Both the position numbers and the translations under genes were made by a program. Below the pieces are notes generated by a model. It made no database searches, was not told the origin of the DNA, and saw only the letters and a program-made list of their open reading frames with translations. Below are positions 1-64,000 of a stretch of 64,000 nt of DNA, one piece after another. Positions within the stretch are counted from its first letter, which is position 1; each line of letters begins with the position of its first letter. Origin of the DNA: Pyrobaculum sp. WP30 (lineage in GTDB: Archaea > Thermoproteota > Thermoprotei > Thermoproteales > Thermoproteaceae); NCBI GenBank assembly GCA_001189275.1, contig CP012158.1, positions 868,001-932,000 of the forward strand, read 5' to 3'.

Positions 1-97
1 GCTGTCGGAGGAGGGCATCGCCTTCGTGAAGTACATGGCTGAGGGGGGGCACGTGAGGATAGTCAGCTCGTCGCCCTACGTGGTCAAGCCAATATAG
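1..97 (+). CDS. C-terminal end of an unidentified protein (partial)
   Basis: An open frame runs from base 2 to a TAG at 95-97 and gives the last 31 residues of a protein whose start lies outside the window. The tail (ending VVKPI) is too short to assign to a family. Its last 22 bases overlap the 3' end of the convergent GIY-YIG-like gene on the other strand. Coding status rests on the open frame and the tight convergent arrangement only. Confidence 0.5.
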   Translation, partial: LSEEGIAFVKYMAEGGHVRIVSSSPYVVKPI

Positions 98-432
98 CTA
101 AGGGCCTCCGCGACGCCGCACCGGAAGAGGTGGCTCGGCGCCTCCGGGTCGTCCGTGGAGCCGAACCCCGGCACGTGGCGGCACCTCCCGGCGAGGAGCT
201 TCGCAACCTCCACCTCTTTGAGAGGTGTCACCACGGCGTACAGCCCCTCGCACCTTAAATAATCCACGTGCCACCTCCTCGCCGCGGGTCTCCTCAGATG
301 CCTATCTACCCGCTTGAGACACGAGGCGCCGCAGGACCCCACGTAGGCGTAGATGCCCTCCCCTATCTTAAACGTCGCCGCGCCGGTGCGAACCACGTGG
401 CTGGGGCATTGGAAGAAGACGAGGTACGCCAT
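76..432 (-). CDS. GIY-YIG-like protein, DUF123 family
   Basis: This 118-residue protein carries a GIY-YIG-like core: GIYAYVGSC near residues 26-34, followed by a basic stretch (KRVDRHLRR), and a WHVDYL segment near residue 54. That matches the small archaeal DUF123 family, which occurs alone or fused to endonuclease III in other archaea. The family is thought to be nuclease-related, but the activity of the free-standing form is not established. Three Cys in the second half (CRH, FRCG) could bind a metal; this is a guess. Length is normal for the family. The gene converges on the partial gene at the window edge and follows the Sir2 gene on the same strand after 49 bp. Confidence 0.75.
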   Translation of the reverse strand: MAYLVFFQCPSHVVRTGAATFKIGEGIYAYVGSCGASCLKRVDRHLRRPAARRWHVDYLRCEGLYAVVTPLKEVEVAKLLAGRCRHVPGFGSTDDPEAPSHLFRCGVAEALSYIGLTT

Positions 433-481
433 TTAAACCCCCGCGCCTGCGACGAGCCGACGGCTGGCGCGGCTCATGGCG

Positions 482-1222
482 TCAGCTTCGGCGGGTGCCG
501 AGGCCCTTCTTGACCTCCTCCACGAGCCGCGGAAGCACCTCCCCCGATCTGCCCCTGAGGAAGAAATCGGCTATGGGAGTGATGGCGGACTCCTCCACGT
601 TTACCTCCACCAAGACGGCGCCGTGGTCCTTGGCGATGCGGGGGATATACGCGGCGGGGTACACAACGCCCGATGTGCCCACCACCAACACCACGTCTGA
701 CCTAGACGCGAGCTCCACAGCTCTTTCCCACGCGTCCCGCGGCAGAGGCTCGCCGAACCACACCACGTCGGGCCGAAGCAGTCCGCCGCACCTGGGGCAC
801 CTGGGCGGTGCCTCCTCCACGGGCTTGTCTAGCCTATATACGGCGCCGCATTCCACGCACCTAGCCCTCCACAGGGAGCCGTGGAGCTCCACCACGTTTC
901 TGCTACCTGCCCTCTGGTGGAGGCCGTCCACGTTTTGCGTAATGACGGCCTTGACAACGCCGATGGCCTCCAGCTCGGCGACGGCGCGGTGCCCCGGGTT
1001 CGGCCCCGCCCTGTACACCAGCTCCTGCCTCCACCGGTACCAGCGCCACACCAGCTCGGGATCCCTTGCGAAGGCCTCGGGAGTCGCCAGCTCCTCCGGC
1101 CTGTACCTCTCCCACAGCCCGCCCGCCCCCCGGAAGGTGGGGACCCCGCTCTCGGCAGATATGCCGGCGCCTGTGAAGACTATGCAGTGTCTAGCCGCCG
1201 CGACGAGGTCGGCGACATCCAT
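482..1222 (-). CDS. cobB: Sir2-family NAD-dependent protein deacetylase
   Basis: A 246-residue sirtuin. The NAD-binding motif [15 protein letters not shown] lies at residues 18-32, TQNVDGLH near 95 and the catalytic His in VELHGSLW near 112. Two CxxC pairs (CVEC and CPRC) form the structural zinc site, and the end of the Rossmann fold shows [12 protein letters not shown]. Sirtuins remove acyl groups from lysines, using NAD and releasing nicotinamide; in crenarchaea the chromatin protein Alba is the known substrate, so that is the likely but unproven target. ATG 1222 lies about 22 nt downstream of a TATA-like TTTAAA box read on the minus strand at 1241-1249, so the mRNA is probably leaderless. 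All key residues are present. Confidence 0.93.
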
Positions 1223-1228
1223 ATAAAC
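1219..1228 (+). promoter_or_regulatory. TATA-like box for a candidate sRNA
   Basis: The A+T-rich stretch CCATATAAAC sits about 25 nt upstream of the first conserved box of the candidate C/D box RNA at 1247. That is the normal spacing between TATA box and start site in Thermoproteales. It overlaps the start codon of the divergent sirtuin gene. Inference from position only. Confidence 0.35.
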
Positions 1229-1246
1229 ACCTACGTGGGAGGTTTT

Positions 1247-1300
1247 AAAGTGATGACCCAGGCGAGGCCGATCTGTGACGCGGCACGACCTCCTCTGAAG
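1247..1300 (+). ncRNA. Candidate C/D box guide sRNA
   Basis: In the gap between the divergent sirtuin and Lon-like genes there is a perfect C box (GTGATGA, 1250-1256). An 11-nt spacer follows, then a D'-like CCGA (1268-1271), a C'-like TGTGACG (1274-1280), a 14-nt spacer and a perfect D box CTGA (1295-1298). The order, box spacing and total length of about 50 nt match archaeal 2'-O-methylation guides, which are numerous in Pyrobaculum. A TATA-like box sits about 25 nt upstream. The D' and C' boxes are weak, and I could not match the guides to rRNA or tRNA here. Confidence 0.45.
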
Positions 1301-1338
1301 GCGAGTTACCTTTTTATAGTGAGCCCGGAGGTGGGGCC

Positions 1339-3006
1339 ATGAGGAAGATCTTGCCGATACTGGCGGCGTTGGCCGCCGTGGTACTTGCGGCGGCTTGGCA
1401 GACGTACACGGTGAAGCTGGCGTCTACCGAGATAAACGCCTTGGCGGTGGGGCCCACGGGCGGGGCGGTCCTCCCCATAAAGGTGACGCTCCTTACGCCG
1501 GGAGACGGCAGGGCGTACGTCGCCGGGGTCCCAGAGGCAGGCCAGGGCTTCGGCCCGTCGGCGCAGATAGCCCTCTACGTGGCGGCGCGGTACTCCGGCC
1601 GCCCCTACACCAACTACACAGCCTTGCTGAGGGTTCTGGCCAGCGACGCCCAGGTCGGAGGCCCCTCAGCCAGTGGCTACATCACGGTGGCGTTGTTTGC
1701 CCTTATGAACAACCTCACGCTTAGAGGCGACATGGCCATGACCGGCATCATCCTGCCCGACGGCCTCGTCGGGCCGGTCGGCGGCGTGTCGCAGAAAGTG
1801 AGCGCGGCTGCTGAGAAGGGCATAAAGACGGTGCTTGTCCCCATGGGCGAGGCCCCCGGCGGCGTCTCCGGCGTGAGGGTTGTGGAGATCGGGACGTTGG
1901 AAGACGCAATATACTACCTAACCGGCTACAGGGTGCAGACGCCTCCGCCGGGCGCCGTGGACGACTCCGCGTTTAGAGACGTGTCGCGCAACCTCTTCAA
2001 CGCGATATACAGCTACTACAACCAGACCGTCGGCAAGGGGTACGTAAACGTTGCGGTTATTGAGCGGCTGAAGGCCGAGGGCAAGTACTACACAGCTGCG
2101 TCTCTGATCTACCAGGGCATTGTGCAGTACTACAAGGAGCGGGCGGCGGCGTCTCGGAGTACCTCCAGAACTCTGTATGACCAGGCCTTGCAGATGGCGA
2201 GGGAGGCCGAGGCGCAACTGGCCCAGACGCCGGTTACCATAAACAACGTGGATCTGGTGGTGGCCAGCTACACACGGATATACGAGGTGTATCTGCAGGC
2301 GAACTCCACGTCGCCGGACGCCGGCGCCATGTATGCGCGGGCCGTGACCCTTAGGTCTTGGATTGACGAGACGCGTAAGAGGGCCTACGGCCCTGTCTTA
2401 AACGAAAGCGCGCTGGCCGAGGTGGCGCGGATGTACCTCGACTACGCCAAGGCCATGTACGCATATCTGGAGACCACCTACGGGATGACGCTCGGGGACT
2501 ACGCCACTGCCGTGCAACTGGCGGAGGACCTCTACGGCAAAGGCCTCTACCTGGCCTCCATGGCAAACTCCATCGAGATAATCGCCGAATCCGCCTCGGC
2601 CCTCATGGCCTCGGCGCCTGACAAATACCTCGAAGTTGCCAGAAACAGAGCGCTCATCAACATGGGACGTGCAGCTCAGTGCGGCTACACCAACACGCTC
2701 CCGCTGAGCTACCTGCAGTTCGGCGACTACTTCAGCGGCCAGCAGGCGGGCAAGCCGCAGGCGCTTACCTACTACATAATGGCCTCCATATACTCCACAG
2801 CCATGGGAGACGCGGCGTGTACCGCCAAGGGAGGAGTCGTGTATCAAAAACCCAGCCTCTCCCCAGAGACGTCCCCGCCGGCGGGGCACGGAGCCGCCAC
2901 CTCGTCGCCAACCGCTCCGACGGGGGGAGAGGAAAAAAGCATTTGGATCCCGGTTCTGATCGCCTTGCTTGCCGTGGTGTCTCTGGTCTACGCCTCTAGA
3001 CGGTGA
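1339..3006 (+). CDS. Membrane-anchored Lon-like (S16) protease
   Basis: This 555-residue protein starts with a signal or anchor helix (residues 4-19) and ends with a second hydrophobic helix (about 533-551) followed by SRR, so the bulk is probably outside the cell and tethered. Residues about 25-195 form a Lon-type proteolytic domain: GPSASG places the catalytic Ser at about 110, and [10 protein letters not shown] places the partner Lys at about 153, the Ser-Lys dyad of family S16. There is no AAA+ ATPase domain. The middle (about 210-490) is helical and rich in Tyr and Ala, like TPR-type repeats. A Ser/Thr/Pro-rich linker precedes the C-terminal helix. Secreted Lon-domain proteins without ATPase are known in archaea, but their substrates are not. 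The 3' end overlaps a small convergent membrane-protein gene. Confidence 0.8.
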
Positions 3007-3292
3007 CGACCTCGCGCCTTACGTAACGACTCCTCTTTTTCCTCTTCCCTCTTCCGTTTGGGAGGAGCGCCAGGGCAAAGAAGGCCACGGGCACCAGGTA
3101 TTCCCAATACGGGGCGTACATATACACCGCGGCGATAAGCCTCTCCGCGGCGTCTCCGTTTACAAGGACGGCGGGTATGGAAAGCAACACAAGCCCAGCG
3201 ACGGCCAATGCGGTCAGCACCCTGTCTCTCACCCTCCTCAGAGCCAGCGCGGTTATCACAGCCACCACGGTCAAGGCCACGAGCCCGATCAT
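2996..3292 (-). CDS. Small membrane protein
   Basis: A 98-residue protein with about three hydrophobic segments (residues 2-18, 26-44 and 64-77) separated by charged loops, and a strongly basic tail (RGKRKKRSRY). I chose ATG 3292 because the first membrane helix begins immediately after it; the open frame continues upstream, but that part is not membrane-like. No family recognised. By the positive-inside rule the basic tail would face the cytoplasm. It converges on the Lon-like protease gene with an 11-bp overlap. Confidence 0.55.
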   Translation of the reverse strand: MIGLVALTVVAVITALALRRVRDRVLTALAVAGLVLLSIPAVLVNGDAAERLIAAVYMYAPYWEYLVPVAFFALALLPNGRGKRKKRSRYVRREVVTV

Positions 3293-3434
3293 AGGCACGC
3301 CGACTGCGCCAGCTTTATGTCTAACAGTTATTATGGGGCATGTCAATATATTGGCCGACGCCGGGCGCCACGGCGCGGAGGCGGGGAGACGCTGGGCCGG
3401 TGTATTGCTTAAATATGTGCATATTTGCGGTGCT

Positions 3435-3956
3435 GTGTGGTTCCTACCACTTAACAGGGATGAGGCGGTTGAGGCCATAAAGAAGGCGTACCACACGGCG
3501 CAGGAACACGCCAGGAAGATCGGCGGCAGGCTGGAGCCCATACAGCCCAGGCATATATACGGCGATGCCGCCGACAAATTCGGCTACACTCTCCAGCTGG
3601 GGAGAATTACCGTGAACCTCCCGCCGGCCTCCGTGGTGGTGCTGTGGGGGTTCTACAACGCAGATGAGTACCTCGACTTCGTCAGGTTTATACAAGACAG
3701 CCGCGTCTACGAGTGGTTCGTGGAGCCCATAGCGTACTACCCAGAGCGCGTCGGCGTGTGGCTCGAGGAGCCCCTCATTTTTAGAAACGTGATTTATATC
3801 GACGTCCACACCACTTCCACCGAGGAGGTAGACAGGGCCTACGGCTGGCCCCTGGGCTACTTCATATCGCCGCTCCAGCCGCCGCAGGAGGTGAAGCCGC
3901 CGAGGCGGCCCAGAGGCGGGGGCGGACCCAGGAGGGAAGGCGGACGTAGGTCTTGA
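3435..3956 (+). CDS. Conserved hypothetical protein
   Basis: About 173 residues from GTG 3435. This start is preferred because a TATA-like CTTAAATATG box lies about 25 nt upstream, giving a leaderless message. The frame is open further upstream, but that part overlaps the divergent membrane-protein gene. The N-terminal half has an amphipathic helix (DEAVEAIKKAYHTAQEHARK), the middle is rich in Tyr and Trp, and the tail is an Arg/Gly/Pro-rich basic extension that could bind nucleic acid. No known domain recognised. Its TGA overlaps the TTG start of the recombinase gene downstream, so the two are probably co-transcribed. Confidence 0.65.
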   Translation: MWFLPLNRDEAVEAIKKAYHTAQEHARKIGGRLEPIQPRHIYGDAADKFGYTLQLGRITVNLPPASVVVLWGFYNADEYLDFVRFIQDSRVYEWFVEPIAYYPERVGVWLEEPLIFRNVIYIDVHTTSTEEVDRAYGWPLGYFISPLQPPQEVKPPRRPRGGGGPRREGGRRS

Positions 3957-4714
3957 TACCGGCAGTCACCTACATCCGCGTCTCTACCGAGGACCAGGAC
4001 CCGGAAAACCAGAGGGTCTTCCTGGAGAAGTGGGCGTGGGAGCGGGGCATCGAGATCGTCCGCCACTACGTTGACGTCGGCGTGTCCGGCGCCGTGGCGC
4101 CCTGGGAGAGGCCGGCTTTTAAACAATTAATGTCGGAGGCGCCGAAGCTGACGCCTCAGCCCAAGGTGCTCCTCGTCTACGAGATATCGAGACTTGTGAG
4201 GTCCTTCCAGGAGCTCTTCGCCCTGCTGGACCTAGTGGAGAACAAGCTCGGCCTCGTGGTGGTCTCCGCCTCGGAGCGGGAGCAGGCCCTGCAGAGCCTC
4301 GACGGGGTGTACCGCCAGTTCCTCCGCGCCGTGTTGGCCTTCGTCGCCACCATGGAGCGGGAGTTCATACGGCAGCGGACGCGGACTGCGCTGGAGCGGG
4401 CGAGGGCGGTGGGCAAGATCTGGAACGTGGCCGAGAAGAAGAGCGACATTGCCCAAGCCGTTGTGGAGATGTACAAGTCGGGCGCCTCCCTGAGGGAAAC
4501 GGCGCGCGCCTTCGGCCTCTCGCTGTATGAAGTTAGGCGGATACTGTCGGCGGCTGGGGCGTACAGGCCGGGGCCCTACACCTGCCCCCGCTGCTTCTCC
4601 CGGCTCAGAGTGGTGGAGAGGACAGCCAAGGTGACCAACGGGAAGTACTCAGTGGTGGAGAGGCTCTACTGCCAAAACTGCGGCTACGAGGAGATAAAAG
4701 AAGGAGCTAGATAA
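3953..4714 (+). CDS. Serine site-specific recombinase (resolvase/invertase family)
   Basis: A 253-residue protein with an N-terminal resolvase catalytic domain. YIRVSTEDQDPENQ contains the nucleophilic Ser at about residue 10, ISRLVRSFQEL carries the conserved Arg pair, and the long E helix includes EREFIRQRTRTALERAR. The C-terminal half has a helix-turn-helix (SLRETARAFGLSLYEVRRIL) and then an unusual zinc ribbon, CPRC...CQNC, at about residues 206-245. The family cuts and rejoins DNA through a 5'-phosphoserine intermediate. The TTG start overlaps the stop of the preceding gene (TTGA). No cognate resolution site or element ends were found, so it may be a domesticated or orphan recombinase. 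Confidence 0.85.
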   Translation: MIPAVTYIRVSTEDQDPENQRVFLEKWAWERGIEIVRHYVDVGVSGAVAPWERPAFKQLMSEAPKLTPQPKVLLVYEISRLVRSFQELFALLDLVENKLGLVVVSASEREQALQSLDGVYRQFLRAVLAFVATMEREFIRQRTRTALERARAVGKIWNVAEKKSDIAQAVVEMYKSGASLRETARAFGLSLYEVRRILSAAGAYRPGPYTCPRCFSRLRVVERTAKVTNGKYSVVERLYCQNCGYEEIKEGAR

Positions 4715-5154
4715 AACGCCAAAAACTATAGCCAAAAACGAAGTAGAAAGAAAGGAGAAGGCTAATCAGCATTTAAAGGATTCCTCACGTATCAGCGAGG
4801 TGAAGCCTCCTCACCCTTTTCCCTCATCTTCTCTATTATAAAAGTCTTCGTGTCGCGTGGCCCCTAGTGGCGAGTTCTGCCCAAGCCGCCGCAGTTTCGA
4901 GACGGCGGCCCACCAGCTCTGCATTGCGCCACGGGGCGCCTCTGGCCCAGAGCGTATATAGGGGCGCGCATAGGCGGTGCACACAGCGGCGCCGTGGGGA
5001 CGCGCCTGGCGTTAAGCAAGCGTCAAAGATGCTGAAAGCCGCTGGCGTCGTCTTGAGCCGCCTGCAAGCCGAAGCCTTGAGGGGAGGCTAGGTTTCTTGT
5101 ACATCCCTTCTTTCCGCCTAGTGTCGGGGGTTGTGGCGAGGTTTGGCTGTGAAG
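4715..5154. other. Non-coding stretch with possible insertion-sequence scar
   Basis: No convincing gene. The first 80 bases are A-rich. Near 4785-4820 there is an imperfect inverted repeat (GAGGTGAAGCCTCCTCACC) that resembles the subterminal hairpins of IS200/IS605-type elements, and a loosely similar motif (GGTGAGGCTTTC) occurs near 30301. A 74-codon open frame at 4867-5091 has shadow-like, Arg/Ala-rich composition and I do not call it a gene. Confidence 0.3.
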
Positions 5155-5700
5155 TCAGCAGATCTTGTCTATGTATTTGGATATGTCGTGTCCTCTCTTT
5201 TCGAACTCTCTCAAGTCTTCGTATCGGCTCCATGGGTAGGAGATCCAGACCCACTCCTCTATCTTCTCAGCGTAGTAATCTGGGGTGTATTTGCTGGTGG
5301 TTTTGAGATGCACGACGGCGGTTTTCACCTCCGCCGCTCCTATGAGGTCGAGGAGGCTTCTTGTCAGCATCAAGGTGTGTCCTGTGTCTGCCACCTCGTC
5401 TACTACCAGCGTTTTTCGGCCGCGTATGACGCCGGGCTCCACCCCGTGGTAGAGCACCGGCCTTTCTGCACGTCTCTGGGCGAGGCCCCAGTACTTAACG
5501 CCGACGGTTATTACGTCGTCTACCTCCAGCACGTCGCTTAAGATGCGGGCGGGCACCAGCCCCCCTCTCGATATGGCCACGATTACGTCTGGCTTAAAAC
5601 CGCTGTCTTGGATCCTCCGCGCGAGGGTCTCGCTGAGCGCGATGCCCTCGGCCCATGAGATAAACCGCACTTTTACGCCTCCCACCTCCACTATGGGCAT
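5155..5700 (-). CDS. Type I phosphoribosyltransferase (purine PRTase-like)
   Basis: About 181 residues from ATG 5700 (MPIVEVGG...). A longer frame begins at 5766, but the upstream part is not family-like. The PRPP-binding loop is clear: TLVVDEVADTGHTL near residues 94-107, with the two acidic residues followed by DTGHT. An ISRGGLVPARILSD segment near residue 45 supplies the pyrophosphate-binding loop. This layout fits archaeal hypoxanthine/guanine or xanthine PRTases that salvage bases to nucleotides using PRPP. Which base is used cannot be read from sequence. Single gene, divergent from pyrG. Confidence 0.85.
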   Translation of the reverse strand: MPIVEVGGVKVRFISWAEGIALSETLARRIQDSGFKPDVIVAISRGGLVPARILSDVLEVDDVITVGVKYWGLAQRRAERPVLYHGVEPGVIRGRKTLVVDEVADTGHTLMLTRSLLDLIGAAEVKTAVVHLKTTSKYTPDYYAEKIEEWVWISYPWSRYEDLREFEKRGHDISKYIDKIC

Positions 5701-5883
5701 GTGGAGGGGAGAGCCGGTGTATAAAAACGTGTCAGCGCCCGCCACTGCTGGGCAGGCTCTCGCCACCTTTGCCGCGTGGGTTCAACTCGTCACCACCTCT
5801 TACCACCCATCAGTTTTTATATTTACCTCCAGCCGCGATACTGCTCGTTGGGCGTTTTGTTTTTAAAGGAGTAGGTTTGGTAG

Positions 5884-7825
<1,942 letters not shown>

Positions 7826-7867
7826 AGGAGTTGGTGTGTCCAGTTATATAACAGTTGTTGTTGGGTT

Positions 7868-8575
7868 GTGATCTCCCTAGTGCTGGCTGGCTTGTCGGCT
7901 GTGGCGTATGGCTTGGCGCCGGTGATTTACAGACCTGCCTTGGCCTGCACGTCGCAGTACAGAGCTGTGAATGTTTTTTCTCTCTTCTCCATTGCGGCGG
8001 GTTTCCTCCTGCCGTGGAGGGCGGTTGAGCCGTTTGGCGTCGCTGCTGTGGCGTCTGCGGCGTTGTTGGGAGGGGTGGTTGGGTCGTGGCTCTACATATC
8101 TGCTGTGAAGGTTGGAGGAGCGTCGGTGGGCAACATCAGCAGTTCGCTGTATATAGTGCTGTTGCCGCTTTTTGCCTGGAAGATACATCTAGTGCCAGCC
8201 GCCGCGCTGGTTCTGCTGGGGCTTGCCGTGGCGTCGTGGGGCGACGAGGGGTCCAGGCGAGGCGCCCTCTACGGCGTCTTGGCGGCGTTGGTTTGGGCTG
8301 TTTCGATAAATTTCTACGCGGCGGCTGTGGAGTCGTTGGGCCCCGGCGGCGCGTGGTTTATGAGGGGGGCGGTGGTGTTTCTGGCGAGCCTCCTCCTGAG
8401 CTGGGGCACCTCCATATGTAAAGTCCGCCGCCTACTCGCCGGCGGCTTCGTGGATACGTTCGTGGGGTTTGTCTCCTACACCTTGGCTGTCTCCCTCGGC
8501 GATTACGTCGTGGTGTCTCTGGTGATGTCTACGTATCCGCTCATAACTGCGCTTACGGAGCGGCCGCTCCGCTAG
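7868..8575 (+). CDS. DMT/EamA-like transporter with early TAG stop
   Basis: 235 residues from GTG 7868, nearly all hydrophobic, with about nine membrane helices in two similar halves, as in the drug/metabolite transporter superfamily. The substrate cannot be inferred. The protein ends abruptly after ALTERPLR, where family members normally continue into a last helix. Reading past the TAG (8573-8575) in the same frame gives 21 more residues, RRALGALLAVAGLAAATRLNM, then TAG at 8639-8641. That extension is exactly the missing final helix, which suggests a recent nonsense mutation, read-through or a sequencing error. Confidence 0.7.
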   Translation: MISLVLAGLSAVAYGLAPVIYRPALACTSQYRAVNVFSLFSIAAGFLLPWRAVEPFGVAAVASAALLGGVVGSWLYISAVKVGGASVGNISSSLYIVLLPLFAWKIHLVPAAALVLLGLAVASWGDEGSRRGALYGVLAALVWAVSINFYAAAVESLGPGGAWFMRGAVVFLASLLLSWGTSICKVRRLLAGGFVDTFVGFVSYTLAVSLGDYVVVSLVMSTYPLITALTERPLR

Positions 8576-8627
8576 AGGAGGGCGCTGGGCGCCTTGTTGG
8601 CTGTGGCGGGGCTGGCGGCGGCTACTA

Positions 8628-8638
8628 GGTTAAATATG
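8628..8638 (+). promoter_or_regulatory. TATA-like box of surE
   Basis: GGTTAAATATG lies about 23 nt upstream of the GTG start of surE, consistent with a leaderless transcript. It overlaps the last codons of the read-through extension of the upstream transporter frame. Confidence 0.5.
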
Positions 8639-8655
8639 TAGCGTTTTGGGGGGCT

Positions 8656-9402
8656 GTGAAGATCGTGGTTACAAACGACGACGGTCCCCACAGCCCGTGG
8701 CTTGGGCCTTTGGTGGAGGCGCTGGAGGAGGCGGGCCACGAGGTGGTTGTGGTGGTGCCAGAGAGGCCTAGGTCCGCCGCCGGCTTGGCTAGGACTTATC
8801 ACAAGCCTCTTAGGGTTAGGCGCCTGGGGCGCTACTACGTTGTTAACGGCTTCCCGGCGGACGCGGTGTTTCTTGCGCTTAACCTTGTGTCGCCAGACGC
8901 CGAGTTGGTCTTGTCGGGGGTGAACGTGGGTGAGAACATAGGGGTTGAGGCGACGTATGGAAGCGGGACCGTGGGGGCGGCCATACAGGGTGGTGTGCTG
9001 GGGGCGCGGTCACTCGCGTTGTCTATGGAGGCTGGCGGGGAGGTGGGGTTTATGCGGCGCGTCGTGGTTGCCGCCGTGGAGACCGCCGCTTTTTTAGACG
9101 GGTTTTTGACCGTCAGCGTGAACATCCCGGCGCGCTGGGGCGGCGGCGTTTACTGCGCCAGGAGGCTGGCGAAGGCTGTGTATAGGGAGAGGCTGTACGA
9201 GGGGGTTGACCCCCGCGGCGATAAGTACTACTGGCGCTGGGGGCCCCGCACCGAGGGGTTTGAGCCCGGCACAGACGCGTATTATTTCTACGTAGAGAGG
9301 GGAATCACGGTGCTGGGGCTTTCTGAGGCCGGGGTGGTGCCGGTGGAGGGGTTCGGGAGGGGGTTAGGGACTAGGCTTGGGGTAAAACAAATAAACTGCT
9401 AA
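8656..9402 (+). CDS. surE: 5'/3'-nucleotidase SurE
   Basis: 248 residues from GTG 8656. The SurE fold is clear: the metal-binding NDDG at residues 6-9, VVPERPRSAAG near 35-45, NGFPADAV near 63, LSGVN near 83 and the YGSGTVGAA loop near 98. SurE is a metal-dependent phosphatase that removes phosphate from nucleoside monophosphates. Length is normal. The gene downstream starts directly after its stop codon, so they form an operon. Confidence 0.93.
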   Translation: MKIVVTNDDGPHSPWLGPLVEALEEAGHEVVVVVPERPRSAAGLARTYHKPLRVRRLGRYYVVNGFPADAVFLALNLVSPDAELVLSGVNVGENIGVEATYGSGTVGAAIQGGVLGARSLALSMEAGGEVGFMRRVVVAAVETAAFLDGFLTVSVNIPARWGGGVYCARRLAKAVYRERLYEGVDPRGDKYYWRWGPRTEGFEPGTDAYYFYVERGITVLGLSEAGVVPVEGFGRGLGTRLGVKQINC

Positions 9403-9753
9403 ATGAGACCCGCCGTGGATGTGGTAACCACTTTGCGGTACAGGTTCGTGCGGTACTGCGTAAACAAGGCGTATGCGGAGATGGAGTTGCAGGGGGTGCC
9501 CGCGGAGGTGGTCAACGTATTTGACGACGTCGTGAGCCAGATTAGGGATCTAGAGAAATACTTCACCTCTCTGGACTCCGTGGCGAGGACGCTGAGGGTC
9601 GACCTGCCCGAGAGGCTGAAGGTTTTGAAGGAGCGGGACCCCGCCTTGGCCGAGGCGTTTGTTAAGAAGCTGGTGGAGCACTGCCTCGAGCTGGAGGAGG
9701 TCGCCAATTCGAGGGTTAAGGACTACCTCCGGGAGCTGTTAAGCGGCTTTTAA
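9403..9753 (+). CDS. Conserved hypothetical, helical protein
   Basis: 116 residues; the ATG directly follows the surE stop codon, so the two are translated from one mRNA. The protein is almost entirely predicted helix, with heptad-like stretches (VVNVFDDVVSQIRDLEKY and AEAFVKKLVEHCLELEEV), and it carries two Cys. No family recognised. It could be a small coiled-coil partner of SurE or of the helicase that follows 14 bp later; both are guesses. Confidence 0.7.
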   Translation: MRPAVDVVTTLRYRFVRYCVNKAYAEMELQGVPAEVVNVFDDVVSQIRDLEKYFTSLDSVARTLRVDLPERLKVLKERDPALAEAFVKKLVEHCLELEEVANSRVKDYLRELLSGF

Positions 9754-9767
9754 AGGCCCTACCTTAA

Positions 9768-10967
9768 GTGAGGGTAGTACTATACGCGCCGCCGGGCACC
9801 GGCAAGTCTAGACATGTGGCAGAGGCGGCGGCCCGGAACAGACGCTCTTTGATATTTACCAGGAGCCACCTGGAGGGTCTGCAGATGGCTAGGTACGTGG
9901 CTGAGTTCGGCGGGGAGGCGGGTTTGCTCTTCGGTAGGAAGTCGCTGTGTCCCCTAGGCGCCGAGAACTCCCTGCGGTGTCTAGAGCTGAGGGAGCGGGG
10001 GGTTTGTAAGGCGATGTCCCGCCGGCCTCTGAAGCTTGTCTTTGACGTGGAGGAGCTGTATAAGCAGGGGGTGTGTCCCTACGAGGCTCTCCACGTCGCT
10101 GGCCGGCGGAGTAACGTGGTTGTGCTCCCATTGGCGTACCTATCGAAGGTGTCAAACATATCGGCGGTGGCTGACCTCTTCGAGGAGGTGGATTTCGTCG
10201 CGTTAGACGAGGCGCACAACCTGCTGGCTGTGGTGGAGGTGCGCGACGACGAGCTGTACTCCAGGCGCTACTGCGTAGACGTCTGGGGCCGGGTGATGTG
10301 TCTAGCCCTGCCGCTGGTGGGCGAGCTGGTGGGCAGGTCGAGGCGGCTGGTCGCGGCAAGTGCCTCCATTCTGCGGCATTTCTCCGAGGTTTTTACATAC
10401 TTCCTCAGGGCGGAGTATGTAGAGGTCCCCACGCTCCCCGGCGCGGAGAACCTCGAGGTTGACCTCATCCCGCTTGAGGTGCGGTACCGGACTAGGATGC
10501 GGAGTAGATACGTGGAGGCCGTCGCGGAGGCCGTCCGGCGGGTCTTCGAGGAGTACAGGCGGGCGGTTGTCTTCCTTCCAAATAAAGAACTCGCCGCTTT
10601 TTACATGTCTAAGCTGGGAGGCCTCCCGGTGTCTGAACGCCCCCTCGGCGACATAGACCACGTGGTCGTCACGTACTACGGTAGCCCCGTCTCGGAGGGC
10701 GTTAACCTAGACGTGAAGGCCGGAGTCTTGGTGGGCTTCCCCATACCAGACGTGAAGTCAAGGGAGCTGTGGCTAAAGAGACGTATACTCAACGGGCTGG
10801 GGTTCGATGGTTACAAATACGCGGTGTTGTTCACAGCGGTGAACCACGTGGTCCAAGCCGCCGGCAGAGTGATGAGAAACCTAGCCAGAGAGAAAAAGCT
10901 CCTACTACTCATCGACGACAGGTTTACCCAGTATAGACACCTACTCCCCCCGTATCTCAGGCCCTGA
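9768..10967 (+). CDS. Small XPD/Rad3-like Fe-S helicase
   Basis: 399 residues from GTG 9768. Walker A is APPGTGKS (residues 7-14) and the Walker B box is DEAH near 147. Four Cys at about 61, 71, 80 and 103 have the spacing of the XPD/FancJ iron-sulphur domain. Late motifs include PVSEGVNL and QAAGRVMR, the arginine-finger motif VI. XPD-type enzymes unwind DNA 5' to 3' using ATP. Typical archaeal XPD is about 550-600 residues, so this is a short relative, with the arch domain and parts of helicase domain 2 reduced. It may act in repair with the HerA-like ATPase that follows. Confidence 0.8.
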   Translation: MRVVLYAPPGTGKSRHVAEAAARNRRSLIFTRSHLEGLQMARYVAEFGGEAGLLFGRKSLCPLGAENSLRCLELRERGVCKAMSRRPLKLVFDVEELYKQGVCPYEALHVAGRRSNVVVLPLAYLSKVSNISAVADLFEEVDFVALDEAHNLLAVVEVRDDELYSRRYCVDVWGRVMCLALPLVGELVGRSRRLVAASASILRHFSEVFTYFLRAEYVEVPTLPGAENLEVDLIPLEVRYRTRMRSRYVEAVAEAVRRVFEEYRRAVVFLPNKELAAFYMSKLGGLPVSERPLGDIDHVVVTYYGSPVSEGVNLDVKAGVLVGFPIPDVKSRELWLKRRILNGLGFDGYKYAVLFTAVNHVVQAAGRVMRNLAREKKLLLLIDDRFTQYRHLLPPYLRP

Positions 10968-10989
10968 AGTAGGTTAAAAAAGGGGACAT

Positions 10990-11874
10990 ATGATGTGGGA
11001 GCTTGTCCTCCTAGCGGTGCTTTTCGCCGCTTCTCTAAAAGACGGCATATTCATAGGCATCGGGAAGAGGGGGCCTGTATTTCTTCCGCTTGATAGACAT
11101 GTGATAATCACAGGCCCCACCCGCAGCGGCAAGACCAGCCTCGCCAAGAAGATAATTAAGCGAGCTGGCCTACCTGCCTTGGTGCTAGATTGGCACGGGG
11201 AATACGGCGGGTTGCGGGTGGACGCCAGGTTGCTTAAGATCTCCATTGAGAACTTCGACAAGAAGCTTCTGGCAGAGATCCTCGGCCTCGCCTTGAACCT
11301 CAACGAGCCCAGCGTCTACTTCCTCTACCGCGCCATTAGGCAACGACGCCTAGCCGCGTTGAGAGACATCGTGGCGGCGCTGGAGGACTTCCTAGTCACG
11401 ACGAGGAGCGAGGTGGAGATGAAAGCCGCCATCGCGAGGCGGCTTGAGTATATACTCGACGTGTTTGAAGGCGGGAGGATCCCCCTCGAGAAGCTGTTTA
11501 CCACGAAGAAGACGGTGGCTGTGGACCTATCCCGGCTGAGGCTATACGAGGAGAAGGTCTTGATAGCCCTTTTCGTCTTGGCGTCGCTTTACAACCATCT
11601 TTTTGAGAAGGGGGTGGCGAAGAGGCCCGAGAGGTTGCTGGTGGTAGATGAGGCGCAGAATATCATGAAGCGGGGCGACGTGGTTAGATACCTGGTGTTT
11701 GAAAGCGCCAAGTACGGCCTCAGGGTGGTCCTCGTCAGCAACGAGATGCCGCCGCAGGATCTTCTGGTACATGGGACGCACATAATCACCCAGCCGCACT
11801 ACACCTACAACCTTAAGGTTAAGCGGTCTGCAGTGTTGAGGAACAACGAAGCGGAGGAGCTATGGACGATGTAG
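10990..11874 (+). CDS. HerA-like P-loop ATPase
   Basis: 294 residues starting at ATG 10990 (ATG 10993 is equally possible). A short hydrophobic N-terminus is followed by Walker A GPTRSGKTS at about residues 41-49, LDWHGEYGG near 66 (typical of the HerA/FtsK group), and Walker B RLLVVDEAQN near 215. The C-terminal part has VLVSNEMPPQDLLVHGTHIITQPH, like the sensor region of HerA. Full HerA is about 500 residues, with an N-terminal HAS barrel that is missing here, so this is a shortened HerA-like protein, possibly a DNA-pumping or membrane-linked ATPase. No nurA gene lies beside it. Confidence 0.75.
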   Translation: MMWELVLLAVLFAASLKDGIFIGIGKRGPVFLPLDRHVIITGPTRSGKTSLAKKIIKRAGLPALVLDWHGEYGGLRVDARLLKISIENFDKKLLAEILGLALNLNEPSVYFLYRAIRQRRLAALRDIVAALEDFLVTTRSEVEMKAAIARRLEYILDVFEGGRIPLEKLFTTKKTVAVDLSRLRLYEEKVLIALFVLASLYNHLFEKGVAKRPERLLVVDEAQNIMKRGDVVRYLVFESAKYGLRVVLVSNEMPPQDLLVHGTHIITQPHYTYNLKVKRSAVLRNNEAEELWTM

Positions 11875-12041
11875 AGAAGGTGGTGAGGCTTTTAGGTTTG
11901 GAAATAGATGAGTTAAATCCATGTGACATATATATTAACTACTTTATGCAGTATATCGCAAGTATTGAGAGAGAAATCCACGCAATAAAAGTAAAATCAG
12001 ATATCTTGAGGATAGATGCTTTAAAAATGTCAAAGAAATAA
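11862..12041 (+). CDS. Small hypothetical protein (59 aa)
   Basis: ATG 11862 lies inside the last codons of the HerA-like gene, and the frame runs 59 codons to TAA 12039-12041. The product begins MDDVEKVVRLLGLEIDEL and looks like a real acidic, helical protein. Codon use is more A+T-rich than its neighbours. The 13-bp overlap with the ATPase suggests translational coupling. Function unknown. Confidence 0.5.
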   Translation: MDDVEKVVRLLGLEIDELNPCDIYINYFMQYIASIEREIHAIKVKSDILRIDALKMSKK

Positions 12042-12068
12042 ATAAATAGGAGGAGTTTCTTTAAAAAT

Positions 12069-12437
12069 ATGGCCGATATACGAACCCTCTCGCGTACTTA
12101 CGCCGATAAAACCGATTCCTTCCGCATCAAGCTCATCACCATTAAATTCCTCCAGGGCCAGGTCCAGAACGCCAAGGGCAACCTCATAACCTTCAGGCCG
12201 TCTAAGGTGGCCCAAGACCTCCACCTATACGGCCGCCAGGACCTAAGGGCGAAGACCGTCTTGATTAGGGCCTTCCTCGACGACTTGGTGCAGAGAGGCT
12301 ACATCACAATCATTAAGCGTAGCGCCCGAGGCAAGGTATACGGCCTATACAAAAACAACAAGTTCTGGGACATCCTCACCATACACGAGCCGGAAAAAGT
12401 CCTCGAGTTGTTGGAGGCGGAGAAAATAGGCACCTAG
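12069..12437 (+). CDS. Winged-helix-like DNA-binding protein (predicted)
   Basis: 122 residues. The layout of helices followed by a two-strand wing (KTVLIRAFLDDLVQRGYITIIKRSARGKVYGLY) matches winged-helix regulators. It is basic in the middle and acidic at the C-terminus (EPEKVLELLEAEK). An AGGAGG ribosome-binding-like stretch and A+T-rich DNA (AAATAAATAAATAGG) precede the ATG. No exact family recognised; a transcription regulator is an inference from the pattern. Confidence 0.6.
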   Translation: MADIRTLSRTYADKTDSFRIKLITIKFLQGQVQNAKGNLITFRPSKVAQDLHLYGRQDLRAKTVLIRAFLDDLVQRGYITIIKRSARGKVYGLYKNNKFWDILTIHEPEKVLELLEAEKIGT

Positions 12438-12477
12438 CCTGAGCATTGGCGTTAAATACCTAAACACCCCTCCTTAG

Positions 12478-13368
12478 GTGGACGCCGTAGAGCTCTTACA
12501 GTTTTTACGCAGAAAATACAAGAAAGACAGCTACAAGGCGGCTCTTGTTGGGACCTACAAAGACGGACGATACGTGGAGCCCCCGCCTCTCCAGACAAGC
12601 ATGTATCTGTTCCTCGCGCCTCTGATGCTGTCGGCGGTTCCAGTATTTCTAGTAAAAAACATGTGGCTCCAGTGGGCCGCCGGCGTCGCGGTGATACTCG
12701 GGGCCTACATGGCCCTGTATCTATACCTCAAGAAAAACTGCCTAATCCCAGACGAGGTCAGGGTCGTGCGGACAAACCACGGAGATGTGGAGAGCCTCAG
12801 GAGGAACAAGCTAAAGATCCTCGAAAACCCCTCAGCGCTCCCCGACGACTACGAGCTCTACTACGCGCCGCCCGGCGTGTGCGTGGCGCGGGACAAGAGA
12901 GCAAACGCCTTCACCCTAGACGGGCCCCTCGGACCCGTGATATACTTCACCACCGGGCTCTTCGCAAGGCTTGGGCCCGAGGAGCTCCAGGCGGTGTTGG
13001 AACACGAGAGGGGGCACATCAAGTATAGACACACCCACAAACTCCTCGCCTTCCTCATCGCCGAATACACGTTGCGCCTCCCGCTGGTCCACCTAGTATA
13101 CGCAAAATACTCCATCACGCTCCTCGCCTTCCACCTAATAGGCGTAGCCTTCCTCTTCACCGCGGTGTTGCAAGCCTTCGAGTTCGAGGCGGATAGATAC
13201 GCCGCGGCGAGACACAGAGACCGCCTCGTCTCCGCGCTCGTCAAGCTGGACTGGAACGGCATAGTGGAATCCGTCATAAGCCCCCTCGCCGCCAGACTCA
13301 CCCTACTAGCCAGGTCGCACCCCCTGACCATTGACCGGATAAGGAAGCTCGATGCAGTTCCTCACTAG
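12478..13368 (+). CDS. HtpX-like M48 metalloprotease
   Basis: 296 residues from GTG 12478. The zinc site HERGH (an HExxH motif) lies near residue 178, with the third ligand in FEFEADRYAA near 236. Membrane helices lie at about 42-60 and 64-83, and further hydrophobic stretches after the active site at about 190-230. This matches membrane-bound HtpX/Ste24-type peptidases that trim or remove misfolded membrane proteins. All catalytic residues are present. The gene overlaps the next one by 17 bp, indicating an operon. Confidence 0.88.
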   Translation: MDAVELLQFLRRKYKKDSYKAALVGTYKDGRYVEPPPLQTSMYLFLAPLMLSAVPVFLVKNMWLQWAAGVAVILGAYMALYLYLKKNCLIPDEVRVVRTNHGDVESLRRNKLKILENPSALPDDYELYYAPPGVCVARDKRANAFTLDGPLGPVIYFTTGLFARLGPEELQAVLEHERGHIKYRHTHKLLAFLIAEYTLRLPLVHLVYAKYSITLLAFHLIGVAFLFTAVLQAFEFEADRYAAARHRDRLVSALVKLDWNGIVESVISPLAARLTLLARSHPLTIDRIRKLDAVPH

Positions 13369-13738
13369 GCTGGCACGGACTGTAGAGCAGCTGGAAAGAG
13401 TCGCGCAGAAGTACGAAGACGAAGACCTAAAAGCCCTGGTGGCCGAGCTTTACAAACAACTCACCGTGGTGATAAACATCCTGGAGAAGATATTCTCCAT
13501 ATACACCGAACTGGACATACTCGTCAGAACCGACCTCAAAATAGAGCCAGGCCTCTACCTAGACGCGGAAACCCCACAGCAACCAGAAAAACTGGCGGAA
13601 TACGTAGAGAAGCTGAAAAACGCAGGTCACGACCCCAACAAAGTCGTGGCGTATCTACTCGGGACAGGCGTAGCCCACGTAGAAAACAGAAACGGGGAAC
13701 TATACATAGTACCACACGCCAAAAAAAGCCAGCGCTGA
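13352..13738 (+). CDS. Conserved hypothetical protein
   Basis: 128 residues, starting inside the 3' end of the M48 protease gene. The N-terminal 60 residues form a long amphipathic helix region (VEQLERVAQKYEDEDLKALVAELYKQL) suited to coiled-coil contacts; the C-terminal half is mixed. No family recognised. The overlap suggests a partner or regulator of the protease, which is inference. Confidence 0.65.
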   Translation: MQFLTRLARTVEQLERVAQKYEDEDLKALVAELYKQLTVVINILEKIFSIYTELDILVRTDLKIEPGLYLDAETPQQPEKLAEYVEKLKNAGHDPNKVVAYLLGTGVAHVENRNGELYIVPHAKKSQR

Positions 13739-13752
13739 GACGTCAACCCACC

Positions 13753-13806
13753 GGATCAGCGCTATTAACCACGCTCATCTATCACCCAGCCTGGTCTCGT
13801 CACCAC
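13753..13806 (-). ncRNA. Candidate C/D box guide sRNA (weak)
   Basis: The 86-bp gap between two convergent genes contains, on the minus strand, a C-like box GTGACGA (13797-13803), a C'-like AGATGA (13775-13780), a 15-nt spacer and a D box CTGA (13756-13759). A TATA-like ATATTAAT lies about 25 nt upstream near 13828-13836. Size and order fit an archaeal C/D guide, but the C box has one change and the D' box is not clear. Confidence 0.3.
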
Positions 13807-13824
13807 TGAGGACGGGGCGGGGAA

Positions 13825-14250
13825 TTAATATTTTTGCAAGTGGTCGAGATACCTCCTCAACACGCCAGCCACGTCTACCCGGGTCCGGAACTTCCTCCTG
13901 TAGTCACCCGCCACGACCCTCGCCGTGCCTCCGCTTAGCACAACCTCGGCGGTGGAGGTGGGGGACACGTAGGGCCGATACCTAACGGCGTTGTCCAACA
14001 CCTCCACGGGGCCTGTGTAGGTGTAGTACCTAGACCTCACCGCTGCGCCCAGCCGGTCCATGAGCCGGGTCAGGAGCCACGCCGCGTGTTTAAGCTCCTC
14101 GTCGTTGATGACGCGCTCCACGCCGCGGGCCACGGCCGCCATATACGCCGTCTTTGCATATAGGTGGACTGCCAGGACCCTGTCGTTAAATGTCAAGGTG
14201 AGGGCCCTGACGCCGGGGCTGGCTGTCACCGAAAGAAGCACCCTAGACAA
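13825..14250 (-). CDS. Conserved hypothetical protein
   Basis: About 141 residues if it starts at TTG 14250, which overlaps the stop of the upstream zinc-ribbon gene, or slightly fewer from GTG 14241; a longer frame to 14307 overlaps that gene too far. The protein mixes strands and helices (ALTLTFNDRVLAVHLY and ELKHAAWLLTRLMDRLG) and has a basic C-terminus. No domain recognised. It is co-directional and coupled to the zinc-ribbon protein, so the pair probably works together. Confidence 0.6.
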   Translation of the reverse strand: MSRVLLSVTASPGVRALTLTFNDRVLAVHLYAKTAYMAAVARGVERVINDEELKHAAWLLTRLMDRLGAAVRSRYYTYTGPVEVLDNAVRYRPYVSPTSTAEVVLSGGTARVVAGDYRRKFRTRVDVAGVLRRYLDHLQKY

Positions 14251-14419
14251 GCTCCAGCGGCGTAACTCCGTCGGGACACTTGTATTGAAGCTTCCTGGCG
14301 CATACATCGCAGAAGACGTAGTTCATCTTCTTGCAGATGTACCTATCCTCATACATGTAGAGCCTCCTCCCGCATCGCGAACACCTCCCCACCGTTAATG
14401 TCTTCGGCGGATACACCAT
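14243..14419 (-). CDS. Small zinc-ribbon protein (58 aa)
   Basis: A 58-codon gene from ATG 14419. It carries CSRC near residues 13-16, a single C at 29, CDVC at 37-40 and a final C at 48. The spacing of two CxxC pairs fits a treble-clef or zinc-ribbon fold. Such small proteins often bind RNA or act as subunits. Its stop overlaps the predicted start of the next gene on the same strand. Short, but the Cys pattern makes coding likely. Confidence 0.6.
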   Translation of the reverse strand: MVYPPKTLTVGRCSRCGRRLYMYEDRYICKKMNYVFCDVCARKLQYKCPDGVTPLELV

Positions 14420-14456
14420 TGCGTCGAAAAATTAAACTAGGTTAAAAACATTTCAC

Positions 14457-15179
14457 GTGCTAATCGGCGTTCTCCACCTGCTCCCCACGGGGGACCCCGA
14501 CTACCTCGACCACGCGGTGAGAAACGCCAAGAAACTGGAGGAGGCCGGCGTCGACGCCATAATTGTGGAGAACTTCTACGACGCCCCCTTCAAGCCCAAG
14601 GCCGACTTCCGCACAGCGGTGGCGGTGGCCGTGGCGGCGAGAGACGTGGTGAAGACGGTGTCTGTGCCCGTCGGCGTGAACCTGCTCAGAAACGCCTGCC
14701 GAGCCGCCGCCGTGATCTCTCAACACGTAGGCGGCCGGTTCATTCGCTGCAACGCCTACACAGACCTCGTCCTTTCGGAGTCCGGCCTGCTGAAGCCCCA
14801 GGCGCCGTACCTCCGCGGAGTAAAGGTGCTGGCCGACGTCCACGTCAAACACGGGCTTACCCTCTACCCACCAACGCTGGCGGAGGCCGTGGAGACCGCA
14901 ACCACAAGAGCCAACCCAGCCGCCATAGTAGTCACCGGTGGAAAAACAGGCGAGGCCCCCGACCCGGTGGAGGTCGCCACCGCAAGGGCCCACACGCACC
15001 TCCCCGTCCTAGTGGGCAGCGGCATCTGCTTCAACACGTTAACTCTTCTGAAAATCGCAGACGGCGCCATAGTGGGGACTTGCCTAAAGGAGGGGAGAGA
15101 GGTTGATTTAGAGAAGGCCAGAAGACTCGTGAAAGAGGCCAAGTCTATGCTCAGCCCCAAAAGGCCGCTTCTGCTCTAG
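14457..15179 (+). CDS. BtpA/SgcQ family TIM-barrel protein
   Basis: 240 residues from GTG 14457. The start LIGVLHLLPTGDPDY and the VENFYDAPF motif near residue 40 are hallmarks of the BtpA family, as are the VVTGGKTGEAPD and VLVGSGI segments near the phosphate-binding end of a TIM barrel. BtpA was named for photosystem I biogenesis in cyanobacteria; archaeal members clearly have another, unknown role, probably acting on a phosphorylated small molecule. It converges with the nucleotidyltransferase gene (4-bp overlap). Confidence 0.8.
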   Translation: MLIGVLHLLPTGDPDYLDHAVRNAKKLEEAGVDAIIVENFYDAPFKPKADFRTAVAVAVAARDVVKTVSVPVGVNLLRNACRAAAVISQHVGGRFIRCNAYTDLVLSESGLLKPQAPYLRGVKVLADVHVKHGLTLYPPTLAEAVETATTRANPAAIVVTGGKTGEAPDPVEVATARAHTHLPVLVGSGICFNTLTLLKIADGAIVGTCLKEGREVDLEKARRLVKEAKSMLSPKRPLLL

Positions 15180-16255
15180 GGCAGTATCTCGCCGTCTTTT
15201 ACGTCTTGCTCCACCTCCCTATTGGGCCCAACGGCAGCCCCCCTCCCAACGTAGATTTCGTCTTTTACATAGACGCCGTCGGCCACCACCGCCTCCACCA
15301 GCCGGGCCCATCTGCCCAGGACGACGCCTTCGCCCACTATGGAGCGGCTGAGGTACGCCCCGGCCTCTATCACGACGCCGTCCATCACCACGCTTTCCCT
15401 AATACGCACGTGGGGCCCCACCTTGCTCCTATTCCCAACAACCGCATAAGGCCCAATAACGCTCTCAGAAGCCACAGAGACCCCCTCGCCTATGTACACA
15501 GGCGGGATGATCCTCACCCCCGGCAACTCCGGCCTACACGTGTTGCAACTCTCAAGCGCGGCGAAGTTGGCCCTGAGGTAGTCGACATGGGTCCCGATGT
15601 CGAACCACAGCCCCCTGTGCACGTAGCCGTAGACGTCGAACTTCTCCATAAGCCTAGGGATGATCTGTTTAGCTATCTTCACCTCGCCGGAGTTCAGCTC
15701 GGGGAACTCCGCCACCGCCTCAGGCTCAAAGATGTAAAACCCTGCGTTGGCCAAGTTGCTACCCACAGGCTCCTTCGGCTTCTCCACAAACCTCTTAATC
15801 CTCCCCCCCTCGTCTATCAGCGCTATGCCGAACCTCCCCACCTCCTCCGGCGGCACCTCTATAAGCGCCATGGAGACCGCGGCACCGCTCCTCTTGTGGA
15901 ACTCCCAAAACGCCCTCACCGAGAGGTCGGTGAAGACGTCGCCGTTGGCCACAACGATAGGCCCCCTCAGCCCGAGGCTCCTCACCACGTTTATGACGGC
16001 GCCCCCATCCCCCAGCGGCCTGTCCTCCTCCACAAGCCTAACCCTGCCGCCCCACCTCGTGTTTATATAGCTCCTAATCACAGAGGAGAGGTATCTAGCA
16101 GACACCACCGGCTCAGCCACCTCAGCCACCCTCTCCACGACCCAGTCCAAAACCGGCCGCCCCAACACGGGGAAAAGCGGCTTAGGCTTGGTATAGCTAA
16201 GCGGCCTAAGCCTCGTGGCAAACCCACCGGCGAGGATAATCCCACTCTCCGCCAC
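15176..16255 (-). CDS. Sugar-phosphate nucleotidyltransferase
   Basis: 359 residues. The N-terminal Rossmann-like domain has the nucleotide-binding signature (LAGGFATRLRPLSYTKPKPL, residues 8-27), then GDVFTD near 105 and VEKPKEP near 157. The C-terminal third shows left-handed beta-helix hexapeptides (VIGPYAVVGNRSKVG and similar). This layout is shared by mannose-1-phosphate guanylyltransferases and glucose-1-phosphate thymidylyl- or uridylyltransferases, which make NDP-sugars for glycan synthesis. Sequence alone does not decide the sugar. A TATA-like TTTATATTA lies about 20-25 nt upstream of ATG 16255. Confidence 0.87.
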   Translation of the reverse strand: MAESGIILAGGFATRLRPLSYTKPKPLFPVLGRPVLDWVVERVAEVAEPVVSARYLSSVIRSYINTRWGGRVRLVEEDRPLGDGGAVINVVRSLGLRGPIVVANGDVFTDLSVRAFWEFHKRSGAAVSMALIEVPPEEVGRFGIALIDEGGRIKRFVEKPKEPVGSNLANAGFYIFEPEAVAEFPELNSGEVKIAKQIIPRLMEKFDVYGYVHRGLWFDIGTHVDYLRANFAALESCNTCRPELPGVRIIPPVYIGEGVSVASESVIGPYAVVGNRSKVGPHVRIRESVVMDGVVIEAGAYLSRSIVGEGVVLGRWARLVEAVVADGVYVKDEIYVGRGAAVGPNREVEQDVKDGEILP

Positions 16256-16286
16256 ATCTAAACTTAAAAACTAATATAAAACCATT

Positions 16287-16405
16287 GCGAACCGGGACAA
16301 GACCCCGTTCTGCTTTCCTCGGCGACAGCTGCTACGCCTGTAGCGGCGGGAAACGCCAACTCTGAGTCCGGCCGAAAAAACGTAAGCGCCAACGCGGTCG
16401 GTGGA
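16287..16405. other. Intergenic segment with strong hairpins, possible RNA
   Basis: The gap of about 160 bp between two minus-strand genes is rich in inverted repeats. One is an 8-bp stem with a four-base loop (GCTGCTAC, GCCT, GTAGCGGC; one G-U pair), enclosed by GGCG/CGCC. Another is CGGG/CCCG near 16292-16306. A TATA-like CTTAAAAAC at 16263 is about 25 nt upstream on the plus strand. I could not fold it as a tRNA, and it does not match C/D boxes. It may be a small structured RNA or a terminator region. Confidence 0.3.
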
Positions 16406-16414
16406 GGCGCTGCC

Positions 16415-17116
16415 TCATGGCGATTCTATGTACTTAAGGAACTCGTAGGCGGTTACCTCCGCCTCTGCTGTATCCACCTCTCTTCGCTGAAGCACGTTGC
16501 CCGCCTCGCCCACTATGAAGAATACCTTTCTGCTGCGGGGCGAGGAGGCGTTTAAGTAGAACTTCGCCACTACGTACCGGTTGCCTCTAACAGCGGTGAC
16601 CTCAACCGGCATGAGTCCGAGGCGGCAGGTGCAGTTCAACGTGAGGGCGCCCCCCTTCTGCAACACCCCCGCCACGGCCCACACCTTCTTTGCCAGCTCT
16701 ACATCGGAGGGGACGGCATTTATGTGAAGAAGCGCGCCGGCTCTCGACGCCCCCACAGCCACCGTTGGGTTTTTGTCGGATAAGAAGATGGGCGTGTTCC
16801 ACACCTGCTCCCAGGCGCCGAATTCTCGACCCTTTACGCTTCTGGTGGGCACCGCCTTCCTCAGAAGCGGCCTAAGTCCCCCTAGATCCAACACATATGC
16901 AGGGCGCCCCAACGCCACCGCCTTCACGATGGTGGTGCCGAACGAGGTAAGCGCCACGTGTCCAGAGAGAAACTCCCTATCTACTCTAGGCTCTGCCGAC
17001 TCCACGTCAACCCCCACGGGCTCCTCCACCCTCTTGCCGCTGTCCACCTCTAGATACACCACCTTCTGCGAGACGACTCCCGCCACCACGGTGCACGGCG
17101 TGGTGAAGCTGGCCAC
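16415..17116 (-). CDS. Conserved hypothetical protein
   Basis: About 233 residues from GTG 17116, with a TATA-like AAATATAAC box upstream. The protein is mainly predicted beta strand, with a central CTCRLG and several Val-rich strands (NRYVVAKFYLNA and KVFFIVGEAG). No signal peptide or membrane helix. No family recognised. Single transcription unit upstream of the possible RNA at 16287. Confidence 0.6.
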   Translation of the reverse strand: MASFTTPCTVVAGVVSQKVVYLEVDSGKRVEEPVGVDVESAEPRVDREFLSGHVALTSFGTTIVKAVALGRPAYVLDLGGLRPLLRKAVPTRSVKGREFGAWEQVWNTPIFLSDKNPTVAVGASRAGALLHINAVPSDVELAKKVWAVAGVLQKGGALTLNCTCRLGLMPVEVTAVRGNRYVVAKFYLNASSPRSRKVFFIVGEAGNVLQRREVDTAEAEVTAYEFLKYIESP

Positions 17117-17214
17117 GGAAAAAACACTAGTTATATTTAGATATCCACGCCACCTCGGCGGAGTGAGGGGGCATATTAGACGTTGGGTAGATAAACAACA
17201 ATGCTACCTACTCC

Positions 17215-17427
17215 GTGGATCTACGCGTAGTGGCTAAGTTAGTCACCGCTAGGATAGGCGAAGAGCCTGCGGACTTGGACAAACTCCTCGAGTCTATCGG
17301 AGTCGAGCTAACTTGGCTAGACAAAATTAAGCTTGTGCAACACCTCGAGGGCGTGGAGGCCGTGTATCACGCGGTGTCGGGAAAGATACTGCTGAGGCGA
17401 GTCAACGCGGCAGGTGTCAGCACGTAA
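17215..17427 (+). CDS. Small hypothetical protein (70 aa)
   Basis: 70 residues from GTG 17215. The N-terminal 55 residues are clearly protein-like (VAKLVTARIGEEPADLDKLLESIGVEL), alternating helix and strand. The last residues overlap the 3' end of the convergent gene. No family recognised. Confidence 0.5.
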   Translation: MDLRVVAKLVTARIGEEPADLDKLLESIGVELTWLDKIKLVQHLEGVEAVYHAVSGKILLRRVNAAGVST

Positions 17428-18139
17428 GCGCGGGCACATATCGCCGCGGTTTGACGCACGCCACCCCGCCCCGCATCGCCGCCACGTACTCCCCCGGCGT
17501 CCACATCAGAAAAACCGCGCCGGTCAAGAACCCGAGCAACGCGGCCGGGAAGCCGGCCGCAGCCCCCACCGCCAAAGCCGCCGCCGCTAGCCCCCACTTC
17601 TTCGCCCGCCCACGCCACAAGGCGTCTCGCGCCGCCTTTCGTGTAGGCAGAGGCTCAGAGATAAACCGCTCCACCAGCCGCCTAGACTCCACATAGGCGA
17701 AACACAAAGCCTCGGCGGCTTTATTAGAACGCCGTGCCGCAACGCCGAGGCAGAGGCCGGGAAGCGCACCTACGAGCCTCTCCATTTCTTGCTCCACTTC
17801 GTCGTGTACGTCAAACAAGAGCCACCTCCTGGTCTTCACAGCACCGTCGTGGATGTAATGCAGCGCCCGGCCAAGGGCCCTCCCCGCCGCGCGGAGATCC
17901 CCCCTCGCCCGGTAGAAACATGCGAGGTTGAAGTAGTACTCCACCAGACCCCGCGGAACCCCCGCGTGGTGACGCATATAGACGGCGCGGCAACGCCCAC
18001 CTCTGCACCTCACCTCGAGGTCCGGCACCGCGTCCGGCTCCACGACGCCCGCCAGAAGCCCCCTCGCGGCGTCCCTAGGCAGGCCTGCTGAGACCAGCGA
18101 CGCCAAGGCTCTGTGGACGCGCCAGCTCGGCACGGCCAC
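17417..18139 (-). CDS. Membrane protein with phospholipase C-like His motif
   Basis: 240 residues. The N-terminal half is helical and includes YYFNLACFYRARGD, then ALHYIHDG near residue 90 and VHDEVEQEME near 110. The HYxHD/VHDE pattern recalls the metal-binding helices of zinc-dependent phospholipase C and S1/P1 nucleases. A hydrophobic hairpin near residues 185-215 would anchor it in the membrane, with the active part on one side. The enzymatic assignment is a tentative reading of the His/Asp spacing. The protein has several Cys. Convergent with the small gene at 17215. Confidence 0.6.
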   Translation of the reverse strand: MAVPSWRVHRALASLVSAGLPRDAARGLLAGVVEPDAVPDLEVRCRGGRCRAVYMRHHAGVPRGLVEYYFNLACFYRARGDLRAAGRALGRALHYIHDGAVKTRRWLLFDVHDEVEQEMERLVGALPGLCLGVAARRSNKAAEALCFAYVESRRLVERFISEPLPTRKAARDALWRGRAKKWGLAAAALAVGAAAGFPAALLGFLTGAVFLMWTPGEYVAAMRGGVACVKPRRYVPALTC

Positions 18140-18176
18140 TATTTAACATTAATAATTTATATGGCTTGTATTAGCC

Positions 18177-18641
18177 GTGGACTTCCGCGTGGTTTACGCC
18201 CCTTGGCGTTATAGATACATCAAAAACATCAACCGCGAGGAGGGGTGCTTCCTCTGCAGAGCCGCCGCCGAGGCTGGGCGAGACGACGAGAACCTCATCC
18301 CCCTCAGAGGCAGGCATGTGTTCGGCATATTGAACAAGTACCCATACACCTGGGGCCACGTCATGGTGGCGCCCTACCGCCACATCTCGCAGTTTGAGGA
18401 GCTTACCGAGGCGGAGTGGGTGGAGATGGTGAAGATGACCAAGCAACTTATGGAGGCGGTGGGGAAGGTCGCGGGGGCGCGGGACTTCATCGTTGGGCTA
18501 AACATAGGACGCGCCGCGGGGGCGGGGCTCGAGGGCCATCTGCACCTACACATCATTCCGAAAGACACCGAGGTGAAAAACTCCGACGACCTGCAGGTGG
18601 CCTTGGTGAAGCTGACGAGGGAGCTGAGGCGGGCACTATGA
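18177..18641 (+). CDS. HIT-family nucleotide hydrolase/transferase
   Basis: 154 residues from GTG 18177. The histidine triad HLHLHIIPK lies near residues 121-129, with the upstream WGHVMVAPYRH (about 60-70) and FIVGLNIGRAAGAG loops of the HIT fold. CLFCR-like CFLCRAAAE near residue 25 is the zinc-binding start seen in archaeal Ap4A-phosphorylase-like HIT proteins. It probably cleaves dinucleoside polyphosphates or nucleotide adducts. It starts a three-gene operon: the next ATG overlaps its TGA (ATGA). Confidence 0.9.
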   Translation: MDFRVVYAPWRYRYIKNINREEGCFLCRAAAEAGRDDENLIPLRGRHVFGILNKYPYTWGHVMVAPYRHISQFEELTEAEWVEMVKMTKQLMEAVGKVAGARDFIVGLNIGRAAGAGLEGHLHLHIIPKDTEVKNSDDLQVALVKLTRELRRAL

Positions 18642-19681
18642 TAGGCAGGATCTGCCTAGACCACTTCAGGGGTGTGGAGAACAGATGCGTGAAGCTGTGC
18701 CGCGCCACGCTCCTATTCGGCCCGCCCAACTCGGGCAAGACCACCTTCATGGAGGGGGCGGCGCTGTTGATGCAGAGCCGCGGGGAGCAGTGGCTAGCCC
18801 TGGAGGGGCCTCTCCTCATTATCCACGAGCCGGAGGACATACACTTCGGAGGCGACCTTGAGAAGCCCTTCGGCATAGAGCTCGCCGTGGAGCTGGAGGG
18901 ATCGGCGGTGGTTTACGGCTACAGATACGCCACGGCGACTAACTACGTGGAGCAGTGGGTGGCCAGAAACGGCGAACTGCTGGCGAAGATGGCGAAGAGG
19001 GGAGACAGGGGCGCCCTCCTCCACCCCGTGGAGGCCGAGCTCTGCGTCGCGCCGTATGCGGTCATGAACGAAGACGTGTTGATCACATGCGGCGTGGTTG
19101 AGGACGAGCAGGTCCGCGCCGCCGAGAGGGCCCTGCTGGACCTCAGGGTGGGGCTTAAGGACAAGTTCTACTTCATAAGCGGGAGGAGGCTGGCGGCGTG
19201 GAAATACACCTACGAAACCCACGTCGACTTGATGCCGGCCACCAGCGTGGGGTCCGAGGGGCAGTTCACGGCGCATCACCTCTCCAGGGTGCTTACACAA
19301 GCCGCATACGAGAGGGTGAGGGAGATGCTCTACGCCTTCCTCCCCCTAGCCGGCATAGAAGACGTTAGGGTGGGGCTCGTCAAGTCGGGCCGCATCGCCA
19401 TGTACGTAAGAAGCGGCGGCCTGTGGACCAACGCCTACAACGCCGGGAGCTACACAAAGGCCGTACTCCCCGTCTTGCTCCAGCTCCTCCTGGCCAACCC
19501 AGGCGCGGCTGTGTTTATCGACGACGTGGATCTAGCCGTGCCGGGGACGCAGGCGGAGAAGCTCCTCTCCGGCCTCCTCGAGATCGCCAGCGCCAGAGGC
19601 CTTCAGCTGGTCCTCTCCGCGAGGGAGCCCGCCTTCGCCGCGGCGGCCGAGAAGCTGGGGATACACGTGGCGAGTCTGTGA
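18638..19681 (+). CDS. P-loop ATPase (RecF/OLD/AAA-15-like)
   Basis: 347 residues from ATG 18638, overlapping the HIT stop codon. It begins like RecF/OLD ATPases: IGRICLDHFRGVENRCVKL then GPPNSGKTTF at about residues 29-38. Near residue 300 there is AAVFIDDVDLAVPGTQ (Walker B) and then QLVLSAREPAF. There is no zinc hook or Toprim domain. It is sandwiched between HIT and PIN genes with 4-bp overlaps on both sides, so the three products probably act together. Function unknown. Confidence 0.75.
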   Translation: MIGRICLDHFRGVENRCVKLCRATLLFGPPNSGKTTFMEGAALLMQSRGEQWLALEGPLLIIHEPEDIHFGGDLEKPFGIELAVELEGSAVVYGYRYATATNYVEQWVARNGELLAKMAKRGDRGALLHPVEAELCVAPYAVMNEDVLITCGVVEDEQVRAAERALLDLRVGLKDKFYFISGRRLAAWKYTYETHVDLMPATSVGSEGQFTAHHLSRVLTQAAYERVREMLYAFLPLAGIEDVRVGLVKSGRIAMYVRSGGLWTNAYNAGSYTKAVLPVLLQLLLANPGAAVFIDDVDLAVPGTQAEKLLSGLLEIASARGLQLVLSAREPAFAAAAEKLGIHVASL

Positions 19682-20019
19682 AGCTGGTCCTCGACACGTC
19701 GGCGCTTGTACGCATCGTGGAGCGCCGCCTAGACGTCGGCCAACTCCTGGAGCACGAGCTCTACGTGCCGGCGGCCGTGTTGGAGGAGCTCCGCCTCCTG
19801 GCGGCACGCCAGAAGAAGGCACGGGTGGCGCTCGACGTGCTTCAGCTGCTCCGCCCCAAGATATACGAGAAGGGAGGCCCCGCCGACAAGGCGGTGCTTG
19901 AGTCGGCGAAGGAACTCGGCGCGGTTCTCGTGACCGGCGACGCCGCACTCGCCGAAAAAGCCAGGCGCCTCGGGATACCTGTGGCGAAATTCCACAAGGG
20001 ACAACTCGCCATCTACTGA
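19678..20019 (+). CDS. PIN-domain ribonuclease-like protein
   Basis: 113 residues from GTG 19678, which overlaps the TGA of the ATPase gene. The PIN pattern is complete: LDTSAL at the start (first Asp at about residue 6), a Glu in VLEELRLL near 38, then DKAVLESAKELG and VTGDAALAEKA near 70-90. PIN domains cut RNA using divalent metal. There is no antitoxin-sized gene next to it, and the sequence resembles the single-domain archaeal PIN group rather than a clear VapC. Its operon with HIT and an ATPase is unusual. Confidence 0.8.
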   Translation: MKLVLDTSALVRIVERRLDVGQLLEHELYVPAAVLEELRLLAARQKKARVALDVLQLLRPKIYEKGGPADKAVLESAKELGAVLVTGDAALAEKARRLGIPVAKFHKGQLAIY

Positions 20020-20290
20020 CAAGCCCCGCCAAGCGGCTTCATCCACACGTCTGCAGTCTCCCTCGCGGCCAACCCATCGCGTGCGGACACCCGGCGGATG
20101 GACGTGGTCGGGCAGAACCTCCAGCGATGTCGGCCCGCATCCACATTAAGTCCACTAAAGACCTCCTTAGCGTATTCAGCGACGTCTCCTACGAGGATGT
20201 CTCTGCTGTGTTTAGGAATCCAAACGAAGTGATAGGCACCACCTGGCATGCCTAGTGCTCCTAGGCCGTGCCTAGGGGCGGCCCTCCGAG
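20013..20290 (-). pseudogene. Remnant of IS200/IS605-type Y1 transposase (tnpA)
   Basis: On the minus strand from 20249 the frame begins GAYHFVWIPKHSRDILVGDVAEYAKEV, which closely resembles the N-terminus of IS200-type TnpA. After about 35 residues it turns into unrelated sequence, so the gene is decayed. Just upstream, 20250-20285 contains CCTAGG-rich inverted repeats (CCTAGTGCTCCTAGG and CCTAGGCCGTGCCTAGG) of the kind found at IS200/IS605 left ends. The remnant abuts the PIN gene. Confidence 0.6.
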
Positions 20291-20367
20291 ATACCTACTA
20301 CCCCAAAGAATCGCCGCTTAAGAGTCCCCCCTCCCCACATACCTTGAGGAGTGGGGCTTTCGGCTAT

Positions 20368-20382
20368 AAAAGTATATAAAAG
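20368..20382 (+). promoter_or_regulatory. TATA box of the rpo7 operon
   Basis: A strong TATA element, AGTATATAAAAGG, preceded by another TATAAAAG, lies about 25 nt upstream of GTG 20400. This supports GTG 20400 as the start of a leaderless mRNA. Confidence 0.65.
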
Positions 20383-20399
20383 GTTGCGTGTGTTGCGTC

Positions 20400-20975
20400 G
20401 TGCCGTTTAGATTAGTTGAGGCGGAGGATTACGTGAGGATTCCCCCCAGTGAGTTTGGGAAGCCTCTTGAGGAGATTGCGCTGATGCAGCTCAGGGGCAG
20501 ATACGAGGGGAGGGTCTTGAGGGAGGTGGGATACATCGTGGCGGTGCTGTCCACCAAGGTGGGGCGGGAGGGGAAGATAGTGTTCGGCGACGGCGGGACC
20601 TACCACAAGGCCGTCTTTACCATGTTGGCATACATGCCGCTGGACGGAGAAATCGTTGAGGGCGTCGTGGAAAACGTGAGGGAGATGGGGATGCTTGTGA
20701 GGATTGGGCCGCTCCTTGGTTTTATCAACAAGATACACGTAATGGACGAGCCCAACATATTCTTCGACGCCTCCACCAAGAGCTTCGTGGGCGAGAGGAC
20801 CAAAAAGAGGGTGGGGGTGGGGGACGTGGTGAGGGCGCGCATCACCGGCGTCAGCTTCACCACGCCGAGAGAAGGCACCGACCTCCTCCTCCGCGTGACG
20901 CTGACCATGCGCATGCTGGGCCTGGGCAAGCTTGAGTGGCTCAGGGAGAGGAAGGCCCCCGCCAAGAAGGCATGA
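20400..20975 (+). CDS. rpoE1: RNA polymerase subunit Rpo7 (RpoE1)
   Basis: About 191 residues from GTG 20400; the frame also has GTG 20388, but TATA spacing favours 20400. The N-terminal tip domain starts PFRLVEAEDYVRIPPSEFG. The C-terminal S1-type OB fold begins around GEIVEGVVENVREMGMLVRIG, followed by HVMDE and VGVGDVVRARITGVS. Rpo7 forms the stalk of archaeal RNA polymerase with Rpo4 and binds emerging RNA. The ATG of the Spt4 gene overlaps its TGA, the usual archaeal arrangement. Confidence 0.95.
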   Translation: MPFRLVEAEDYVRIPPSEFGKPLEEIALMQLRGRYEGRVLREVGYIVAVLSTKVGREGKIVFGDGGTYHKAVFTMLAYMPLDGEIVEGVVENVREMGMLVRIGPLLGFINKIHVMDEPNIFFDASTKSFVGERTKKRVGVGDVVRARITGVSFTTPREGTDLLLRVTLTMRMLGLGKLEWLRERKAPAKKA

Positions 20976-21193
20976 GCGCCAAGAAGCGCACCCTCAGCGG
21001 CTACAAGGCTTGTAGACGCTGCAAGCTGGTGGTGCCCGAAGACGCCAAGCAGTGCCCCAACTGCGGCTCAGAGGAGTTTGTACACATGTGGAGAGGCATG
21101 ATAGCCGTCATAGACCCCGCCAAATCCTGCATCGCCAAGAGGCTCGGCATAGAGAAGCCCGGCATCTACGCCTTGGAGCTCCTGGAGGAGTAG
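20972..21193 (+). CDS. spt4: Transcription elongation factor Spt4 (RpoE2)
   Basis: 73 residues from ATG 20972, the start that overlaps the rpo7 stop; the open frame extends further upstream inside rpo7. The protein has a four-Cys zinc ribbon (CRRC near 12-15, CPNC near 27-30), WRGMIAVIDP, and [17 protein letters not shown], all typical of Spt4. It pairs with Spt5 to aid elongation. Operon with rpo7. Confidence 0.93.
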   Translation: MSAKKRTLSGYKACRRCKLVVPEDAKQCPNCGSEEFVHMWRGMIAVIDPAKSCIAKRLGIEKPGIYALELLEE

Positions 21194-21555
21194 CACTTAA
21201 GGACTCGCTCCGCGACGGCGAATAGGTGCCGCCTATACGCCTCCATCTCCTTCAGCAGTAGGTCGTAGTCCACTGGCTGTGCGGCGACGTCCTCGCCGAG
21301 CACCTCCCGGACCAAGGCCTTTAAGGCTCCCCGGGAGATCTTGTCGTAAAGCTCAAGTAGCCACCTCACCCGCGCCTCGAAGATGTAGAAGTTGTTAAGC
21401 AACTCGGCGGCCTCCCGCTCCGTGATGCAGGACCCGCATTTCACGGCATTAACCAGCTCCTCTATAGCCTCCGCCGTCCTCGCCCCCACGGCCTTCCTGA
21501 AGCTCCCGCTCCTGAGCTTGGCAGTAAGCATTTCAGCGGCCTCCTCTATGTGCAC
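21166..21555 (-). CDS. Helical hypothetical protein
   Basis: About 129 residues if translation starts at GTG 21555, about 20 nt from the shared TATA box; the frame is open to 21588, but the upstream residues would lie in the promoter. The protein is all helix with the pair CGSC in the middle ([11 protein letters not shown]) and many Glu/Arg residues. It looks like a small helical-bundle protein. No family recognised. Divergent from alaS, and its 3' end overlaps spt4. Confidence 0.6.
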
Positions 21556-21570
21556 GCCCAGAAACAAAAA

Positions 21571-21583
21571 GCTATTTATAACA
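21571..21583. promoter_or_regulatory. Shared TATA element between alaS and its divergent neighbour
   Basis: The stretch GCTATTTATAACA contains a TATA-like core readable on both strands. The alaS GTG (21599) is about 22-25 nt to its right and the GTG of the divergent gene (21555) about 20 nt to its left. Both mRNAs would be leaderless from one element. Confidence 0.4.
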
Positions 21584-21598
21584 CACACAGCTTGGGTC

Positions 21599-24277
21599 GT
21601 GCTGTCGGCTAAGATCCTCCAGAGCTCCGGCTTCGCCCGGAAGCAGTGCCCCCTGTGTAAGTCCTACTTCTGGACCTCCCGGAGCGACCAGGTCTACTGC
21701 GGGGACCAGCCCTGTGTGCCGTATGGCTTCATCGGGAATCCTCCGTCTAAAGTCGCCGTTGAGTCGCTGACTGACGTGAGGGAGCGGTTTCTTAGGTTCT
21801 TCGAGAGACACGGCCACGCGAGGATCAAGCGCTACCCCGTGGTGGCGAGGTGGCGTGACGACGTCTACCTCGTCGGGGCGTCCATATACGACTTCCAGCC
21901 ATGGGTCACAAGCGGCGCGGTGCCCCCGCCAGCCAACCCCCTGACTATTTCGCAACCCTCCATCAGGCTGACCGACGTGGACAAGGTGGGGCGCAGCGGC
22001 AGGCACTTGACGGGCTTCGAGATGATGGCGCACCACGCCTTCAACTACCCAGATAAATACGTCTACTGGATCGACGAGACGACGGAATACGCCTACCACT
22101 TCTTCACCAAGGAGCTGGGCATACCGCCTCACGAAATCACCTTCAAGGAGTCCATGTGGGAGGGGGGCGGCAACGCGGGGGAGTGCTTCGAGGTGTTGGT
22201 GAGGGGGCTCGAGGTGGCGACGCTGGTGTTTATGCACTACGAGGTAAAAGACGGCAAATACCTAGAGCTCCCCCTGAAGATAGTTGACACGGGCTACGGC
22301 CTAGAGAGGATCTACTGGCTCCTCAAGGGCACGCCGACTATCTACGACGCGGTGTTTGGGCCGTTTCTAGACAAGGCGAGGAGGGCCACCGGCGTGCCGG
22401 AGCCGCCTAAAGACGTGATGGGTAAGGCGTCGGTATACTTCGGACAGATGGACCCCGAGGTGATCGCCCTAGAGAAGGCCTACGACATAATCGCCGAGAA
22501 GATAGGGGTTGACCCCAAGTGGTTCAGGGAGGTGGTGCGGCCCCAGGAGGCGCTGTATGTCCTGGCCGACCACAGCAGGACGGTGTCTTGGATGATAGCA
22601 GACGGCGTCATACCTTCCAACTCCGGCGCCGGGTACCTGGCGAGGCTGCTGATAAGGAGGATCCTGAGGAACATGGCCACGGCGGGCGTAGACGTCGCTC
22701 TGGTTGAGCTCTTCGACATGCACCTAAAGGAGCTTAAGGCGGACTACCCGGAGGTCTGGGAGGCGAGGAGCTTGATACTGGAGCTCGTCGACCTCGAGGA
22801 GAAGAAGTACAGGGAGGTGCTGAAGTCCGCCCCCTCCGTCGTGAAGAGGGTTGCGGAGGAGGCGAGGAGGAGGGGCAGGCCCGGCCTGGAGCCGGACGAC
22901 TTGGTGGCGCTGTACGACAGCTTCGGGCTTCCCCCCGAGATCGTGGCGGATACCGCCAAGTCGCTGGGCGTTGAGGTGAAGACGCCCGACGACTTCTACT
23001 CCAGGCTGGCGGCTAGACACACGGGGAGGGAGAAGCAACCTGAGAAGACCCTGGTGGAGATGGCGAAGGTGATGGACCTCCCCAGGACCCGGGAGCTGTT
23101 TTACGAGGACCCCTACATGAGGAGCTTCAAGGCGAAGGTGCTTAGGGTGCTAGACGGCAGATATGTGGTGCTGGACCAAACCGCCTTCTACGCCGAAGGC
23201 GGCGGCCAGCCGGCGGACATCGGCGTGTTGAGACACGCCGGCGGCGAAGCCAAGGTGGTGGATGTGCAGAGGGTGGGCCACGTCATCGTCCACGTGGTGG
23301 AGGGACAGCCCCCGCCGGAGGGCGCCGAGGTGGCCGGCGAGATTGACTGGGCCAGGAGATACGCCTTGATGAAGATGCACACCGGCACCCACGTCCTCAT
23401 CCAGAGCATAAGAAGGGTCCTGGGCCCCCACATATGGCAGGCGGGCGCGCAGAAGGACATACCCTCCAGCCGCATAGACGTGACCCACTACAAGTTGCCC
23501 ACGCCGGAGGAGATCGCCCAGATAGAAAAGCTGGCAAACAGCGTCGTGCAGGACAACCTTCCAGTACGCGTGAGGATCATGCCGAGGAACGAGGCCGAGG
23601 CTAAATACGGCTTCATCCTGTATCAAGGAGGCGTCGTGCCCGCCAGGGAGATCAGGGTGGTGCAGGTAGGCCCAGACGACGCGCCCTTCGACGTCCAGGC
23701 ATGCGGCGGGACGCACCTGCGGCAGACCGGCGAGATAGGCCTGATAAAGATCCAGAAGGTGGAGCGCATAGCAGACGGCGTGGTGCGCTTCATATTCACC
23801 ACAGGCATGCACGCCGTCACCTACCTGCAGGACCTTGAGCGCCAAGCCGCAGAGGCCGCGTCGGTCGCCGGCGGGTCCAGGGAGAACTTGGTCGACGCTG
23901 TGAGGAGGCTGGCGCAGAGGGCCGAAGACGCGGAGAGGAAGGCGAGGAGGTACATGGAGCTCTACGCCTCCATCCTCACGGAGACCCTCAGGGGCGAACC
24001 GGCGGGGAGGTATAAACTCGCCGTGGTGGAGCTCGACGACGAGGAGCTTGCGAAGCGCCTCGCCCAGGAAGCCACAAGCCGCGACAAGGACCTGGTCCTC
24101 GTAGTGGCGGGGGGCGAGAAGATCAGCATCTACACAGGCGGCGCAGACGTCGCGCCGATAGTCAAGGCGCTGAGGGAAATCGGCTTCAGAGGCGGCGGCT
24201 CCAAGACCTTCGCACAGGGACAGTACAAAGGCGACCTACAAACATTAAAAGAAGCCGTCAAGAAGGCCTTGGCATGA
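21599..24277 (+). CDS. alaS: Alanyl-tRNA synthetase
   Basis: 892 residues from GTG 21599, chosen by TATA spacing; the open frame continues upstream but is not homologous-looking. It attaches alanine to tRNA-Ala. Features in order: an archaeal N-terminal zinc-like segment (CPLCKSYFW...YCGDQPC), the class II catalytic core ([27 protein letters not shown]), a C-terminal editing domain with HTGTHVLIQ (the HxxxH metal motif) and [13 protein letters not shown], and a C-terminal oligomerisation domain rich in GGG. Length is normal for archaea. It overlaps the NAC gene (ATGA). Confidence 0.96.
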
Positions 24278-24654
24278 TCCCCACAAACCCCCGCGAACTC
24301 GAGAAAATACTGAAGCGGATGGGGATCAAGGTGGAGGAGGTAGACGCCGCCTATGTGGAGATCAAGCTCAAAAACGGCGAGGTGCTGAGGATCAACAACC
24401 CCGCCGTGGCGCTGATGAAGATGCCCAACAAGACGTTGCTGTATCAGATACAAGCCGCCGAGGGCTCCGTACAGAAGATGACGCCAGCCCCACAGCCGCA
24501 ACAGACCGCGGAGTACCAGCCCAGCGAGGAAGACATCGCGCTGGTCATGGAACAAACCGGCGCCACAAGGGAGGAAGCCGTCAAGGCCCTTACGGAGGCC
24601 AAAGGCGACCTAGTCCAGGCGGCGATGAAACTACTCTCACAAAAACGACAATAA
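24274..24654 (+). CDS. nac: Nascent polypeptide-associated complex protein
   Basis: 126 residues. The N-terminal NAC domain includes [13 protein letters not shown] and [18 protein letters not shown] Pro/Gln linker then leads to a C-terminal UBA domain ([34 protein letters not shown]). Archaeal NAC forms a homodimer that binds nascent chains at the ribosome. Its start overlaps the alaS stop, so both are made from one mRNA. Confidence 0.95.
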
Positions 24655-24699
24655 GACAGAAAAGATTCACACCACAGAGCCGGGGGCTGGGCGTAGACA

Positions 24700-24710
24700 A
24701 GTTTATAATG
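24700..24710 (+). promoter_or_regulatory. TATA box of the L10e gene
   Basis: AGTTTATAATG lies about 25 nt before ATG 24729, as expected for a leaderless ribosomal protein mRNA. Confidence 0.55.
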
Positions 24711-24728
24711 TAGTCATATCTCTGGGGC

Positions 24729-25277
24729 ATGCCCGTTAGACCAGCTCGCTGTTACAAGAGGATAAAGGGGCCGCCGTATACGCGGGAGGAGTACATACAC
24801 GGCGCACCGATGATCCAAATCCCGAAGTTCGACATGGGGACCACCAGCGCGGCGGCTAGGGCGGCTTTTTCCATGGTTGCCAAGCTCGTGGTGGAGGAGA
24901 GGGGGCAGATCAGGATGCAGGCCCTGGAGGCGGCGAGGCAGATGGCGTCTAAGTACTTGACGAAATACGTAGGCGACGCCAACTACTACATGAGGCTAGA
25001 CTCGGTGCCCCACCACGTCTTGAGGGAAAACAGGATGCTGGCCATGGCCGGCGCCGACCGCCTCCAGGAGGGCATGAGGCTGGCCTTCGGCTCGCCGGCC
25101 GGCAGGGCGGCTAGAGTCAAGCCGGGCCAGGTCATATTCTACGTCGAGTTTAAGCCGGAGCATTTGCCACATGTAAAAGAGGCGTTGAGACGCGCCGCCT
25201 CGAAGTTGCCCTTGCCAACACGGACAATAGTCGAGACAAAGGGCAATGGAGGCGGCCAAGCAACTACACAAAGATAG
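24729..25277 (+). CDS. rpl10e: Ribosomal protein L10e (uL16)
   Basis: 182 residues. The start PVRPARCYKRIKGPPYTREEYI and KFDMGTT are diagnostic of archaeal/eukaryal L10e, and the middle has YYMRLDSVPHHVLRENRML and GRAARVKPGQVIFYVEF. It is part of the large subunit near the peptidyl-transferase centre. Length is normal. The next gene starts inside its 3' end (32-bp overlap). Confidence 0.96.
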   Translation: MPVRPARCYKRIKGPPYTREEYIHGAPMIQIPKFDMGTTSAAARAAFSMVAKLVVEERGQIRMQALEAARQMASKYLTKYVGDANYYMRLDSVPHHVLRENRMLAMAGADRLQEGMRLAFGSPAGRAARVKPGQVIFYVEFKPEHLPHVKEALRRAASKLPLPTRTIVETKGNGGGQATTQR

Positions 25278-25986
25278 GATAGAGGCCGCACTCACGTTGC
25301 TGGAGCGGGTCCTCACAGGCGCAGTAACCTCCCGCTCGGCCCTAGTGGCCGAGCTCCAGACCCTCTACGGCGAAAGGGGCATCGAGCCCTTCCGCGGCCT
25401 ATCTAAGGAGGGGGTGTACGACAAAGAAATAGCCACGGTGTATCTAGTGGGGATCCACGGCGTTGCGGTGCTGAGCCCAGGCGACTACGACGACATATTC
25501 TACATAGAAAACAAGGCCATGCAAGCCGTCGAGGCCATTAAGTCCGTGACTGAGGTGGTGCCCCCCGAAGTGAAAGACGTGTTGATGAAAAAGACAGAGG
25601 AGATAAAGGGCAAATCCACGGAAGACAAGGTGTTTAGAGTCCTCAGGCTGGTGTTCACCGGCGCCATACTGGGCTACTACCCCGAGATCCTCATGGTTAA
25701 GTCCATAAAAACCTACGAGACGGTGCACCCAGACCTCTCCGAACGCCTCGTCAACTACGCCGCGTTCTACAGCGCCTACAAAATCGCCGAGGAGATAGCC
25801 CTCGGCAAGATAAGAAACCCAGACGACCTAAAAATACAGAAATACACCTACTGCCTAAAACTCGGCTTCCAGAAGTGCAAACCCTCCGACAAGCTGATCG
25901 CAGAGGTCGCAGGCTCAATATACAAAGTCAACAAAACCCTCCTCACCAAGCTCTTCGCCAAAGGAGCCCTCCCCAAGCTAGGCTGA
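25246..25986 (+). CDS. DUF2192 family protein
   Basis: 246 residues; ATG 25246 lies within the L10e gene. The all-helical sequence, with IEALTLLERVLTGAVTSR-like N-terminal repeats and GIEPFRGLSKEGVYDKEIATVYLVG, matches the crenarchaeal DUF2192 family as I remember it. Its tight coupling to L10e suggests a role in ribosome biogenesis or quality control, but the function is unknown. Confidence 0.75.
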   Translation: MEAAKQLHKDRIEAALTLLERVLTGAVTSRSALVAELQTLYGERGIEPFRGLSKEGVYDKEIATVYLVGIHGVAVLSPGDYDDIFYIENKAMQAVEAIKSVTEVVPPEVKDVLMKKTEEIKGKSTEDKVFRVLRLVFTGAILGYYPEILMVKSIKTYETVHPDLSERLVNYAAFYSAYKIAEEIALGKIRNPDDLKIQKYTYCLKLGFQKCKPSDKLIAEVAGSIYKVNKTLLTKLFAKGALPKLG

Positions 25987-26040
25987 CGTATCACCCAAAT
26001 AAAACAAACCCACTGTTAATAACACGCACAAACCATACAA

Positions 26041-26184
26041 CGTCCCACGTCTCCCCACCGCCCCCAGGCCCAGCCCCAGGGGCCCCACCCCTGCGGGCGC
26101 GGGGGATAAGCTGGCGGCGCTGGACGGGCCCACCCGCCCGGCGCTACCGGCGAAATCGGCGCCGACGGTCGGGAGACGTGGGAC
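26041..26184. repeat. 144-bp element bounded by a perfect 14-bp inverted repeat
   Basis: Between two convergent genes, GTCCCACGTCTCCC (from 26041) is matched by its exact reverse complement GGGAGACGTGGGAC (26171-26184). The interior is very G+C-rich and holds more inverted repeats, such as GCCCC-A-GGGGC and CGGCGC/GCGCCG near 26125-26165. The whole could fold as one long branched RNA or be a miniature inverted-repeat element. No target-site duplication is visible at the edges. Not recognised as tRNA, SRP RNA or C/D RNA. Confidence 0.5.
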
Positions 26185-26186
26185 TT

Positions 26187-26777
26187 CTATATACAGCTCT
26201 TAACGAAGCGGGTTACGGCCTCAGCGATTTTTCTAAGCTGCTCCTCCGTCTGCGGCGAGTGGCCCATCCCCGGCACCTCCACAACCTCCAGCGGGAAGTT
26301 GAACTTGTCAGAAAGACCCGCCAAGATGTCCACATGCGTCCTAGGAACCACGTGGTCCTCCGAACCTCTAATGTAGAGCACAGGAGGCATGTTGCTACCA
26401 ATGAAGCGGGACGGCGACGTGAGCTCCAGCTTATTGCCGAGGGAGGCCAGGTGGTTCGCCAGCTTCCTGAGGTATGGGTCCTCCGACTGGAGGAGGTACT
26501 GCAACTGCAGCCTGCGGTCTACAGGCGCCGCGACCGCCGCCACGCATTTAACAGAGCCGGGGTTCCTCGCCGCCAGGAGCAACGCCACGGTGCCACCCAT
26601 GCTGTGTCCAGCCGCCACCTCCACCGGAAGCTCCCTAAGCCCAGCCTCATACCCATCCTCAACATCCCTAATCACGGGAGCCGCCACCCCGAACCCAGCC
26701 TCCAAAAGGGGCTGGGTCAGCCACTGTATGTTCGAGGGGGAGCTCCTGTAGCCGTGGAACGCCACCGCCTTCGCCAT
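26187..26777 (-). CDS. Alpha/beta hydrolase (small esterase-like)
   Basis: 196 residues from ATG 26777 (MAKAVAFHGYRSS); the longer frame to 27002 lies in promoter DNA. The fold and catalytic triad are clear: the oxyanion HGYRSSPS motif, nucleophile Ser in GHSMGG (about residue 60), Asp in GSEDHVV (about 143) and His in GMGHSP (about 176). No signal peptide, so it is cytoplasmic. Substrate unknown; small carboxyl esters are the usual guess. Divergent from the PAC2 gene. Confidence 0.85.
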   Translation of the reverse strand: MAKAVAFHGYRSSPSNIQWLTQPLLEAGFGVAAPVIRDVEDGYEAGLRELPVEVAAGHSMGGTVALLLAARNPGSVKCVAAVAAPVDRRLQLQYLLQSEDPYLRKLANHLASLGNKLELTSPSRFIGSNMPPVLYIRGSEDHVVPRTHVDILAGLSDKFNFPLEVVEVPGMGHSPQTEEQLRKIAEAVTRFVKSCI

Positions 26778-26820
26778 GGAGGAAGGTGCCTCCCCCTTTA
26801 AAAATATTGGCGGCGTACAA

Positions 26821-26830
26821 CATTTATATA
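26821..26830 (+). promoter_or_regulatory. TATA box of the PAC2-family gene
   Basis: CATTTATATA lies about 25 nt upstream of ATG 26851. This places the true start at 26851 rather than at the upstream ATG 26776, which overlaps the divergent gene. Confidence 0.55.
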
Positions 26831-26850
26831 CCCAGACGCGGTGTCTATAC

Positions 26851-27675
26851 ATGCGTTTAGAGGTGAAGATAAGCGGCCTCCCCAGAGACCGAAAAAACAT
26901 ACTGATCCTCTCATGCCCCGAGCCCTCCCTCGCGGGGGTAGTGGCGGTTGAGTACCTAATCGACGCCCTCTCCATGGAGGAGATAGGGGCCATACGGATC
27001 ACGGAGATGCCCCCCGTGATAGCAGTTGTAAACGGCGCCGCGAAGCTCCCCCACAGGATATTCTACTCCCGGCAGGCCGGCATCGTGGCAATTAGGCAAC
27101 ACGTCCCCATCCCGCCGCAGATATACGCCGAATTCATCCACAAAGTCCTCGACTGGGCCGAAGAAAACAAGGTGAAGCTGGTGGCGTGCCTATCGGCCAT
27201 GCCGGCGGTGGGGGACAAGGAAAGCGACAAGGTCTACTTCGTCACCGAGGAAGGCCTCGTGGAGAAGTTCAAACAATACGGCTTCGAACCCATAAAAGAA
27301 GCCACGGTGGCCGGGCTGGAAGGCGCGTACCTAGACGCGGTGCTGGACAGAAGCATAGACGGCGCCCTCCTAATCGCCGAGTCCAAGCTACTCACCGCCA
27401 TCAAAAGACTCGTAGACAGCAGCAAAGTCACAAGCCACAGAGACGTACTGCTCATACTAAACGACCTCGTCGGCCGCGTAGGCCCCGACGTCGGCGCCGC
27501 CCTCAAGCTAGTAGACGCCGTAGCCAAACTCGCCGAAACCCAAATAGACACCTCAAAACTCCAAGAACACGCCTCCAAATACGCATTCCTCGTAGAAAAA
27601 AACATAGAGGCACTATTCAAACCACCAGCCGAAGCAGTCGCCCAGACAAGAAAAGAAATACCGCTGGTTTTCTAA
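26851..27675 (+). CDS. PAC2-family (proteasome assembly chaperone-like) protein
   Basis: 274 residues from ATG 26851. It shows the PAC2/DUF75 pattern: ILILSCPEPSLAGVVAVEYLIDAL near residues 17-40, IRITEMPPVIAVVNG, FYSRQAGIVAIRQ, VACLSAMPAVGD and ATVAGLEGAYLDAVLDR. A helical C-terminal tail follows. In eukaryotes PAC2 assists proteasome assembly, and archaeal homologues are thought to act similarly; that is family knowledge, not shown here. Codon use turns A-rich in the last 60 residues. Confidence 0.88.
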   Translation: MRLEVKISGLPRDRKNILILSCPEPSLAGVVAVEYLIDALSMEEIGAIRITEMPPVIAVVNGAAKLPHRIFYSRQAGIVAIRQHVPIPPQIYAEFIHKVLDWAEENKVKLVACLSAMPAVGDKESDKVYFVTEEGLVEKFKQYGFEPIKEATVAGLEGAYLDAVLDRSIDGALLIAESKLLTAIKRLVDSSKVTSHRDVLLILNDLVGRVGPDVGAALKLVDAVAKLAETQIDTSKLQEHASKYAFLVEKNIEALFKPPAEAVAQTRKEIPLVF

Positions 27676-28110
27676 CATCAGGCCACAAAGCCCCACCACT
27701 CCTCTCCTTATCGAACTCGGCGTCTTCGCCTATGACCACGTGCTTTCTGCTCCCCACCCCCACTTCGGCCCTCCATGCGTCTGCAAGCTTGAGGGGGCGC
27801 GCCGCAACCTCGGCGCGGCCACTGTCTGTCGATTGGAATTGGAACTGTGTTGCTACGCAGATATACGTTATACCTGACTTCTGCGCTGACCTGCCAGCCT
27901 CCACCGCGAAGAGTTTCAGCTCCTCCCAGCGTCCTTGAGCAGATCACCGCCTCACTCTTCAGCATATCTAGTGCGCCTCCACGCCCCGCGGCTCAAGTAG
28001 CTGTTAGACGAGGGTAATCCTCCCAGCGCCGGGCGGCCCACCACGACCACAGACCCCAGCCGCCTCCTCAGCCCTAAGCTCGTAGAGACGGCAGAATAAC
28101 AAGACCATAA
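27676..28110 (-). pseudogene. Decayed P-loop ATPase
   Basis: One minus-strand frame through this gap still reads like a protein but is cut by several stops. Upstream it gives ELRAEEAAG, then a Walker A relic GPPGAGRITLV (28010-28040), then stops, then RWEELKLFAVEAGRSAQKSGITYI and finally VVIGEDAEFDKERSGG. The intact ancestor was probably GPPGAGKTTLV. I count four in-frame stop codons after the P-loop. The family is unclear; the tail is not one I can name. Confidence 0.5.
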
Positions 28111-28403
28111 AACTGGTGGAGATGCGGTAAATTACGCCAACAGCCGGCCTCAGTTGCGGCTTCACCCCACCGGAGAGGCGCATTCAACCGCCGGGGCTTC
28201 TTGCCGACGCCGTATGGGTACATATACCAACTCTCAGCGATGTTTTGTACAGCAGTGGTGACTACGGCGGTCGTTGCACACGACAAGGCTCCGCCGGAGA
28301 TACGCTGGCGAAACGGCGGAGGCTAAAATTGCCCATTGGCCTCGGGCTTGAGGAGACTGAGACCCCCACCTGAAGACGGGGGCACCATTAACAAGCTTTA
28401 GAA
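28111..28403. other. Decayed non-coding stretch
   Basis: No intact gene. Near 28360-28385 there is CCCCCACCTGAAGACGGGGG, a hairpin of the kind seen downstream of IS605-type tnpB genes. The minus-strand frame of the P-loop relic appears to continue a little into this stretch. It ends at the TATA box of the Panacea-like gene. Confidence 0.3.
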
Positions 28404-28413
28404 TTTTTATACC
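28403..28413 (+). promoter_or_regulatory. TATA box of the Panacea-like operon
   Basis: TTTTTATACC lies about 25 nt before ATG 28434 and is consistent with a leaderless transcript. Confidence 0.5.
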
Positions 28414-28433
28414 TGAACACAACAATATAACAC

Positions 28434-28853
28434 ATGGATGTTGCGTTTGACGCTTATAAGGCTGAACTGATTCGGTATGTACTGCGGCGCGGGCCCATGG
28501 TCCGCACCAAGCTCATGAAGCTACTGTTCCTCATCGACAGGGAGCTGTACCAGAGATTCGGCGCTACGATGTTCCGCTGGAAGATGTACAAATACGGCCC
28601 CTTCTCCCGCGAGGTGCTGGACGTCCTCGACGACATGGAGGTAGACGGCTTCGTGGTGGCTAAGGTGACCGACGACGCCATAATCTACGAACTCGCCTCG
28701 ACCGCCCCCGCCGAGTTGCCGCAGGAGGTGAAGAAGGCGGCCGACCAGATCCTCGAGACGTGGGCACGCCGAAGCCTCGACGAACTCCTCACATATGTAT
28801 ACAACCTAGATGATGCGAAGGAGGCATGGCCGGGGAAGCCGCTGTTGCGGTAG
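28434..28853 (+). CDS. Panacea (DUF4065)-like protein, possible antitoxin
   Basis: 139 residues. The N-terminal helices TKLMKLLFLIDRELYQRFGATMFRWKMYKYGPFSREV match the Panacea/DUF4065 pattern, in which a KLL helix is followed by a YGPF motif. Panacea domains act as antitoxins or chaperone-like neutralisers next to many different toxins. The downstream gene overlaps by 28 bp, the normal two-gene toxin-antitoxin layout. Family membership is judged by eye. Confidence 0.6.
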   Translation: MDVAFDAYKAELIRYVLRRGPMVRTKLMKLLFLIDRELYQRFGATMFRWKMYKYGPFSREVLDVLDDMEVDGFVVAKVTDDAIIYELASTAPAELPQEVKKAADQILETWARRSLDELLTYVYNLDDAKEAWPGKPLLR

Positions 28854-29422
28854 GACTCGGCGCCTTTGTGGAAGAGTACTCGACGCAACGCGTCAACGAG
28901 CTCATCCAGCCGTACCGAAGGTTGCAGGTGCTCAGGCGGAGGATACTGCAAGGGGTTGAGGAGAAAGCGGGGGAGGACGTTGCTAAAATCGCCTCCAACA
29001 TCGCCACAGCAATACGGCAGTACGCGACGGAGATAGAGGAGGCCCTGGCGGAGCTCAGGCGGCTAGGCGCAGACCCCATGAAAGCCAGCCTCGAAAGCGC
29101 CGTGGAGGAGTACGCCGAGGTCCTGCGGCTAGACATACCGGTCGGCGGCGGCAAAACTCTAGAGGACCTCCTCTACGAAAGCCGAGACGAAGTCTTAGAC
29201 AAGCTCCACGAGATAATGATGGCGCTGTACATGGAATACGTAGAAATAAACGAGAAATGCGACCACGGGTGTCCGCCTGAGGCGGCGCAGAAACTAGAGA
29301 AACTAGCGACGCTGGAGCTAGCCACGTACATCATCTACAAGCTGTTCCAAAGACAGAAAATCGACAAGAAAACCGCCGTTACAGCACTTAACGAAATAGT
29401 AGACAAAATTCTCTCTGAATGA
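28826..29422 (+). CDS. Helical hypothetical protein, partner of the Panacea-like gene
   Basis: 198 residues, ATG 28826 inside the end of the Panacea-like gene. Nearly all helix with long coiled-coil stretches (YRRLQVLRRRILQGVEEKAGEDVAKIA and ATEIEEALAELRRLG) and a CDHGC pair near residue 150. No toxin fold is recognisable. If the upstream gene is a Panacea antitoxin, this would be the toxin position. The next gene overlaps it by 4 bp (ATGA). Confidence 0.6.
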   Translation: MAGEAAVAVGLGAFVEEYSTQRVNELIQPYRRLQVLRRRILQGVEEKAGEDVAKIASNIATAIRQYATEIEEALAELRRLGADPMKASLESAVEEYAEVLRLDIPVGGGKTLEDLLYESRDEVLDKLHEIMMALYMEYVEINEKCDHGCPPEAAQKLEKLATLELATYIIYKLFQRQKIDKKTAVTALNEIVDKILSE

Positions 29423-29895
29423 TCAAATTTCTAGACGTAGGATACCTTATAAACTGCAGACACAAAATAAAGCAGGTAGACAAGCTGTTTGTTACAAGTT
29501 GCGTTTTAAAAGTGATAAGGCACAAAATCAAAAAAGGATTACACATTTTCCTTGAAAAATTTGAAATAATAAGAGATTTCGTCAAAAATTACTACTCAAC
29601 TATAAGCGGTAAAAGGCGGCGGAGAAGCCCGAAGAAAATAGCCGAGGAGATGGCCCAGCTCCTAGAGCACAAGGGCTACGCCGACATCGCGTTTCTATTT
29701 AGGGTCATCGCCCGGTATTACATAAGGGGGCTAGAAGAACACATGGAAGAGACATTGCTACAGCTATCGTCTAAGGTATCGCCAATAAACTACATAGTCT
29801 ATCTACGCAACTACTTTAAAAAGCAGAGAAACTACTTAGTATTCCCCGATAAAGTAGTAGATTCAATAAAAAAGAGCTACAACAAAACAATATAG
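29419..29895 (+). CDS. Hypothetical protein of mixed composition
   Basis: 158 residues, starting ATGA over the previous stop. The first 55 residues come from markedly A+T-rich DNA with Lys/Ile/Phe-rich sequence; the rest returns to local composition (RRRRSPKKIAEEMAQLLEHKGYADIAFLFRVIARYY). The switch near 29600 suggests a junction of two origins. It stops at TAG 29893-29895, but a neighbouring frame continues with protein-like sequence, so the original gene may have been longer. Confidence 0.5.
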   Translation: MIKFLDVGYLINCRHKIKQVDKLFVTSCVLKVIRHKIKKGLHIFLEKFEIIRDFVKNYYSTISGKRRRRSPKKIAEEMAQLLEHKGYADIAFLFRVIARYYIRGLEEHMEETLLQLSSKVSPINYIVYLRNYFKKQRNYLVFPDKVVDSIKKSYNKTI

Positions 29896-30104
29896 AGATC
29901 GCAGAAATAGACGATAGAGAACTATGGCTAGACCTAGATTCGGGAACCGATAGGGAGGACAGATATCAACTGCTCTGCATAGAGAAGTACATGCGAAACC
30001 ACGGCATCCCCGAGGCCCGCTTCCTCATAACAGACCACAGACTACCCGACACGGCGCAACCCTTCGAAAACATCAAAGTCGATGTGGTCGACTGCCAAGC
30101 TTAG
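29849..30104 (+). pseudogene. Frameshifted 3' continuation of the preceding gene
   Basis: In the frame one base back from the preceding gene, an open stretch without any ATG until MRNHGIPEARFL reads KKELQQNNIEIAEIDDRELWLDLDSG and ends in IKVDVVDCQA at TAG 30102-30104. It looks like the genuine C-terminal part of a protein whose frame was lost by a single indel around 29850-29890. No family recognised. Confidence 0.4.
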
Positions 30105-30640
30105 TTTGTCACAACTGCAAGCGTGATAAGTTCTAACCGACCCCTCCCTTACGCGGGGTTCCCTTTGGGCAGAAAGACACCATCACCCGACCCTCAACGG
30201 CTTGAGGTCATGGAGCTACCCGGGTTAGCACCGCGTGTTATCCACCCCCAGCAGGTGCTATCGCAGAAACGCCTATCTTTTAAAACACCCGACCTGAAAG
30301 GTGAGGCTTTCGCTTGCTGAAACTGATGTTGATGACGCAACAAGTTGCTATAATCCATGTAATGCTGTCTCTACAGCCGGTAACACGTCTCGATTAGGTC
30401 AAGATGCGAACATCTCTCGCTGAGGATAACTACACTTTAATTTCTTTATAAAATTTTATTTCACTATTCTTTATGGACCTCTCACTTGTTATCATTTGCT
30501 CGGGGTGGGTTAAGGGCGGTCTCTTCACTCGTTAACGCACAATATCTACGTAATTCACCACCCAGCTACAACCTCGACTACACAGCTATGTCAACTTGAC
30601 AATGAAGTAGACCAGAACCCCCGAGGCTGACTCCTCAGTG
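30105..30640. other. 536-bp non-coding stretch, probable insertion-sequence relic
   Basis: No intact gene on either strand. It contains inverted and C-rich motifs (CCCTTACGCGGGG and CCTCAACGGCTTGAGG) and an AGGTGAGGCTTTCGC segment, reminiscent of the ends of IS200/IS605-type elements. The part after 30430 is A+T-rich. I could not identify a transposase. It separates the Panacea-like operon from the 3' end of the giant NTPase gene. Confidence 0.3.
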
Positions 30641-33600
30641 CTAAACGTGGTAGAAGAATAGTTTTGCGACAGCGCGCCTAAACTCCTCATTATTCGGGTC
30701 ACAACATGTTCTGTAAGCCTCAAGGAACAACCTCGCGGGTAGCTTCTCAGTATAGATCATAGCCCCCATGAGTGCGTGCGCCTTGGCTAGCTTCTCATTA
30801 CCATTGATTAATGCATAAAGCATGTAGATTAAAAGTGCCGATGAGCAATCTAGTTGTTCGTCTTTGAAACAACGACTAAATCTATCTACCAATAGGGATC
30901 TACCACTAAGCTCATGTATCAATCTCCTAAATTCATCGTTCAACGACTCAGCGTCAAGGCCAAGCTTCTTAAGTAAATCCAACACCTCCCCCTTTGAAAT
31001 CCATTCCTGAAAATAATCGATTAACGCTTGCCTTAAATTACCTTCTTCTTGCTGAGACAATTCCTTGAGATAAGCTATTAAAACGTTAAGCCCGCAAAGA
31101 TAACGTATTATGAGATCGTCAATCAACTCTTCACATAACCTTTTTTCATCTCCAGGCTTTATCGTACCATAAGTGGCCTTCAACGCGGGCAGAGAATTAA
31201 TATCTATATAATATCCGAGCCCAAGAGCCACTATTAACTCCCCAGGTTTAACAACAAGCCTATCCCTAAGCTCGCCACTTAACCTAACCCTTGGGCTGAG
31301 TAGGGTGTTGAGCGTCAGCTTGGTCAGGATCGGGGCTCGCAAATAGCCTTCGGGTCCTCTCCACTGTTCCTTAAGCAACTCCTCAATCTTCCTAATCTCC
31401 TCATCACCACCCATTAGGGCTAGGGATACGAGGTATCTACCAAGTATATCCCTCAATATATTCTCTATATTCTTTGATAGAGTGAGGTATCTACCAAGTA
31501 TATCCCTCAATATAACTTCTAAAAAAGTACTCCTCAATATAACCTCTAATAAAGTACTGTAGAACGGAGACGCGGGCTTAAGACGCTCCGCATTAACTGC
31601 CTCCTCGTACAATTGTCTAAACTCATTAACCAACTTAACCAAGTCATCGCCAGCCAACGGGCCCTTGATCGCCTCAGTACGCAATGCTAAATTACGATTA
31701 TCTAGGTAGTTTATATAGTCACCAATCTCCCTACTCTCCTCAGCCGCCTCGTTAAATAGTCTCGTTGCCTCATCAAGCTCGTCATTAACAAGCTTGTATT
31801 GAGCCAATGTGTGCTTAAGAATTGATGTTTCCTCAAGGATTACTCTCTTAGCCGCCTTCTCATCAGCTTCTGCGAGCCAGGACTCAACAAAACCCATGAA
31901 GACCTGATCCCTTGCTAGTACCTGAACACTCCCCTTCAACCCGCTTAGTTCCCCAGCAACCTCCTTAGCCTTATTAACCACGTCGATGCCTAGTACGCTC
32001 TCCATAAGCGCTCTTACACACTTATTCTTTAACGCTGGTAGTAACGCTCGCGACCAAGCAATGATGCCTAGGCTGGGGTTCAACCTATTTATCTTATCCA
32101 GCAAACCAGCAACCCTACTAACCATATGCTCAAGCTCAGTACGGAAAGACACATCAATATGCTCAGACCAATAATCGTCACAACGTTCTAGGCATTTATA
32201 GAGTAAGTTGATAGAGGCGTTTATCGCATAGACGAGGGTCCAAGCATGTCCCTTTACTCCATCCCCATACTTGTTTAATATGTAGTCAAACTCATTAAGT
32301 ATGTACATAACTGTGTCCCGACCGAGACACATCATATCCCGTGTGGAGACTTTGTGCACTGCGAAGGCTAGTACTTCAAGGTACCTCTGAGGCGCCTTAT
32401 CACGCAACGGCGCCGAGACACGTAGTGCTGGCTTCGTTAGTGGTATAACGTGTTGTATGACGGATGACACTATGTGTAATGCGGCATCGGCATCGCTGTG
32501 CTCGATGTGTTTACCCAACCCAGCGGCGTTGGCGATTATCGAGACTAGCCCAAGACTATAAAGCACCTCGTCTTCATAAATATCGCTCCTATTCTTTATG
32601 ATGTTAAGAACTCTCTTTATCTCGGCAATAATCTCATTGTATTTATCGACAAATGCCTCGGTCAAGACATGTACATGATCCTCGATTAGGTTCATTACTA
32701 ATGGTGGGATTTCGTCATCAACGAGTAGGTAGTCATCAACACCGCATCTGTTTAAGGCACTGAAGAAAGACTCGACGCCACTCGAAAAATACTTGGTTAG
32801 ACCCGTTATTAATATTGACAGGATTTTGTCGCCAAAGTCACCTAATCTGCTTAAAGCACTGCCGAAGGTCTCAAAGACGCTCTTACTTAAAATCGTCAAA
32901 TTATCAGGTATGAACCCAAACAAAGACTTAAACAACTTATTACTAAGCATTACACTATTCCCAGCCATGGCGTGCCCAATGATGAATGCGGCTCTCTTCC
33001 AGCACTCATTGTTGAAGACCTTTAATGCGCTTGTGAATTTCTCGCCGTAGTTACTGGCGAAGTACTCGACAGCGCTGTCTACATCCCTTACCTTTTCCGA
33101 GACCTTCCTCAATAACTCTATAACTTCTATTGTTTTCCAGGGCTCCAACACATCACCAAGTACTTTGCATTTCTCCCCTTTTTCTCCAATGCAGTCGAGC
33201 AACATCCCAATCGCCTCCTCAATCAAGTCATGTTGCCTACGTGCCAACCAACTCCTCAACTCCTTACCCTCAGCGCTCCGGAGCAAACTCGCTCCTTTAT
33301 CCCTACTGATCAGTTCAATAATGCCGGGCGTCATTATTGGGTCGCTGGGCCTTACCTCATTAACGAATAGTCTCCTCAATGCAAAGATCTCAACCAAGGC
33401 CTTGGCTGTGTCGGGGTTTTCGTGGACTTTGAATAGTCCGTTTATGTGTAGTATTATGAATGCCTCGGCTTTGCCCTTGGCGCTGTTGATTAATTCCTCG
33501 ACCTTGCCAACACCGCAGTTGCTCCTCGCCAGTTCCTCGCCGATGAGTCTAGCTATTAGTGCGTGGCCAGAGTCGAACTTAGCCACATCGCTGGCTTTGC

Positions 33601-35440
33601 TGAGCACGTCATCGTTTAGTGAGCACCCATTAGGCTTATCCTCGGTTTTTGAATACTCTCTAATCAACTCAGCCAGGTAGTCGGTGTTGATGAGTCCTTG
33701 CGAAACGTCAAGCCTATATCCCTCCAACGCATTTTTCACCTCCCCACTCAATGCGTTGTAGACATCGCTCGGTAGTACGATGAGTGTGAACGGTTTTGTT
33801 GCTTTGGAGCTTATTGAGTTTACAATATTTACTAAGTTCTTTATTGTCCTCTCGATATTTGATTGTATGAGAGCCTCCGTGTCGATGCCCACCTTCTCGT
33901 AGGCTTTAGTTGACACTGGGTCGTAGATTATGAGTAACTTGCCAAAGTGCTTGCTGAATTTCTCACCGTAGTTCCCTACGAATGTGGCAAACTCTGAGTA
34001 ATTCTTCGAATCAAGCCTATCAACACGTGTAACCAAGCCGACCTCGTGCTTACTCACTAACTCCCAAATTACGGCTGCAGCCAGTGTCGACTTACCGATG
34101 CCCTTAGGCCCAACAACCACAACGACACCATTACCCATAAGCATACTCTTAACATCACTGATCAATTCATTGAACTTGCCAGCCCTAACTACGTTGTGGT
34201 ACTTATCCTCAGCCCTAATCTTTAACTCACCGTTTTCGACCTTGATGTTTGGGTAGATGATGCCTTGCTCGAAATCAACCTTATCGGCAATGATTATGTT
34301 AGCGGCGAACTTCTGCTTGAGTAGACTGACCCAGCTGTTGAGTTCGTCAACCTTCACCTCAATCTCCTCAATTCTCCCCTCAATCTCGTTAACCCTCCTC
34401 TCTAGCTCATCTATGCTTAAGCCCGTTATGTCTATTAGCGCCTCTTTTGCCTCATCATAACTCATTCCCATCGCGTAGGCAACCCTATAGACCAACAGCT
34501 TGCCCAACTCGTTAAACTCGCCATCCGACCTCCTCAACCTCTCAAGGCTCCTCTTCAACTCAATGATCCCCTTGAGGTAGCCCTCCCCTTCCCTCTCGAA
34601 TGCCATGTACGTGAGCACTGAGATGAGGGCTAGGGAAGCCGCACCCATCAGTGGGGTTGCGGCTAAGCCACCAATCACGTAACTCGCGTAGTTATTCACG
34701 AAGTTGCTCAGGAACCCAATAGACAGCTCATCCCACTTAAGCAAATCCTCCCCCAAACCCAGAACCTTACTCAAAGCCTCACCGGCTTTGGAGTAGGCTT
34801 CAACCCAGCCTTTAAGCTCCTCCCTAGCCCCGTCCTCACCCTTTATCCTGATCAAGTCGATGACCTCCTCGACCAGGCCTGGCGGTACGTACTCAGCCTT
34901 GAACCACCTAATCCTTATTTTCCTATCATCAAAGACCTTCTTGATCAACTCCAACGCCCTACTGACATCCTTATTGGAGGTGCATGCGTTTGACTCCTCA
35001 ACGCATTTCCACGGTATGTAGTAAGCCATGTGCGGCGAGTCCCCAATACTCCTCCTAGCCCCCTCAACAACAAGCCTTGGGGCTTTATCACCAAGGACCC
35101 TCCTCAACTCCTCATCATCAACTTCCACAGTCTCCCTCAACCTCTTAATCAGAGGTATCATCCCCTCGAGATATTTCATAACCTTCTCGGAAATCCCCGA
35201 GCCCTCTTTGGCTTCATCACCCTCGATCTTGGCGGTTGTGGAGATGCCTAGCGTGTACTCATCGACGGTGACACCTGTGCCCAGCCTGTCCTTTAGGTAA
35301 TTCTCTTTGAAAAACGTCTTACCGCTCCTCGGCGGCCCAATGAGGACGAACCTACTGCAACAAGCGCACCTGCGAAGAACCTCGCTGACCTCGTCCTCGT
35401 TGAAGCCACTAAACAAATCGACGCCAGAACCACTCTGCAT
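30641..35440 (-). CDS. Giant STAND-like NTPase with two P-loops (1599 aa)
   Basis: A 1599-residue protein, TATA-like box near 35459-35470. Order of parts: a first P-loop GPPRSGKT (residues 34-41); a membrane hairpin around 250-277 (VIGGLAATPLMGAASLALISVL); a coiled coil near 345-375; a second P-loop GPKGIGKST (about 441-449) with Walker B KLLIIYDPV near 505; then about 1050 residues of helical repeat-like sequence to the end, HALMGAMIYTEKLPARLF and KLFFYHV. A central NTPase followed by long helical repeats resembles STAND proteins, including antiviral Avs types, but no effector domain is obvious. It could also be one of the large repeated protein families of Pyrobaculum. Membrane location is predicted. 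Confidence 0.7.
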   Translation of the reverse strand: MQSGSGVDLFSGFNEDEVSEVLRRCACCSRFVLIGPPRSGKTFFKENYLKDRLGTGVTVDEYTLGISTTAKIEGDEAKEGSGISEKVMKYLEGMIPLIKRLRETVEVDDEELRRVLGDKAPRLVVEGARRSIGDSPHMAYYIPWKCVEESNACTSNKDVSRALELIKKVFDDRKIRIRWFKAEYVPPGLVEEVIDLIRIKGEDGAREELKGWVEAYSKAGEALSKVLGLGEDLLKWDELSIGFLSNFVNNYASYVIGGLAATPLMGAASLALISVLTYMAFEREGEGYLKGIIELKRSLERLRRSDGEFNELGKLLVYRVAYAMGMSYDEAKEALIDITGLSIDELERRVNEIEGRIEEIEVKVDELNSWVSLLKQKFAANIIIADKVDFEQGIIYPNIKVENGELKIRAEDKYHNVVRAGKFNELISDVKSMLMGNGVVVVVGPKGIGKSTLAAAVIWELVSKHEVGLVTRVDRLDSKNYSEFATFVGNYGEKFSKHFGKLLIIYDPVSTKAYEKVGIDTEALIQSNIERTIKNLVNIVNSISSKATKPFTLIVLPSDVYNALSGEVKNALEGYRLDVSQGLINTDYLAELIREYSKTEDKPNGCSLNDDVLSKASDVAKFDSGHALIARLIGEELARSNCGVGKVEELINSAKGKAEAFIILHINGLFKVHENPDTAKALVEIFALRRLFVNEVRPSDPIMTPGIIELISRDKGASLLRSAEGKELRSWLARRQHDLIEEAIGMLLDCIGEKGEKCKVLGDVLEPWKTIEVIELLRKVSEKVRDVDSAVEYFASNYGEKFTSALKVFNNECWKRAAFIIGHAMAGNSVMLSNKLFKSLFGFIPDNLTILSKSVFETFGSALSRLGDFGDKILSILITGLTKYFSSGVESFFSALNRCGVDDYLLVDDEIPPLVMNLIEDHVHVLTEAFVDKYNEIIAEIKRVLNIIKNRSDIYEDEVLYSLGLVSIIANAAGLGKHIEHSDADAALHIVSSVIQHVIPLTKPALRVSAPLRDKAPQRYLEVLAFAVHKVSTRDMMCLGRDTVMYILNEFDYILNKYGDGVKGHAWTLVYAINASINLLYKCLERCDDYWSEHIDVSFRTELEHMVSRVAGLLDKINRLNPSLGIIAWSRALLPALKNKCVRALMESVLGIDVVNKAKEVAGELSGLKGSVQVLARDQVFMGFVESWLAEADEKAAKRVILEETSILKHTLAQYKLVNDELDEATRLFNEAAEESREIGDYINYLDNRNLALRTEAIKGPLAGDDLVKLVNEFRQLYEEAVNAERLKPASPFYSTLLEVILRSTFLEVILRDILGRYLTLSKNIENILRDILGRYLVSLALMGGDEEIRKIEELLKEQWRGPEGYLRAPILTKLTLNTLLSPRVRLSGELRDRLVVKPGELIVALGLGYYIDINSLPALKATYGTIKPGDEKRLCEELIDDLIIRYLCGLNVLIAYLKELSQQEEGNLRQALIDYFQEWISKGEVLDLLKKLGLDAESLNDEFRRLIHELSGRSLLVDRFSRCFKDEQLDCSSALLIYMLYALINGNEKLAKAHALMGAMIYTEKLPARLFLEAYRTCCDPNNEEFRRAVAKLFFYHV

Positions 35441-35559
35441 TCAGTGTGGCATGGTTCAATGATATTTATGGTTTGCTTATGGCCCTTATGGATAGTGCCG
35501 TGATGGTGGGCGTCTTGGATGCTTCATGATTCATACCGTCGAGTACCTCTGGTTGTTGA
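35441..35559. promoter_or_regulatory. Promoter region of the 1599-aa NTPase gene
   Basis: On the minus strand a TATA-like CATAAATATC lies around 35459-35470, about 25 nt from the ATG at 35440. The rest of this gap shows no gene. Confidence 0.35.
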
Positions 35560-36235
35560 GTGGCGATAAAAGGTGTTTTTGATTTCATAGCGTTCATGCG
35601 CCTCGTGCGTGAGTTACTCAATGACGTGTCCGTAGACACGAACATGGACGTGACACACGCCGAATCCTACACACATAATCGACAAACACGAAGGCGCAAA
35701 AAGGTCGTAAACACACTCTACGAGGAAACAGCCGAGAAAATAAACGCAAAACAACCAAACAGGTCAAAGAAAATAGGGAGGCGCCGTCGGTGGCGTCGGC
35801 GGTGGTGTATAGAGTGTTGCCTAGGCTGTTTAAGGCGGTGGATAAGGAGCTGGCGAGAGACGTCGTGCCTTCGCCCATGTCCATCGACGATGCCCATTAC
35901 TACTTCCCGCAGGTGGGCGCCCGGGAGGAATTCAACAAGGAGGCGGCCGTGATAAACAAGCTCACCAGGCTGGGGAGGGTGAGGAAGATGGGCGTGGTCT
36001 TCGCCACCACAGCCCCGCTGACCTCAACAACCTAGTGATCCAGCTCACCAACACTAAAATAGCCATGAGAAGTGAGCCCAAGGTGCTTCAAAGCGTAAAG
36101 GCCAAATACGCCGGGGCCTACGCCCAGAGCGGAGCCGCCGTGGCCAAAAAGCTTTATCTACAGTACACACGCCGTAACCTTCAAAACCTTACCACGCCAT
36201 ACAAGACACAGAGAACTATAGCCCCCCGCCTCTAA
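35560..36235 (+). pseudogene. Decayed HerA-like ATPase, C-terminal part
   Basis: Plus-strand frames read like the end of a HerA ATPase: YRVLPRLFKAVDKELARDVV, SIDDAHYYFPQVGAREEFNKEAAVINKLTRLGRVRKMGVVFATTAP (a Walker B-like region with the sensor), then in another frame ADLNNLVIQLTNTKIAMRSEPKVL, and in a third STHAVTFKT. At least two frameshifts (near 36020 and 36165) break it. The first 230 bases are A-rich and the frame is poor there. This is a relic, not a gene. Confidence 0.55.
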
Positions 36236-36310
36236 GACTCGGCCTCTCCTCCGGCGGAGCCGAGCGCCGTAGCCTCTGCCTCTTCCGCGGGTTTCGGCTA
36301 GTTGATAAAG
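36205..36310. repeat. Third copy (short) of a dispersed segment
   Basis: After the HerA relic, the stretch from ACACAGAGAACTATAGC to GGGTTTCGGCTAGTTGATAAAGG resembles the first part of copies A (50170-50730) and B (54650-55240): the motif TTTCGGCTAGTT occurs in all three. On the minus strand it encodes YRLYQLAETRG, matching RLWQLAETHSEEAVEKAL in copy B. Confidence 0.4.
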
Positions 36311-36463
36311 GCGGTATCCTCCCGGAGCGTTATCTGTATGTCTGAAAGGCATCAAGGTCCCGCCAGCTTACGAGCCCTCCGGATGTTGCAGTATTCGTAG
36401 GGGTTCAGCAACATATCTAAATCCTTACCTAAGCTTGAGGAAGTCTTGTAACAGAAGATACCG

Positions 36464-37345
36464 CTAGAAATGGTAGTAGTACAGCTTCAACAGAGCCAGC
36501 CTACAACCCTCGCTGTTTAAGTCGCCGCAGTTCTCGTAGACAGCGCGGAAAAGCCGCCGAGCTAGGGGCTCTCCATACGCCATAGAGCCCCACAGGCCGT
36601 GTAGCCTAACTGCGTCGACCCTCCCCTCTACAGTTGCCAGCAACATGAAGGCGAGCTGTGCCGGAGAATATACAGACGCCAGAACTTCCGCTAAGGTTCT
36701 CTCATCCGCCTTATCCAGCAGAGGACGCGTCTCCGGCACTATTTTCTCTATAAATGATCTCAACAGCTTAGCTACTGTTTGATCGCATGCGGTAGCCGCC
36801 ACGATGATATTGCAGACCATGGCTACGAGTGGTTGGGTGTCGGATAATTCGTCGCATTCTTTAAGGGCTTCGTCTCTCTGCATACGGCCACCTAGCATCA
36901 ACAAAGCCGGCCGAAACATCGGTGAAAGCCGCGACCCAAACGCCTTCTCAACTTCTTCTAGCTTTGCCCCCTCCCCCACGCCGAAAATCCTAAGCATAAG
37001 CCGAGTAGCCACAGAGACCTCCGGGACGTAGTCCAGCAACCGCAGCTCTTTCAGCAGATCCTCACCCCCTTCCTATTGCTGGAGACCGCCAGATAGACCA
37101 GTCACTAGCTGAGTGTGCCAGATGCCATCTCAGTGATTGGTTCAGGCGTTCTTCCACTCCCTCCACAGGTCCCGGAACCCCTCTGCCGTCCTGAGAAGCT
37201 CTTCCCAGCTCTTTGTGGCGAGGACGCGGGCCCTAAGAGCAAGACTGCGGACGGTGAGGCAACCTCCCCATTGCTTCAGCGTTGCGTACGCATCTCCCGC
37301 TTTTTCGAACGTTTCTGCGACTTCTTCCTATCCTTCTTGTCTGAC
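36464..37345 (-). pseudogene. Detached 3' part of the second giant NTPase
   Basis: Two open pieces continue the 1185-aa gene in other frames. The first (37142-37345) reads EVAETFEKAGDAYATLKQ and then RSLALRARVLATKSWEELL. This aligns by eye with EATRLFNEAAEESREIGDY and RNLALRTEAIKGPLAGDDL of the 1599-aa protein. It ends at TGA 37142-37144. The second (36464-37072) reads EDLLKELRLLDYVPEV and ends AVYENCGDLNSEGCRLALLKLYYYHF, aligning with EAYRTCCDPNNEEFRRAVAKLFFYHV of the first protein. So the ancestral gene ran through to 36464 and has since taken a frameshift and stops. Confidence 0.65.
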
Positions 37346-40300
37346 ATACATACCTCGCTGGGGGCGGGACACTGTTCGTAGAGGGTCTGCACATGCTCCT
37401 TGATCTGTTTGATCAGTTTTACGGCGTCGTCTATGGAACCGAGGATTGTTATCCAATCTGCTAAGTCCGCGTCGCTTTTCATAATTCTTTTCAACTTCTC
37501 TGGATGGGCCGCCTCCAACAAGTTCTTCATGGTCTCGGTCTCCTTTATGAGGTCGCCTAAGTACTTCTGCACGTCGTCGCTGTGTAGCGCCGCGGCTAGC
37601 ACGTAAGCCCAAGCTATGGCGGCGAACAGACATTGCGCCGATAGGCCGCCCTCAGGCGCCGTCTCGCTGCAACGCTCTCTAATCTTGCTGTACAGCTGCC
37701 ACATATCTTCAACCGCCTCCTCCCAGCGATCCTCGATGTGTTGCGAGTATGTTCTCAGTAGGTTTGAGTAGGTGCGGATAGCCTCCACCAGAGGCCAGAG
37801 ACGCTCCGCCTCAAGGCGGTCTTTGAGTTGTTGCAAGGCGTCGTAGATGTACTCCACGGTTTCTGGATTCAGTCTCTCCAGCTCCGAAGCGGCGGCCAGC
37901 AGAGAAACGAATATATTTGGCGCCTTTTCGCCGAGCAACCTCAACACCGTCAAGATTGACAACACGAGTGCTGGACGAGCTATTCGTTTAACCGCGGCAG
38001 ACGCCACGCGTAATAGCAAGTCGGCTGTTTCTTCGTCTACTTCACCGACAGTAACCAAGACAGCAACCAACGCTGTCAGACCCAAGGCGTAGAGAGCCTC
38101 GGCCAATCTGACGCCTCTTTTTCTCCACTTCGCCAACAGCCCCTCTGCCGTTTCCCTAGCGGTTATTATGATCACGGGGGGTGCGAAGGGAGTAAGAACG
38201 CTAGACCTTTGTCTAATTCCTCGACTCTGCGAAAGATCTCTGACGTGCAGTGTCTCAACGCAATGCAAAAACAAAATTACATATATCAGAAACCACGGTA
38301 TCTTGCTGTCTATCACCAAATACTTATCCACGGCGCAGGGCTTCAAGGCGTCTCCCAAAGCCTCTACAACGTCCTTCGCCAACCGCTCCCTCTTAGGCAA
38401 CTTGGGATATCCAGCCAGCGCGTGGCCAGCGATGAAGGCTACCCTCTGCCAACAACCCTTACTCTCGTCGCCTCTGAAAACAGCGGCGAGCCTCCTGACG
38501 ATAAAGGCCAACAGAGCCGTCTCCAGTCCCCGTCTCTTCTCGGGAACGCCGATCTTGGCAAAGATTTTGTTGCACACCTTTAATGCCTCCTTGGAGATAC
38601 CGAGTTCGGCGGGGATCTTGCCGCCTTCTTCCAACACCTCGCGGCGGGCCCAGTCAAGCGCTTCTATCAAGTCGCGTAAGGCCTCTCTGTAGGGCTTCCT
38701 CGCTTCTTCGCCGTTTAGGCCGGCTATGTCTCTCAGCGTCTCTTCTATGAGGTCTTCATGCCTTTGAGCTAGCCATTTGGCTATGGGCTCCAGCTCGTCC
38801 TCCCTCAAGGACTCCAAGGCGACATCCTTCAGATCCTCCGGCTTTAAGAAACGCCAGACTCCGTTTTTTACCGCCTTTGTAACGTACGTCACGCCGACCG
38901 GCACCGGGCCGAAGCGGGCGTGGAGTAGGAGCGGCACCGCGGCCTTCCGAGCCAAGTCGCCGCTACCACGAAGCAACACCTGCCAGATGTAGTGGGCGAG
39001 AAAGAGCTTCGGCTCCTTCTTCGCCTCCTCCACAGACCTCTCCACGTCACCTGCATCACATCCGCGTTCCCTCAGCCAGAGGCCGGCGTATTTGGCCACC
39101 AGCGTGTATCCGCCGTCTAACTGCGCTATCTTCTCCGCCAGCTCTTTGAAGCTGTTGCCGCATCCGGAGTACCGCCTTACGACCTCGTGGAGGAACTCCA
39201 CGTCGTTTAAAACAGCCTTTACAACGTATTTCTCCAAAGCTTCTTTCGCCTCAGGCGGCAGGTCCCGGTACAGCTCATCAGGCAACACCACAAGCGTCTT
39301 GACGCCGCTCCCAGCCGCGCGGAGAGCCTCCTCCACCGCCCGCCTCACCCTTTCCTTTTCTTTCTCAGCCTCCTCTCCCACGGCGCGGGGCTCGTAATAC
39401 GCCGTGACTGGCACCGGGTCGTAGAGAAGTAGAAACCTCCTCCCCGTGTTCTTCTGCAGATTCTCCAGGACGGAGGCGAAGCCCGTCTTTACCTCCTCGG
39501 CGGAGACCACGGCGTCGGCCGCGCCGCGCCAAAGAGCAAGCCAAGCTACGTAGGCCGCCAGCGTGGACTTGCCAACGCCGTGCGGCCCCACCAAAACCAC
39601 CAACCCGTCCCTTCCCAGCCTCTCCAAAACCTCCCCCGCCAGCCTCCCGAAGGCGCCGCCGGTCACCACATCCACAACCACATCGCCCTGCCTCCCGGTT
39701 GCGCGCGTCTTCACCCTAGGCGCCCCGCCCTCCACCACGAAGTTGTGGTAGAGAAGCCCCGCCTCCACGTCGCCCACAAACGCCACCTTGACCCCGGCCA
39801 GAAGGCCGGAGACCTGCGTCTTAACCTCCTTTAGGGCGTCCTCTACCTTCTTAAACACGCCCTCCACCTCCCGCCTCACCACCTCCTCCAGCCTCTCTAG
39901 GTCTAGTCCAGCGGCTTTGTCTTTGGCTAAGGCGGCTAGGTTTTTCACCAAGGCCTTGAAGGTTTTGACGTCCATGCCCCACTCCAGCGCCACCTGATCA
40001 ACAACCGCCTCGAGGCGGTCGTCGTCTATATACGGCTCGGCCTCGAGGGCCCTCCTCACGAGCTTGGCGAAACCCGCGGCGACCTTATCACGCGGCTCCC
40101 TCCTCCCGGCGAAAAGCTCCAGGAGGCGGGTGGCGAAGTCCTCCAGTTGCCTCATGCCCACACCCACAGCTACCCCTAGCAACGCCGCGAGAGGTGCGGC
40201 GCCGGGGGCCACCAGCTGGAGGACCGCAGAGACGACGAGGGCTGGGGCAAGGAGCTCCATAGACAAGGCCGAGACGGCCTTGAAGGGAAACCTCCCGAGG

Positions 40301-40833
40301 GCCTCCCTAGCCGCGTCTCTAAGCCCCACGGCGCCTGGGCTTAGGGCTAGGAGGGCGTCTCTGCCTTTCTTGAGCTCTTCGGCCTCCCCCGGCCTTAGGA
40401 GCTTCGGCGAGATGCCCTCGCCGAGCCACTTGTGCTCCACCTCGGCCACCTGCAGCAGCTCCTTGTCGACGTCTTTAGCCGCCTCTTTGAAGTATTTGGG
40501 CATGTAGATCAGCTCGGCCCTCTTCCCCAGCCTCTCCTTCAGCTCCACAGCCTGGAAGGAGCTCTCCACAGCCACGACGACGCGTCCATCGGCGCCTCTC
40601 TCCAGCTCCTCGGCGCTGGGCAGATCCCCCACAGCCAAGCCCCTGGCCCTCAGCTCCTCAGCAAGCTTCGGATAGGCATAGGCCCCATCCACCACGCCCT
40701 CCCTCAAAAGCCCCTCCAAAATGTACCCGCGGGAGGAGCCCGGCGGCGCCAAAAGAAAGACGCCGGGGCGGCCCACAAGCCTCTTCACATGGGGGTAAGC
40801 CGCCTCCACCACACGCCCATAAAGTTCAGACAC
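37276..40833 (-). CDS. Second giant STAND-like NTPase, 3' end broken (1185 aa)
   Basis: Paralogue of the 1599-aa protein by architecture: N-terminal P-loop position (VFLLAPPGSSRGYIL, residues 24-38), hydrophobic hairpin (about 185-220), coiled coil, P-loop VGPHGVGKST (about 410-420), Walker B RRFLLLYDPVPV and long helical repeats. The first P-loop is degenerate: the Lys and Ser/Thr of GKS/T are gone (GSSRG). The frame stops at 37276 in a low-complexity basic tail (KKDRKKSQKRSKKREMRTQR) that is only a frameshift artefact; the true continuation is in the pieces at 36464-37345. G+C content is much higher than in the first copy. Probably no longer full-length. Confidence 0.65.
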   Translation of the reverse strand: MSELYGRVVEAAYPHVKRLVGRPGVFLLAPPGSSRGYILEGLLREGVVDGAYAYPKLAEELRARGLAVGDLPSAEELERGADGRVVVAVESSFQAVELKERLGKRAELIYMPKYFKEAAKDVDKELLQVAEVEHKWLGEGISPKLLRPGEAEELKKGRDALLALSPGAVGLRDAAREALGRFPFKAVSALSMELLAPALVVSAVLQLVAPGAAPLAALLGVAVGVGMRQLEDFATRLLELFAGRREPRDKVAAGFAKLVRRALEAEPYIDDDRLEAVVDQVALEWGMDVKTFKALVKNLAALAKDKAAGLDLERLEEVVRREVEGVFKKVEDALKEVKTQVSGLLAGVKVAFVGDVEAGLLYHNFVVEGGAPRVKTRATGRQGDVVVDVVTGGAFGRLAGEVLERLGRDGLVVLVGPHGVGKSTLAAYVAWLALWRGAADAVVSAEEVKTGFASVLENLQKNTGRRFLLLYDPVPVTAYYEPRAVGEEAEKEKERVRRAVEEALRAAGSGVKTLVVLPDELYRDLPPEAKEALEKYVVKAVLNDVEFLHEVVRRYSGCGNSFKELAEKIAQLDGGYTLVAKYAGLWLRERGCDAGDVERSVEEAKKEPKLFLAHYIWQVLLRGSGDLARKAAVPLLLHARFGPVPVGVTYVTKAVKNGVWRFLKPEDLKDVALESLREDELEPIAKWLAQRHEDLIEETLRDIAGLNGEEARKPYREALRDLIEALDWARREVLEEGGKIPAELGISKEALKVCNKIFAKIGVPEKRRGLETALLAFIVRRLAAVFRGDESKGCWQRVAFIAGHALAGYPKLPKRERLAKDVVEALGDALKPCAVDKYLVIDSKIPWFLIYVILFLHCVETLHVRDLSQSRGIRQRSSVLTPFAPPVIIITARETAEGLLAKWRKRGVRLAEALYALGLTALVAVLVTVGEVDEETADLLLRVASAAVKRIARPALVLSILTVLRLLGEKAPNIFVSLLAAASELERLNPETVEYIYDALQQLKDRLEAERLWPLVEAIRTYSNLLRTYSQHIEDRWEEAVEDMWQLYSKIRERCSETAPEGGLSAQCLFAAIAWAYVLAAALHSDDVQKYLGDLIKETETMKNLLEAAHPEKLKRIMKSDADLADWITILGSIDDAVKLIKQIKEHVQTLYEQCPAPSEVCMSDKKDRKKSQKRSKKREMRTQR

Positions 40834-41018
40834 AGACTAAATCATTCAGCATATAAATAAGTTGGTGGCAACTTATTGAGACCCGCAGAATTCATAGAAC
40901 AAGATTGGCTGATTTTAGGCCCAGAATAGCTAGTTGGAAGATGAAGATTTATAGCTAATGTTGAATTAATTTATATGCAGGGAAAAATAAGAAAAAGGAG
41001 ATGTGTTTCACACTAGCT

Positions 41019-41531
41019 TCAGTTAGTAAAAATAGTAGAAATAACAAAAACTTGTAAATCTTGTCTAATGTATTTTCGTAAAATCTTTATATAGTTGTTT
41101 TTGAATAAATTTTCAATCTCTTTAGGTTCATATGTCAATGCTTCTTTATGTTTTACACGATAAGTCTCCACTATCACATACCCTTTCGAAATTCTTACTA
41201 ACTCGCTGGCCACCTGGGGCCACTCTTGTTTGCTTTGTAGAAACATAAAGATATGTGTAAAGAGCACTGTATCGAACGCTTTTTGTCTTATCGGCATATG
41301 TGTTGGGTACGCTACTATATCAGGTCTTGTGTTGGGTGAAGCATCTACTCTCACTACAAATGCGCCGAGGTTTTCTAGATATTTTGAATTCCGCCATGTG
41401 GAACATCCAAAGTCGATGACACGTTGCAGTGGTTTTTCTACGGTTTCTAGTAGTAATCTCACACCTGTGCTCCTGGGCGCCTTAATTTTACACTTAGCGC
41501 AGTACTGTTCTCTAAGTATTCTGATGCGCAT
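41019..41531 (-). CDS. Class I SAM-dependent methyltransferase (small)
   Basis: 170 residues. The SAM motif VIDFGCSTWRNSKYLENLGAFVVRVD lies at about residues 38-63, followed by PIRQKAFDTVLFTHIFMF (motif IV region, near 80-97). An N-terminal CAKCK could be a small metal site. The ATG overlaps the 3' end of the next methyltransferase gene on the same strand by 20 bp, so they are co-expressed. Substrate unknown; close neighbours suggest DNA or a defence-linked small molecule. Its DNA is A+T-rich. Confidence 0.75.
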   Translation of the reverse strand: MRIRILREQYCAKCKIKAPRSTGVRLLLETVEKPLQRVIDFGCSTWRNSKYLENLGAFVVRVDASPNTRPDIVAYPTHMPIRQKAFDTVLFTHIFMFLQSKQEWPQVASELVRISKGYVIVETYRVKHKEALTYEPKEIENLFKNNYIKILRKYIRQDLQVFVISTIFTN

Positions 41532-42621
41532 ACCTTACTACTGCCTGGAATTGATTACGTCCGATTTTCCTTATGGCTTTCGGCTTTCCCAATCGAAGGA
41601 CTATTTCAAGAAAGTCGGCATAGCTATACCGCCTGAAGGCCGACACGGCGTTGTAGACCGAGACGGCTACTTCACGTCTCGAAATTCTCTTTACCTCATT
41701 TAACACCTTTTCTTCATCCTTCAGGAATGGCAGGACATTCCAGAAAATTGAGACATCTATGGCCTTGTCACGTATGGGAAGCGCATGGGCATCCGCCACA
41801 ACCTTGTCGATCAGGAGACCGTTTCCACGTTCTCTCAATACTTTTTCGTCAATATCTAGGAGCACGACATGACGGGCTCCATGCCTGATGCCGAAAGCCC
41901 CCTTTGTGCCATAGCCGCAACCAATATCTGCAACCACAGCATCACGGAAATCAACGAGATGGAGGAGTTGCGGTATCGAGTATCTGGCGACAAAGCCTCT
42001 GACTTTTCTTAATATGATAGCGTCTTGAGAATAAAAACTAGGCTTTATAAGAAATTCATTTGGTGTAATAAAACCAGTTTCAATATAGTAATAAAGATCT
42101 GCCCAATAATCCTCATTTCGTAACAACCTGCCCACATCACCTAGCTTTTCACTAAATGGTAGATTACGATGTAATTCAAAGAGCGAAGGATATAGCGTCC
42201 TGAGAAATGCTAGTGCCTCCTTGGCCTTTGATTCCGACATTTTTGCACATTTAGCTATATCGTATACATCGCCGCTACACCACTTCAATGAGTTATACAT
42301 TACAGCAATATTCCCAAAAAAAGCCTCTAAAATACTATAATTAGGTCCACGTTTGAAGTCCGCTCTCAATAGGCCAAGGTCTATATAACGCCGAAGAGGC
42401 GGCATACGGCGCTCATCCAATACACATGGCACTCTAAATTCCGATAATTTGCCTACTCCATTTCCTACTACAACGGCATATCTATCTGTCTTATAATTAA
42501 CGGTTTTATTTTTAGAAATAACATCAAGAATTTCACAAGAAACATCAAAACCTAGGAGAGGCAAGAAAAGCAAACGTACTGCTCCGACAGTTTTTTTGAT
42601 GTCTTGGACTACCAGATCCAT
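41512..42621 (-). CDS. SAM-dependent methyltransferase with long N-terminal region
   Basis: 369 residues from ATG 42621; a longer frame to 42669 would cross the divergent promoter. The C-terminal third is a class I fold: VVADIGCGYGTKGAFGIRHGARHVVLLDID near residues 225-255, then DAHALPIRDKAIDVSIFWNVLPF. The N-terminal 200 residues contain a helix-turn-helix-like stretch (VYDIAKCAKMSESKAKEALAFLRTLYP). It could methylate DNA or RNA at a site recognised by that part. Divergent from the DndC-like gene, sharing a TATA region. Confidence 0.75.
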   Translation of the reverse strand: MDLVVQDIKKTVGAVRLLFLPLLGFDVSCEILDVISKNKTVNYKTDRYAVVVGNGVGKLSEFRVPCVLDERRMPPLRRYIDLGLLRADFKRGPNYSILEAFFGNIAVMYNSLKWCSGDVYDIAKCAKMSESKAKEALAFLRTLYPSLFELHRNLPFSEKLGDVGRLLRNEDYWADLYYYIETGFITPNEFLIKPSFYSQDAIILRKVRGFVARYSIPQLLHLVDFRDAVVADIGCGYGTKGAFGIRHGARHVVLLDIDEKVLRERGNGLLIDKVVADAHALPIRDKAIDVSIFWNVLPFLKDEEKVLNEVKRISRREVAVSVYNAVSAFRRYSYADFLEIVLRLGKPKAIRKIGRNQFQAVVRYAHQNT

Positions 42622-42630
42622 AAGTACAAC

Positions 42631-42641
42631 TGATTTATAAT
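42631..42641. promoter_or_regulatory. Shared TATA element between methyltransferase and DndC-like genes
   Basis: TGATTTATAAT reads as a TATA-like box on both strands. The GTG start at 42659 is about 23 nt to the right and the ATG at 42621 about 15-20 nt to the left, so one short element may drive both leaderless mRNAs. Confidence 0.4.
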
Positions 42642-42658
42642 GAGCAGATTCCACACAT

Positions 42659-43840
42659 GTGCGAATCATTTTGGTTAAAAAACAGAACTTCCGAGACTTT
42701 TCCCCCTTTAGGGAGGCTGCTAAGAGGTATACACACTTAGTAGTTGCCTATTCCGGGGGGAAGGACTCCACGGCTACTGCGATCTACCTGTACCATTGGC
42801 TCAAGGAAGATCGGCCGAATATAGGAGTCTCCTTGCTCTATAACGATACTTTAAGCGAAGTAAACCCGCTGGAGAGCTGGGTGAGGAGCTTCATGTCGCA
42901 GTTTAGAGAAAAAGCCGGAAAATATGTTGAGGTGAAGACTAGGATTGCCAGACCTGAAGCTTTAAAGACTTTTTTCTGGCGGGTATATGTCAGGGGCTAC
43001 CCAGCGCCGACGTTTGTCTTTAGGTGGTGTGTCGACCATCTAAAGCTAGAACCTCTGTTGAAGGAGGTGAAAAATCTAAAGGGGGCTGTAGTCGTAACGG
43101 GCCAGCGCGATGAAGAGAGCGGCGCTCGGGCTGCATCTATGAAGAAAATGTACGGTAGCTGCCTGCCTGGGTCTTGTGCTGGAGCGTTTTTCGCAACCAA
43201 TGGCGAGGTGCCGAAGCTGGCCCCAATACGGTTCTGGACGACTAGAGATGTGTGGCACTTTTTGCTCTACGAACAAAGAGATTTCGACATCGAACCGCTG
43301 GTAAATCTCTATATGCTAGATAGAAATACTTTAACATCGGCTGGGGGGAGGTTTGGATGTTGGCATTGCACGCTTGTAAAGACGCATTCTGCACTTTTCT
43401 TCGGAGGTAAATTGTACGGATATGTAGAGGCTCTACGGCTGATATATAAGGTTGTGTCCGATATTAAAGATCTAAGAGTTCCCAAGACAGGAGGCTACAG
43501 TAAACTAGGCCCACTCACCCCGCTGGCGCGTTCGATTGTCTATAATCTCGTGCCTATAGTTGAAGAAAAGAGCGGACATAGATTCTATGGACTCGACGAG
43601 ACATCCATAGGCGGCGCAACGTTAAGGGAAATCTTCTATATCATACCTGAAGAGAAGGCAGATAGAATCGTCAGAAGTGTGGACGATACAAATAGATGGA
43701 TCGGCATGAGACATCTGAGAAATATAGAAAAGATATTATATCAACAAATTGAAGATAAAATTATCGAAAAAATGAAAGAGTACGACCATCTAAGCATAGT
43801 TATCCGCTTTGCAGAAGAACTTCTTAACCAACTTCGTTAA
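42659..43840 (+). CDS. DndC-like PP-loop (PAPS-reductase fold) enzyme
   Basis: 393 residues from GTG 42659. The PP-loop SGGKDS is at residues 32-37, followed by FRWCVDHLK (Cys 124), GQRDEESGARA (near 150), SCLPGSC (Cys 168 and 173) and GRFGCWHCTLV (Cys 234 and 237). This set, especially GCWHCT, is the DndC/SspD pattern: an ATP-pyrophosphatase with Fe-S-type cysteines that activates DNA for sulfur insertion in phosphorothioation systems. A related PAPS-reductase-like protein (BrxP) occurs in type 4 BREX. No DndA, DndD, DndE or PglZ is present, so the reaction here is uncertain. Converges with the nuclease gene (4-bp overlap). Confidence 0.75.
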   Translation: MRIILVKKQNFRDFSPFREAAKRYTHLVVAYSGGKDSTATAIYLYHWLKEDRPNIGVSLLYNDTLSEVNPLESWVRSFMSQFREKAGKYVEVKTRIARPEALKTFFWRVYVRGYPAPTFVFRWCVDHLKLEPLLKEVKNLKGAVVVTGQRDEESGARAASMKKMYGSCLPGSCAGAFFATNGEVPKLAPIRFWTTRDVWHFLLYEQRDFDIEPLVNLYMLDRNTLTSAGGRFGCWHCTLVKTHSALFFGGKLYGYVEALRLIYKVVSDIKDLRVPKTGGYSKLGPLTPLARSIVYNLVPIVEEKSGHRFYGLDETSIGGATLREIFYIIPEEKADRIVRSVDDTNRWIGMRHLRNIEKILYQQIEDKIIEKMKEYDHLSIVIRFAEELLNQLR

Positions 43841-45732
43841 GAAGCCGTTAGCACCTCTCTCCAAGCCTGCTCAACGGTCTTTCTGATCTGTTCAGCATCT
43901 TCCTGAGTCATGTCTTCTATTTTTGCTTTTTTAAGCATCATGTGTAGGCTATTTATTGTGGCTAGATCTATATGCGTTAAATCAGAGCCCACCTCCGATA
44001 CAAATACTTCATTGATACCGTAAAGCTTTCTGTATTCTTCGAAAATTCTAAACGGGAACCTTAAGTTAGCGCTTATGGGAGTAACAACGGCACAGACGCC
44101 TGGGCACTCATGCCCATAAATCTCTTCGCCTTTTAGCAATACTTGTTCTACCTTTGCGGTCAAGACCATGCCTAAGGTCGGTGTATATACATGTTCATCA
44201 GGCAAGGCGATTATTACAGGTTGTCTTTCTCTGAGGCCATAGATAGGTATGACTTCCTTCGTCGTTGGCGTCTCGCAAGGAAGATAGTCGCGTAACAACA
44301 ATAGAGCTTCTTTACCTATCGGTTTAACCATATAAACACCAACCCTTATTTCTCTATTGAAATCTATTTCTTCGAAATCTACCTCTATTACGCTACATCT
44401 ATGCTTATATCTTTGTGTATGTGGTGAAGTCTTTTTATGTCTCCGCACATTGAAATCACCATTAGTAACAGAAACTTGATACCACACGCCTTCTTTGAGA
44501 TCTTTCAGAAGAGTCTTCATTCCGCCAACCTTTTTTCCAATCTCGTAAAGAACCCTATAGGGAACGAGCGCGCTTTCTCTTTCCCTGTACACTATACCTC
44601 TAAATTTCCACATAAGTCTATCAATTAAATCCTTTTCCTTTGACCCAAAATAGAATCTACATTCATCTAATTTACTGTTTTCACTACTAAATGGACAAAT
44701 TTTACATTGCCAGAAATTTTGCTTTACAGGATTTCCACGAGACATACCAGGTGGTGTAAGCCTAAGAGCATTGTATTCGCCGCTACCAAGACGCACTTTG
44801 CACTGCTCTTGTAGGTCATAATACTTCAGCCCATCACCGCAACACAAAGTTCCGAAGTCGACCAATAGTGATGCCATGTATATAGCGATATCTACGACAT
44901 GGCGTAATCTTTTTCTAAGCTCTCCTATATCTACTTTAGATCGTACCGAGAGCGGCATGAGCGGATGGTCTGAGTAAATGCCGTTAGGCCTGATTATGGC
45001 GTAATAGATCTTTGTCTGATCCAAGTTGTCAGGTGCTATCGCTGTAAACACTTCTGACGGCTTATATCCAAGCCTCAGAGCCTCTAGAATGGCATAGGCG
45101 TAGAGCTGATACTTCTCCCGCTGATTGGGCGTATTGCCGGTAGTTTTCCAGTCTATCACAATAGCCTTTTTGGTGTCGGGATCCTCAATGATAACGTCTG
45201 GAGTGCCCCATATGTGAGTCTCGTAATCCAGTAATTGGAGCTCCACGTAGAATTTAATATTATTGTTAAGATTCATGGTGGTAGATATATTTTTATATAA
45301 TTTAGCAAAATTATTTAACATTAATAATGAATTGTTATATGTTTCCTTAGTAATTTCATCTATATAGCCTTCAGCTTTCTCTATGGCTATTTTCAAGATG
45401 TCCTCCATCTTTGGTGGGATATCTTCATTTCCGTTTCTCATATGTTTTGCCAATTCTAGTGTTGCCAGCGCTAATACTTTGTGTGCATCTGAGCCTTTGC
45501 CAGGTATGTTTTCTCGGATTAATGAGGCTCTTACTCCTAAAGTCGATAAAAGCCTCGCCGCATATGTACATACGGATCCCCAAGCAACTGCAGTGGCTCG
45601 AGTAATATGCCCCGTGATTTTTAATGAGTTTCGAAAGATATCGACACAAATCTCTTTATTTCCTTCGTCAACGTATTCATAACTCCTTAAATACTCCAGG
45701 TAATTATTTATAAAGTAATATTCGGCACTCAT
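43837..45732 (-). CDS. RecB/Cas4-type PD-(D/E)XK nuclease
   Basis: 631 residues. The nuclease core is GTPDVII (Asp 179), VIDWKTT (Asp 194, Lys 196) and QLYAYAI (Gln 209), the RecB motif set. A later Cys cluster (QCKVR, then CKICPF and ECRFY near residues 325-355) with one Cys before the group looks like the Fe-S seal of Cas4, AddB and Dna2. The C-terminal 250 residues are beta-rich and unassigned. It overlaps the SF1 helicase gene by 4 bp; together they look like Dna2 split into two chains, probably degrading invading or broken DNA ends. Confidence 0.75.
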   Translation of the reverse strand: MSAEYYFINNYLEYLRSYEYVDEGNKEICVDIFRNSLKITGHITRATAVAWGSVCTYAARLLSTLGVRASLIRENIPGKGSDAHKVLALATLELAKHMRNGNEDIPPKMEDILKIAIEKAEGYIDEITKETYNNSLLMLNNFAKLYKNISTTMNLNNNIKFYVELQLLDYETHIWGTPDVIIEDPDTKKAIVIDWKTTGNTPNQREKYQLYAYAILEALRLGYKPSEVFTAIAPDNLDQTKIYYAIIRPNGIYSDHPLMPLSVRSKVDIGELRKRLRHVVDIAIYMASLLVDFGTLCCGDGLKYYDLQEQCKVRLGSGEYNALRLTPPGMSRGNPVKQNFWQCKICPFSSENSKLDECRFYFGSKEKDLIDRLMWKFRGIVYRERESALVPYRVLYEIGKKVGGMKTLLKDLKEGVWYQVSVTNGDFNVRRHKKTSPHTQRYKHRCSVIEVDFEEIDFNREIRVGVYMVKPIGKEALLLLRDYLPCETPTTKEVIPIYGLRERQPVIIALPDEHVYTPTLGMVLTAKVEQVLLKGEEIYGHECPGVCAVVTPISANLRFPFRIFEEYRKLYGINEVFVSEVGSDLTHIDLATINSLHMMLKKAKIEDMTQEDAEQIRKTVEQAWREVLTAS

Positions 45733-47336
45733 GTCTTTATTCTCTGTCTACCTATGTTTAGAAAGACGCCGGCGATGCCTGGTCTTTGAGTTGACATGCT
45801 TCTGCCTTGCTTAGTAATTTCTACGCCTGTAAGGCTCAGCAATGTATCAATGGTTTTTCGTATCATTGAGCTTTTTTCTGCTTCCCTTCTCTCTCCTTTT
45901 ATACCAGATACTTTCGCAATTCTGGCCGCGACGTTTCGTAGTCTTATCGCATCTCCAACAATTATGAGCATAGCTCTATGCCTGCTAAGTTGCACATTCA
46001 GCAGATTGGGATCTTGGAAATAAACGGTTTGCATATCCCTTTCTCCATATCGCTCCTTACCCAACATCGCGATAACTATATCAGCTTCTTTACCTAACAT
46101 AGTATTAATAGTTGCAAAATGGACATGTCCAAATCTACCATATTTTGAGTAGTAATTAACTTTTGCAACTAAGACGAGGTCTTGATAGGGTCCAACTACA
46201 GCAATTTCCAGTTGGGGATACAGGCAACGGAAGAGGGAAGCTAAGCCAATAGCTATTTTCACTCTATAGGGCTCCACTCTCTCACTTGGCGGATAACTCT
46301 CCTTCGTATTGATAACTATCAACGGCAGAGAAGAGGACAATGCCTGCTCAACTGTTTTAAGAACATTAAAAGGTAAGTCGATATTATTACATTTTCCCCA
46401 TCTTTCTCGCCATTGATTTAATTGTAAAGTATTTACTCTTTCATAAAATTTATAGTAAGCACGTAACCCTCCCAGTTCCTCATAGAATCCTTTATGAAGA
46501 GGCCTCTCGGTCGGCTCCGGCAACCTCAAGGTGATGCCGATGTGTTTGAAAAGGGACTCGACAACCCCCTCCTCTTCCAGCAACTGCCTGACTTTAGGCA
46601 AGATGAGAAGTTGTTCATTATATCTATATGCCTCTTCTAGTCCGATCGCCTGTCTCTCATCTCCAACCACAAACAGATGACGCATGACGCCCCGGCTTTC
46701 CTCCATTAAATCCTTGAGGGCAAGATCCGAGAGAGGAGTATAAGGCAAATAGAGAGGCGACGTGGACGCCTCATCTACAAACAGCGAAAAAAGTTTTTTA
46801 GTCTTCAAGCGAGCTGAAACTCTCTGGAACTCCGTCGAGATGGCGATTTTTACGTCTTCTGTGATTCTTCCTCCTATCACTTCTCTGAGCATATCTGGGC
46901 TAATGTTCGTACACTCCCTCAATAACCCGTCGTTACTTTCAGAAATAAACGGCGGCGGTAAAAGCGAGCCATAGAGCCTCACCGACCGTAAAAACTCCTT
47001 TGCGGTGTCGCAGTCATGTACTGTTAGGGAGAGAAGACGCTCGAAGGCGCTGATGACTAGCTCGTTCGTGGGAGCCTCATATAGAAAGACCGTGTTACTT
47101 TCGCGTAGAGCCTCCTCTATCTTGGAATCAATCATTACAGCCTCCGCAATCGTTGTTTTTCCAACACCCGGCGGCCCTCTTGAGGCGCCATAGGGCCTTT
47201 CGCCCTCATCTAGGTATATCTTCTTAGCAACCTCGAACGCCTCTTTAAGATCGTTGGTACTGAACTTTAGCTGACGTCGCTCTCCTTTTTCGATCTGGGA
47301 GAGGAAAAGCGTAGAAATAGTTCTTATTCTTACCAT
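45729..47336 (-). CDS. SF1 helicase (Upf1/Dna2-like)
   Basis: 535 residues. Walker A GPPGVGKTT lies at residues 54-62, motif II FVDEAST near 190, VGDERQA near 220, then TINTMLGKEADIVIAML near 415 and NVQLSRHRAMLIIVGD near 448, the late motifs of SF1B Upf1/Dna2 helicases. These enzymes translocate on single-stranded nucleic acid. Its stop overlaps the start of the nuclease gene, and it overlaps the unknown 375-aa gene upstream by 7 bp, so it belongs to a four-gene operon. Confidence 0.8.
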   Translation of the reverse strand: MVRIRTISTLFLSQIEKGERRQLKFSTNDLKEAFEVAKKIYLDEGERPYGASRGPPGVGKTTIAEAVMIDSKIEEALRESNTVFLYEAPTNELVISAFERLLSLTVHDCDTAKEFLRSVRLYGSLLPPPFISESNDGLLRECTNISPDMLREVIGGRITEDVKIAISTEFQRVSARLKTKKLFSLFVDEASTSPLYLPYTPLSDLALKDLMEESRGVMRHLFVVGDERQAIGLEEAYRYNEQLLILPKVRQLLEEEGVVESLFKHIGITLRLPEPTERPLHKGFYEELGGLRAYYKFYERVNTLQLNQWRERWGKCNNIDLPFNVLKTVEQALSSSLPLIVINTKESYPPSERVEPYRVKIAIGLASLFRCLYPQLEIAVVGPYQDLVLVAKVNYYSKYGRFGHVHFATINTMLGKEADIVIAMLGKERYGERDMQTVYFQDPNLLNVQLSRHRAMLIIVGDAIRLRNVAARIAKVSGIKGERREAEKSSMIRKTIDTLLSLTGVEITKQGRSMSTQRPGIAGVFLNIGRQRIKT

Positions 47337-48457
47337 ATTCTTATAGACATTGCTATAAATCTTTTTATATAATTTTCTAACATTTCACGAGGCCTATCTA
47401 AATAATCTATAGGCAAATATTTGCTAAAAAGCACAGCAAATTCCCTATGTCCTAATTTGTGTGCTACATAAAACTGTCCAACGGTAGCCAAGGTATAGGA
47501 CGAGACATCTAGATAGACATCGCTTTTGGTGTAATATAGGGTCCCGCCGCCAGATTCAACGATCTGGAAGGCGCCTCTGACGACAGAGAACCAGTTTTCG
47601 ATTAGAGCGCTCCTGATATTACTTAAAATATATACATGAGCTTTATTAATTTGATTTAATATTTTATTTAATGTATTTATTTCATCTGTGGTTATGTAGC
47701 TTCTGTTTAATATGTCAAGTAAAACGTTCTTTACTGACGAACCTAACCCAGTAATTAGAAACCTATATCTGCTCCGTGCCGCTCCTTCTAACACATCTAC
47801 TAAATATACAAAATCTTCTGATAATAAATTGAAAAACAGCATAGGAGATATTATAGTTTTATATATTTTATACTTATCGCCTCCTTGTGATTTTGTAGAA
47901 TTTATAAGTGTCTTAATGTTTGGCCGTAAGTCTCCGAGGATATCTATCTGTGTCCCTTCCTTCATAATTCCTGTAGTAGTTAAGCTAAGCACAGCCGGCC
48001 AAATATGTCCAACAACATCGTCCAACGTTAAGCTGACCTTACCCCATGTGATAAAGCTATCATGCGTTAAAAGTTGCTTAAATGCGATGGGAAGCTCTGG
48101 AAGTCTATATTCTAATGTATGTTTGTTAATAACAAAAAGCAAAATAAACGCGTTTCGCGCCGTGTAAAACTTATTTCCGTCTTGGGAAACCTCGAGGTCA
48201 TAGCTAGAGGCAAATTCCTCAAACCATTTGTTCAATCTATCGATACAATTGACAACATTCGAAAAATATTTTGAGGTTTTACTCTTTTGGAATATATTGT
48301 ATAAACTGTAAAACGGAATATAATCTGATTTTATGGCGTTTTCATAAATCTTTGTATAGTCGAGAGATTTTCCACCCGTGGAGCTACAGGCAATTAGGGT
48401 CTTTATTCCTTCTTGAATGTACTCATTGGTAGGGTTGAGTATGGTTGGCGTCGTCAT
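47330..48457 (-). CDS. Unknown protein of the ATPase-helicase-nuclease operon
   Basis: 375 residues, A+T-rich, mostly helical, with many Asn, Ile, Lys and Tyr residues. No P-loop, metal motif, membrane helix or Cys cluster is visible. It lies between the ATPase (4-bp overlap) and the helicase (7-bp overlap), so it is an obligatory partner in the operon. It could be a structural subunit, as DptG is in Dnd restriction modules, but I see no direct resemblance. Confidence 0.65.
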   Translation of the reverse strand: MTTPTILNPTNEYIQEGIKTLIACSSTGGKSLDYTKIYENAIKSDYIPFYSLYNIFQKSKTSKYFSNVVNCIDRLNKWFEEFASSYDLEVSQDGNKFYTARNAFILLFVINKHTLEYRLPELPIAFKQLLTHDSFITWGKVSLTLDDVVGHIWPAVLSLTTTGIMKEGTQIDILGDLRPNIKTLINSTKSQGGDKYKIYKTIISPMLFFNLLSEDFVYLVDVLEGAARSRYRFLITGLGSSVKNVLLDILNRSYITTDEINTLNKILNQINKAHVYILSNIRSALIENWFSVVRGAFQIVESGGGTLYYTKSDVYLDVSSYTLATVGQFYVAHKLGHREFAVLFSKYLPIDYLDRPREMLENYIKRFIAMSIRIW

Positions 48458-50037
48458 ACCTTATTCATCGCCTCTAGAATACGTGTTATAAACTCTTCCT
48501 CGACCTTTTGTTTTGAATAATCTTTGACCCCGACTGGCGTAGTTACATCATTATAGGCAACTATGAGGTTAAATACGTCATCATATGTTACTTTTATTGG
48601 CAGTATTTTAATATCAACTCTATTACCATTGATTGTAGTTTTCATAATAGCCCGTTGTATTTTAGCAACATTTACATTATCATAATAGAGTAGAATGAGA
48701 ATACATTTGCTCTCCTTTCCTTTGCGCTTTTCTGTTTGTTGCAAGCAGTGAGATAGAGGCTCGCGGTAGGCGCTTGAAAACGCTTTTTTGAATGTTTCCT
48801 CTGACTTAACGTCTGTGGTTCTCAGCATGATGATGTAGGTCGCTTGTGTACCAATATAGTAGCTACCTTCATATCCGGTTCTTTTTACAGGTATTGGAGG
48901 CGTCTCAAGGTTTGCCATTATCTTGGTTAAGAGCAATGTTAATATTTGTCCTAATGAATTTGCAAGTTGATTTGAGGAGTAAGGTTTTTTACTTTCATAT
49001 ATTCTATATATTTCATATCTGCCTGTCAGCTCTTCATTGAGTATTTTACGGGGGTTGATAATTTCACGGTCTAACGCTTTTTCTACAGACTGTGCAATCG
49101 CCAAATTTAGTATGTAGAAGGAGTTGAAAGCAGGTAGAACTAATAAACGCGATAAGACGCGTTGGGTTTCTTTTTCAAAAAACGACGAAACCAGTTGTTC
49201 ATAAATTTGCTCATTAAATGACAATTGTTTATTTAAATCATCAAGTGCCTTTTCTATATATCTTTTTATGCTGTCTAGGTTATATTTGACATGTATCGAT
49301 CCATCTGGACTGTTTGCCACCGCACGACCCAATGCGGGCATAGCGGTTTCTTTGATATATTTCTCCATTTGCTGAGAGGGGTAAACAACCTCTTGAACTA
49401 GATATAATAAACTAAGCTTGTGAGGATGCGTCTCCATAACGCCCGGTCTCAGCGCTTCCAACGTAGATCTAATATAGTCAAATACATCTTGTTTCGACTT
49501 TCTGCCTAATAATACCTCGATGCCTTCAAATTCGTCTATTATAATCATTAGTCGCTTATCCGCATTATCTGCTAAATCCATCAAGAATTCACGGAAGACT
49601 TCAACGGGCCGTCTTTTTTGAGCCATATCTATATATCGCATATAGTTGCTACATACTGTAGAGATTGGTTTTTCGTTTGTTATCATGAAAACCCCGTGTC
49701 GTTGATTAATAGGTATATTTAAACCCTTGCAAATTATATTTATAATATCTATTATATTTCCTACTGACGATTTAATATACATGTTTGCGATTGTACGTAG
49801 ATTAACGTATAGTGCGTCCATTTTGCCGCTCTGTCTGGCATCGTGATACACCTGGAACCCGTATCCGTAGGTTTTACCGCTACCATATAATCCCTTTACT
49901 AAGGTCAAACCTGAGCTCATCACTACGATGTCGTAGTCTTCTGGCTTTGCAAGAAGTACGGGCCCCTCAGGATTAAGATAACGTGGATTTTCAGCGTTCC
50001 ATTTTCTTAACAACTCGAAAACATCCACACCAGCCAT
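48454..50037 (-). CDS. P-loop ATPase heading the four-gene operon
   Basis: 527 residues. Walker A GLYGSGKTYG lies at residues 49-58, Walker B RLMIIIDEFEG near 162-172. The region between has a LYVNLRTIAN segment. The C-terminal 200 residues are mixed and contain TQATYIIMLRTTD and ILILLYYDN. The early GLxGSGKT and IIDEFEG motifs are those of AAA-type ATPases of defence modules such as DptF, SspC or BrxC, but the protein is much shorter than BrxC. The exact family is not recognised. First gene of the operon; the promoter region lies beyond 50037. Confidence 0.7.
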   Translation of the reverse strand: MAGVDVFELLRKWNAENPRYLNPEGPVLLAKPEDYDIVVMSSGLTLVKGLYGSGKTYGYGFQVYHDARQSGKMDALYVNLRTIANMYIKSSVGNIIDIINIICKGLNIPINQRHGVFMITNEKPISTVCSNYMRYIDMAQKRRPVEVFREFLMDLADNADKRLMIIIDEFEGIEVLLGRKSKQDVFDYIRSTLEALRPGVMETHPHKLSLLYLVQEVVYPSQQMEKYIKETAMPALGRAVANSPDGSIHVKYNLDSIKRYIEKALDDLNKQLSFNEQIYEQLVSSFFEKETQRVLSRLLVLPAFNSFYILNLAIAQSVEKALDREIINPRKILNEELTGRYEIYRIYESKKPYSSNQLANSLGQILTLLLTKIMANLETPPIPVKRTGYEGSYYIGTQATYIIMLRTTDVKSEETFKKAFSSAYREPLSHCLQQTEKRKGKESKCILILLYYDNVNVAKIQRAIMKTTINGNRVDIKILPIKVTYDDVFNLIVAYNDVTTPVGVKDYSKQKVEEEFITRILEAMNKV

Positions 50038-50169
50038 GGACCTTATAACTAGGTTACTTATATTTTTCTAAGGATTACTAGTATTCCAAGTTGTGGTAAT
50101 GGTCTACGGGACTCGGCGAAGACGCAGGTGAGTAGGCCTATGCCCGGAGCGGAGTCTCCCGAGACGAGG
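50038..50169. other. Promoter region and HerA-like debris
   Basis: The minus-strand A+T-rich tract at 50040-50085 (TTATATTTTTCTAAGGATT) includes a TATA-like box for the ATPase operon. The rest resembles the tail of the HerA relic seen near 36200 (AGAACTATAGC motif). Confidence 0.3.
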
Positions 50170-50730
50170 CACATAGAACTATAGCTTAGACGCCCCTGAC
50201 CCTCTCCCGGCGGGTTTGAGCACGGCAAGCGCCTCCTCTACATCCTCTTCGCTGGGGTTTCGGCTAGTTATTACTGGAGGGCCTCGGACTCCGGCTGTCC
50301 GCCTTGACCACCGAGGCGAGACACAGGTATTCAGCTCTATGAGGAAGAAGGCTGGGAAGTCCACGTTCCTAGGCGCCTCCGCCCGCAACACGAAGGCTCA
50401 GTAGAAACCTGACCGCGCCGCGGGGCATCTGTCTTCCGCCAGCTCACCGGAGTCCCGCCGCGGTGGTGGGCGGAGGTGTTCTGTGGCGTTTTCGATTACG
50501 GCGAGGAGAAGGCCGCGGTTTCTGCAGGCGTTGTCTCTTCCTATCTCCTCTACTGCTACAGACTGCCCTCCTCCCCGCGGCTTCTGCGCCACCTTGCAGA
50601 GGCGGTTGCGCAACCCGTCGGTGCTACTTGCCGCAGACGTTGCGCCCTTAAGGGCCTTGACTACCTGGCTACAGACAAAGGCGGCGGGGCGCTTGGAGCT
50701 TGATACGGTGAGGAATCCACAGTCCGGCAT
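50170..50730. repeat. Dispersed segment, copy A
   Basis: This stretch and 54650-55240 (copy B) are diverged direct copies. Shared landmarks in order: TTTCGGCTAGTT, GACxCAGGTATTCAGC, GCGCCGCGGGGCATC, CCGCCGCGGTGGTGGGCGGA, CTTCTGCGCCACCTTGCAGA and GCCCTTAAGGGCCTTGA. The minus strand of both copies holds a 110-codon frame (here 50398-50730) with the common text VVKALKG, RNRLCKVAQKPR and CRNRGL, so a gene family lies beneath. Both copies look degraded. They flank the restriction-modification cassette on either side. Confidence 0.6.
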
Positions 50731-50763
50731 AATGCGTATTTAAACTCCTCCACCCAGCCCATT

Positions 50764-51035
50764 GTGGATTTTGAAGCTCTTAGAGGCTTGTTGCGGCGTG
50801 TGGCGGAGGAGGTGGAGGCGGAGATTAAGCATGTTGAAAAAGAGCTGGCTGAGGCTAGGCGCGGCGGCGGGTGGGGGAGCTGTCTGCGGTTAGTGACATC
50901 TTGTGCGTGGACTAGTGGTTTAGGATTGCGACGGCTGTCTACGCGCAAATCATGAAACAGTTCGCCGAAGGTGCAGAGGCTGGCGGAGTCATCAAGGCGG
51001 CTGAGAAACGCCTATTTGGCCTTTATCATAATTAA
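50764..51035 (+). pseudogene. Broken small gene
   Basis: From GTG 50764 a frame reads VDFEALRGLLRRVAEEVEAEIKHVEKELAEARRGGGW, then the likely continuation is in the next frame (GELSAVSDILCVD, one stop, WFRIATAVYAQIMKQFAEGAEAGGVIKAAEKRLFGLY). A frameshift and an in-frame stop indicate decay. No family recognised. Confidence 0.4.
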
Positions 51036-51062
51036 TATACTTAGGCTTCGCGATGTAGAAGT

Positions 51063-52136
51063 ATGAGTAGGCTTTCAGATTGTGTTGGGTTTCTGCAGGT
51101 AGAGCTGAGGCAATCTTCTGAGTTGCGCGTGTTTTCTGGGTTTGAGGAGGAGGTGTGCGAGGGCGCGGTTAGGGGTCTTGATGTGGACGCCCTGTGTGGT
51201 CCTCAGCAGGGTCAGAGCTGGCGTAGCTGTCTGCAGATATGGCTTGAATGGCTCAAATCGGCTGAGGTCACTTTGGAACAGATGGACTATCTTTCTGCGG
51301 CGGTCTACGCGCTGGGTGTGGCGCCTAAGCTTGCCGCAACTGACTACGGCACTGCTCGGCAGAGGGACTTGGGCCAGCTGTGGACCGATACAATACGGGG
51401 CTTCTTGGGCGAGATTGCTTTTGTTAAGTGGCTGAGAGAGAGGTATCGCATAAGGGTAGAGCTTGATTACAGTGTGGGGCCTTTAGAGGAGTATCTGCTG
51501 CGCGACATTAAAAGGATAGACGGGAGGGAGCCTGGGCTGAATGTAAGTATAAAGACCACGAAGCTGAGCGGCATCTGGCTTGACGTGCCGGGTGCCCAGA
51601 TAATGCACAGCGATGTCTACGTGCTTGTGAGAGTCGGCGTTACGAGGGAGCACTTTGTAGCCTTTTTGAAGGCAATAAGCGTAATAAGAGACAAGCTGTT
51701 TAGCAAGGCGGTTGAGCACGGCGTAGTGGACGAGAAATTCTTAGAGCAGGTCTGGAAAAGCCTGCCGGAGTTCAGACCTGTGCCTGCCTATGTGGCTGGC
51801 TTCCTCCCCATAAGGAGAGGCGGCCGCGCGGCGGACCTCCCCGACATGTTGGAGGAGCTTCCGCAGTCTATTCACTGTCGCATATTTGATGCAGATTGTG
51901 AGGTCAAGGTGAAGAGGGCTGAGGTAAATTCATTCTTAGGGTTCTGGCATCCAGGCCGGCAGGAGTGCCGCGAGCAACTTGTCGACATATTGAAAAGAAA
52001 AGGCAGAAATGTGGAGGGTAAGAAGATAGAGTTTGCCGGCATAGGCGACTTCACTAGGGCTTGGCACTTCTTGGCGAACTCCGGCAGGCTGAAGCGCAGA
52101 GGTGATGAGTGGAGTGCCCTTCTGCAGTTGCTCTAG
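51063..52136 (+). CDS. Probable type II restriction endonuclease
   Basis: 357 residues from ATG 51063; TATA-like AATTAATATAC about 25 nt upstream. It converges on a C5 cytosine methyltransferase with a 4-bp overlap, the classic R-M pairing. A plausible PD-(D/E)XK core runs GEIAFVKWLRERY, VELDYSVGP (acidic), then NVSIKTTKLSG near residue 165 with the catalytic-type Lys, preceded by Asp residues. A WHPG/CREQL stretch and several Cys occur later. No exact subtype is recognised; the assignment rests on genomic context plus this weak motif. Confidence 0.65.
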   Translation: MSRLSDCVGFLQVELRQSSELRVFSGFEEEVCEGAVRGLDVDALCGPQQGQSWRSCLQIWLEWLKSAEVTLEQMDYLSAAVYALGVAPKLAATDYGTARQRDLGQLWTDTIRGFLGEIAFVKWLRERYRIRVELDYSVGPLEEYLLRDIKRIDGREPGLNVSIKTTKLSGIWLDVPGAQIMHSDVYVLVRVGVTREHFVAFLKAISVIRDKLFSKAVEHGVVDEKFLEQVWKSLPEFRPVPAYVAGFLPIRRGGRAADLPDMLEELPQSIHCRIFDADCEVKVKRAEVNSFLGFWHPGRQECREQLVDILKRKGRNVEGKKIEFAGIGDFTRAWHFLANSGRLKRRGDEWSALLQLL

Positions 52137-53467
52137 GCTTGCGTCAAGGCTTCCAGCACGGTTCTCAGCGCCTTGCCAAGCCTCTTAGCCGCCAGCGGAG
52201 GGACTGCCTCGCCTATCTGCGCCCTTATCTCAGTCTTGGAGCCTTTGAAGAGGAAGCTGTCGGGAAAGGTCTGCAGTCTGGCGCGCTCCCGGAGGGTGAG
52301 GGTGCCCCTCAGCCTTTCGTAGTGGTAGCCGTGGGTGCCGCCTCCGCCGTAGGCGACTATGGTGTAGGAGGGCTTGAGGGGGTGAAGCCTCCTGTACACG
52401 AGGCTTATGCCCCTGCCCTCGACCTCCCACTTTGTGCCTCTCACAAATTCGTGGTTTTCGCCGGGTGGAATCCTCCTCAGCCTCTCCAGCACGTCTGGAC
52501 TGTCTGCAGGTGGGTCTGTGGTGCCGTCTGGGAGCTTGAGCTCCGAGGCGCGGATGCCCAAGTAGCCCAGCTCTCTGAGCACTTCTCTGTGCGCATTAAA
52601 CGCCAGCTCAAGCTCCTCCTCACTGCAACGCCCTATTTTGTTCACAAGGCAGTAGTCCTTAACCGCGTCGAAGGCGAGCCTGTCCCACACCTCCTGCTTC
52701 CACCTCCGCGCAGCCTCGGTGCCCACCTCGTCCCAGACGCCGGCCCAGCTCTGCATTATCTTCTCGTACTCGGCCCGGAGCTCCGGCAGAGGCCGCCCTT
52801 CTAAAGCCTCTATCGCGGTCAGCGGGTGGATCCGGAACGGAGTCTTCAGCGCGCTCTCAAAGACAGCCTTAGCGCTCCAGAGATCGCCGACCTCCCCAAT
52901 CAAGTCCCTCCTCACGCCTACAATTATCAGCCGCTCGCGCCTCTGGGGGACGCCGAACACTGAAAGGTCTGCCACATCTGAAAAGACGAGCTCGTAGCCT
53001 GCTCTCTGGAAATCCTTCCTGATGACCTCGTAGGCCAGCCCCTTGTTTGCAGTGACGAGCCCAGGCACGTTTTCGAAGATAAAAGCCCTGGGCCTCAGCG
53101 TGTTGAGCGCCCTAACGAAGTGCAGATAGAGCCTCCCCCTCCTCACTTCTATGCCCCTTCGGTCCCAGTCGGGGCCGCGGACTATGGAGAAGTCCTGGCA
53201 GGGAGGGCCGCCTGCAACTACGTCTACGCCGGCATCCTTCAGCGGCGAGAAGTCCACGTGCTCTACGTCGCAGACCAGGGCCGTGCCGACCTGCGCCTCG
53301 GCGCCGCGGCGGCTGCATGCCTCCAGCTTGAGCCCGAAGTTCGCCGCGTAGGTGGAGACCGCCGCATTGTTCACATCATTGGCGAACAGTATGCGGAAGC
53401 CAGCCTCCCTGAGGCCCCAGTCCAGGCCCCCCGCCCCTGAAAACAGCGAGATGGCCTTCACGTCCAC
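52133..53467 (-). CDS. C5 cytosine DNA methyltransferase
   Basis: 444 residues. Motif I LFSGAGGLDWGLREAGF lies at residues 8-24, motif IV GGPPCQDFS near 90 carries the catalytic Cys, motif VI ENVPG near 117, motif VIII QRRERL near 175, and motifs IX-X (RLQTFPDSF and QIGEAVPPLAA) near the end. The long stretch between VIII and IX (about 195-370) is the target-recognition domain. It methylates cytosine at C5, protecting a site from the neighbouring endonuclease. The recognition site cannot be read from sequence. The glycosylase gene lies 31 bp upstream on the same strand. Confidence 0.95.
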   Translation of the reverse strand: MDVKAISLFSGAGGLDWGLREAGFRILFANDVNNAAVSTYAANFGLKLEACSRRGAEAQVGTALVCDVEHVDFSPLKDAGVDVVAGGPPCQDFSIVRGPDWDRRGIEVRRGRLYLHFVRALNTLRPRAFIFENVPGLVTANKGLAYEVIRKDFQRAGYELVFSDVADLSVFGVPQRRERLIIVGVRRDLIGEVGDLWSAKAVFESALKTPFRIHPLTAIEALEGRPLPELRAEYEKIMQSWAGVWDEVGTEAARRWKQEVWDRLAFDAVKDYCLVNKIGRCSEEELELAFNAHREVLRELGYLGIRASELKLPDGTTDPPADSPDVLERLRRIPPGENHEFVRGTKWEVEGRGISLVYRRLHPLKPSYTIVAYGGGGTHGYHYERLRGTLTLRERARLQTFPDSFLFKGSKTEIRAQIGEAVPPLAAKRLGKALRTVLEALTQA

Positions 53468-53498
53468 ATATCTCTTCTAGTCTTTAAAATCCACTTTG

Positions 53499-54191
53499 TC
53501 ATCTTTTGATATGCTTGGCGGAAGGGGCTCCGCCGCTGGCGTAATATCTGCAACAGCTGGCGAGAGGACAAGCGCCGCATCGGGGGCTTCTCGCCGTGCA
53601 GATCTTCCGCGCGAAGTCGAGGAGGCCGAAGTTGTATTCACGCGGGCTCTCTGGAGGAACAAGCCTCTTGGCGAACTCCCAAAGCTCTGGATCAGTATGC
53701 GGCCTCTGCCGCCGTGATTTAACGCCGAACACTCTCTCTAGAACTCTAGCCGCGTTTCTGTCGAGGAGGGGCTCGGCGGCGCCCGCCACAGCCACGAGAA
53801 CCTCCCGGGCCGCGTAGTCCCCCACGCCGGGAAGCCCCCTCAGCTTGTCTAAGCTCAGCGGCACCTCTCCGCCGTATTTCGACAGAAGCTCCTCGGCGAG
53901 GCGCTTGAAGAGGCGGGCCCTAACCTTCTCTATGCCGAGAGGCCTCAGCACCTCCTCCACCTCCTCGACGGCCGCGCCGGCCAGCTCTCTCGGCGAAGGC
54001 CACCGCCTCAGAAACTCCCCGTAGACCCCTAAAACCTGCCTCACCGTAGTCTTCCGGAGGAGCAGAGCCGCCACAAGCACCGCCCAAGGATCCGAGGTGG
54101 TCCTCCAAGGCAGATCCTTATCGCCATGCAGACGGTACCACTCCACAATAACTTCCGCAAAGGCCAGAGGAGCCGGGGGGCGGCAGTCCAT
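53499..54191 (-). CDS. mig: T:G mismatch DNA glycosylase (MIG-like)
   Basis: 230 residues from ATG 54191, with TATA-like GTTTATATGG about 27 nt upstream; a longer frame is open to 54227. HhH-GPD fold: PWRTTSDPWAVLVAALLLRKTT near residue 28, LPGVGDYAAREVL near 117 (a Tyr where Nth has the catalytic Lys), LLDRNAARVLERV with the catalytic Asp near 141, and the Fe-S cluster CTARSPRCGACPLASC near the end. MIG enzymes remove thymine formed by deamination of 5-methylcytosine, and one is known beside a C5 methyltransferase in Methanothermobacter. MutY-like adenine glycosylase is the alternative. Confidence 0.85.
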   Translation of the reverse strand: MDCRPPAPLAFAEVIVEWYRLHGDKDLPWRTTSDPWAVLVAALLLRKTTVRQVLGVYGEFLRRWPSPRELAGAAVEEVEEVLRPLGIEKVRARLFKRLAEELLSKYGGEVPLSLDKLRGLPGVGDYAAREVLVAVAGAAEPLLDRNAARVLERVFGVKSRRQRPHTDPELWEFAKRLVPPESPREYNFGLLDFARKICTARSPRCGACPLASCCRYYASGGAPSAKHIKR

Positions 54192-54402
54192 GCGACTACG
54201 GCTGTGCACTCCATATAAACGTTGCAAAACAACGTCCTGACAACGCTCGAGGCCGGTTGCCAGGTGTTGACCAATTGACTGTCAAGCTCTCACTACGTTT
54301 ATATAGCTTAATGAGGAGCTTAACAAGTAGGTGGCGCCGCCGCGGTTTATTTTTCGTTTCCTGTAGCCGCCGATAGAAAAGAAAGAGCTACAAGGCCATA
54401 GG

Positions 54403-54660
54403 TTGCCTAGGAAATTCTACCAGTACGTATGGCCACGGCATGTACACAGTTGCGCAGACGGATGCCACCTCTGCGTCTTAGTCCCCGGCCGCTCCTGCGC
54501 ATACCCTCCATCTCAGATGGAATTTAAGACGTCGAAGACTTATGCCATGTATTTGGTAGACAAACTTCTAGAAGAGTTAAAGCATAGTGCCAAGCGGTTG
54601 CAACATTTTGACAGACCCAAAGGCCTTTTTGACGCTCTCCTACCCATCAGAGAATCATTG
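54403..54660 (+). pseudogene. Fragment resembling a DUF1998-type helicase tail
   Basis: The plus-strand frame reads HVHSCADGCHLCVLVPGRSCAYPPSQMEF and then a helix ending LLEELKHSAKRLQHF. A Cys-rich DxCxxC-type motif followed by xSRxLAL-like sequence is how DUF1998-containing archaeal helicases often end. Only about 85 residues remain, without an upstream helicase, so I call it a relic. Confidence 0.4.
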
Positions 54661-55240
54661 CAGTTAATGCCTTCTCCACAGCCTCTTCGCTGTGAGTTTC
54701 GGCTAGTTGCCAAAGGCGCTGGCTTTTGCACTCCTTGAGGACCTCGGGCTCCGGCGGGCCCGATGCCGCCTCGCTGTCTCTGGATGCGGCATCTGTCCGC
54801 CTCGGCCGTAAAGGGCGAGACGCAGGTATTCAGCCCTACGAGGAAGAGGGCTGGGAGGTCCGCGTCCCAAGGCGCCTCCGCTCCCAGCCGGCAAGGCTCA
54901 GCATGACTCCCCCCGCGCCGCGGGGCATCCGTCCTCCGCTGGCTTACTGGATTCCCGCCGCGGTGGTGGGCGGAGGTGTTTTGCGGCGTCTTCAACTACG
55001 GCGAAGAAGAGGCCGCGGTTTCTGCAGACGCCGCCTCTACCTGCCGCAGACCGCCCTCCTCTCCGCGGCTTCTGCGCCACCTTGCAGAGGCGGTTGCGCG
55101 GTCCGCCGGTGCCGCTCGCCGCAGACGCTACGCCCTTAAGGGCCTTGACCACCTGGCCGCCCTCGACGTGGGCGCAGAAGCGGTTTTTGAAGGCACGGCG
55201 CCGGGTTGCAAGCTTGAGAAGACGGCCCACGTCGACGACA
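54650..55240. repeat. Dispersed segment, copy B
   Basis: Direct diverged copy of 50170-50730 (see copy A for shared landmarks). The minus-strand frame at 54898-55230 is again 110 codons and shares VVKALKG, RNRLCKVAQKPR, CRNRGL and AEDGCPAAR with copy A, then a stop at the same place. At its left end the minus frame adds RLWQLAETHSEEAVEKALTAMIL. Several internal insertions and deletions separate the two copies. Confidence 0.6.
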
Positions 55241-55271
55241 CAGCCGACGCCAACGGAGGAGAGGCGGCGGG

Positions 55272-55475
55272 GTGGAGCGTATTTTGGAGGAGGTGAGGAG
55301 GGAGTTTTCCGGCCTGCCGGTATACGTCGGCATTGAGGAGGGCTACGTCTATGTGAAGAGGACGGCGCCTATGGACCAGAGGCAGTTCAGGAGATGCCTA
55401 GAGACGTGCGGGTGGCTGGGCTTTAGATTCGACAGAAGGGAGGAGAGGTGGGTTAAGCCGCTGGAGGAGCCGTAG
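55272..55475 (+). CDS. Small hypothetical protein (67 aa)
   Basis: 67 residues from GTG 55272, beta-rich (LPVYVGIEEGYVYVKR) with a helix (RQFRRCLETCGWLGF) and a basic, Trp-containing end. It reads like a compact folded domain. It lies just downstream of copy B and upstream of the CRISPR leader. Function unknown. Confidence 0.5.
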   Translation: MERILEEVRREFSGLPVYVGIEEGYVYVKRTAPMDQRQFRRCLETCGWLGFRFDRREERWVKPLEEP

Positions 55476-55539
55476 CCATCTCCAGCGATATAAACCTGCA
55501 TCAAACCCCATACAGACCCCCACAGGCCGGACACCCCTC

Positions 55540-55798
55540 ATGGACAGTCTGGCGGAGGTGGTAGCCGCGCACTTGTGCAGGTATAGGGCGTCGGCCTGCT
55601 CCGACTCACACTCGACCTTACGCGGCGCAGGCTCGCCGAGATAGGCGCAGTGGAGGTCGTAAGCGGCGCCAGGCACAGAGACGTAGCGGCGAAGAGGCGA
55701 TATACGCCCTCCGCCAGAGGGGGCTGGCCCAGGCGTGGCGGAGGTCGTCAACTGGACAGGCCTTTTGACAAACTCCACATACGCCCCCAAGCCCGGCG
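55540..55798 (+). pseudogene. Decayed ORF between the small gene and the CRISPR leader
   Basis: A TATA-like GATATAAACC at 55486-55496 precedes ATG 55540. The frame reads MDSLAEVVAAHLCRYRASACSDSHS and stops at about 55644, while a neighbouring frame continues RRRLAEIGAVEVVSGARHRDVAAKRRYTP. It looks like one gene broken by a frameshift. Cys residues and location beside CRISPR would allow a cas4/csa1-like relic, but the evidence is thin. Confidence 0.3.
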
Positions 55799-55993
55799 TC
55801 CGGCACTGCGAAGAACGGCGCACTTTCTCCGCCTTTTCTCTCTCTTTTCTTTCTTCGGGGCGCCGAAGAATGGCGCGTCGATTTTACCCAACTCCGAATG
55901 AAATGAATGTAAAGCGTGGTTTCAAGCCGACCGCCGAGAAGACAAAAAACCAAAGAAAAACTTAAAAACCCGCAAGAACTAAGAACACAAGCG
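55799..55993 (+). promoter_or_regulatory. CRISPR leader 1
   Basis: About 195 bp directly upstream of the first repeat. It contains a pyrimidine-rich run (CTCTCTCTTTTC), the CTTCGGGGCGCCGAAGAA hairpin and a TATA-like AAACTTAAAAACC about 25-40 nt before the first repeat. It is nearly identical, in inverted orientation, to the leader of the second array (58735-58930). Confidence 0.75.
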
Positions 55994-56819
55994 GTAGAAT
56001 CTCAAGAAGGGTTGAAACGCTCTTGGCCGCGTGCAGGATTTTTCAATGTTATCACTAAGTAGAATCTCAAGAAGGGTTGAAACTATTTTGAACTGCGCTA
56101 TGAGCTTAACAACTCCGTCTTGAGTAGAATCTCAAGAAGGGTTGAAACTTCCCTTTTGTAGCATCTTATTGTATCACAAATCTTATTCACTGTAGAATCT
56201 CAAGAAGGGTTGAAACAAAAAGTCGCCTTCACTCGTGCTAGTCATCTTCGCGAAAAGATCGTGTAGAATCTCAAGAAGGGTTGAAACTTATTAGTAGTGT
56301 TGGGCGGTTTACTGGCGGAAACAAGAGGAACGTAGAATCTCAAGAAGGGTTGAAACTCGCTAAGTGCGACGTACTGCTCCAACACCTCCCTCAGCTCTTT
56401 GTAGAATCTCAAGAAGGGTTGAAACAGAAACCGTAATTACCCATGCCTCCAGGTCTTCAATGTAGAATCTCAAGAAGGGTTGAAACCTGTTTCATAATCC
56501 TTGCGGACGGCATAGTGGAGCAAAGTAGAATCTCAAGAAGGGTTGAAACGCTACCTGCGCGTAGCGCCTCAATGTTGGGCTCGCCTGTATAGTAGAATCT
56601 CAAGAAGGGTTGAAACACCACGACACGCTGGCCACCACCCGACTCCACTGGCAGCTCGCGCTAGAAACTCAAGAAGGGTTGAAATCTTCCTTCTTCGAGC
56701 CGCAACCATGGCCCTCACCTCTTCTTTCTAGAATCTCAAGAAGGGTTGAAACGAGAATTTGTCTAGCACGCCGCACAGCTCTCCGTGGCATTTGCTAGAA
56801 TCTCAAGAGGGGTTGAAAC
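55994..56819 (+). CRISPR. CRISPR array 1: 13 repeats, 12 spacers
   Basis: The 25-nt repeat GTAGAATCTCAAG + AAGGGTTGAAAC occurs 10 times without change, then three times with changes at the leader-distal end (CTAGAAACTC..GAAAT; CTAGAATCTC; CTAGAATCTCAAGAGGGG). Spacers are about 36-46 nt. The array reads left to right from leader 1. No cas gene is recognisable in the window, so interference machinery must be elsewhere. The GTTGAAAC end is typical of archaeal type I-A/I-B-like repeats. Confidence 0.95.
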
Positions 56820-57153
56820 TATTTTTGAGGGCATACTTGGTTGGGAGTTGTCTCTTGGAGTCTCATGAGGCTACATATCCACCGTCGATTAGCTGACGGT
56901 ACGTAGAGTGGCAAAGGATAACGCCGTTGGCGTAGTAGAGTCTCGTAGGCGCGGCGGCGCGGGCTGAGTCTCTTGTTGTTCGTGGCTAGACGTGCTGTTA
57001 CACGTTTTTATGTTTGTAAATGGGGTATCTGACATGTTTATGTCGCCAGCCTCCTCTACACGCCGTCTGGCCTCCGCCGGCCGCCTCCGTTTTTGTAACC
57101 GCTCTTTACATTCATATATACATAATTTTTTATTGCTGTGCGGTTCGGCGGTT
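56820..57153. other. Non-coding stretch beyond CRISPR array 1
   Basis: No gene. The first 140 bp contain vague repeat-like echoes (AGTCTCATGAGG and GTAGAGTCTCGTAGG), possibly relics of older repeats. After 57100 an A+T-rich tract (CATTCATATATACATAATTTTTTATTG) precedes the small gene at 57154 and probably holds its promoter. Confidence 0.3.
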
Positions 57154-57285
57154 ATGTTTAGGGAGTTGAAGCTCGTCCGGGAGATGTGGGTGGAGGTTGG
57201 GGAGGAGCTGAAGACGGGGAAAGCCGCCCAGGACGGGGCTCGCCGCGTTCCGCAGGACAGCCGCCTAGAAAAACCGCCGGCGTAG
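57154..57285 (+). CDS. Very small protein (43 aa)
   Basis: From ATG 57154 the frame gives MFRELKLVREMWVEVGEELKTGK and a basic, Arg/Glu-rich end, 43 residues, stopping three bases before the next ATG. Position in a two-gene unit and the TATA-like DNA upstream favour real coding. The open frame upstream (from 56992) is not protein-like. Function unknown. Confidence 0.45.
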   Translation: MFRELKLVREMWVEVGEELKTGKAAQDGARRVPQDSRLEKPPA

Positions 57286-57288
57286 GCC

Positions 57289-57681
57289 ATGTACCTCTAC
57301 GTGGGGAGGGTGCAAGTGGGTCCGCTCTCCGGCTACCTCTGGCTCCTCGGCGGTAGGCTTTATCTGAAGTTGGGGTGGCGCCCAAGCGACACATACTTCC
57401 TGGGCAACCTGTCAGACCCCCTCTCTCTAGCCGCCAGGCTCAAAAGGCTGATCCCGCGCCCGGTGGACGTGAGGAAGGCGGCTGTTGCGCTGGCCAAAGC
57501 GCTGGCGGCCGCGCTGTACGTGGCTAGACGCTGTAGAGACGGACCCAGGTGGAAAATCCGCACGTGGGAGGCTGAAGCAATGATACTAGACGCCGCGTCT
57601 GCGCTGGCTTGGACATGGCCGGCGGCGCATAAAGCGCTGAGGAGGGAGCTAAAGAGGCTGGGAGAGGAGGCGCCGGTGTAG
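57289..57681 (+). CDS. Hypothetical protein (130 aa)
   Basis: 130 residues. The N-terminal half is beta-rich with Gly/Tyr/Leu (YVGRVQVGPLSGYLWLLGGRLYLKLGW), and the C-terminal half is helical and Ala-rich (VRKAAVALAKALAAALYVARRC). It is translated directly after the 43-aa gene and lies between the two converging CRISPR arrays. No family recognised; not a known Cas protein. Confidence 0.55.
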   Translation: MYLYVGRVQVGPLSGYLWLLGGRLYLKLGWRPSDTYFLGNLSDPLSLAARLKRLIPRPVDVRKAAVALAKALAAALYVARRCRDGPRWKIRTWEAEAMILDAASALAWTWPAAHKALRRELKRLGEEAPV

Positions 57682-57965
57682 AGCCTCGACGCCGTGACTC
57701 GACGGAGTCAAGTCTCGAGAGGTCCTCACCGTGGAGCTGGTGGTCTGCCTCTGCGCGGCTTTAAGACAGCGGCTAAGCAGAGCGCCTCCAGGCGAGGATC
57801 ACAGGCACGTCCCCCTCCACCAGAGCCGGCGGGTCGGCCTATGCCGACTTCGCCCCAGCGGCGAAGCAGAGAACCGTATTTAACGCCGTCTCACTCCGTT
57901 GACAATTCCAACTGAGATTCTACCCCCAGGCGGGCCGGCGTGGATTCAGGCCCACCCGGGACGGG
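57682..57965. other. Non-coding tail between arrays
   Basis: No convincing gene. Near 57911-57923 the sequence AACTGAGATTCTAC looks like a shortened CRISPR repeat, marking the old end of array 2. The remainder is G+C-rich with short inverted repeats. Confidence 0.3.
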
Positions 57966-58734
57966 ATTTCAACCCTTCTTGAGATTCTAGCCTCTACTCC
58001 AAAGAGGTGGCGGAGTATGTGCGTCAGGAAATAAAGTTTCAACCCTTCTAGAGATTCTAGTATTGCGCTAATAGCCGCTGGGTATGGTTTGTCGCTGTTG
58101 ATCCAGTTTCAACCCTTCTTGAGATTCTGGATCATCATGCGTTGTTTGATCTTCTCCACGCGGGCGAAGCCTGTGTTTCAACCCTTCTTGAGATTCTACG
58201 CATATTTCAGCCCGCAGGCGCCTGCGGGCCGAGGGCAGAGATCCGTTTCAACCCTTCTTGAGATTCTACTTGCACTACGCTGTCCGTGAGGGAGATGTAG
58301 AACTTATGTTTCAACCCTTCTTGAGATTCTACACTGTCCTATTGAACGCGCTACCATTAAATGCACTTCCAAGACGGTTTCAACCCTTCTTGAGATTCTA
58401 CACAGCGCTTCGGCGCATCGATACCTCGTCGACATATATGGCTGTTTCAACCCTTCTTGAGATTCTACCTGGGTATGCGTTGAGTGCGGTTCGGTCATCA
58501 AACCAGTCTACATGTTTCAACCCTTCTTGAGATTCTACGGCATCGACCGGCCGCTACTCAATGTTGCGAGAATAAAAGTTTCAACCCTTCTTGAGATTCT
58601 ACTATTGAGCTGGTGCAGAAGATGAACCTCGTGGAGTGCGTGTTTCAACCCTTCTTGAGATTCTACCAAGAAGAGCCGCGACTACGACGACTGCTTCATG
58701 GAATGTTACGTTTCAACCCTTCTTGAGATTCTAC
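57966..58734 (-). CRISPR. CRISPR array 2: 12 repeats, 11 spacers
   Basis: Same 25-nt repeat as array 1 in reverse orientation (GTTTCAACCCTTC + TTGAGATTCTAC). Nine repeats are perfect and the three farthest from the leader (57966, 58036, 58106) carry changes. Spacers are about 38-46 nt. It is read right to left from leader 2, so the two arrays converge. One spacer (58201-58245) contains a perfect 20-bp palindrome, centred between 58219 and 58220. Confidence 0.95.
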
Positions 58735-58930
58735 CGCTGGTGTGGTTGGTTGTTGTGGGTTTTTAAGTTTTTCTTTGGTTTTTTGTCTTCTCGGCGGTCG
58801 GCTTGAGACTACGCTTTACATTCATTTCACACGGCGTTGGGTGAAAGCGAGGCGCCATTCTTCGGCGCCCCGAAGAAAGAAAAGAGAGAGAAAAGGCGGA
58901 AAAGAACGCCATTCTTCGCAGTTGGCGGTT
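58735..58930 (-). promoter_or_regulatory. CRISPR leader 2
   Basis: On the minus strand it shows the same motifs as leader 1 in the same order: CTGCGAAGAA, the CTCTCTC tract, CTTCGGGGCGCCGAAGAA, GACAAAAAACCAAAGAAA and AACTTAAAAACCC just before the repeats. The two leaders differ at scattered positions only. The shared TATA-like AACTTAAAAAC is probably the crRNA promoter. Confidence 0.75.
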
Positions 58931-59166
58931 TTGTAGGGCGTAGGCGGCGGGTGCAGTCTGCGGAGGTTCGACGGGGGAAGGGGGTGTGGTGCGGCTTGGT
59001 GGATAGGGGGCCGGGGTGGCGGGTGTATGTGGCGTCTTGGCCTGTGTGTATCTTACAGTGGGCGTAATGGCTGGGCATGGCCTCGGTGGCTTGTTCTATC
59101 TGTAGGGCGTCTGTGTGTTCTTTGGGGGTTTTTGGCGTTGGTGGGTTTGGGTTGTGGGGGGCCTAA
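58931..59166. other. Non-coding stretch upstream of rpl5
   Basis: G- and T-rich plus-strand sequence (GGGGGTTTTTGGCGTTGGTGG). No gene seen on either strand. Confidence 0.3.
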
Positions 59167-59177
59167 AATTTATATAG
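59167..59177 (+). promoter_or_regulatory. TATA box of the rpl5 operon
   Basis: AATTTATATAG lies about 25 nt upstream of ATG 59198 and favours that start over GTG 59192. Confidence 0.5.
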
Positions 59178-59197
59178 GGCGTGGAGTGTAGGTGGCT

Positions 59198-59737
59198 ATG
59201 CCGAGTTGGAGGGAGCTTGTGCTTGTTAGGGATCACCCGATGCGGAGGGTCTTCATCGAGAAGGTGGTGGTGAATATAGGCGTCGGCACGGGGGGTGAGA
59301 GGCTTGAGAAGGCGGCTGAGTTGCTGAAGGAGCTTACGGGTGCGGAGCCTTCGAGGAGGAGGGCTAAGCGGTCGATTAAGGATTTCGGCATTAGGAAGGG
59401 TGAGCCGATTGGGGTCGCGGTTACGCTTAGGAGGGATAAGGCTGTGGAGTTTTTGATGAAGGCGTTGCAGGCGGTTAATAACAGGGTTAAGCAGTCTAGC
59501 TTCGACGATAGGGGGAACGTGTGTTTTGGCATTAAGGAGCACATTACGATCCCGGGTGTTAAGTATGACCCGGCGGTGGGGATTTGGGGGATGGATGTCT
59601 GTGTGAAGCTTGCAAAGCCTGGTCTCAGGGTGCAACGGAGGAGGAGGAAGAGGGGCAAGGTGGGTAAGGGGCAGCTGGTGACCAAGCAGGAGGCGGTGGA
59701 GTTTTTCACTAAGGTGCTGGGGGTGCAGGTTGATTGA
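59198..59737 (+). CDS. rpl5: Ribosomal protein L5 (uL5)
   Basis: About 179 residues from ATG 59198. Typical segments: IEKVVVNIGVGTGGERLEKAAELLKELTG near residue 20, PSRRRAKRSIKDFGIRKGEPIGVAVTLR near 50, FGIKEHITIPGVKYDP near 110, and a basic C-terminal patch (RRRRKRGKVGKG). It binds 5S rRNA in the central protuberance. It stands outside the usual ribosomal operon, as it often does in Thermoproteales. The next gene overlaps its stop (TGATG). Confidence 0.95.
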   Translation: MPSWRELVLVRDHPMRRVFIEKVVVNIGVGTGGERLEKAAELLKELTGAEPSRRRAKRSIKDFGIRKGEPIGVAVTLRRDKAVEFLMKALQAVNNRVKQSSFDDRGNVCFGIKEHITIPGVKYDPAVGIWGMDVCVKLAKPGLRVQRRRRKRGKVGKGQLVTKQEAVEFFTKVLGVQVD

Positions 59738-60240
59738 TGCTTGTTGGCGTCTTGAGCGACAGCCACGACAACGTCTCCGCTATAAAGAAGGCGGGGGAGG
59801 AGCTGAGGAGGCGCGGCGTGGGGCTTGTGCTTCACGCGGGGGACTGGGTTTCGCCTTTTTCCGCCCGTTTCCTCCGGGAGGCTTTGGGGGAGGGGGTGCG
59901 GATTGTCGGTGTCTGGGGTAACAACGAGGGGGAGCGGCCCTTCTTCCTTGAGGTGGCGAGGAAATTTGGCGTGGAGGTGGTGGGGGAGGCGGCTGAGCTT
60001 GAGGTTGCGGGGAGGAGGGTGGCGGTTTACCACGGCACGTCTCCGTTCCTCTTGAGGGCGCTTGTGGAGTCTGGTCTCTACGACGTGGTGGTGTATGGCC
60101 ATACGCATCAGGCCGTTGTGGAGAGGCGCGGCGGGACGCTTGTGGTTAACCCTGGCGAGCTCTGCGGTTGCTTGACTGGCAGGTCGACTTACGCGGTGGT
60201 GGACCTGGATAAGCTGGAGGTGGATCTCTTCTTCCTGTGA
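59737..60240 (+). CDS. MJ0936/YfcE-like metallophosphodiesterase
   Basis: 167 residues from ATG 59737 (a TTG three bases earlier is possible). The metal site motifs are in order: SDSHDN (about 7-12), HAGDW (about 33-37), GNNEG (near 61), YHGTSP (near 98) and YGHTHQ (near 119). This family cleaves phosphodiesters such as cyclic nucleotides using Mn or Ni; the in vivo substrate is unknown. It is coupled to rpl5 and to the RNA methyltransferase that follows (4-bp overlap). Confidence 0.9.
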   Translation: MLVGVLSDSHDNVSAIKKAGEELRRRGVGLVLHAGDWVSPFSARFLREALGEGVRIVGVWGNNEGERPFFLEVARKFGVEVVGEAAELEVAGRRVAVYHGTSPFLLRALVESGLYDVVVYGHTHQAVVERRGGTLVVNPGELCGCLTGRSTYAVVDLDKLEVDLFFL

Positions 60241-61484
60241 GTTGGACGCCTGACGAGTTGGTTGCTTTCGTCGGCAGGGTGCTCTATGAGGTGGTGGGGC
60301 GGGGGCTTACCTTGGACTTCGCTTTTCAGAGGGTGAAGAGGGGGTGGCGGCGGCTGGATAGCTTTAAGGTGTTTTATGACGTGTCTTTTGACGCGGTTAA
60401 GCATTACTTCCTTCTGCGGTATCTGGCGGCGAAGCTCCTGGGCTCGTCGGGGGCGAAGGCTGTGGCGCGGGCTTGGTTTATATACCGGGCTGATGCCGTC
60501 TTGTATAACAGAGATATGGTGGCGCGGTATAGGAAAAGGCTTCTGAAGAGGGCTAGGGGTAGCCCGGAGGAGGCGTTGCTTTCTGTGGAGGAGCTGAGGG
60601 GGGATCCTGTGCGGTACTTATCGACGAAGTATAGCTACCACCCCTCTATCGTGGAGGCCCTTCTCTCTAACCTCCCTCGGGAGGAGGTGGAGAGGATTTT
60701 GGAGGCGGGTAACGCCACGTGGATTTGGCTGAGGATAAACACCTTGAGGGCTGATGTGGATAAGGCGTTGAAGATGCTGGAGGGGGAGGCGGAGGTGGAG
60801 CCGCATCCCGCCATACCGTTTGCCGTCCTTCTCAGAAGCTCTAGGAGGCCTGTGCAGTACTTGACAGCGGTGAGGGAGTTCGTGGCGGTGCCTCAGGACC
60901 TCGCCTCGATCTACGCCGTCCTTTCGCTGCGTCCAAGCCCGGGGGACAGGGTTATAGACCTCGCCGCGGCGCCTGGCATGAAGACGAGTCTCATTGCCCA
61001 GCTTGCCGAGGGGAGGGCCAAGATTGTGGCTGTGGAGTTTTCCACGAAGCGGGTGTACAGGATGAAGCGCCTCTTGAAGCTTCTCGGCGCTGCGGACCAG
61101 GTGGAGGTGGTGCGGGCGGACTCAAGGAGGTTGAGGACTAGGCGCTTTGACAAGGCTCTTCTGGACGCGCCCTGTACGTCGAGCGGCGCCTTCACCAAGG
61201 AGCCCGCCACGAAGATATACCCAAGGCTGGAGGAGGCGGCGCGCTACAGCAGGTTGCAGAGGGAGCTTCTCGTCAACGCCTTGACGCTGGCGGACGAGGT
61301 GGTTTACGCCGTGTGTAGCATCTTGCCTCAGGAGGGGGAGGAGGTGGTGGCGGCGGTGGGGGGCCGGGCGGAGAAGCCCCATCCCGACCTTGCCCCGTCT
61401 TACCGAGGCGGTGTCGGCGGGAGGACGTTTCCCCACATACATAGAAGCGAGGCGTTTTTCATCTCGCGCGTCACCCCTTCTTGA
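60237..61484 (+). CDS. NOP2/Sun-family RNA m5C methyltransferase
   Basis: 415 residues from GTG 60237. The C-terminal methyltransferase domain has VIDLAAAPGMKTSLIAQLAE (about 242-261), DKALLDAPCTSSG with a Pro-Cys (about 309), and YAVCSILPQEGE (about 360) holding the second catalytic Cys, here VCS rather than the common TCS. The N-terminal 220 residues include a long helical region and a beta-rich stretch that bind RNA. It methylates cytosine at C5 in tRNA or rRNA. Operon with L5 and the phosphodiesterase, so a ribosome link is plausible. Confidence 0.9.
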   Translation: MSWTPDELVAFVGRVLYEVVGRGLTLDFAFQRVKRGWRRLDSFKVFYDVSFDAVKHYFLLRYLAAKLLGSSGAKAVARAWFIYRADAVLYNRDMVARYRKRLLKRARGSPEEALLSVEELRGDPVRYLSTKYSYHPSIVEALLSNLPREEVERILEAGNATWIWLRINTLRADVDKALKMLEGEAEVEPHPAIPFAVLLRSSRRPVQYLTAVREFVAVPQDLASIYAVLSLRPSPGDRVIDLAAAPGMKTSLIAQLAEGRAKIVAVEFSTKRVYRMKRLLKLLGAADQVEVVRADSRRLRTRRFDKALLDAPCTSSGAFTKEPATKIYPRLEEAARYSRLQRELLVNALTLADEVVYAVCSILPQEGEEVVAAVGGRAEKPHPDLAPSYRGGVGGRTFPHIHRSEAFFISRVTPS

Positions 61485-62817
61485 GCCTCTCCACGCCGGG
61501 GGGCGACGTCCCGCCTCTGGCCATCAGCGGGATTTTGGAGTATCTAGAAATGTCCATCACAGCCACCGAGCCGTAGAGGCCGCCGAGGTCGTAGACGTCG
61601 CCGGGCTTCGCGCCGGGGACCGGCACCAGCCTCACCCCCAGCGGCTTGTCTAGATGGACGGCGAGCGCCATTACGTCTGCCACCAGCGCCGCCACCGCCT
61701 CCGGGCTCGCGTCGGCCGGGATGCCGACCATGTCTATGCCTGTGTTGCAGACGGCGGTCATGGCCTTGAGCGTGTCGAGGGTGAGGGCGCCTTCGGCCGC
61801 GGCCTTTGCCATGACGGCGTCTTCGCTGACTGGTATGAAGGCGCCGCTGAGGCCTCCGATGGTGGAGGCGGCTACGGCGCCTCCCTTCTTGACGGCGTCT
61901 GTGAAGAGGGCTAGGGCGAAGACGGAGCCGGGGGCCCCCACCCTGGGCAGGCCTATGGCCTCGAGGATGGCGGCTACGGAGTCGCCGACCTTGGGGGAGG
62001 GGGCCACGCTGAGGTCAACGGCGCCGAAGGGGACCCCCAGCTCCTTTGCCACCTCCCTCCCCACCAGCTCGCCCAGCCTTGTGATCTTGAAGGCGGCGCG
62101 CTTGATGGCGTCGTGGAGGGTCCTCACGTCTGCGTCTGGCAGATTCCTCACAACGGCCTCGATGACCCCGGGTCCGCTTACTGCGATGTTCACCACGGCG
62201 TCTGGGAGGCCGAGGCCGTGGTATGCGCCGGGCATGAACGGGACGTCTTCTGGCAGGTTGGCGGTGACGGCGAAGCGCGCCGCCGCGTGGGGCCTCATGG
62301 CGAGGATGATCTCGGCGGCCTTCTTGACTGCGTCTAGGTTGATGCCTGTCATGGTGGAGGCCGTGTTTAGGAAGCCTGCCACCCTGGCGGTGGTGTTTAG
62401 CGCCTCGGGTAGCGCCTCCATGAGGGCCTTGTCGCCTCTGGAGGCGCCCATGTGTACAAAGGCAGAGAAGCCGCCCACCATGTCGACGCCGTATTTCTCG
62501 GCGAGTTTGTCGAGGTGCCGCGCCACCTCAACCGCGGCGGCCCCGTCGCCTATGGGCTCGAGCAAGATGGAGACGGGAGACACGGCCAGCCTCACGGTCA
62601 CGATCCTCACCCCCAGCCGCGACGCCACCCGCTCCACCGCCGGCCTAAGCCGCTTCAGATACGGCTCAAGCACCTCCTCAAGCGCCGGCAGCAGATCCCC
62701 CGGCCTCGGCCTGGCGGCGGGGAGGGTGTTTACGCTCAGCGTGACGGCTCTGATGTCCAGCTCCCTAAAGAGAAGCATCTCCAGGACTTCGCCGATTTCT
62801 CCGGGCTCAAACTTCAT
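61471..62817 (-). CDS. UPF0210 (DUF711/PFL) family protein
   Basis: 448 residues. The RAVTLSVNTLP start, GGFSAFVHMGASRGDKALMEALPEAL, VCNTGIDMVGIP and IGGLSGAFIPVSED segments match the PFL/UPF0210 family. The family is conserved in bacteria and archaea, with a glycyl-radical-like fold but unknown function. It is paired with the ACT-domain gene directly upstream (4-bp overlap), the usual partner in other genomes. Length is normal. Confidence 0.9.
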   Translation of the reverse strand: MKFEPGEIGEVLEMLLFRELDIRAVTLSVNTLPAARPRPGDLLPALEEVLEPYLKRLRPAVERVASRLGVRIVTVRLAVSPVSILLEPIGDGAAAVEVARHLDKLAEKYGVDMVGGFSAFVHMGASRGDKALMEALPEALNTTARVAGFLNTASTMTGINLDAVKKAAEIILAMRPHAAARFAVTANLPEDVPFMPGAYHGLGLPDAVVNIAVSGPGVIEAVVRNLPDADVRTLHDAIKRAAFKITRLGELVGREVAKELGVPFGAVDLSVAPSPKVGDSVAAILEAIGLPRVGAPGSVFALALFTDAVKKGGAVAASTIGGLSGAFIPVSEDAVMAKAAAEGALTLDTLKAMTAVCNTGIDMVGIPADASPEAVAALVADVMALAVHLDKPLGVRLVPVPGAKPGDVYDLGGLYGSVAVMDISRYSKIPLMARGGTSPPGVERLKKG

Positions 62818-63086
62818 ATCCTCTGCATGTACCGAAACACGTCTATGTGGTAGACGCCTACCATAACTCCCAGCCTCCGGCCCTCCTCCTCCAGCTCCTT
62901 CCTGAGCTGGGAGATGTCTACGTCGGCTTTTGAGATGTCTACGACCATGATCATGGAGAAGATATCCCGCACCACGGTCTGCGAGATGTCTACGATGTTG
63001 ACGTTGTGGCGGGCTAAAACGTTCGATATGCCGGCCACGATGCCCACTCTATCTGCCCCCAGCACGGCTACGACGGCCATCTCCAT
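62814..63086 (-). CDS. ACT-domain protein, UPF0237 family
   Basis: 90 residues from ATG 63086 (or 63080). Single ACT domain: VLGADRVGIVAGISNVLARHNVNIVDISQTVV near residues 8-39 and MIMVVDISKADVDI near 45-58. Such domains bind amino acids and regulate partners. TATA-like TTTTATAAG lies about 25 nt upstream (63105-63115). It overlaps the UPF0210 gene, a conserved two-gene operon. Confidence 0.9.
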   Translation of the reverse strand: MEMAVVAVLGADRVGIVAGISNVLARHNVNIVDISQTVVRDIFSMIMVVDISKADVDISQLRKELEEEGRRLGVMVGVYHIDVFRYMQRI

Positions 63087-63276
63087 AGGCGGAGGTCCAG
63101 ACTGGCTTATAAAACATGACCTAGACGGTGTACAGGTGGAGGAGCCGGCCTGAGCGCTGGAAGCGGCGCGGTGCCCGTCGTCGAGGGGCCCGGCCGTTTG
63201 GCCGTCGGCGGCGCCGCGGCACAATAATTATAATTATCAACAGCTTCATTGCTTTGATGGATGTTGTGCCGATGTA

Positions 63277-63288
63277 ATATATATATGG
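63277..63288 (+). promoter_or_regulatory. TATA box of the citrate synthase gene
   Basis: AATATATATATG lies about 25 nt before ATG 63308 and supports a leaderless mRNA. Confidence 0.5.
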
Positions 63289-63307
63289 GGCGTTTAACAC
63301 TTCCGCA

Positions 63308-64000
63308 ATGTATTTCCCCGGTCTTGAGGGTGTTGTGGTGAAAGAAACCAAGATTTGTCACATAGATCTTGAAAACTCCAAGATCTACTACCGGGGGTAC
63401 GACCTGGAGGAGCTCGCCGAGAGGTCCACGTTTGAGGAGACGGCGTATCTCCTCTGGCACGGCAACCTGCCCCGGAGGTCGGAGCTTGAGGAGTTCAGGA
63501 GGAGCCTCGCCCAGCACCGCATCCCGCCGAGCCACGTCAAGGACCTCCTGCTGAGGGCGCCCCGCGCCGCGGAGCCCATAGACGTGTTGAGGACCGCGGT
63601 TTCGGCGATGGCGTTTGGGGAGGATCTGAGGGATAAGTCGCCGCAGGTAGAGCTGGCGAGGGGGCTGAAGATCACAGGTGCCATGCCCTACATAGTCGCC
63701 GCGTTTGACAGGTCTAGGAGGGGGCTGGGGCCGGCGGAGCCTGCGGAGGCCGGAAGCCACGCCGAGTTCTTCCTATGGGCGTTGAGGGGCGAGAGGCCCA
63801 GCCCGCGGGAGGCGAGGGCTCTCGACGTCATGTTGATAATATACGCGGAGCACTCCATGAACAACAGCGCCTTCACGGCCGTCACCGTGGCCTCCACACT
63901 GGCCGACATGTACGCCGCCGTCACGGCGGCGATAGCCAGCCTCAAGGGGCCGCTACACGGCGGAGCCAACGTAGACGCCTCGCTGATGCTGGAGGAGGTG
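63308..64000 (+). CDS. Citrate synthase (or methylcitrate synthase), 5' part
   Basis: The first 231 codons, running off the window end. Typical features: GLEGVVVKETKICHIDLE, YYRGYDLEELAERSTFEETAYLLW near residues 28-51, HSMNNSAFTAVTVAST near 185-200, and GPLHGGAN near 220, with a conserved active-site His. It condenses acetyl-CoA with oxaloacetate at the entry to the citric acid cycle; 2-methylcitrate synthase is a close alternative that cannot be separated here. Confidence 0.93.
   Translation, partial: MYFPGLEGVVVKETKICHIDLENSKIYYRGYDLEELAERSTFEETAYLLWHGNLPRRSELEEFRRSLAQHRIPPSHVKDLLLRAPRAAEPIDVLRTAVSAMAFGEDLRDKSPQVELARGLKITGAMPYIVAAFDRSRRGLGPAEPAEAGSHAEFFLWALRGERPSPREARALDVMLIIYAEHSMNNSAFTAVTVASTLADMYAAVTAAIASLKGPLHGGANVDASLMLEEV

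Follow-up and report, generated by a model that had tools for sequence, protein, structure and literature searches.

In the genome of Pyrobaculum sp. WP30 we describe a seven-gene cluster that we regard, with a probability of roughly 70%, as a modification-restriction defence system in which a sulfur mark on self DNA is coupled to a helicase-nuclease. The cluster is assembled around a DndC-like PP-loop sulfur-transfer enzyme, and its core recurs, as a physically linked set of genes, across the Thermoproteota.

Gene content and genomic setting

The cluster occupies positions 41019-50037 of the window (the whole 64-kb stretch of DNA analysed), which is part of a complete genome of 1.99 Mb. A small and a large methyltransferase (MTase) gene (41019-41531, 170 aa, and 41512-42669, 385 aa, both on the minus strand) are followed by the plus-strand gene of the DndC-like enzyme (42659-43840, 393 aa), which faces a minus-strand operon encoding a Cas4/AddB-type Fe-S PD-(D/E)XK nuclease (43837-45732, 631 aa), an SF1 helicase of the UPF1/Dna2 group (45729-47336, 535 aa), a protein without family match (47330-48457, 375 aa; hereafter the ATPase partner) and an AAA+-like ATPase (48454-50037, 527 aa). 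Recomputed ORF coordinates bore out the seven genes, their orientations and the 4-7 bp overlaps given in an earlier, sequence-only reading: within the operon, nuclease and helicase overlap by 4 bp, helicase and ATPase partner by 7, and ATPase partner and ATPase by 4, while the DndC-like and nuclease genes converge with an overlap of 4 bp. The large MTase and DndC-like genes overlap by 11 bp (divergent starts, as called) and the two MTase genes by 20 bp.

Because the cassette has a GC content of 0.41 inside a window of 0.55, a horizontal acquisition is suggested. On its left are an nSTAND3-like NTPase of 1599 aa and an AAA protein of 1185 aa, on its right a C5 DNA methylase with a HhH-GPD glycosylase, and two CRISPR arrays (55987-56819 and 57961-58734) carry related repeats (GTAGAATCTCAAGAAGGGTTGAAAC) in opposite orientations; the linkage to giant STAND-like NTPases, R-M genes and CRISPR claimed before was thus all found in the window. 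Signs of a defence island extend to other copies, with CRISPR also in L058 and DUF1156 genes in L059, besides the STAND-like NTPases. The C5 DNA methylase and the glycosylase share the segment 51063-54227 with a 357-aa ORF that may encode the restriction enzyme of an R-M pair, and are flanked, just beyond the cassette, by a direct repeat of ~340 bp (50315-50669 and 54814-55157, 81-88% identical, 4.5 kb apart) that is a possible insertion or duplication boundary. A similar methylase with a HhH-GPD-like gene was found near the cassette of L028 (16242-18422).

The DndC-like enzyme

The DndC-like protein contains the motifs SGGKDS, GQRDEESGARA and GCWHCT, and its proposed identity as a DndC-like PP-loop enzyme was borne out by profile matches (PAPS_reduct 6.3e-14, PADLOC DndC 6.9e-34). 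Its closest curated family is DndC, and the DndC models outscore those of BrxP and SspD by far, but TIGR03183 reaches 108 bits against a cut-off of 290 bits. The DndC-like proteins form one clade (support 98/97), separate from the phylum's canonical DndC (100/100), whose genes belong to regular dnd loci and have DndD-, DndE- and DndA-like neighbours. As in canonical DndC, the clade keeps the PP-loop SGGKDS, FRWC and the GCWxCT cysteines, and most of its members have an extra cysteine pair (C168/C173). The main PAPS-reductase-family protein of the genome (L001) is encoded by a different gene and sits on a branch of length about 4. None of the viral contigs searched matched the DndC-like profile.

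The DndC-like gene stands alone in two genomes, G037 (fused, in an apparent mobile element) and G485 (at a contig edge). At L030 of Thermoproteus sp. AZ2, a 1122-aa protein (2232-5600, minus strand) carries the DndC-like domain at its C-terminus and adjoins a 2337-aa protein (5620-12633, minus strand), with neither helicase nor nuclease; the locus has the appearance of a mobile element that turns the modification to its own use. A second type of DndC-like cluster was observed at L104 (3377-10969, G458) and L105 (3876-11457, G468), where the DndC-like gene is accompanied by a ~1000-aa helicase of the DpdJ/BrxH/DISARM type, a protein of ~800 aa that ends in a DrmC-like (PLD) part, and a protein of ~300 aa without assigned family (families read on L105); these loci, to which L101 may be related, represent another candidate DndC-type defence system.

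The helicase-nuclease pair and its ATPase

The nuclease (PDDEXK_1 3.3e-7) has C55, H84, E164, D179, K196, Q209, Y213, C343, C346 and C358 invariant in alignment A9, and its four cysteines, predicted to bind a Cas4/AddB-type Fe-S cluster, are kept in 16 of 16 loci irrespective of genomic context (see below). In the helicase (AAA_12 8e-9) the Walker A and B motifs are invariant, and the profile's nearest PDB relatives are UPF1/NAM7 (3e-13) and DNA2 (4.7e-7), so that the earlier label 'split Dna2-like' is apt. The Dna2/AddAB-type combination of an SF1 helicase with a four-cysteine Fe-S PD-(D/E)XK nuclease is found here as two polypeptides.

The ATPase carries Walker A (GLYGSGKTYG) and Walker B (IIIDEFE) motifs, and its matches to AAA families (e.g., AAA_22) are all weak. 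Its AlphaFold model (mean pLDDT 69) aligned in Foldseek with AAA+ ATPases (E 2.9e-5), and it looks like a AAA+ protein, which is a class assignment only because the TM-scores are low. The ATPase partner is predicted to be mostly helical and has homologues in L027, L028, L029 and L059; it matched no family in Pfam, PADLOC or NCBIfam, and its model (mean pLDDT 44) gave no fold match in Foldseek and is not usable. By hhalign, neither the ATPase (probability 0.1) nor its partner showed similarity to DUF499.

The methyltransferases

The small MTase (Methyltransf_11 4.6e-7) is a TehB-like class I SAM methyltransferase with an N-terminal CxxC and the motif DFGCSTWRNSKYL; it matches TehB above the Pfam cut-off and TehB of known structure (PDB 2xva) at E 4.5e-4, and is 52-55% identical across the three other full loci. 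The large MTase (Methyltransf_11 1.1e-10) combines an uncharacterised N-terminal domain with a class I SAM MTase domain, and its orthologues are 42-44% identical with motif I intact. Among 397 genomes, the large MTase was recovered from the four with intact seven-gene clusters, from one with decayed genes (G021) and, in fragmentary form together with the small MTase, from G040. The latter locus (L117, 1486-2674) retains the MTase domain of the large MTase and the small MTase, adjoins a 359-aa ORF and has no DndC-like gene. Neither MTase has a strong match to DNA-MTase families, and MTases of small molecules are among their closest profiles.

Compounds of S, Se or Te are the substrates of TehB relatives, so the TehB likeness of the small MTase provides the sole hint of S-methylation. 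A double mark, in which the DndC-like enzyme would add sulfur to DNA and the MTase pair (encountered almost only with DndC-like genes, in Thermoproteales) would methylate that sulfur, appears improbable to us; if true, the resulting methylthio mark on DNA would be a new one.

Recurrence across the Thermoproteota

An order-wide search recovered DndC-like proteins of ~50% identity from four other genomes and a fragmented copy from a fifth, and a scan of the genome contigs with two short peptide patterns returned four loci. All seven genes were found together, by HMM scan, in three other genomes (G025, L027; G029, L028; G031, L029); as they recur there at 19-55% identity with invariant catalytic residues, the cluster is not a chance assembly. 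Five of the seven genes run to the end of a 6-kb contig (L034), and in G021 (L031) nothing but the decayed DndC-like and MTase genes remains. Gene order varies among the copies, while the large MTase and DndC-like genes are always divergent and the nuclease and helicase genes always in tandem. Right after the cassette of L028 (10355-16176), we observed a 1257-aa DEAD helicase (SngC/BrxHI/DrmA-like) and a 683-aa protein without matches.

A wider search (398 genomes of the phylum and the class of G209) added members of the DndC-like clade in six genomes (G212, G209, G266, G051, G524 and G548), each time with the helicase and the nuclease in the immediate neighbourhood. In total, 11 loci link the clade to the helicase-nuclease pair, which confirms that the DndC-like gene co-occurs elsewhere with homologues of the operon, and its neighbours in these loci include no recurrent genes for tRNA modification or sulfate assimilation, contrary to what an enzyme of tRNA or sulfate metabolism would have led us to expect. 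Of the 398 genomes of the phylum, 13 matched the nuclease profile; 8 of these also have the DndC-like gene and 5 lack it, while 2 genomes carry the DndC-like gene without the nuclease (Fisher p=4e-12, with no correction for kinship, the linked copies spanning several families and being strongly divergent).

The ATPase profile matched 5 of 397 genomes, every one with the DndC-like gene. Among the six genomes of the wider search the ATPase and its partner are present in G266 alone and the MTases in none; therefore the conserved unit is a three-gene core (DndC-like enzyme, helicase, nuclease), to which the ATPase-partner pair and the MTase pair are optional additions. The four-gene operon proposed as a unit consequently stands in its helicase-nuclease part, while the ATPase and its partner are separable. 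G266 has two ATPase-family genes, and its locus (L059) contains a second, shorter PAPS-reductase-like gene (4478-5284, 268 aa) between ATPase and nuclease.

Exchange of the modification half

In the five genomes with the nuclease and without the DndC-like gene, the helicase-nuclease pair resides in loci with two large genes (L070-L074), mostly with an additional MTase. In L070 these encode a DUF1156 methylase (HmaB 3e-52) and a DUF499 ATPase (HmaC 1.8e-68); the other four loci were assigned by sequence likeness to L070, and DUF499 also by alignment. HMM E-values in the five loci range from 1e-94 to 1e-66 for the nuclease and from 1e-109 to 1e-102 for the helicase. These loci belong to the Hma or DUF499-centred BREX-related systems (PMC8565338, PMC12839542). 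The nuclease tree splits the two contexts fairly well (93/90), and in the helicase tree the same split is unsupported (43/26).

Every nuclease found in the 398 genomes is adjoined by a DNA-modification gene. Since the same pair adjoins the DndC-like gene in some genomes and DUF1156/DUF499 genes in others, the most economical interpretation makes helicase and nuclease a restriction half with an exchangeable modification half, in which the DndC-like enzyme fills the DNA-modifying slot. The pair is accordingly a partner of the DndC-like gene in 11 loci, but not an exclusive one. Such an exchange has a precedent in BREX type 4, whose methylase is replaced by a PAPS reductase (PMC12839542), and fusions of Cas4-like domains with SF1 helicases are reported with methylases (PMC5704561).

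Comparison with known systems

The cluster is none of Dnd, Ssp, BREX type 4, Pbe or Hma, as a defining feature of each was sought and not found; we class it as a modification-restriction variant that uses a DndC-like enzyme. With Dnd (DndABCDE with DndFGH or PbeABCD) it shares a DndC-family enzyme bearing SGGKDS, FRWC and GCWxCT, and the pairing with a putative restriction half. It differs in that DndA and DndB are absent from the cluster, DndE has no match among the seven proteins, and the best DndD match genome-wide (TIGR03185, 51.8 bits against a cut-off of 245.85) is not near the cluster; moreover, the DndC-like protein belongs to a separate clade and has 393 aa (canonical DndC about 480-510), and the restriction half is an SF1 helicase with a Fe-S nuclease instead of DndFGH or PbeABCD. 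PbeABCD, which comprises the PLD-helicase PbeA and the SMC-like PbeC (PMC6459918), was rejected, as none of the seven proteins matched a PLD or SMC/ABC family. No dedicated cysteine desulfurase lies beside the cluster, and the genome shows weak aminotransferase-V matches elsewhere.

BREX type 4 and Ssp (SspBCD) likewise place a PAPS-reductase-family modifier and an ATPase where a methylase would be, whereas our cluster keeps the DndC-type GCWxCT cysteines and has no Pfam, PADLOC or NCBIfam match to PglZ, BrxL, DUF4007/SspB or SspC among its seven proteins. Within the cluster, the absence of known subunits (DndD/DndE, SspB, PglZ) asserted in the sequence-only reading was borne out. Hma and DUF499-centred systems have a homologous helicase-nuclease pair in the five Thermoproteota loci, but in our cluster, which matches neither DUF1156 nor DUF499, the DndC-like gene replaces the methylase and the ATPase has no profile similarity to DUF499. 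Finally, the UvrD-Cas4-like fusions with Mod/Res or Dcm (described in PMC5704561) also unite an SF1 helicase, a Cas4-like Fe-S nuclease and a DNA-modification gene; here the setting is archaeal, the proteins are separate, the helicase is of the UPF1/Dna2 type and the partner is DndC-like. We found no account of this gene set in the literature searched (main texts of openly accessible papers).

Alternative explanations

The helicase-nuclease could be a Dna2/AddAB made of two proteins that serves DNA repair or recombination and carries the DndC-like enzyme and the MTases as passengers or regulators, as its resemblance to UPF1/DNA2 and Cas4/AddB would allow, and as is illustrated by the unfused UvrD/Cas4-like operons that Clostridiales have outside a defence context (PMC5704561). 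We deem this unlikely, given that the pair is very patchy (13/398 genomes), is always adjoined by a DNA-modification module (of two unrelated kinds) and lies here in a low-GC island near CRISPR, STAND-like NTPase and R-M genes. A different division of labour, in which the system would act in a type IV-like manner on DNA with foreign modification and the DndC-like enzyme would be a sensor or antidote rather than a self-marker, fits the lack of a DndE/SspB-like specificity subunit among the seven proteins, and the DndC-like domain in the apparent mobile element (L030) would suit counter-marking. Against it, we know of no sensor role for DndC-family proteins, and the PP-loop and cysteines are conserved as for an active enzyme; the pair also accompanies DUF1156 methylases, which are proposed self-markers (PMC12839542), so that we hold this arrangement to be unlikely.

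It seems very unlikely that the DndC-like enzyme thiolates tRNA or other RNA, or serves sulfur metabolism, its association with the pair reflecting a stress or abortive response. Membership in the broad PAPS-reductase/PP-loop superfamily and the generic class I nature of both MTases, with their small-molecule relatives, would be compatible with such a function, yet the 11 linked loci have no recurring genes of these pathways, the main PAPS-reductase-family protein of the genome is another one, and DndC remains the closest curated family.

Proposed mechanism and implications

The modification-restriction reading is strengthened by the occurrence of the pair in Hma/DUF499-type methylation systems and supported by the 11-locus linkage, with its unit redrawn to three genes. 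We infer that the DndC-like PP-loop/Fe-S enzyme would spend ATP to attach sulfur to host DNA (a phosphorothioate in the backbone being the likeliest form) and thereby label self DNA, while SF1 helicase and Fe-S PD-(D/E)XK nuclease would together form a two-protein, Dna2- or AddAB-like motor-nuclease that unwinds and degrades DNA without the mark, presumably that of viruses. The Pyrobaculum/Vulcanisaeta form further includes the AAA+ ATPase and its helical partner, which probably act as a unit for recognition, loading or licensing, and the two class I methyltransferases, which may join the modification half.

Few defence systems besides CRISPR and R-M are known from hyperthermophilic archaea (PMC12988326), to which this reading, if true, would add a DndC-type system devoid of DndD/DndE or SspB/PglZ. 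One archaeal helicase-nuclease effector would then switch between methylation-type and DndC-type self-marking, and a question becomes testable: is the restriction half bound to one chemical mark, or may any obstacle to the motor be enough?
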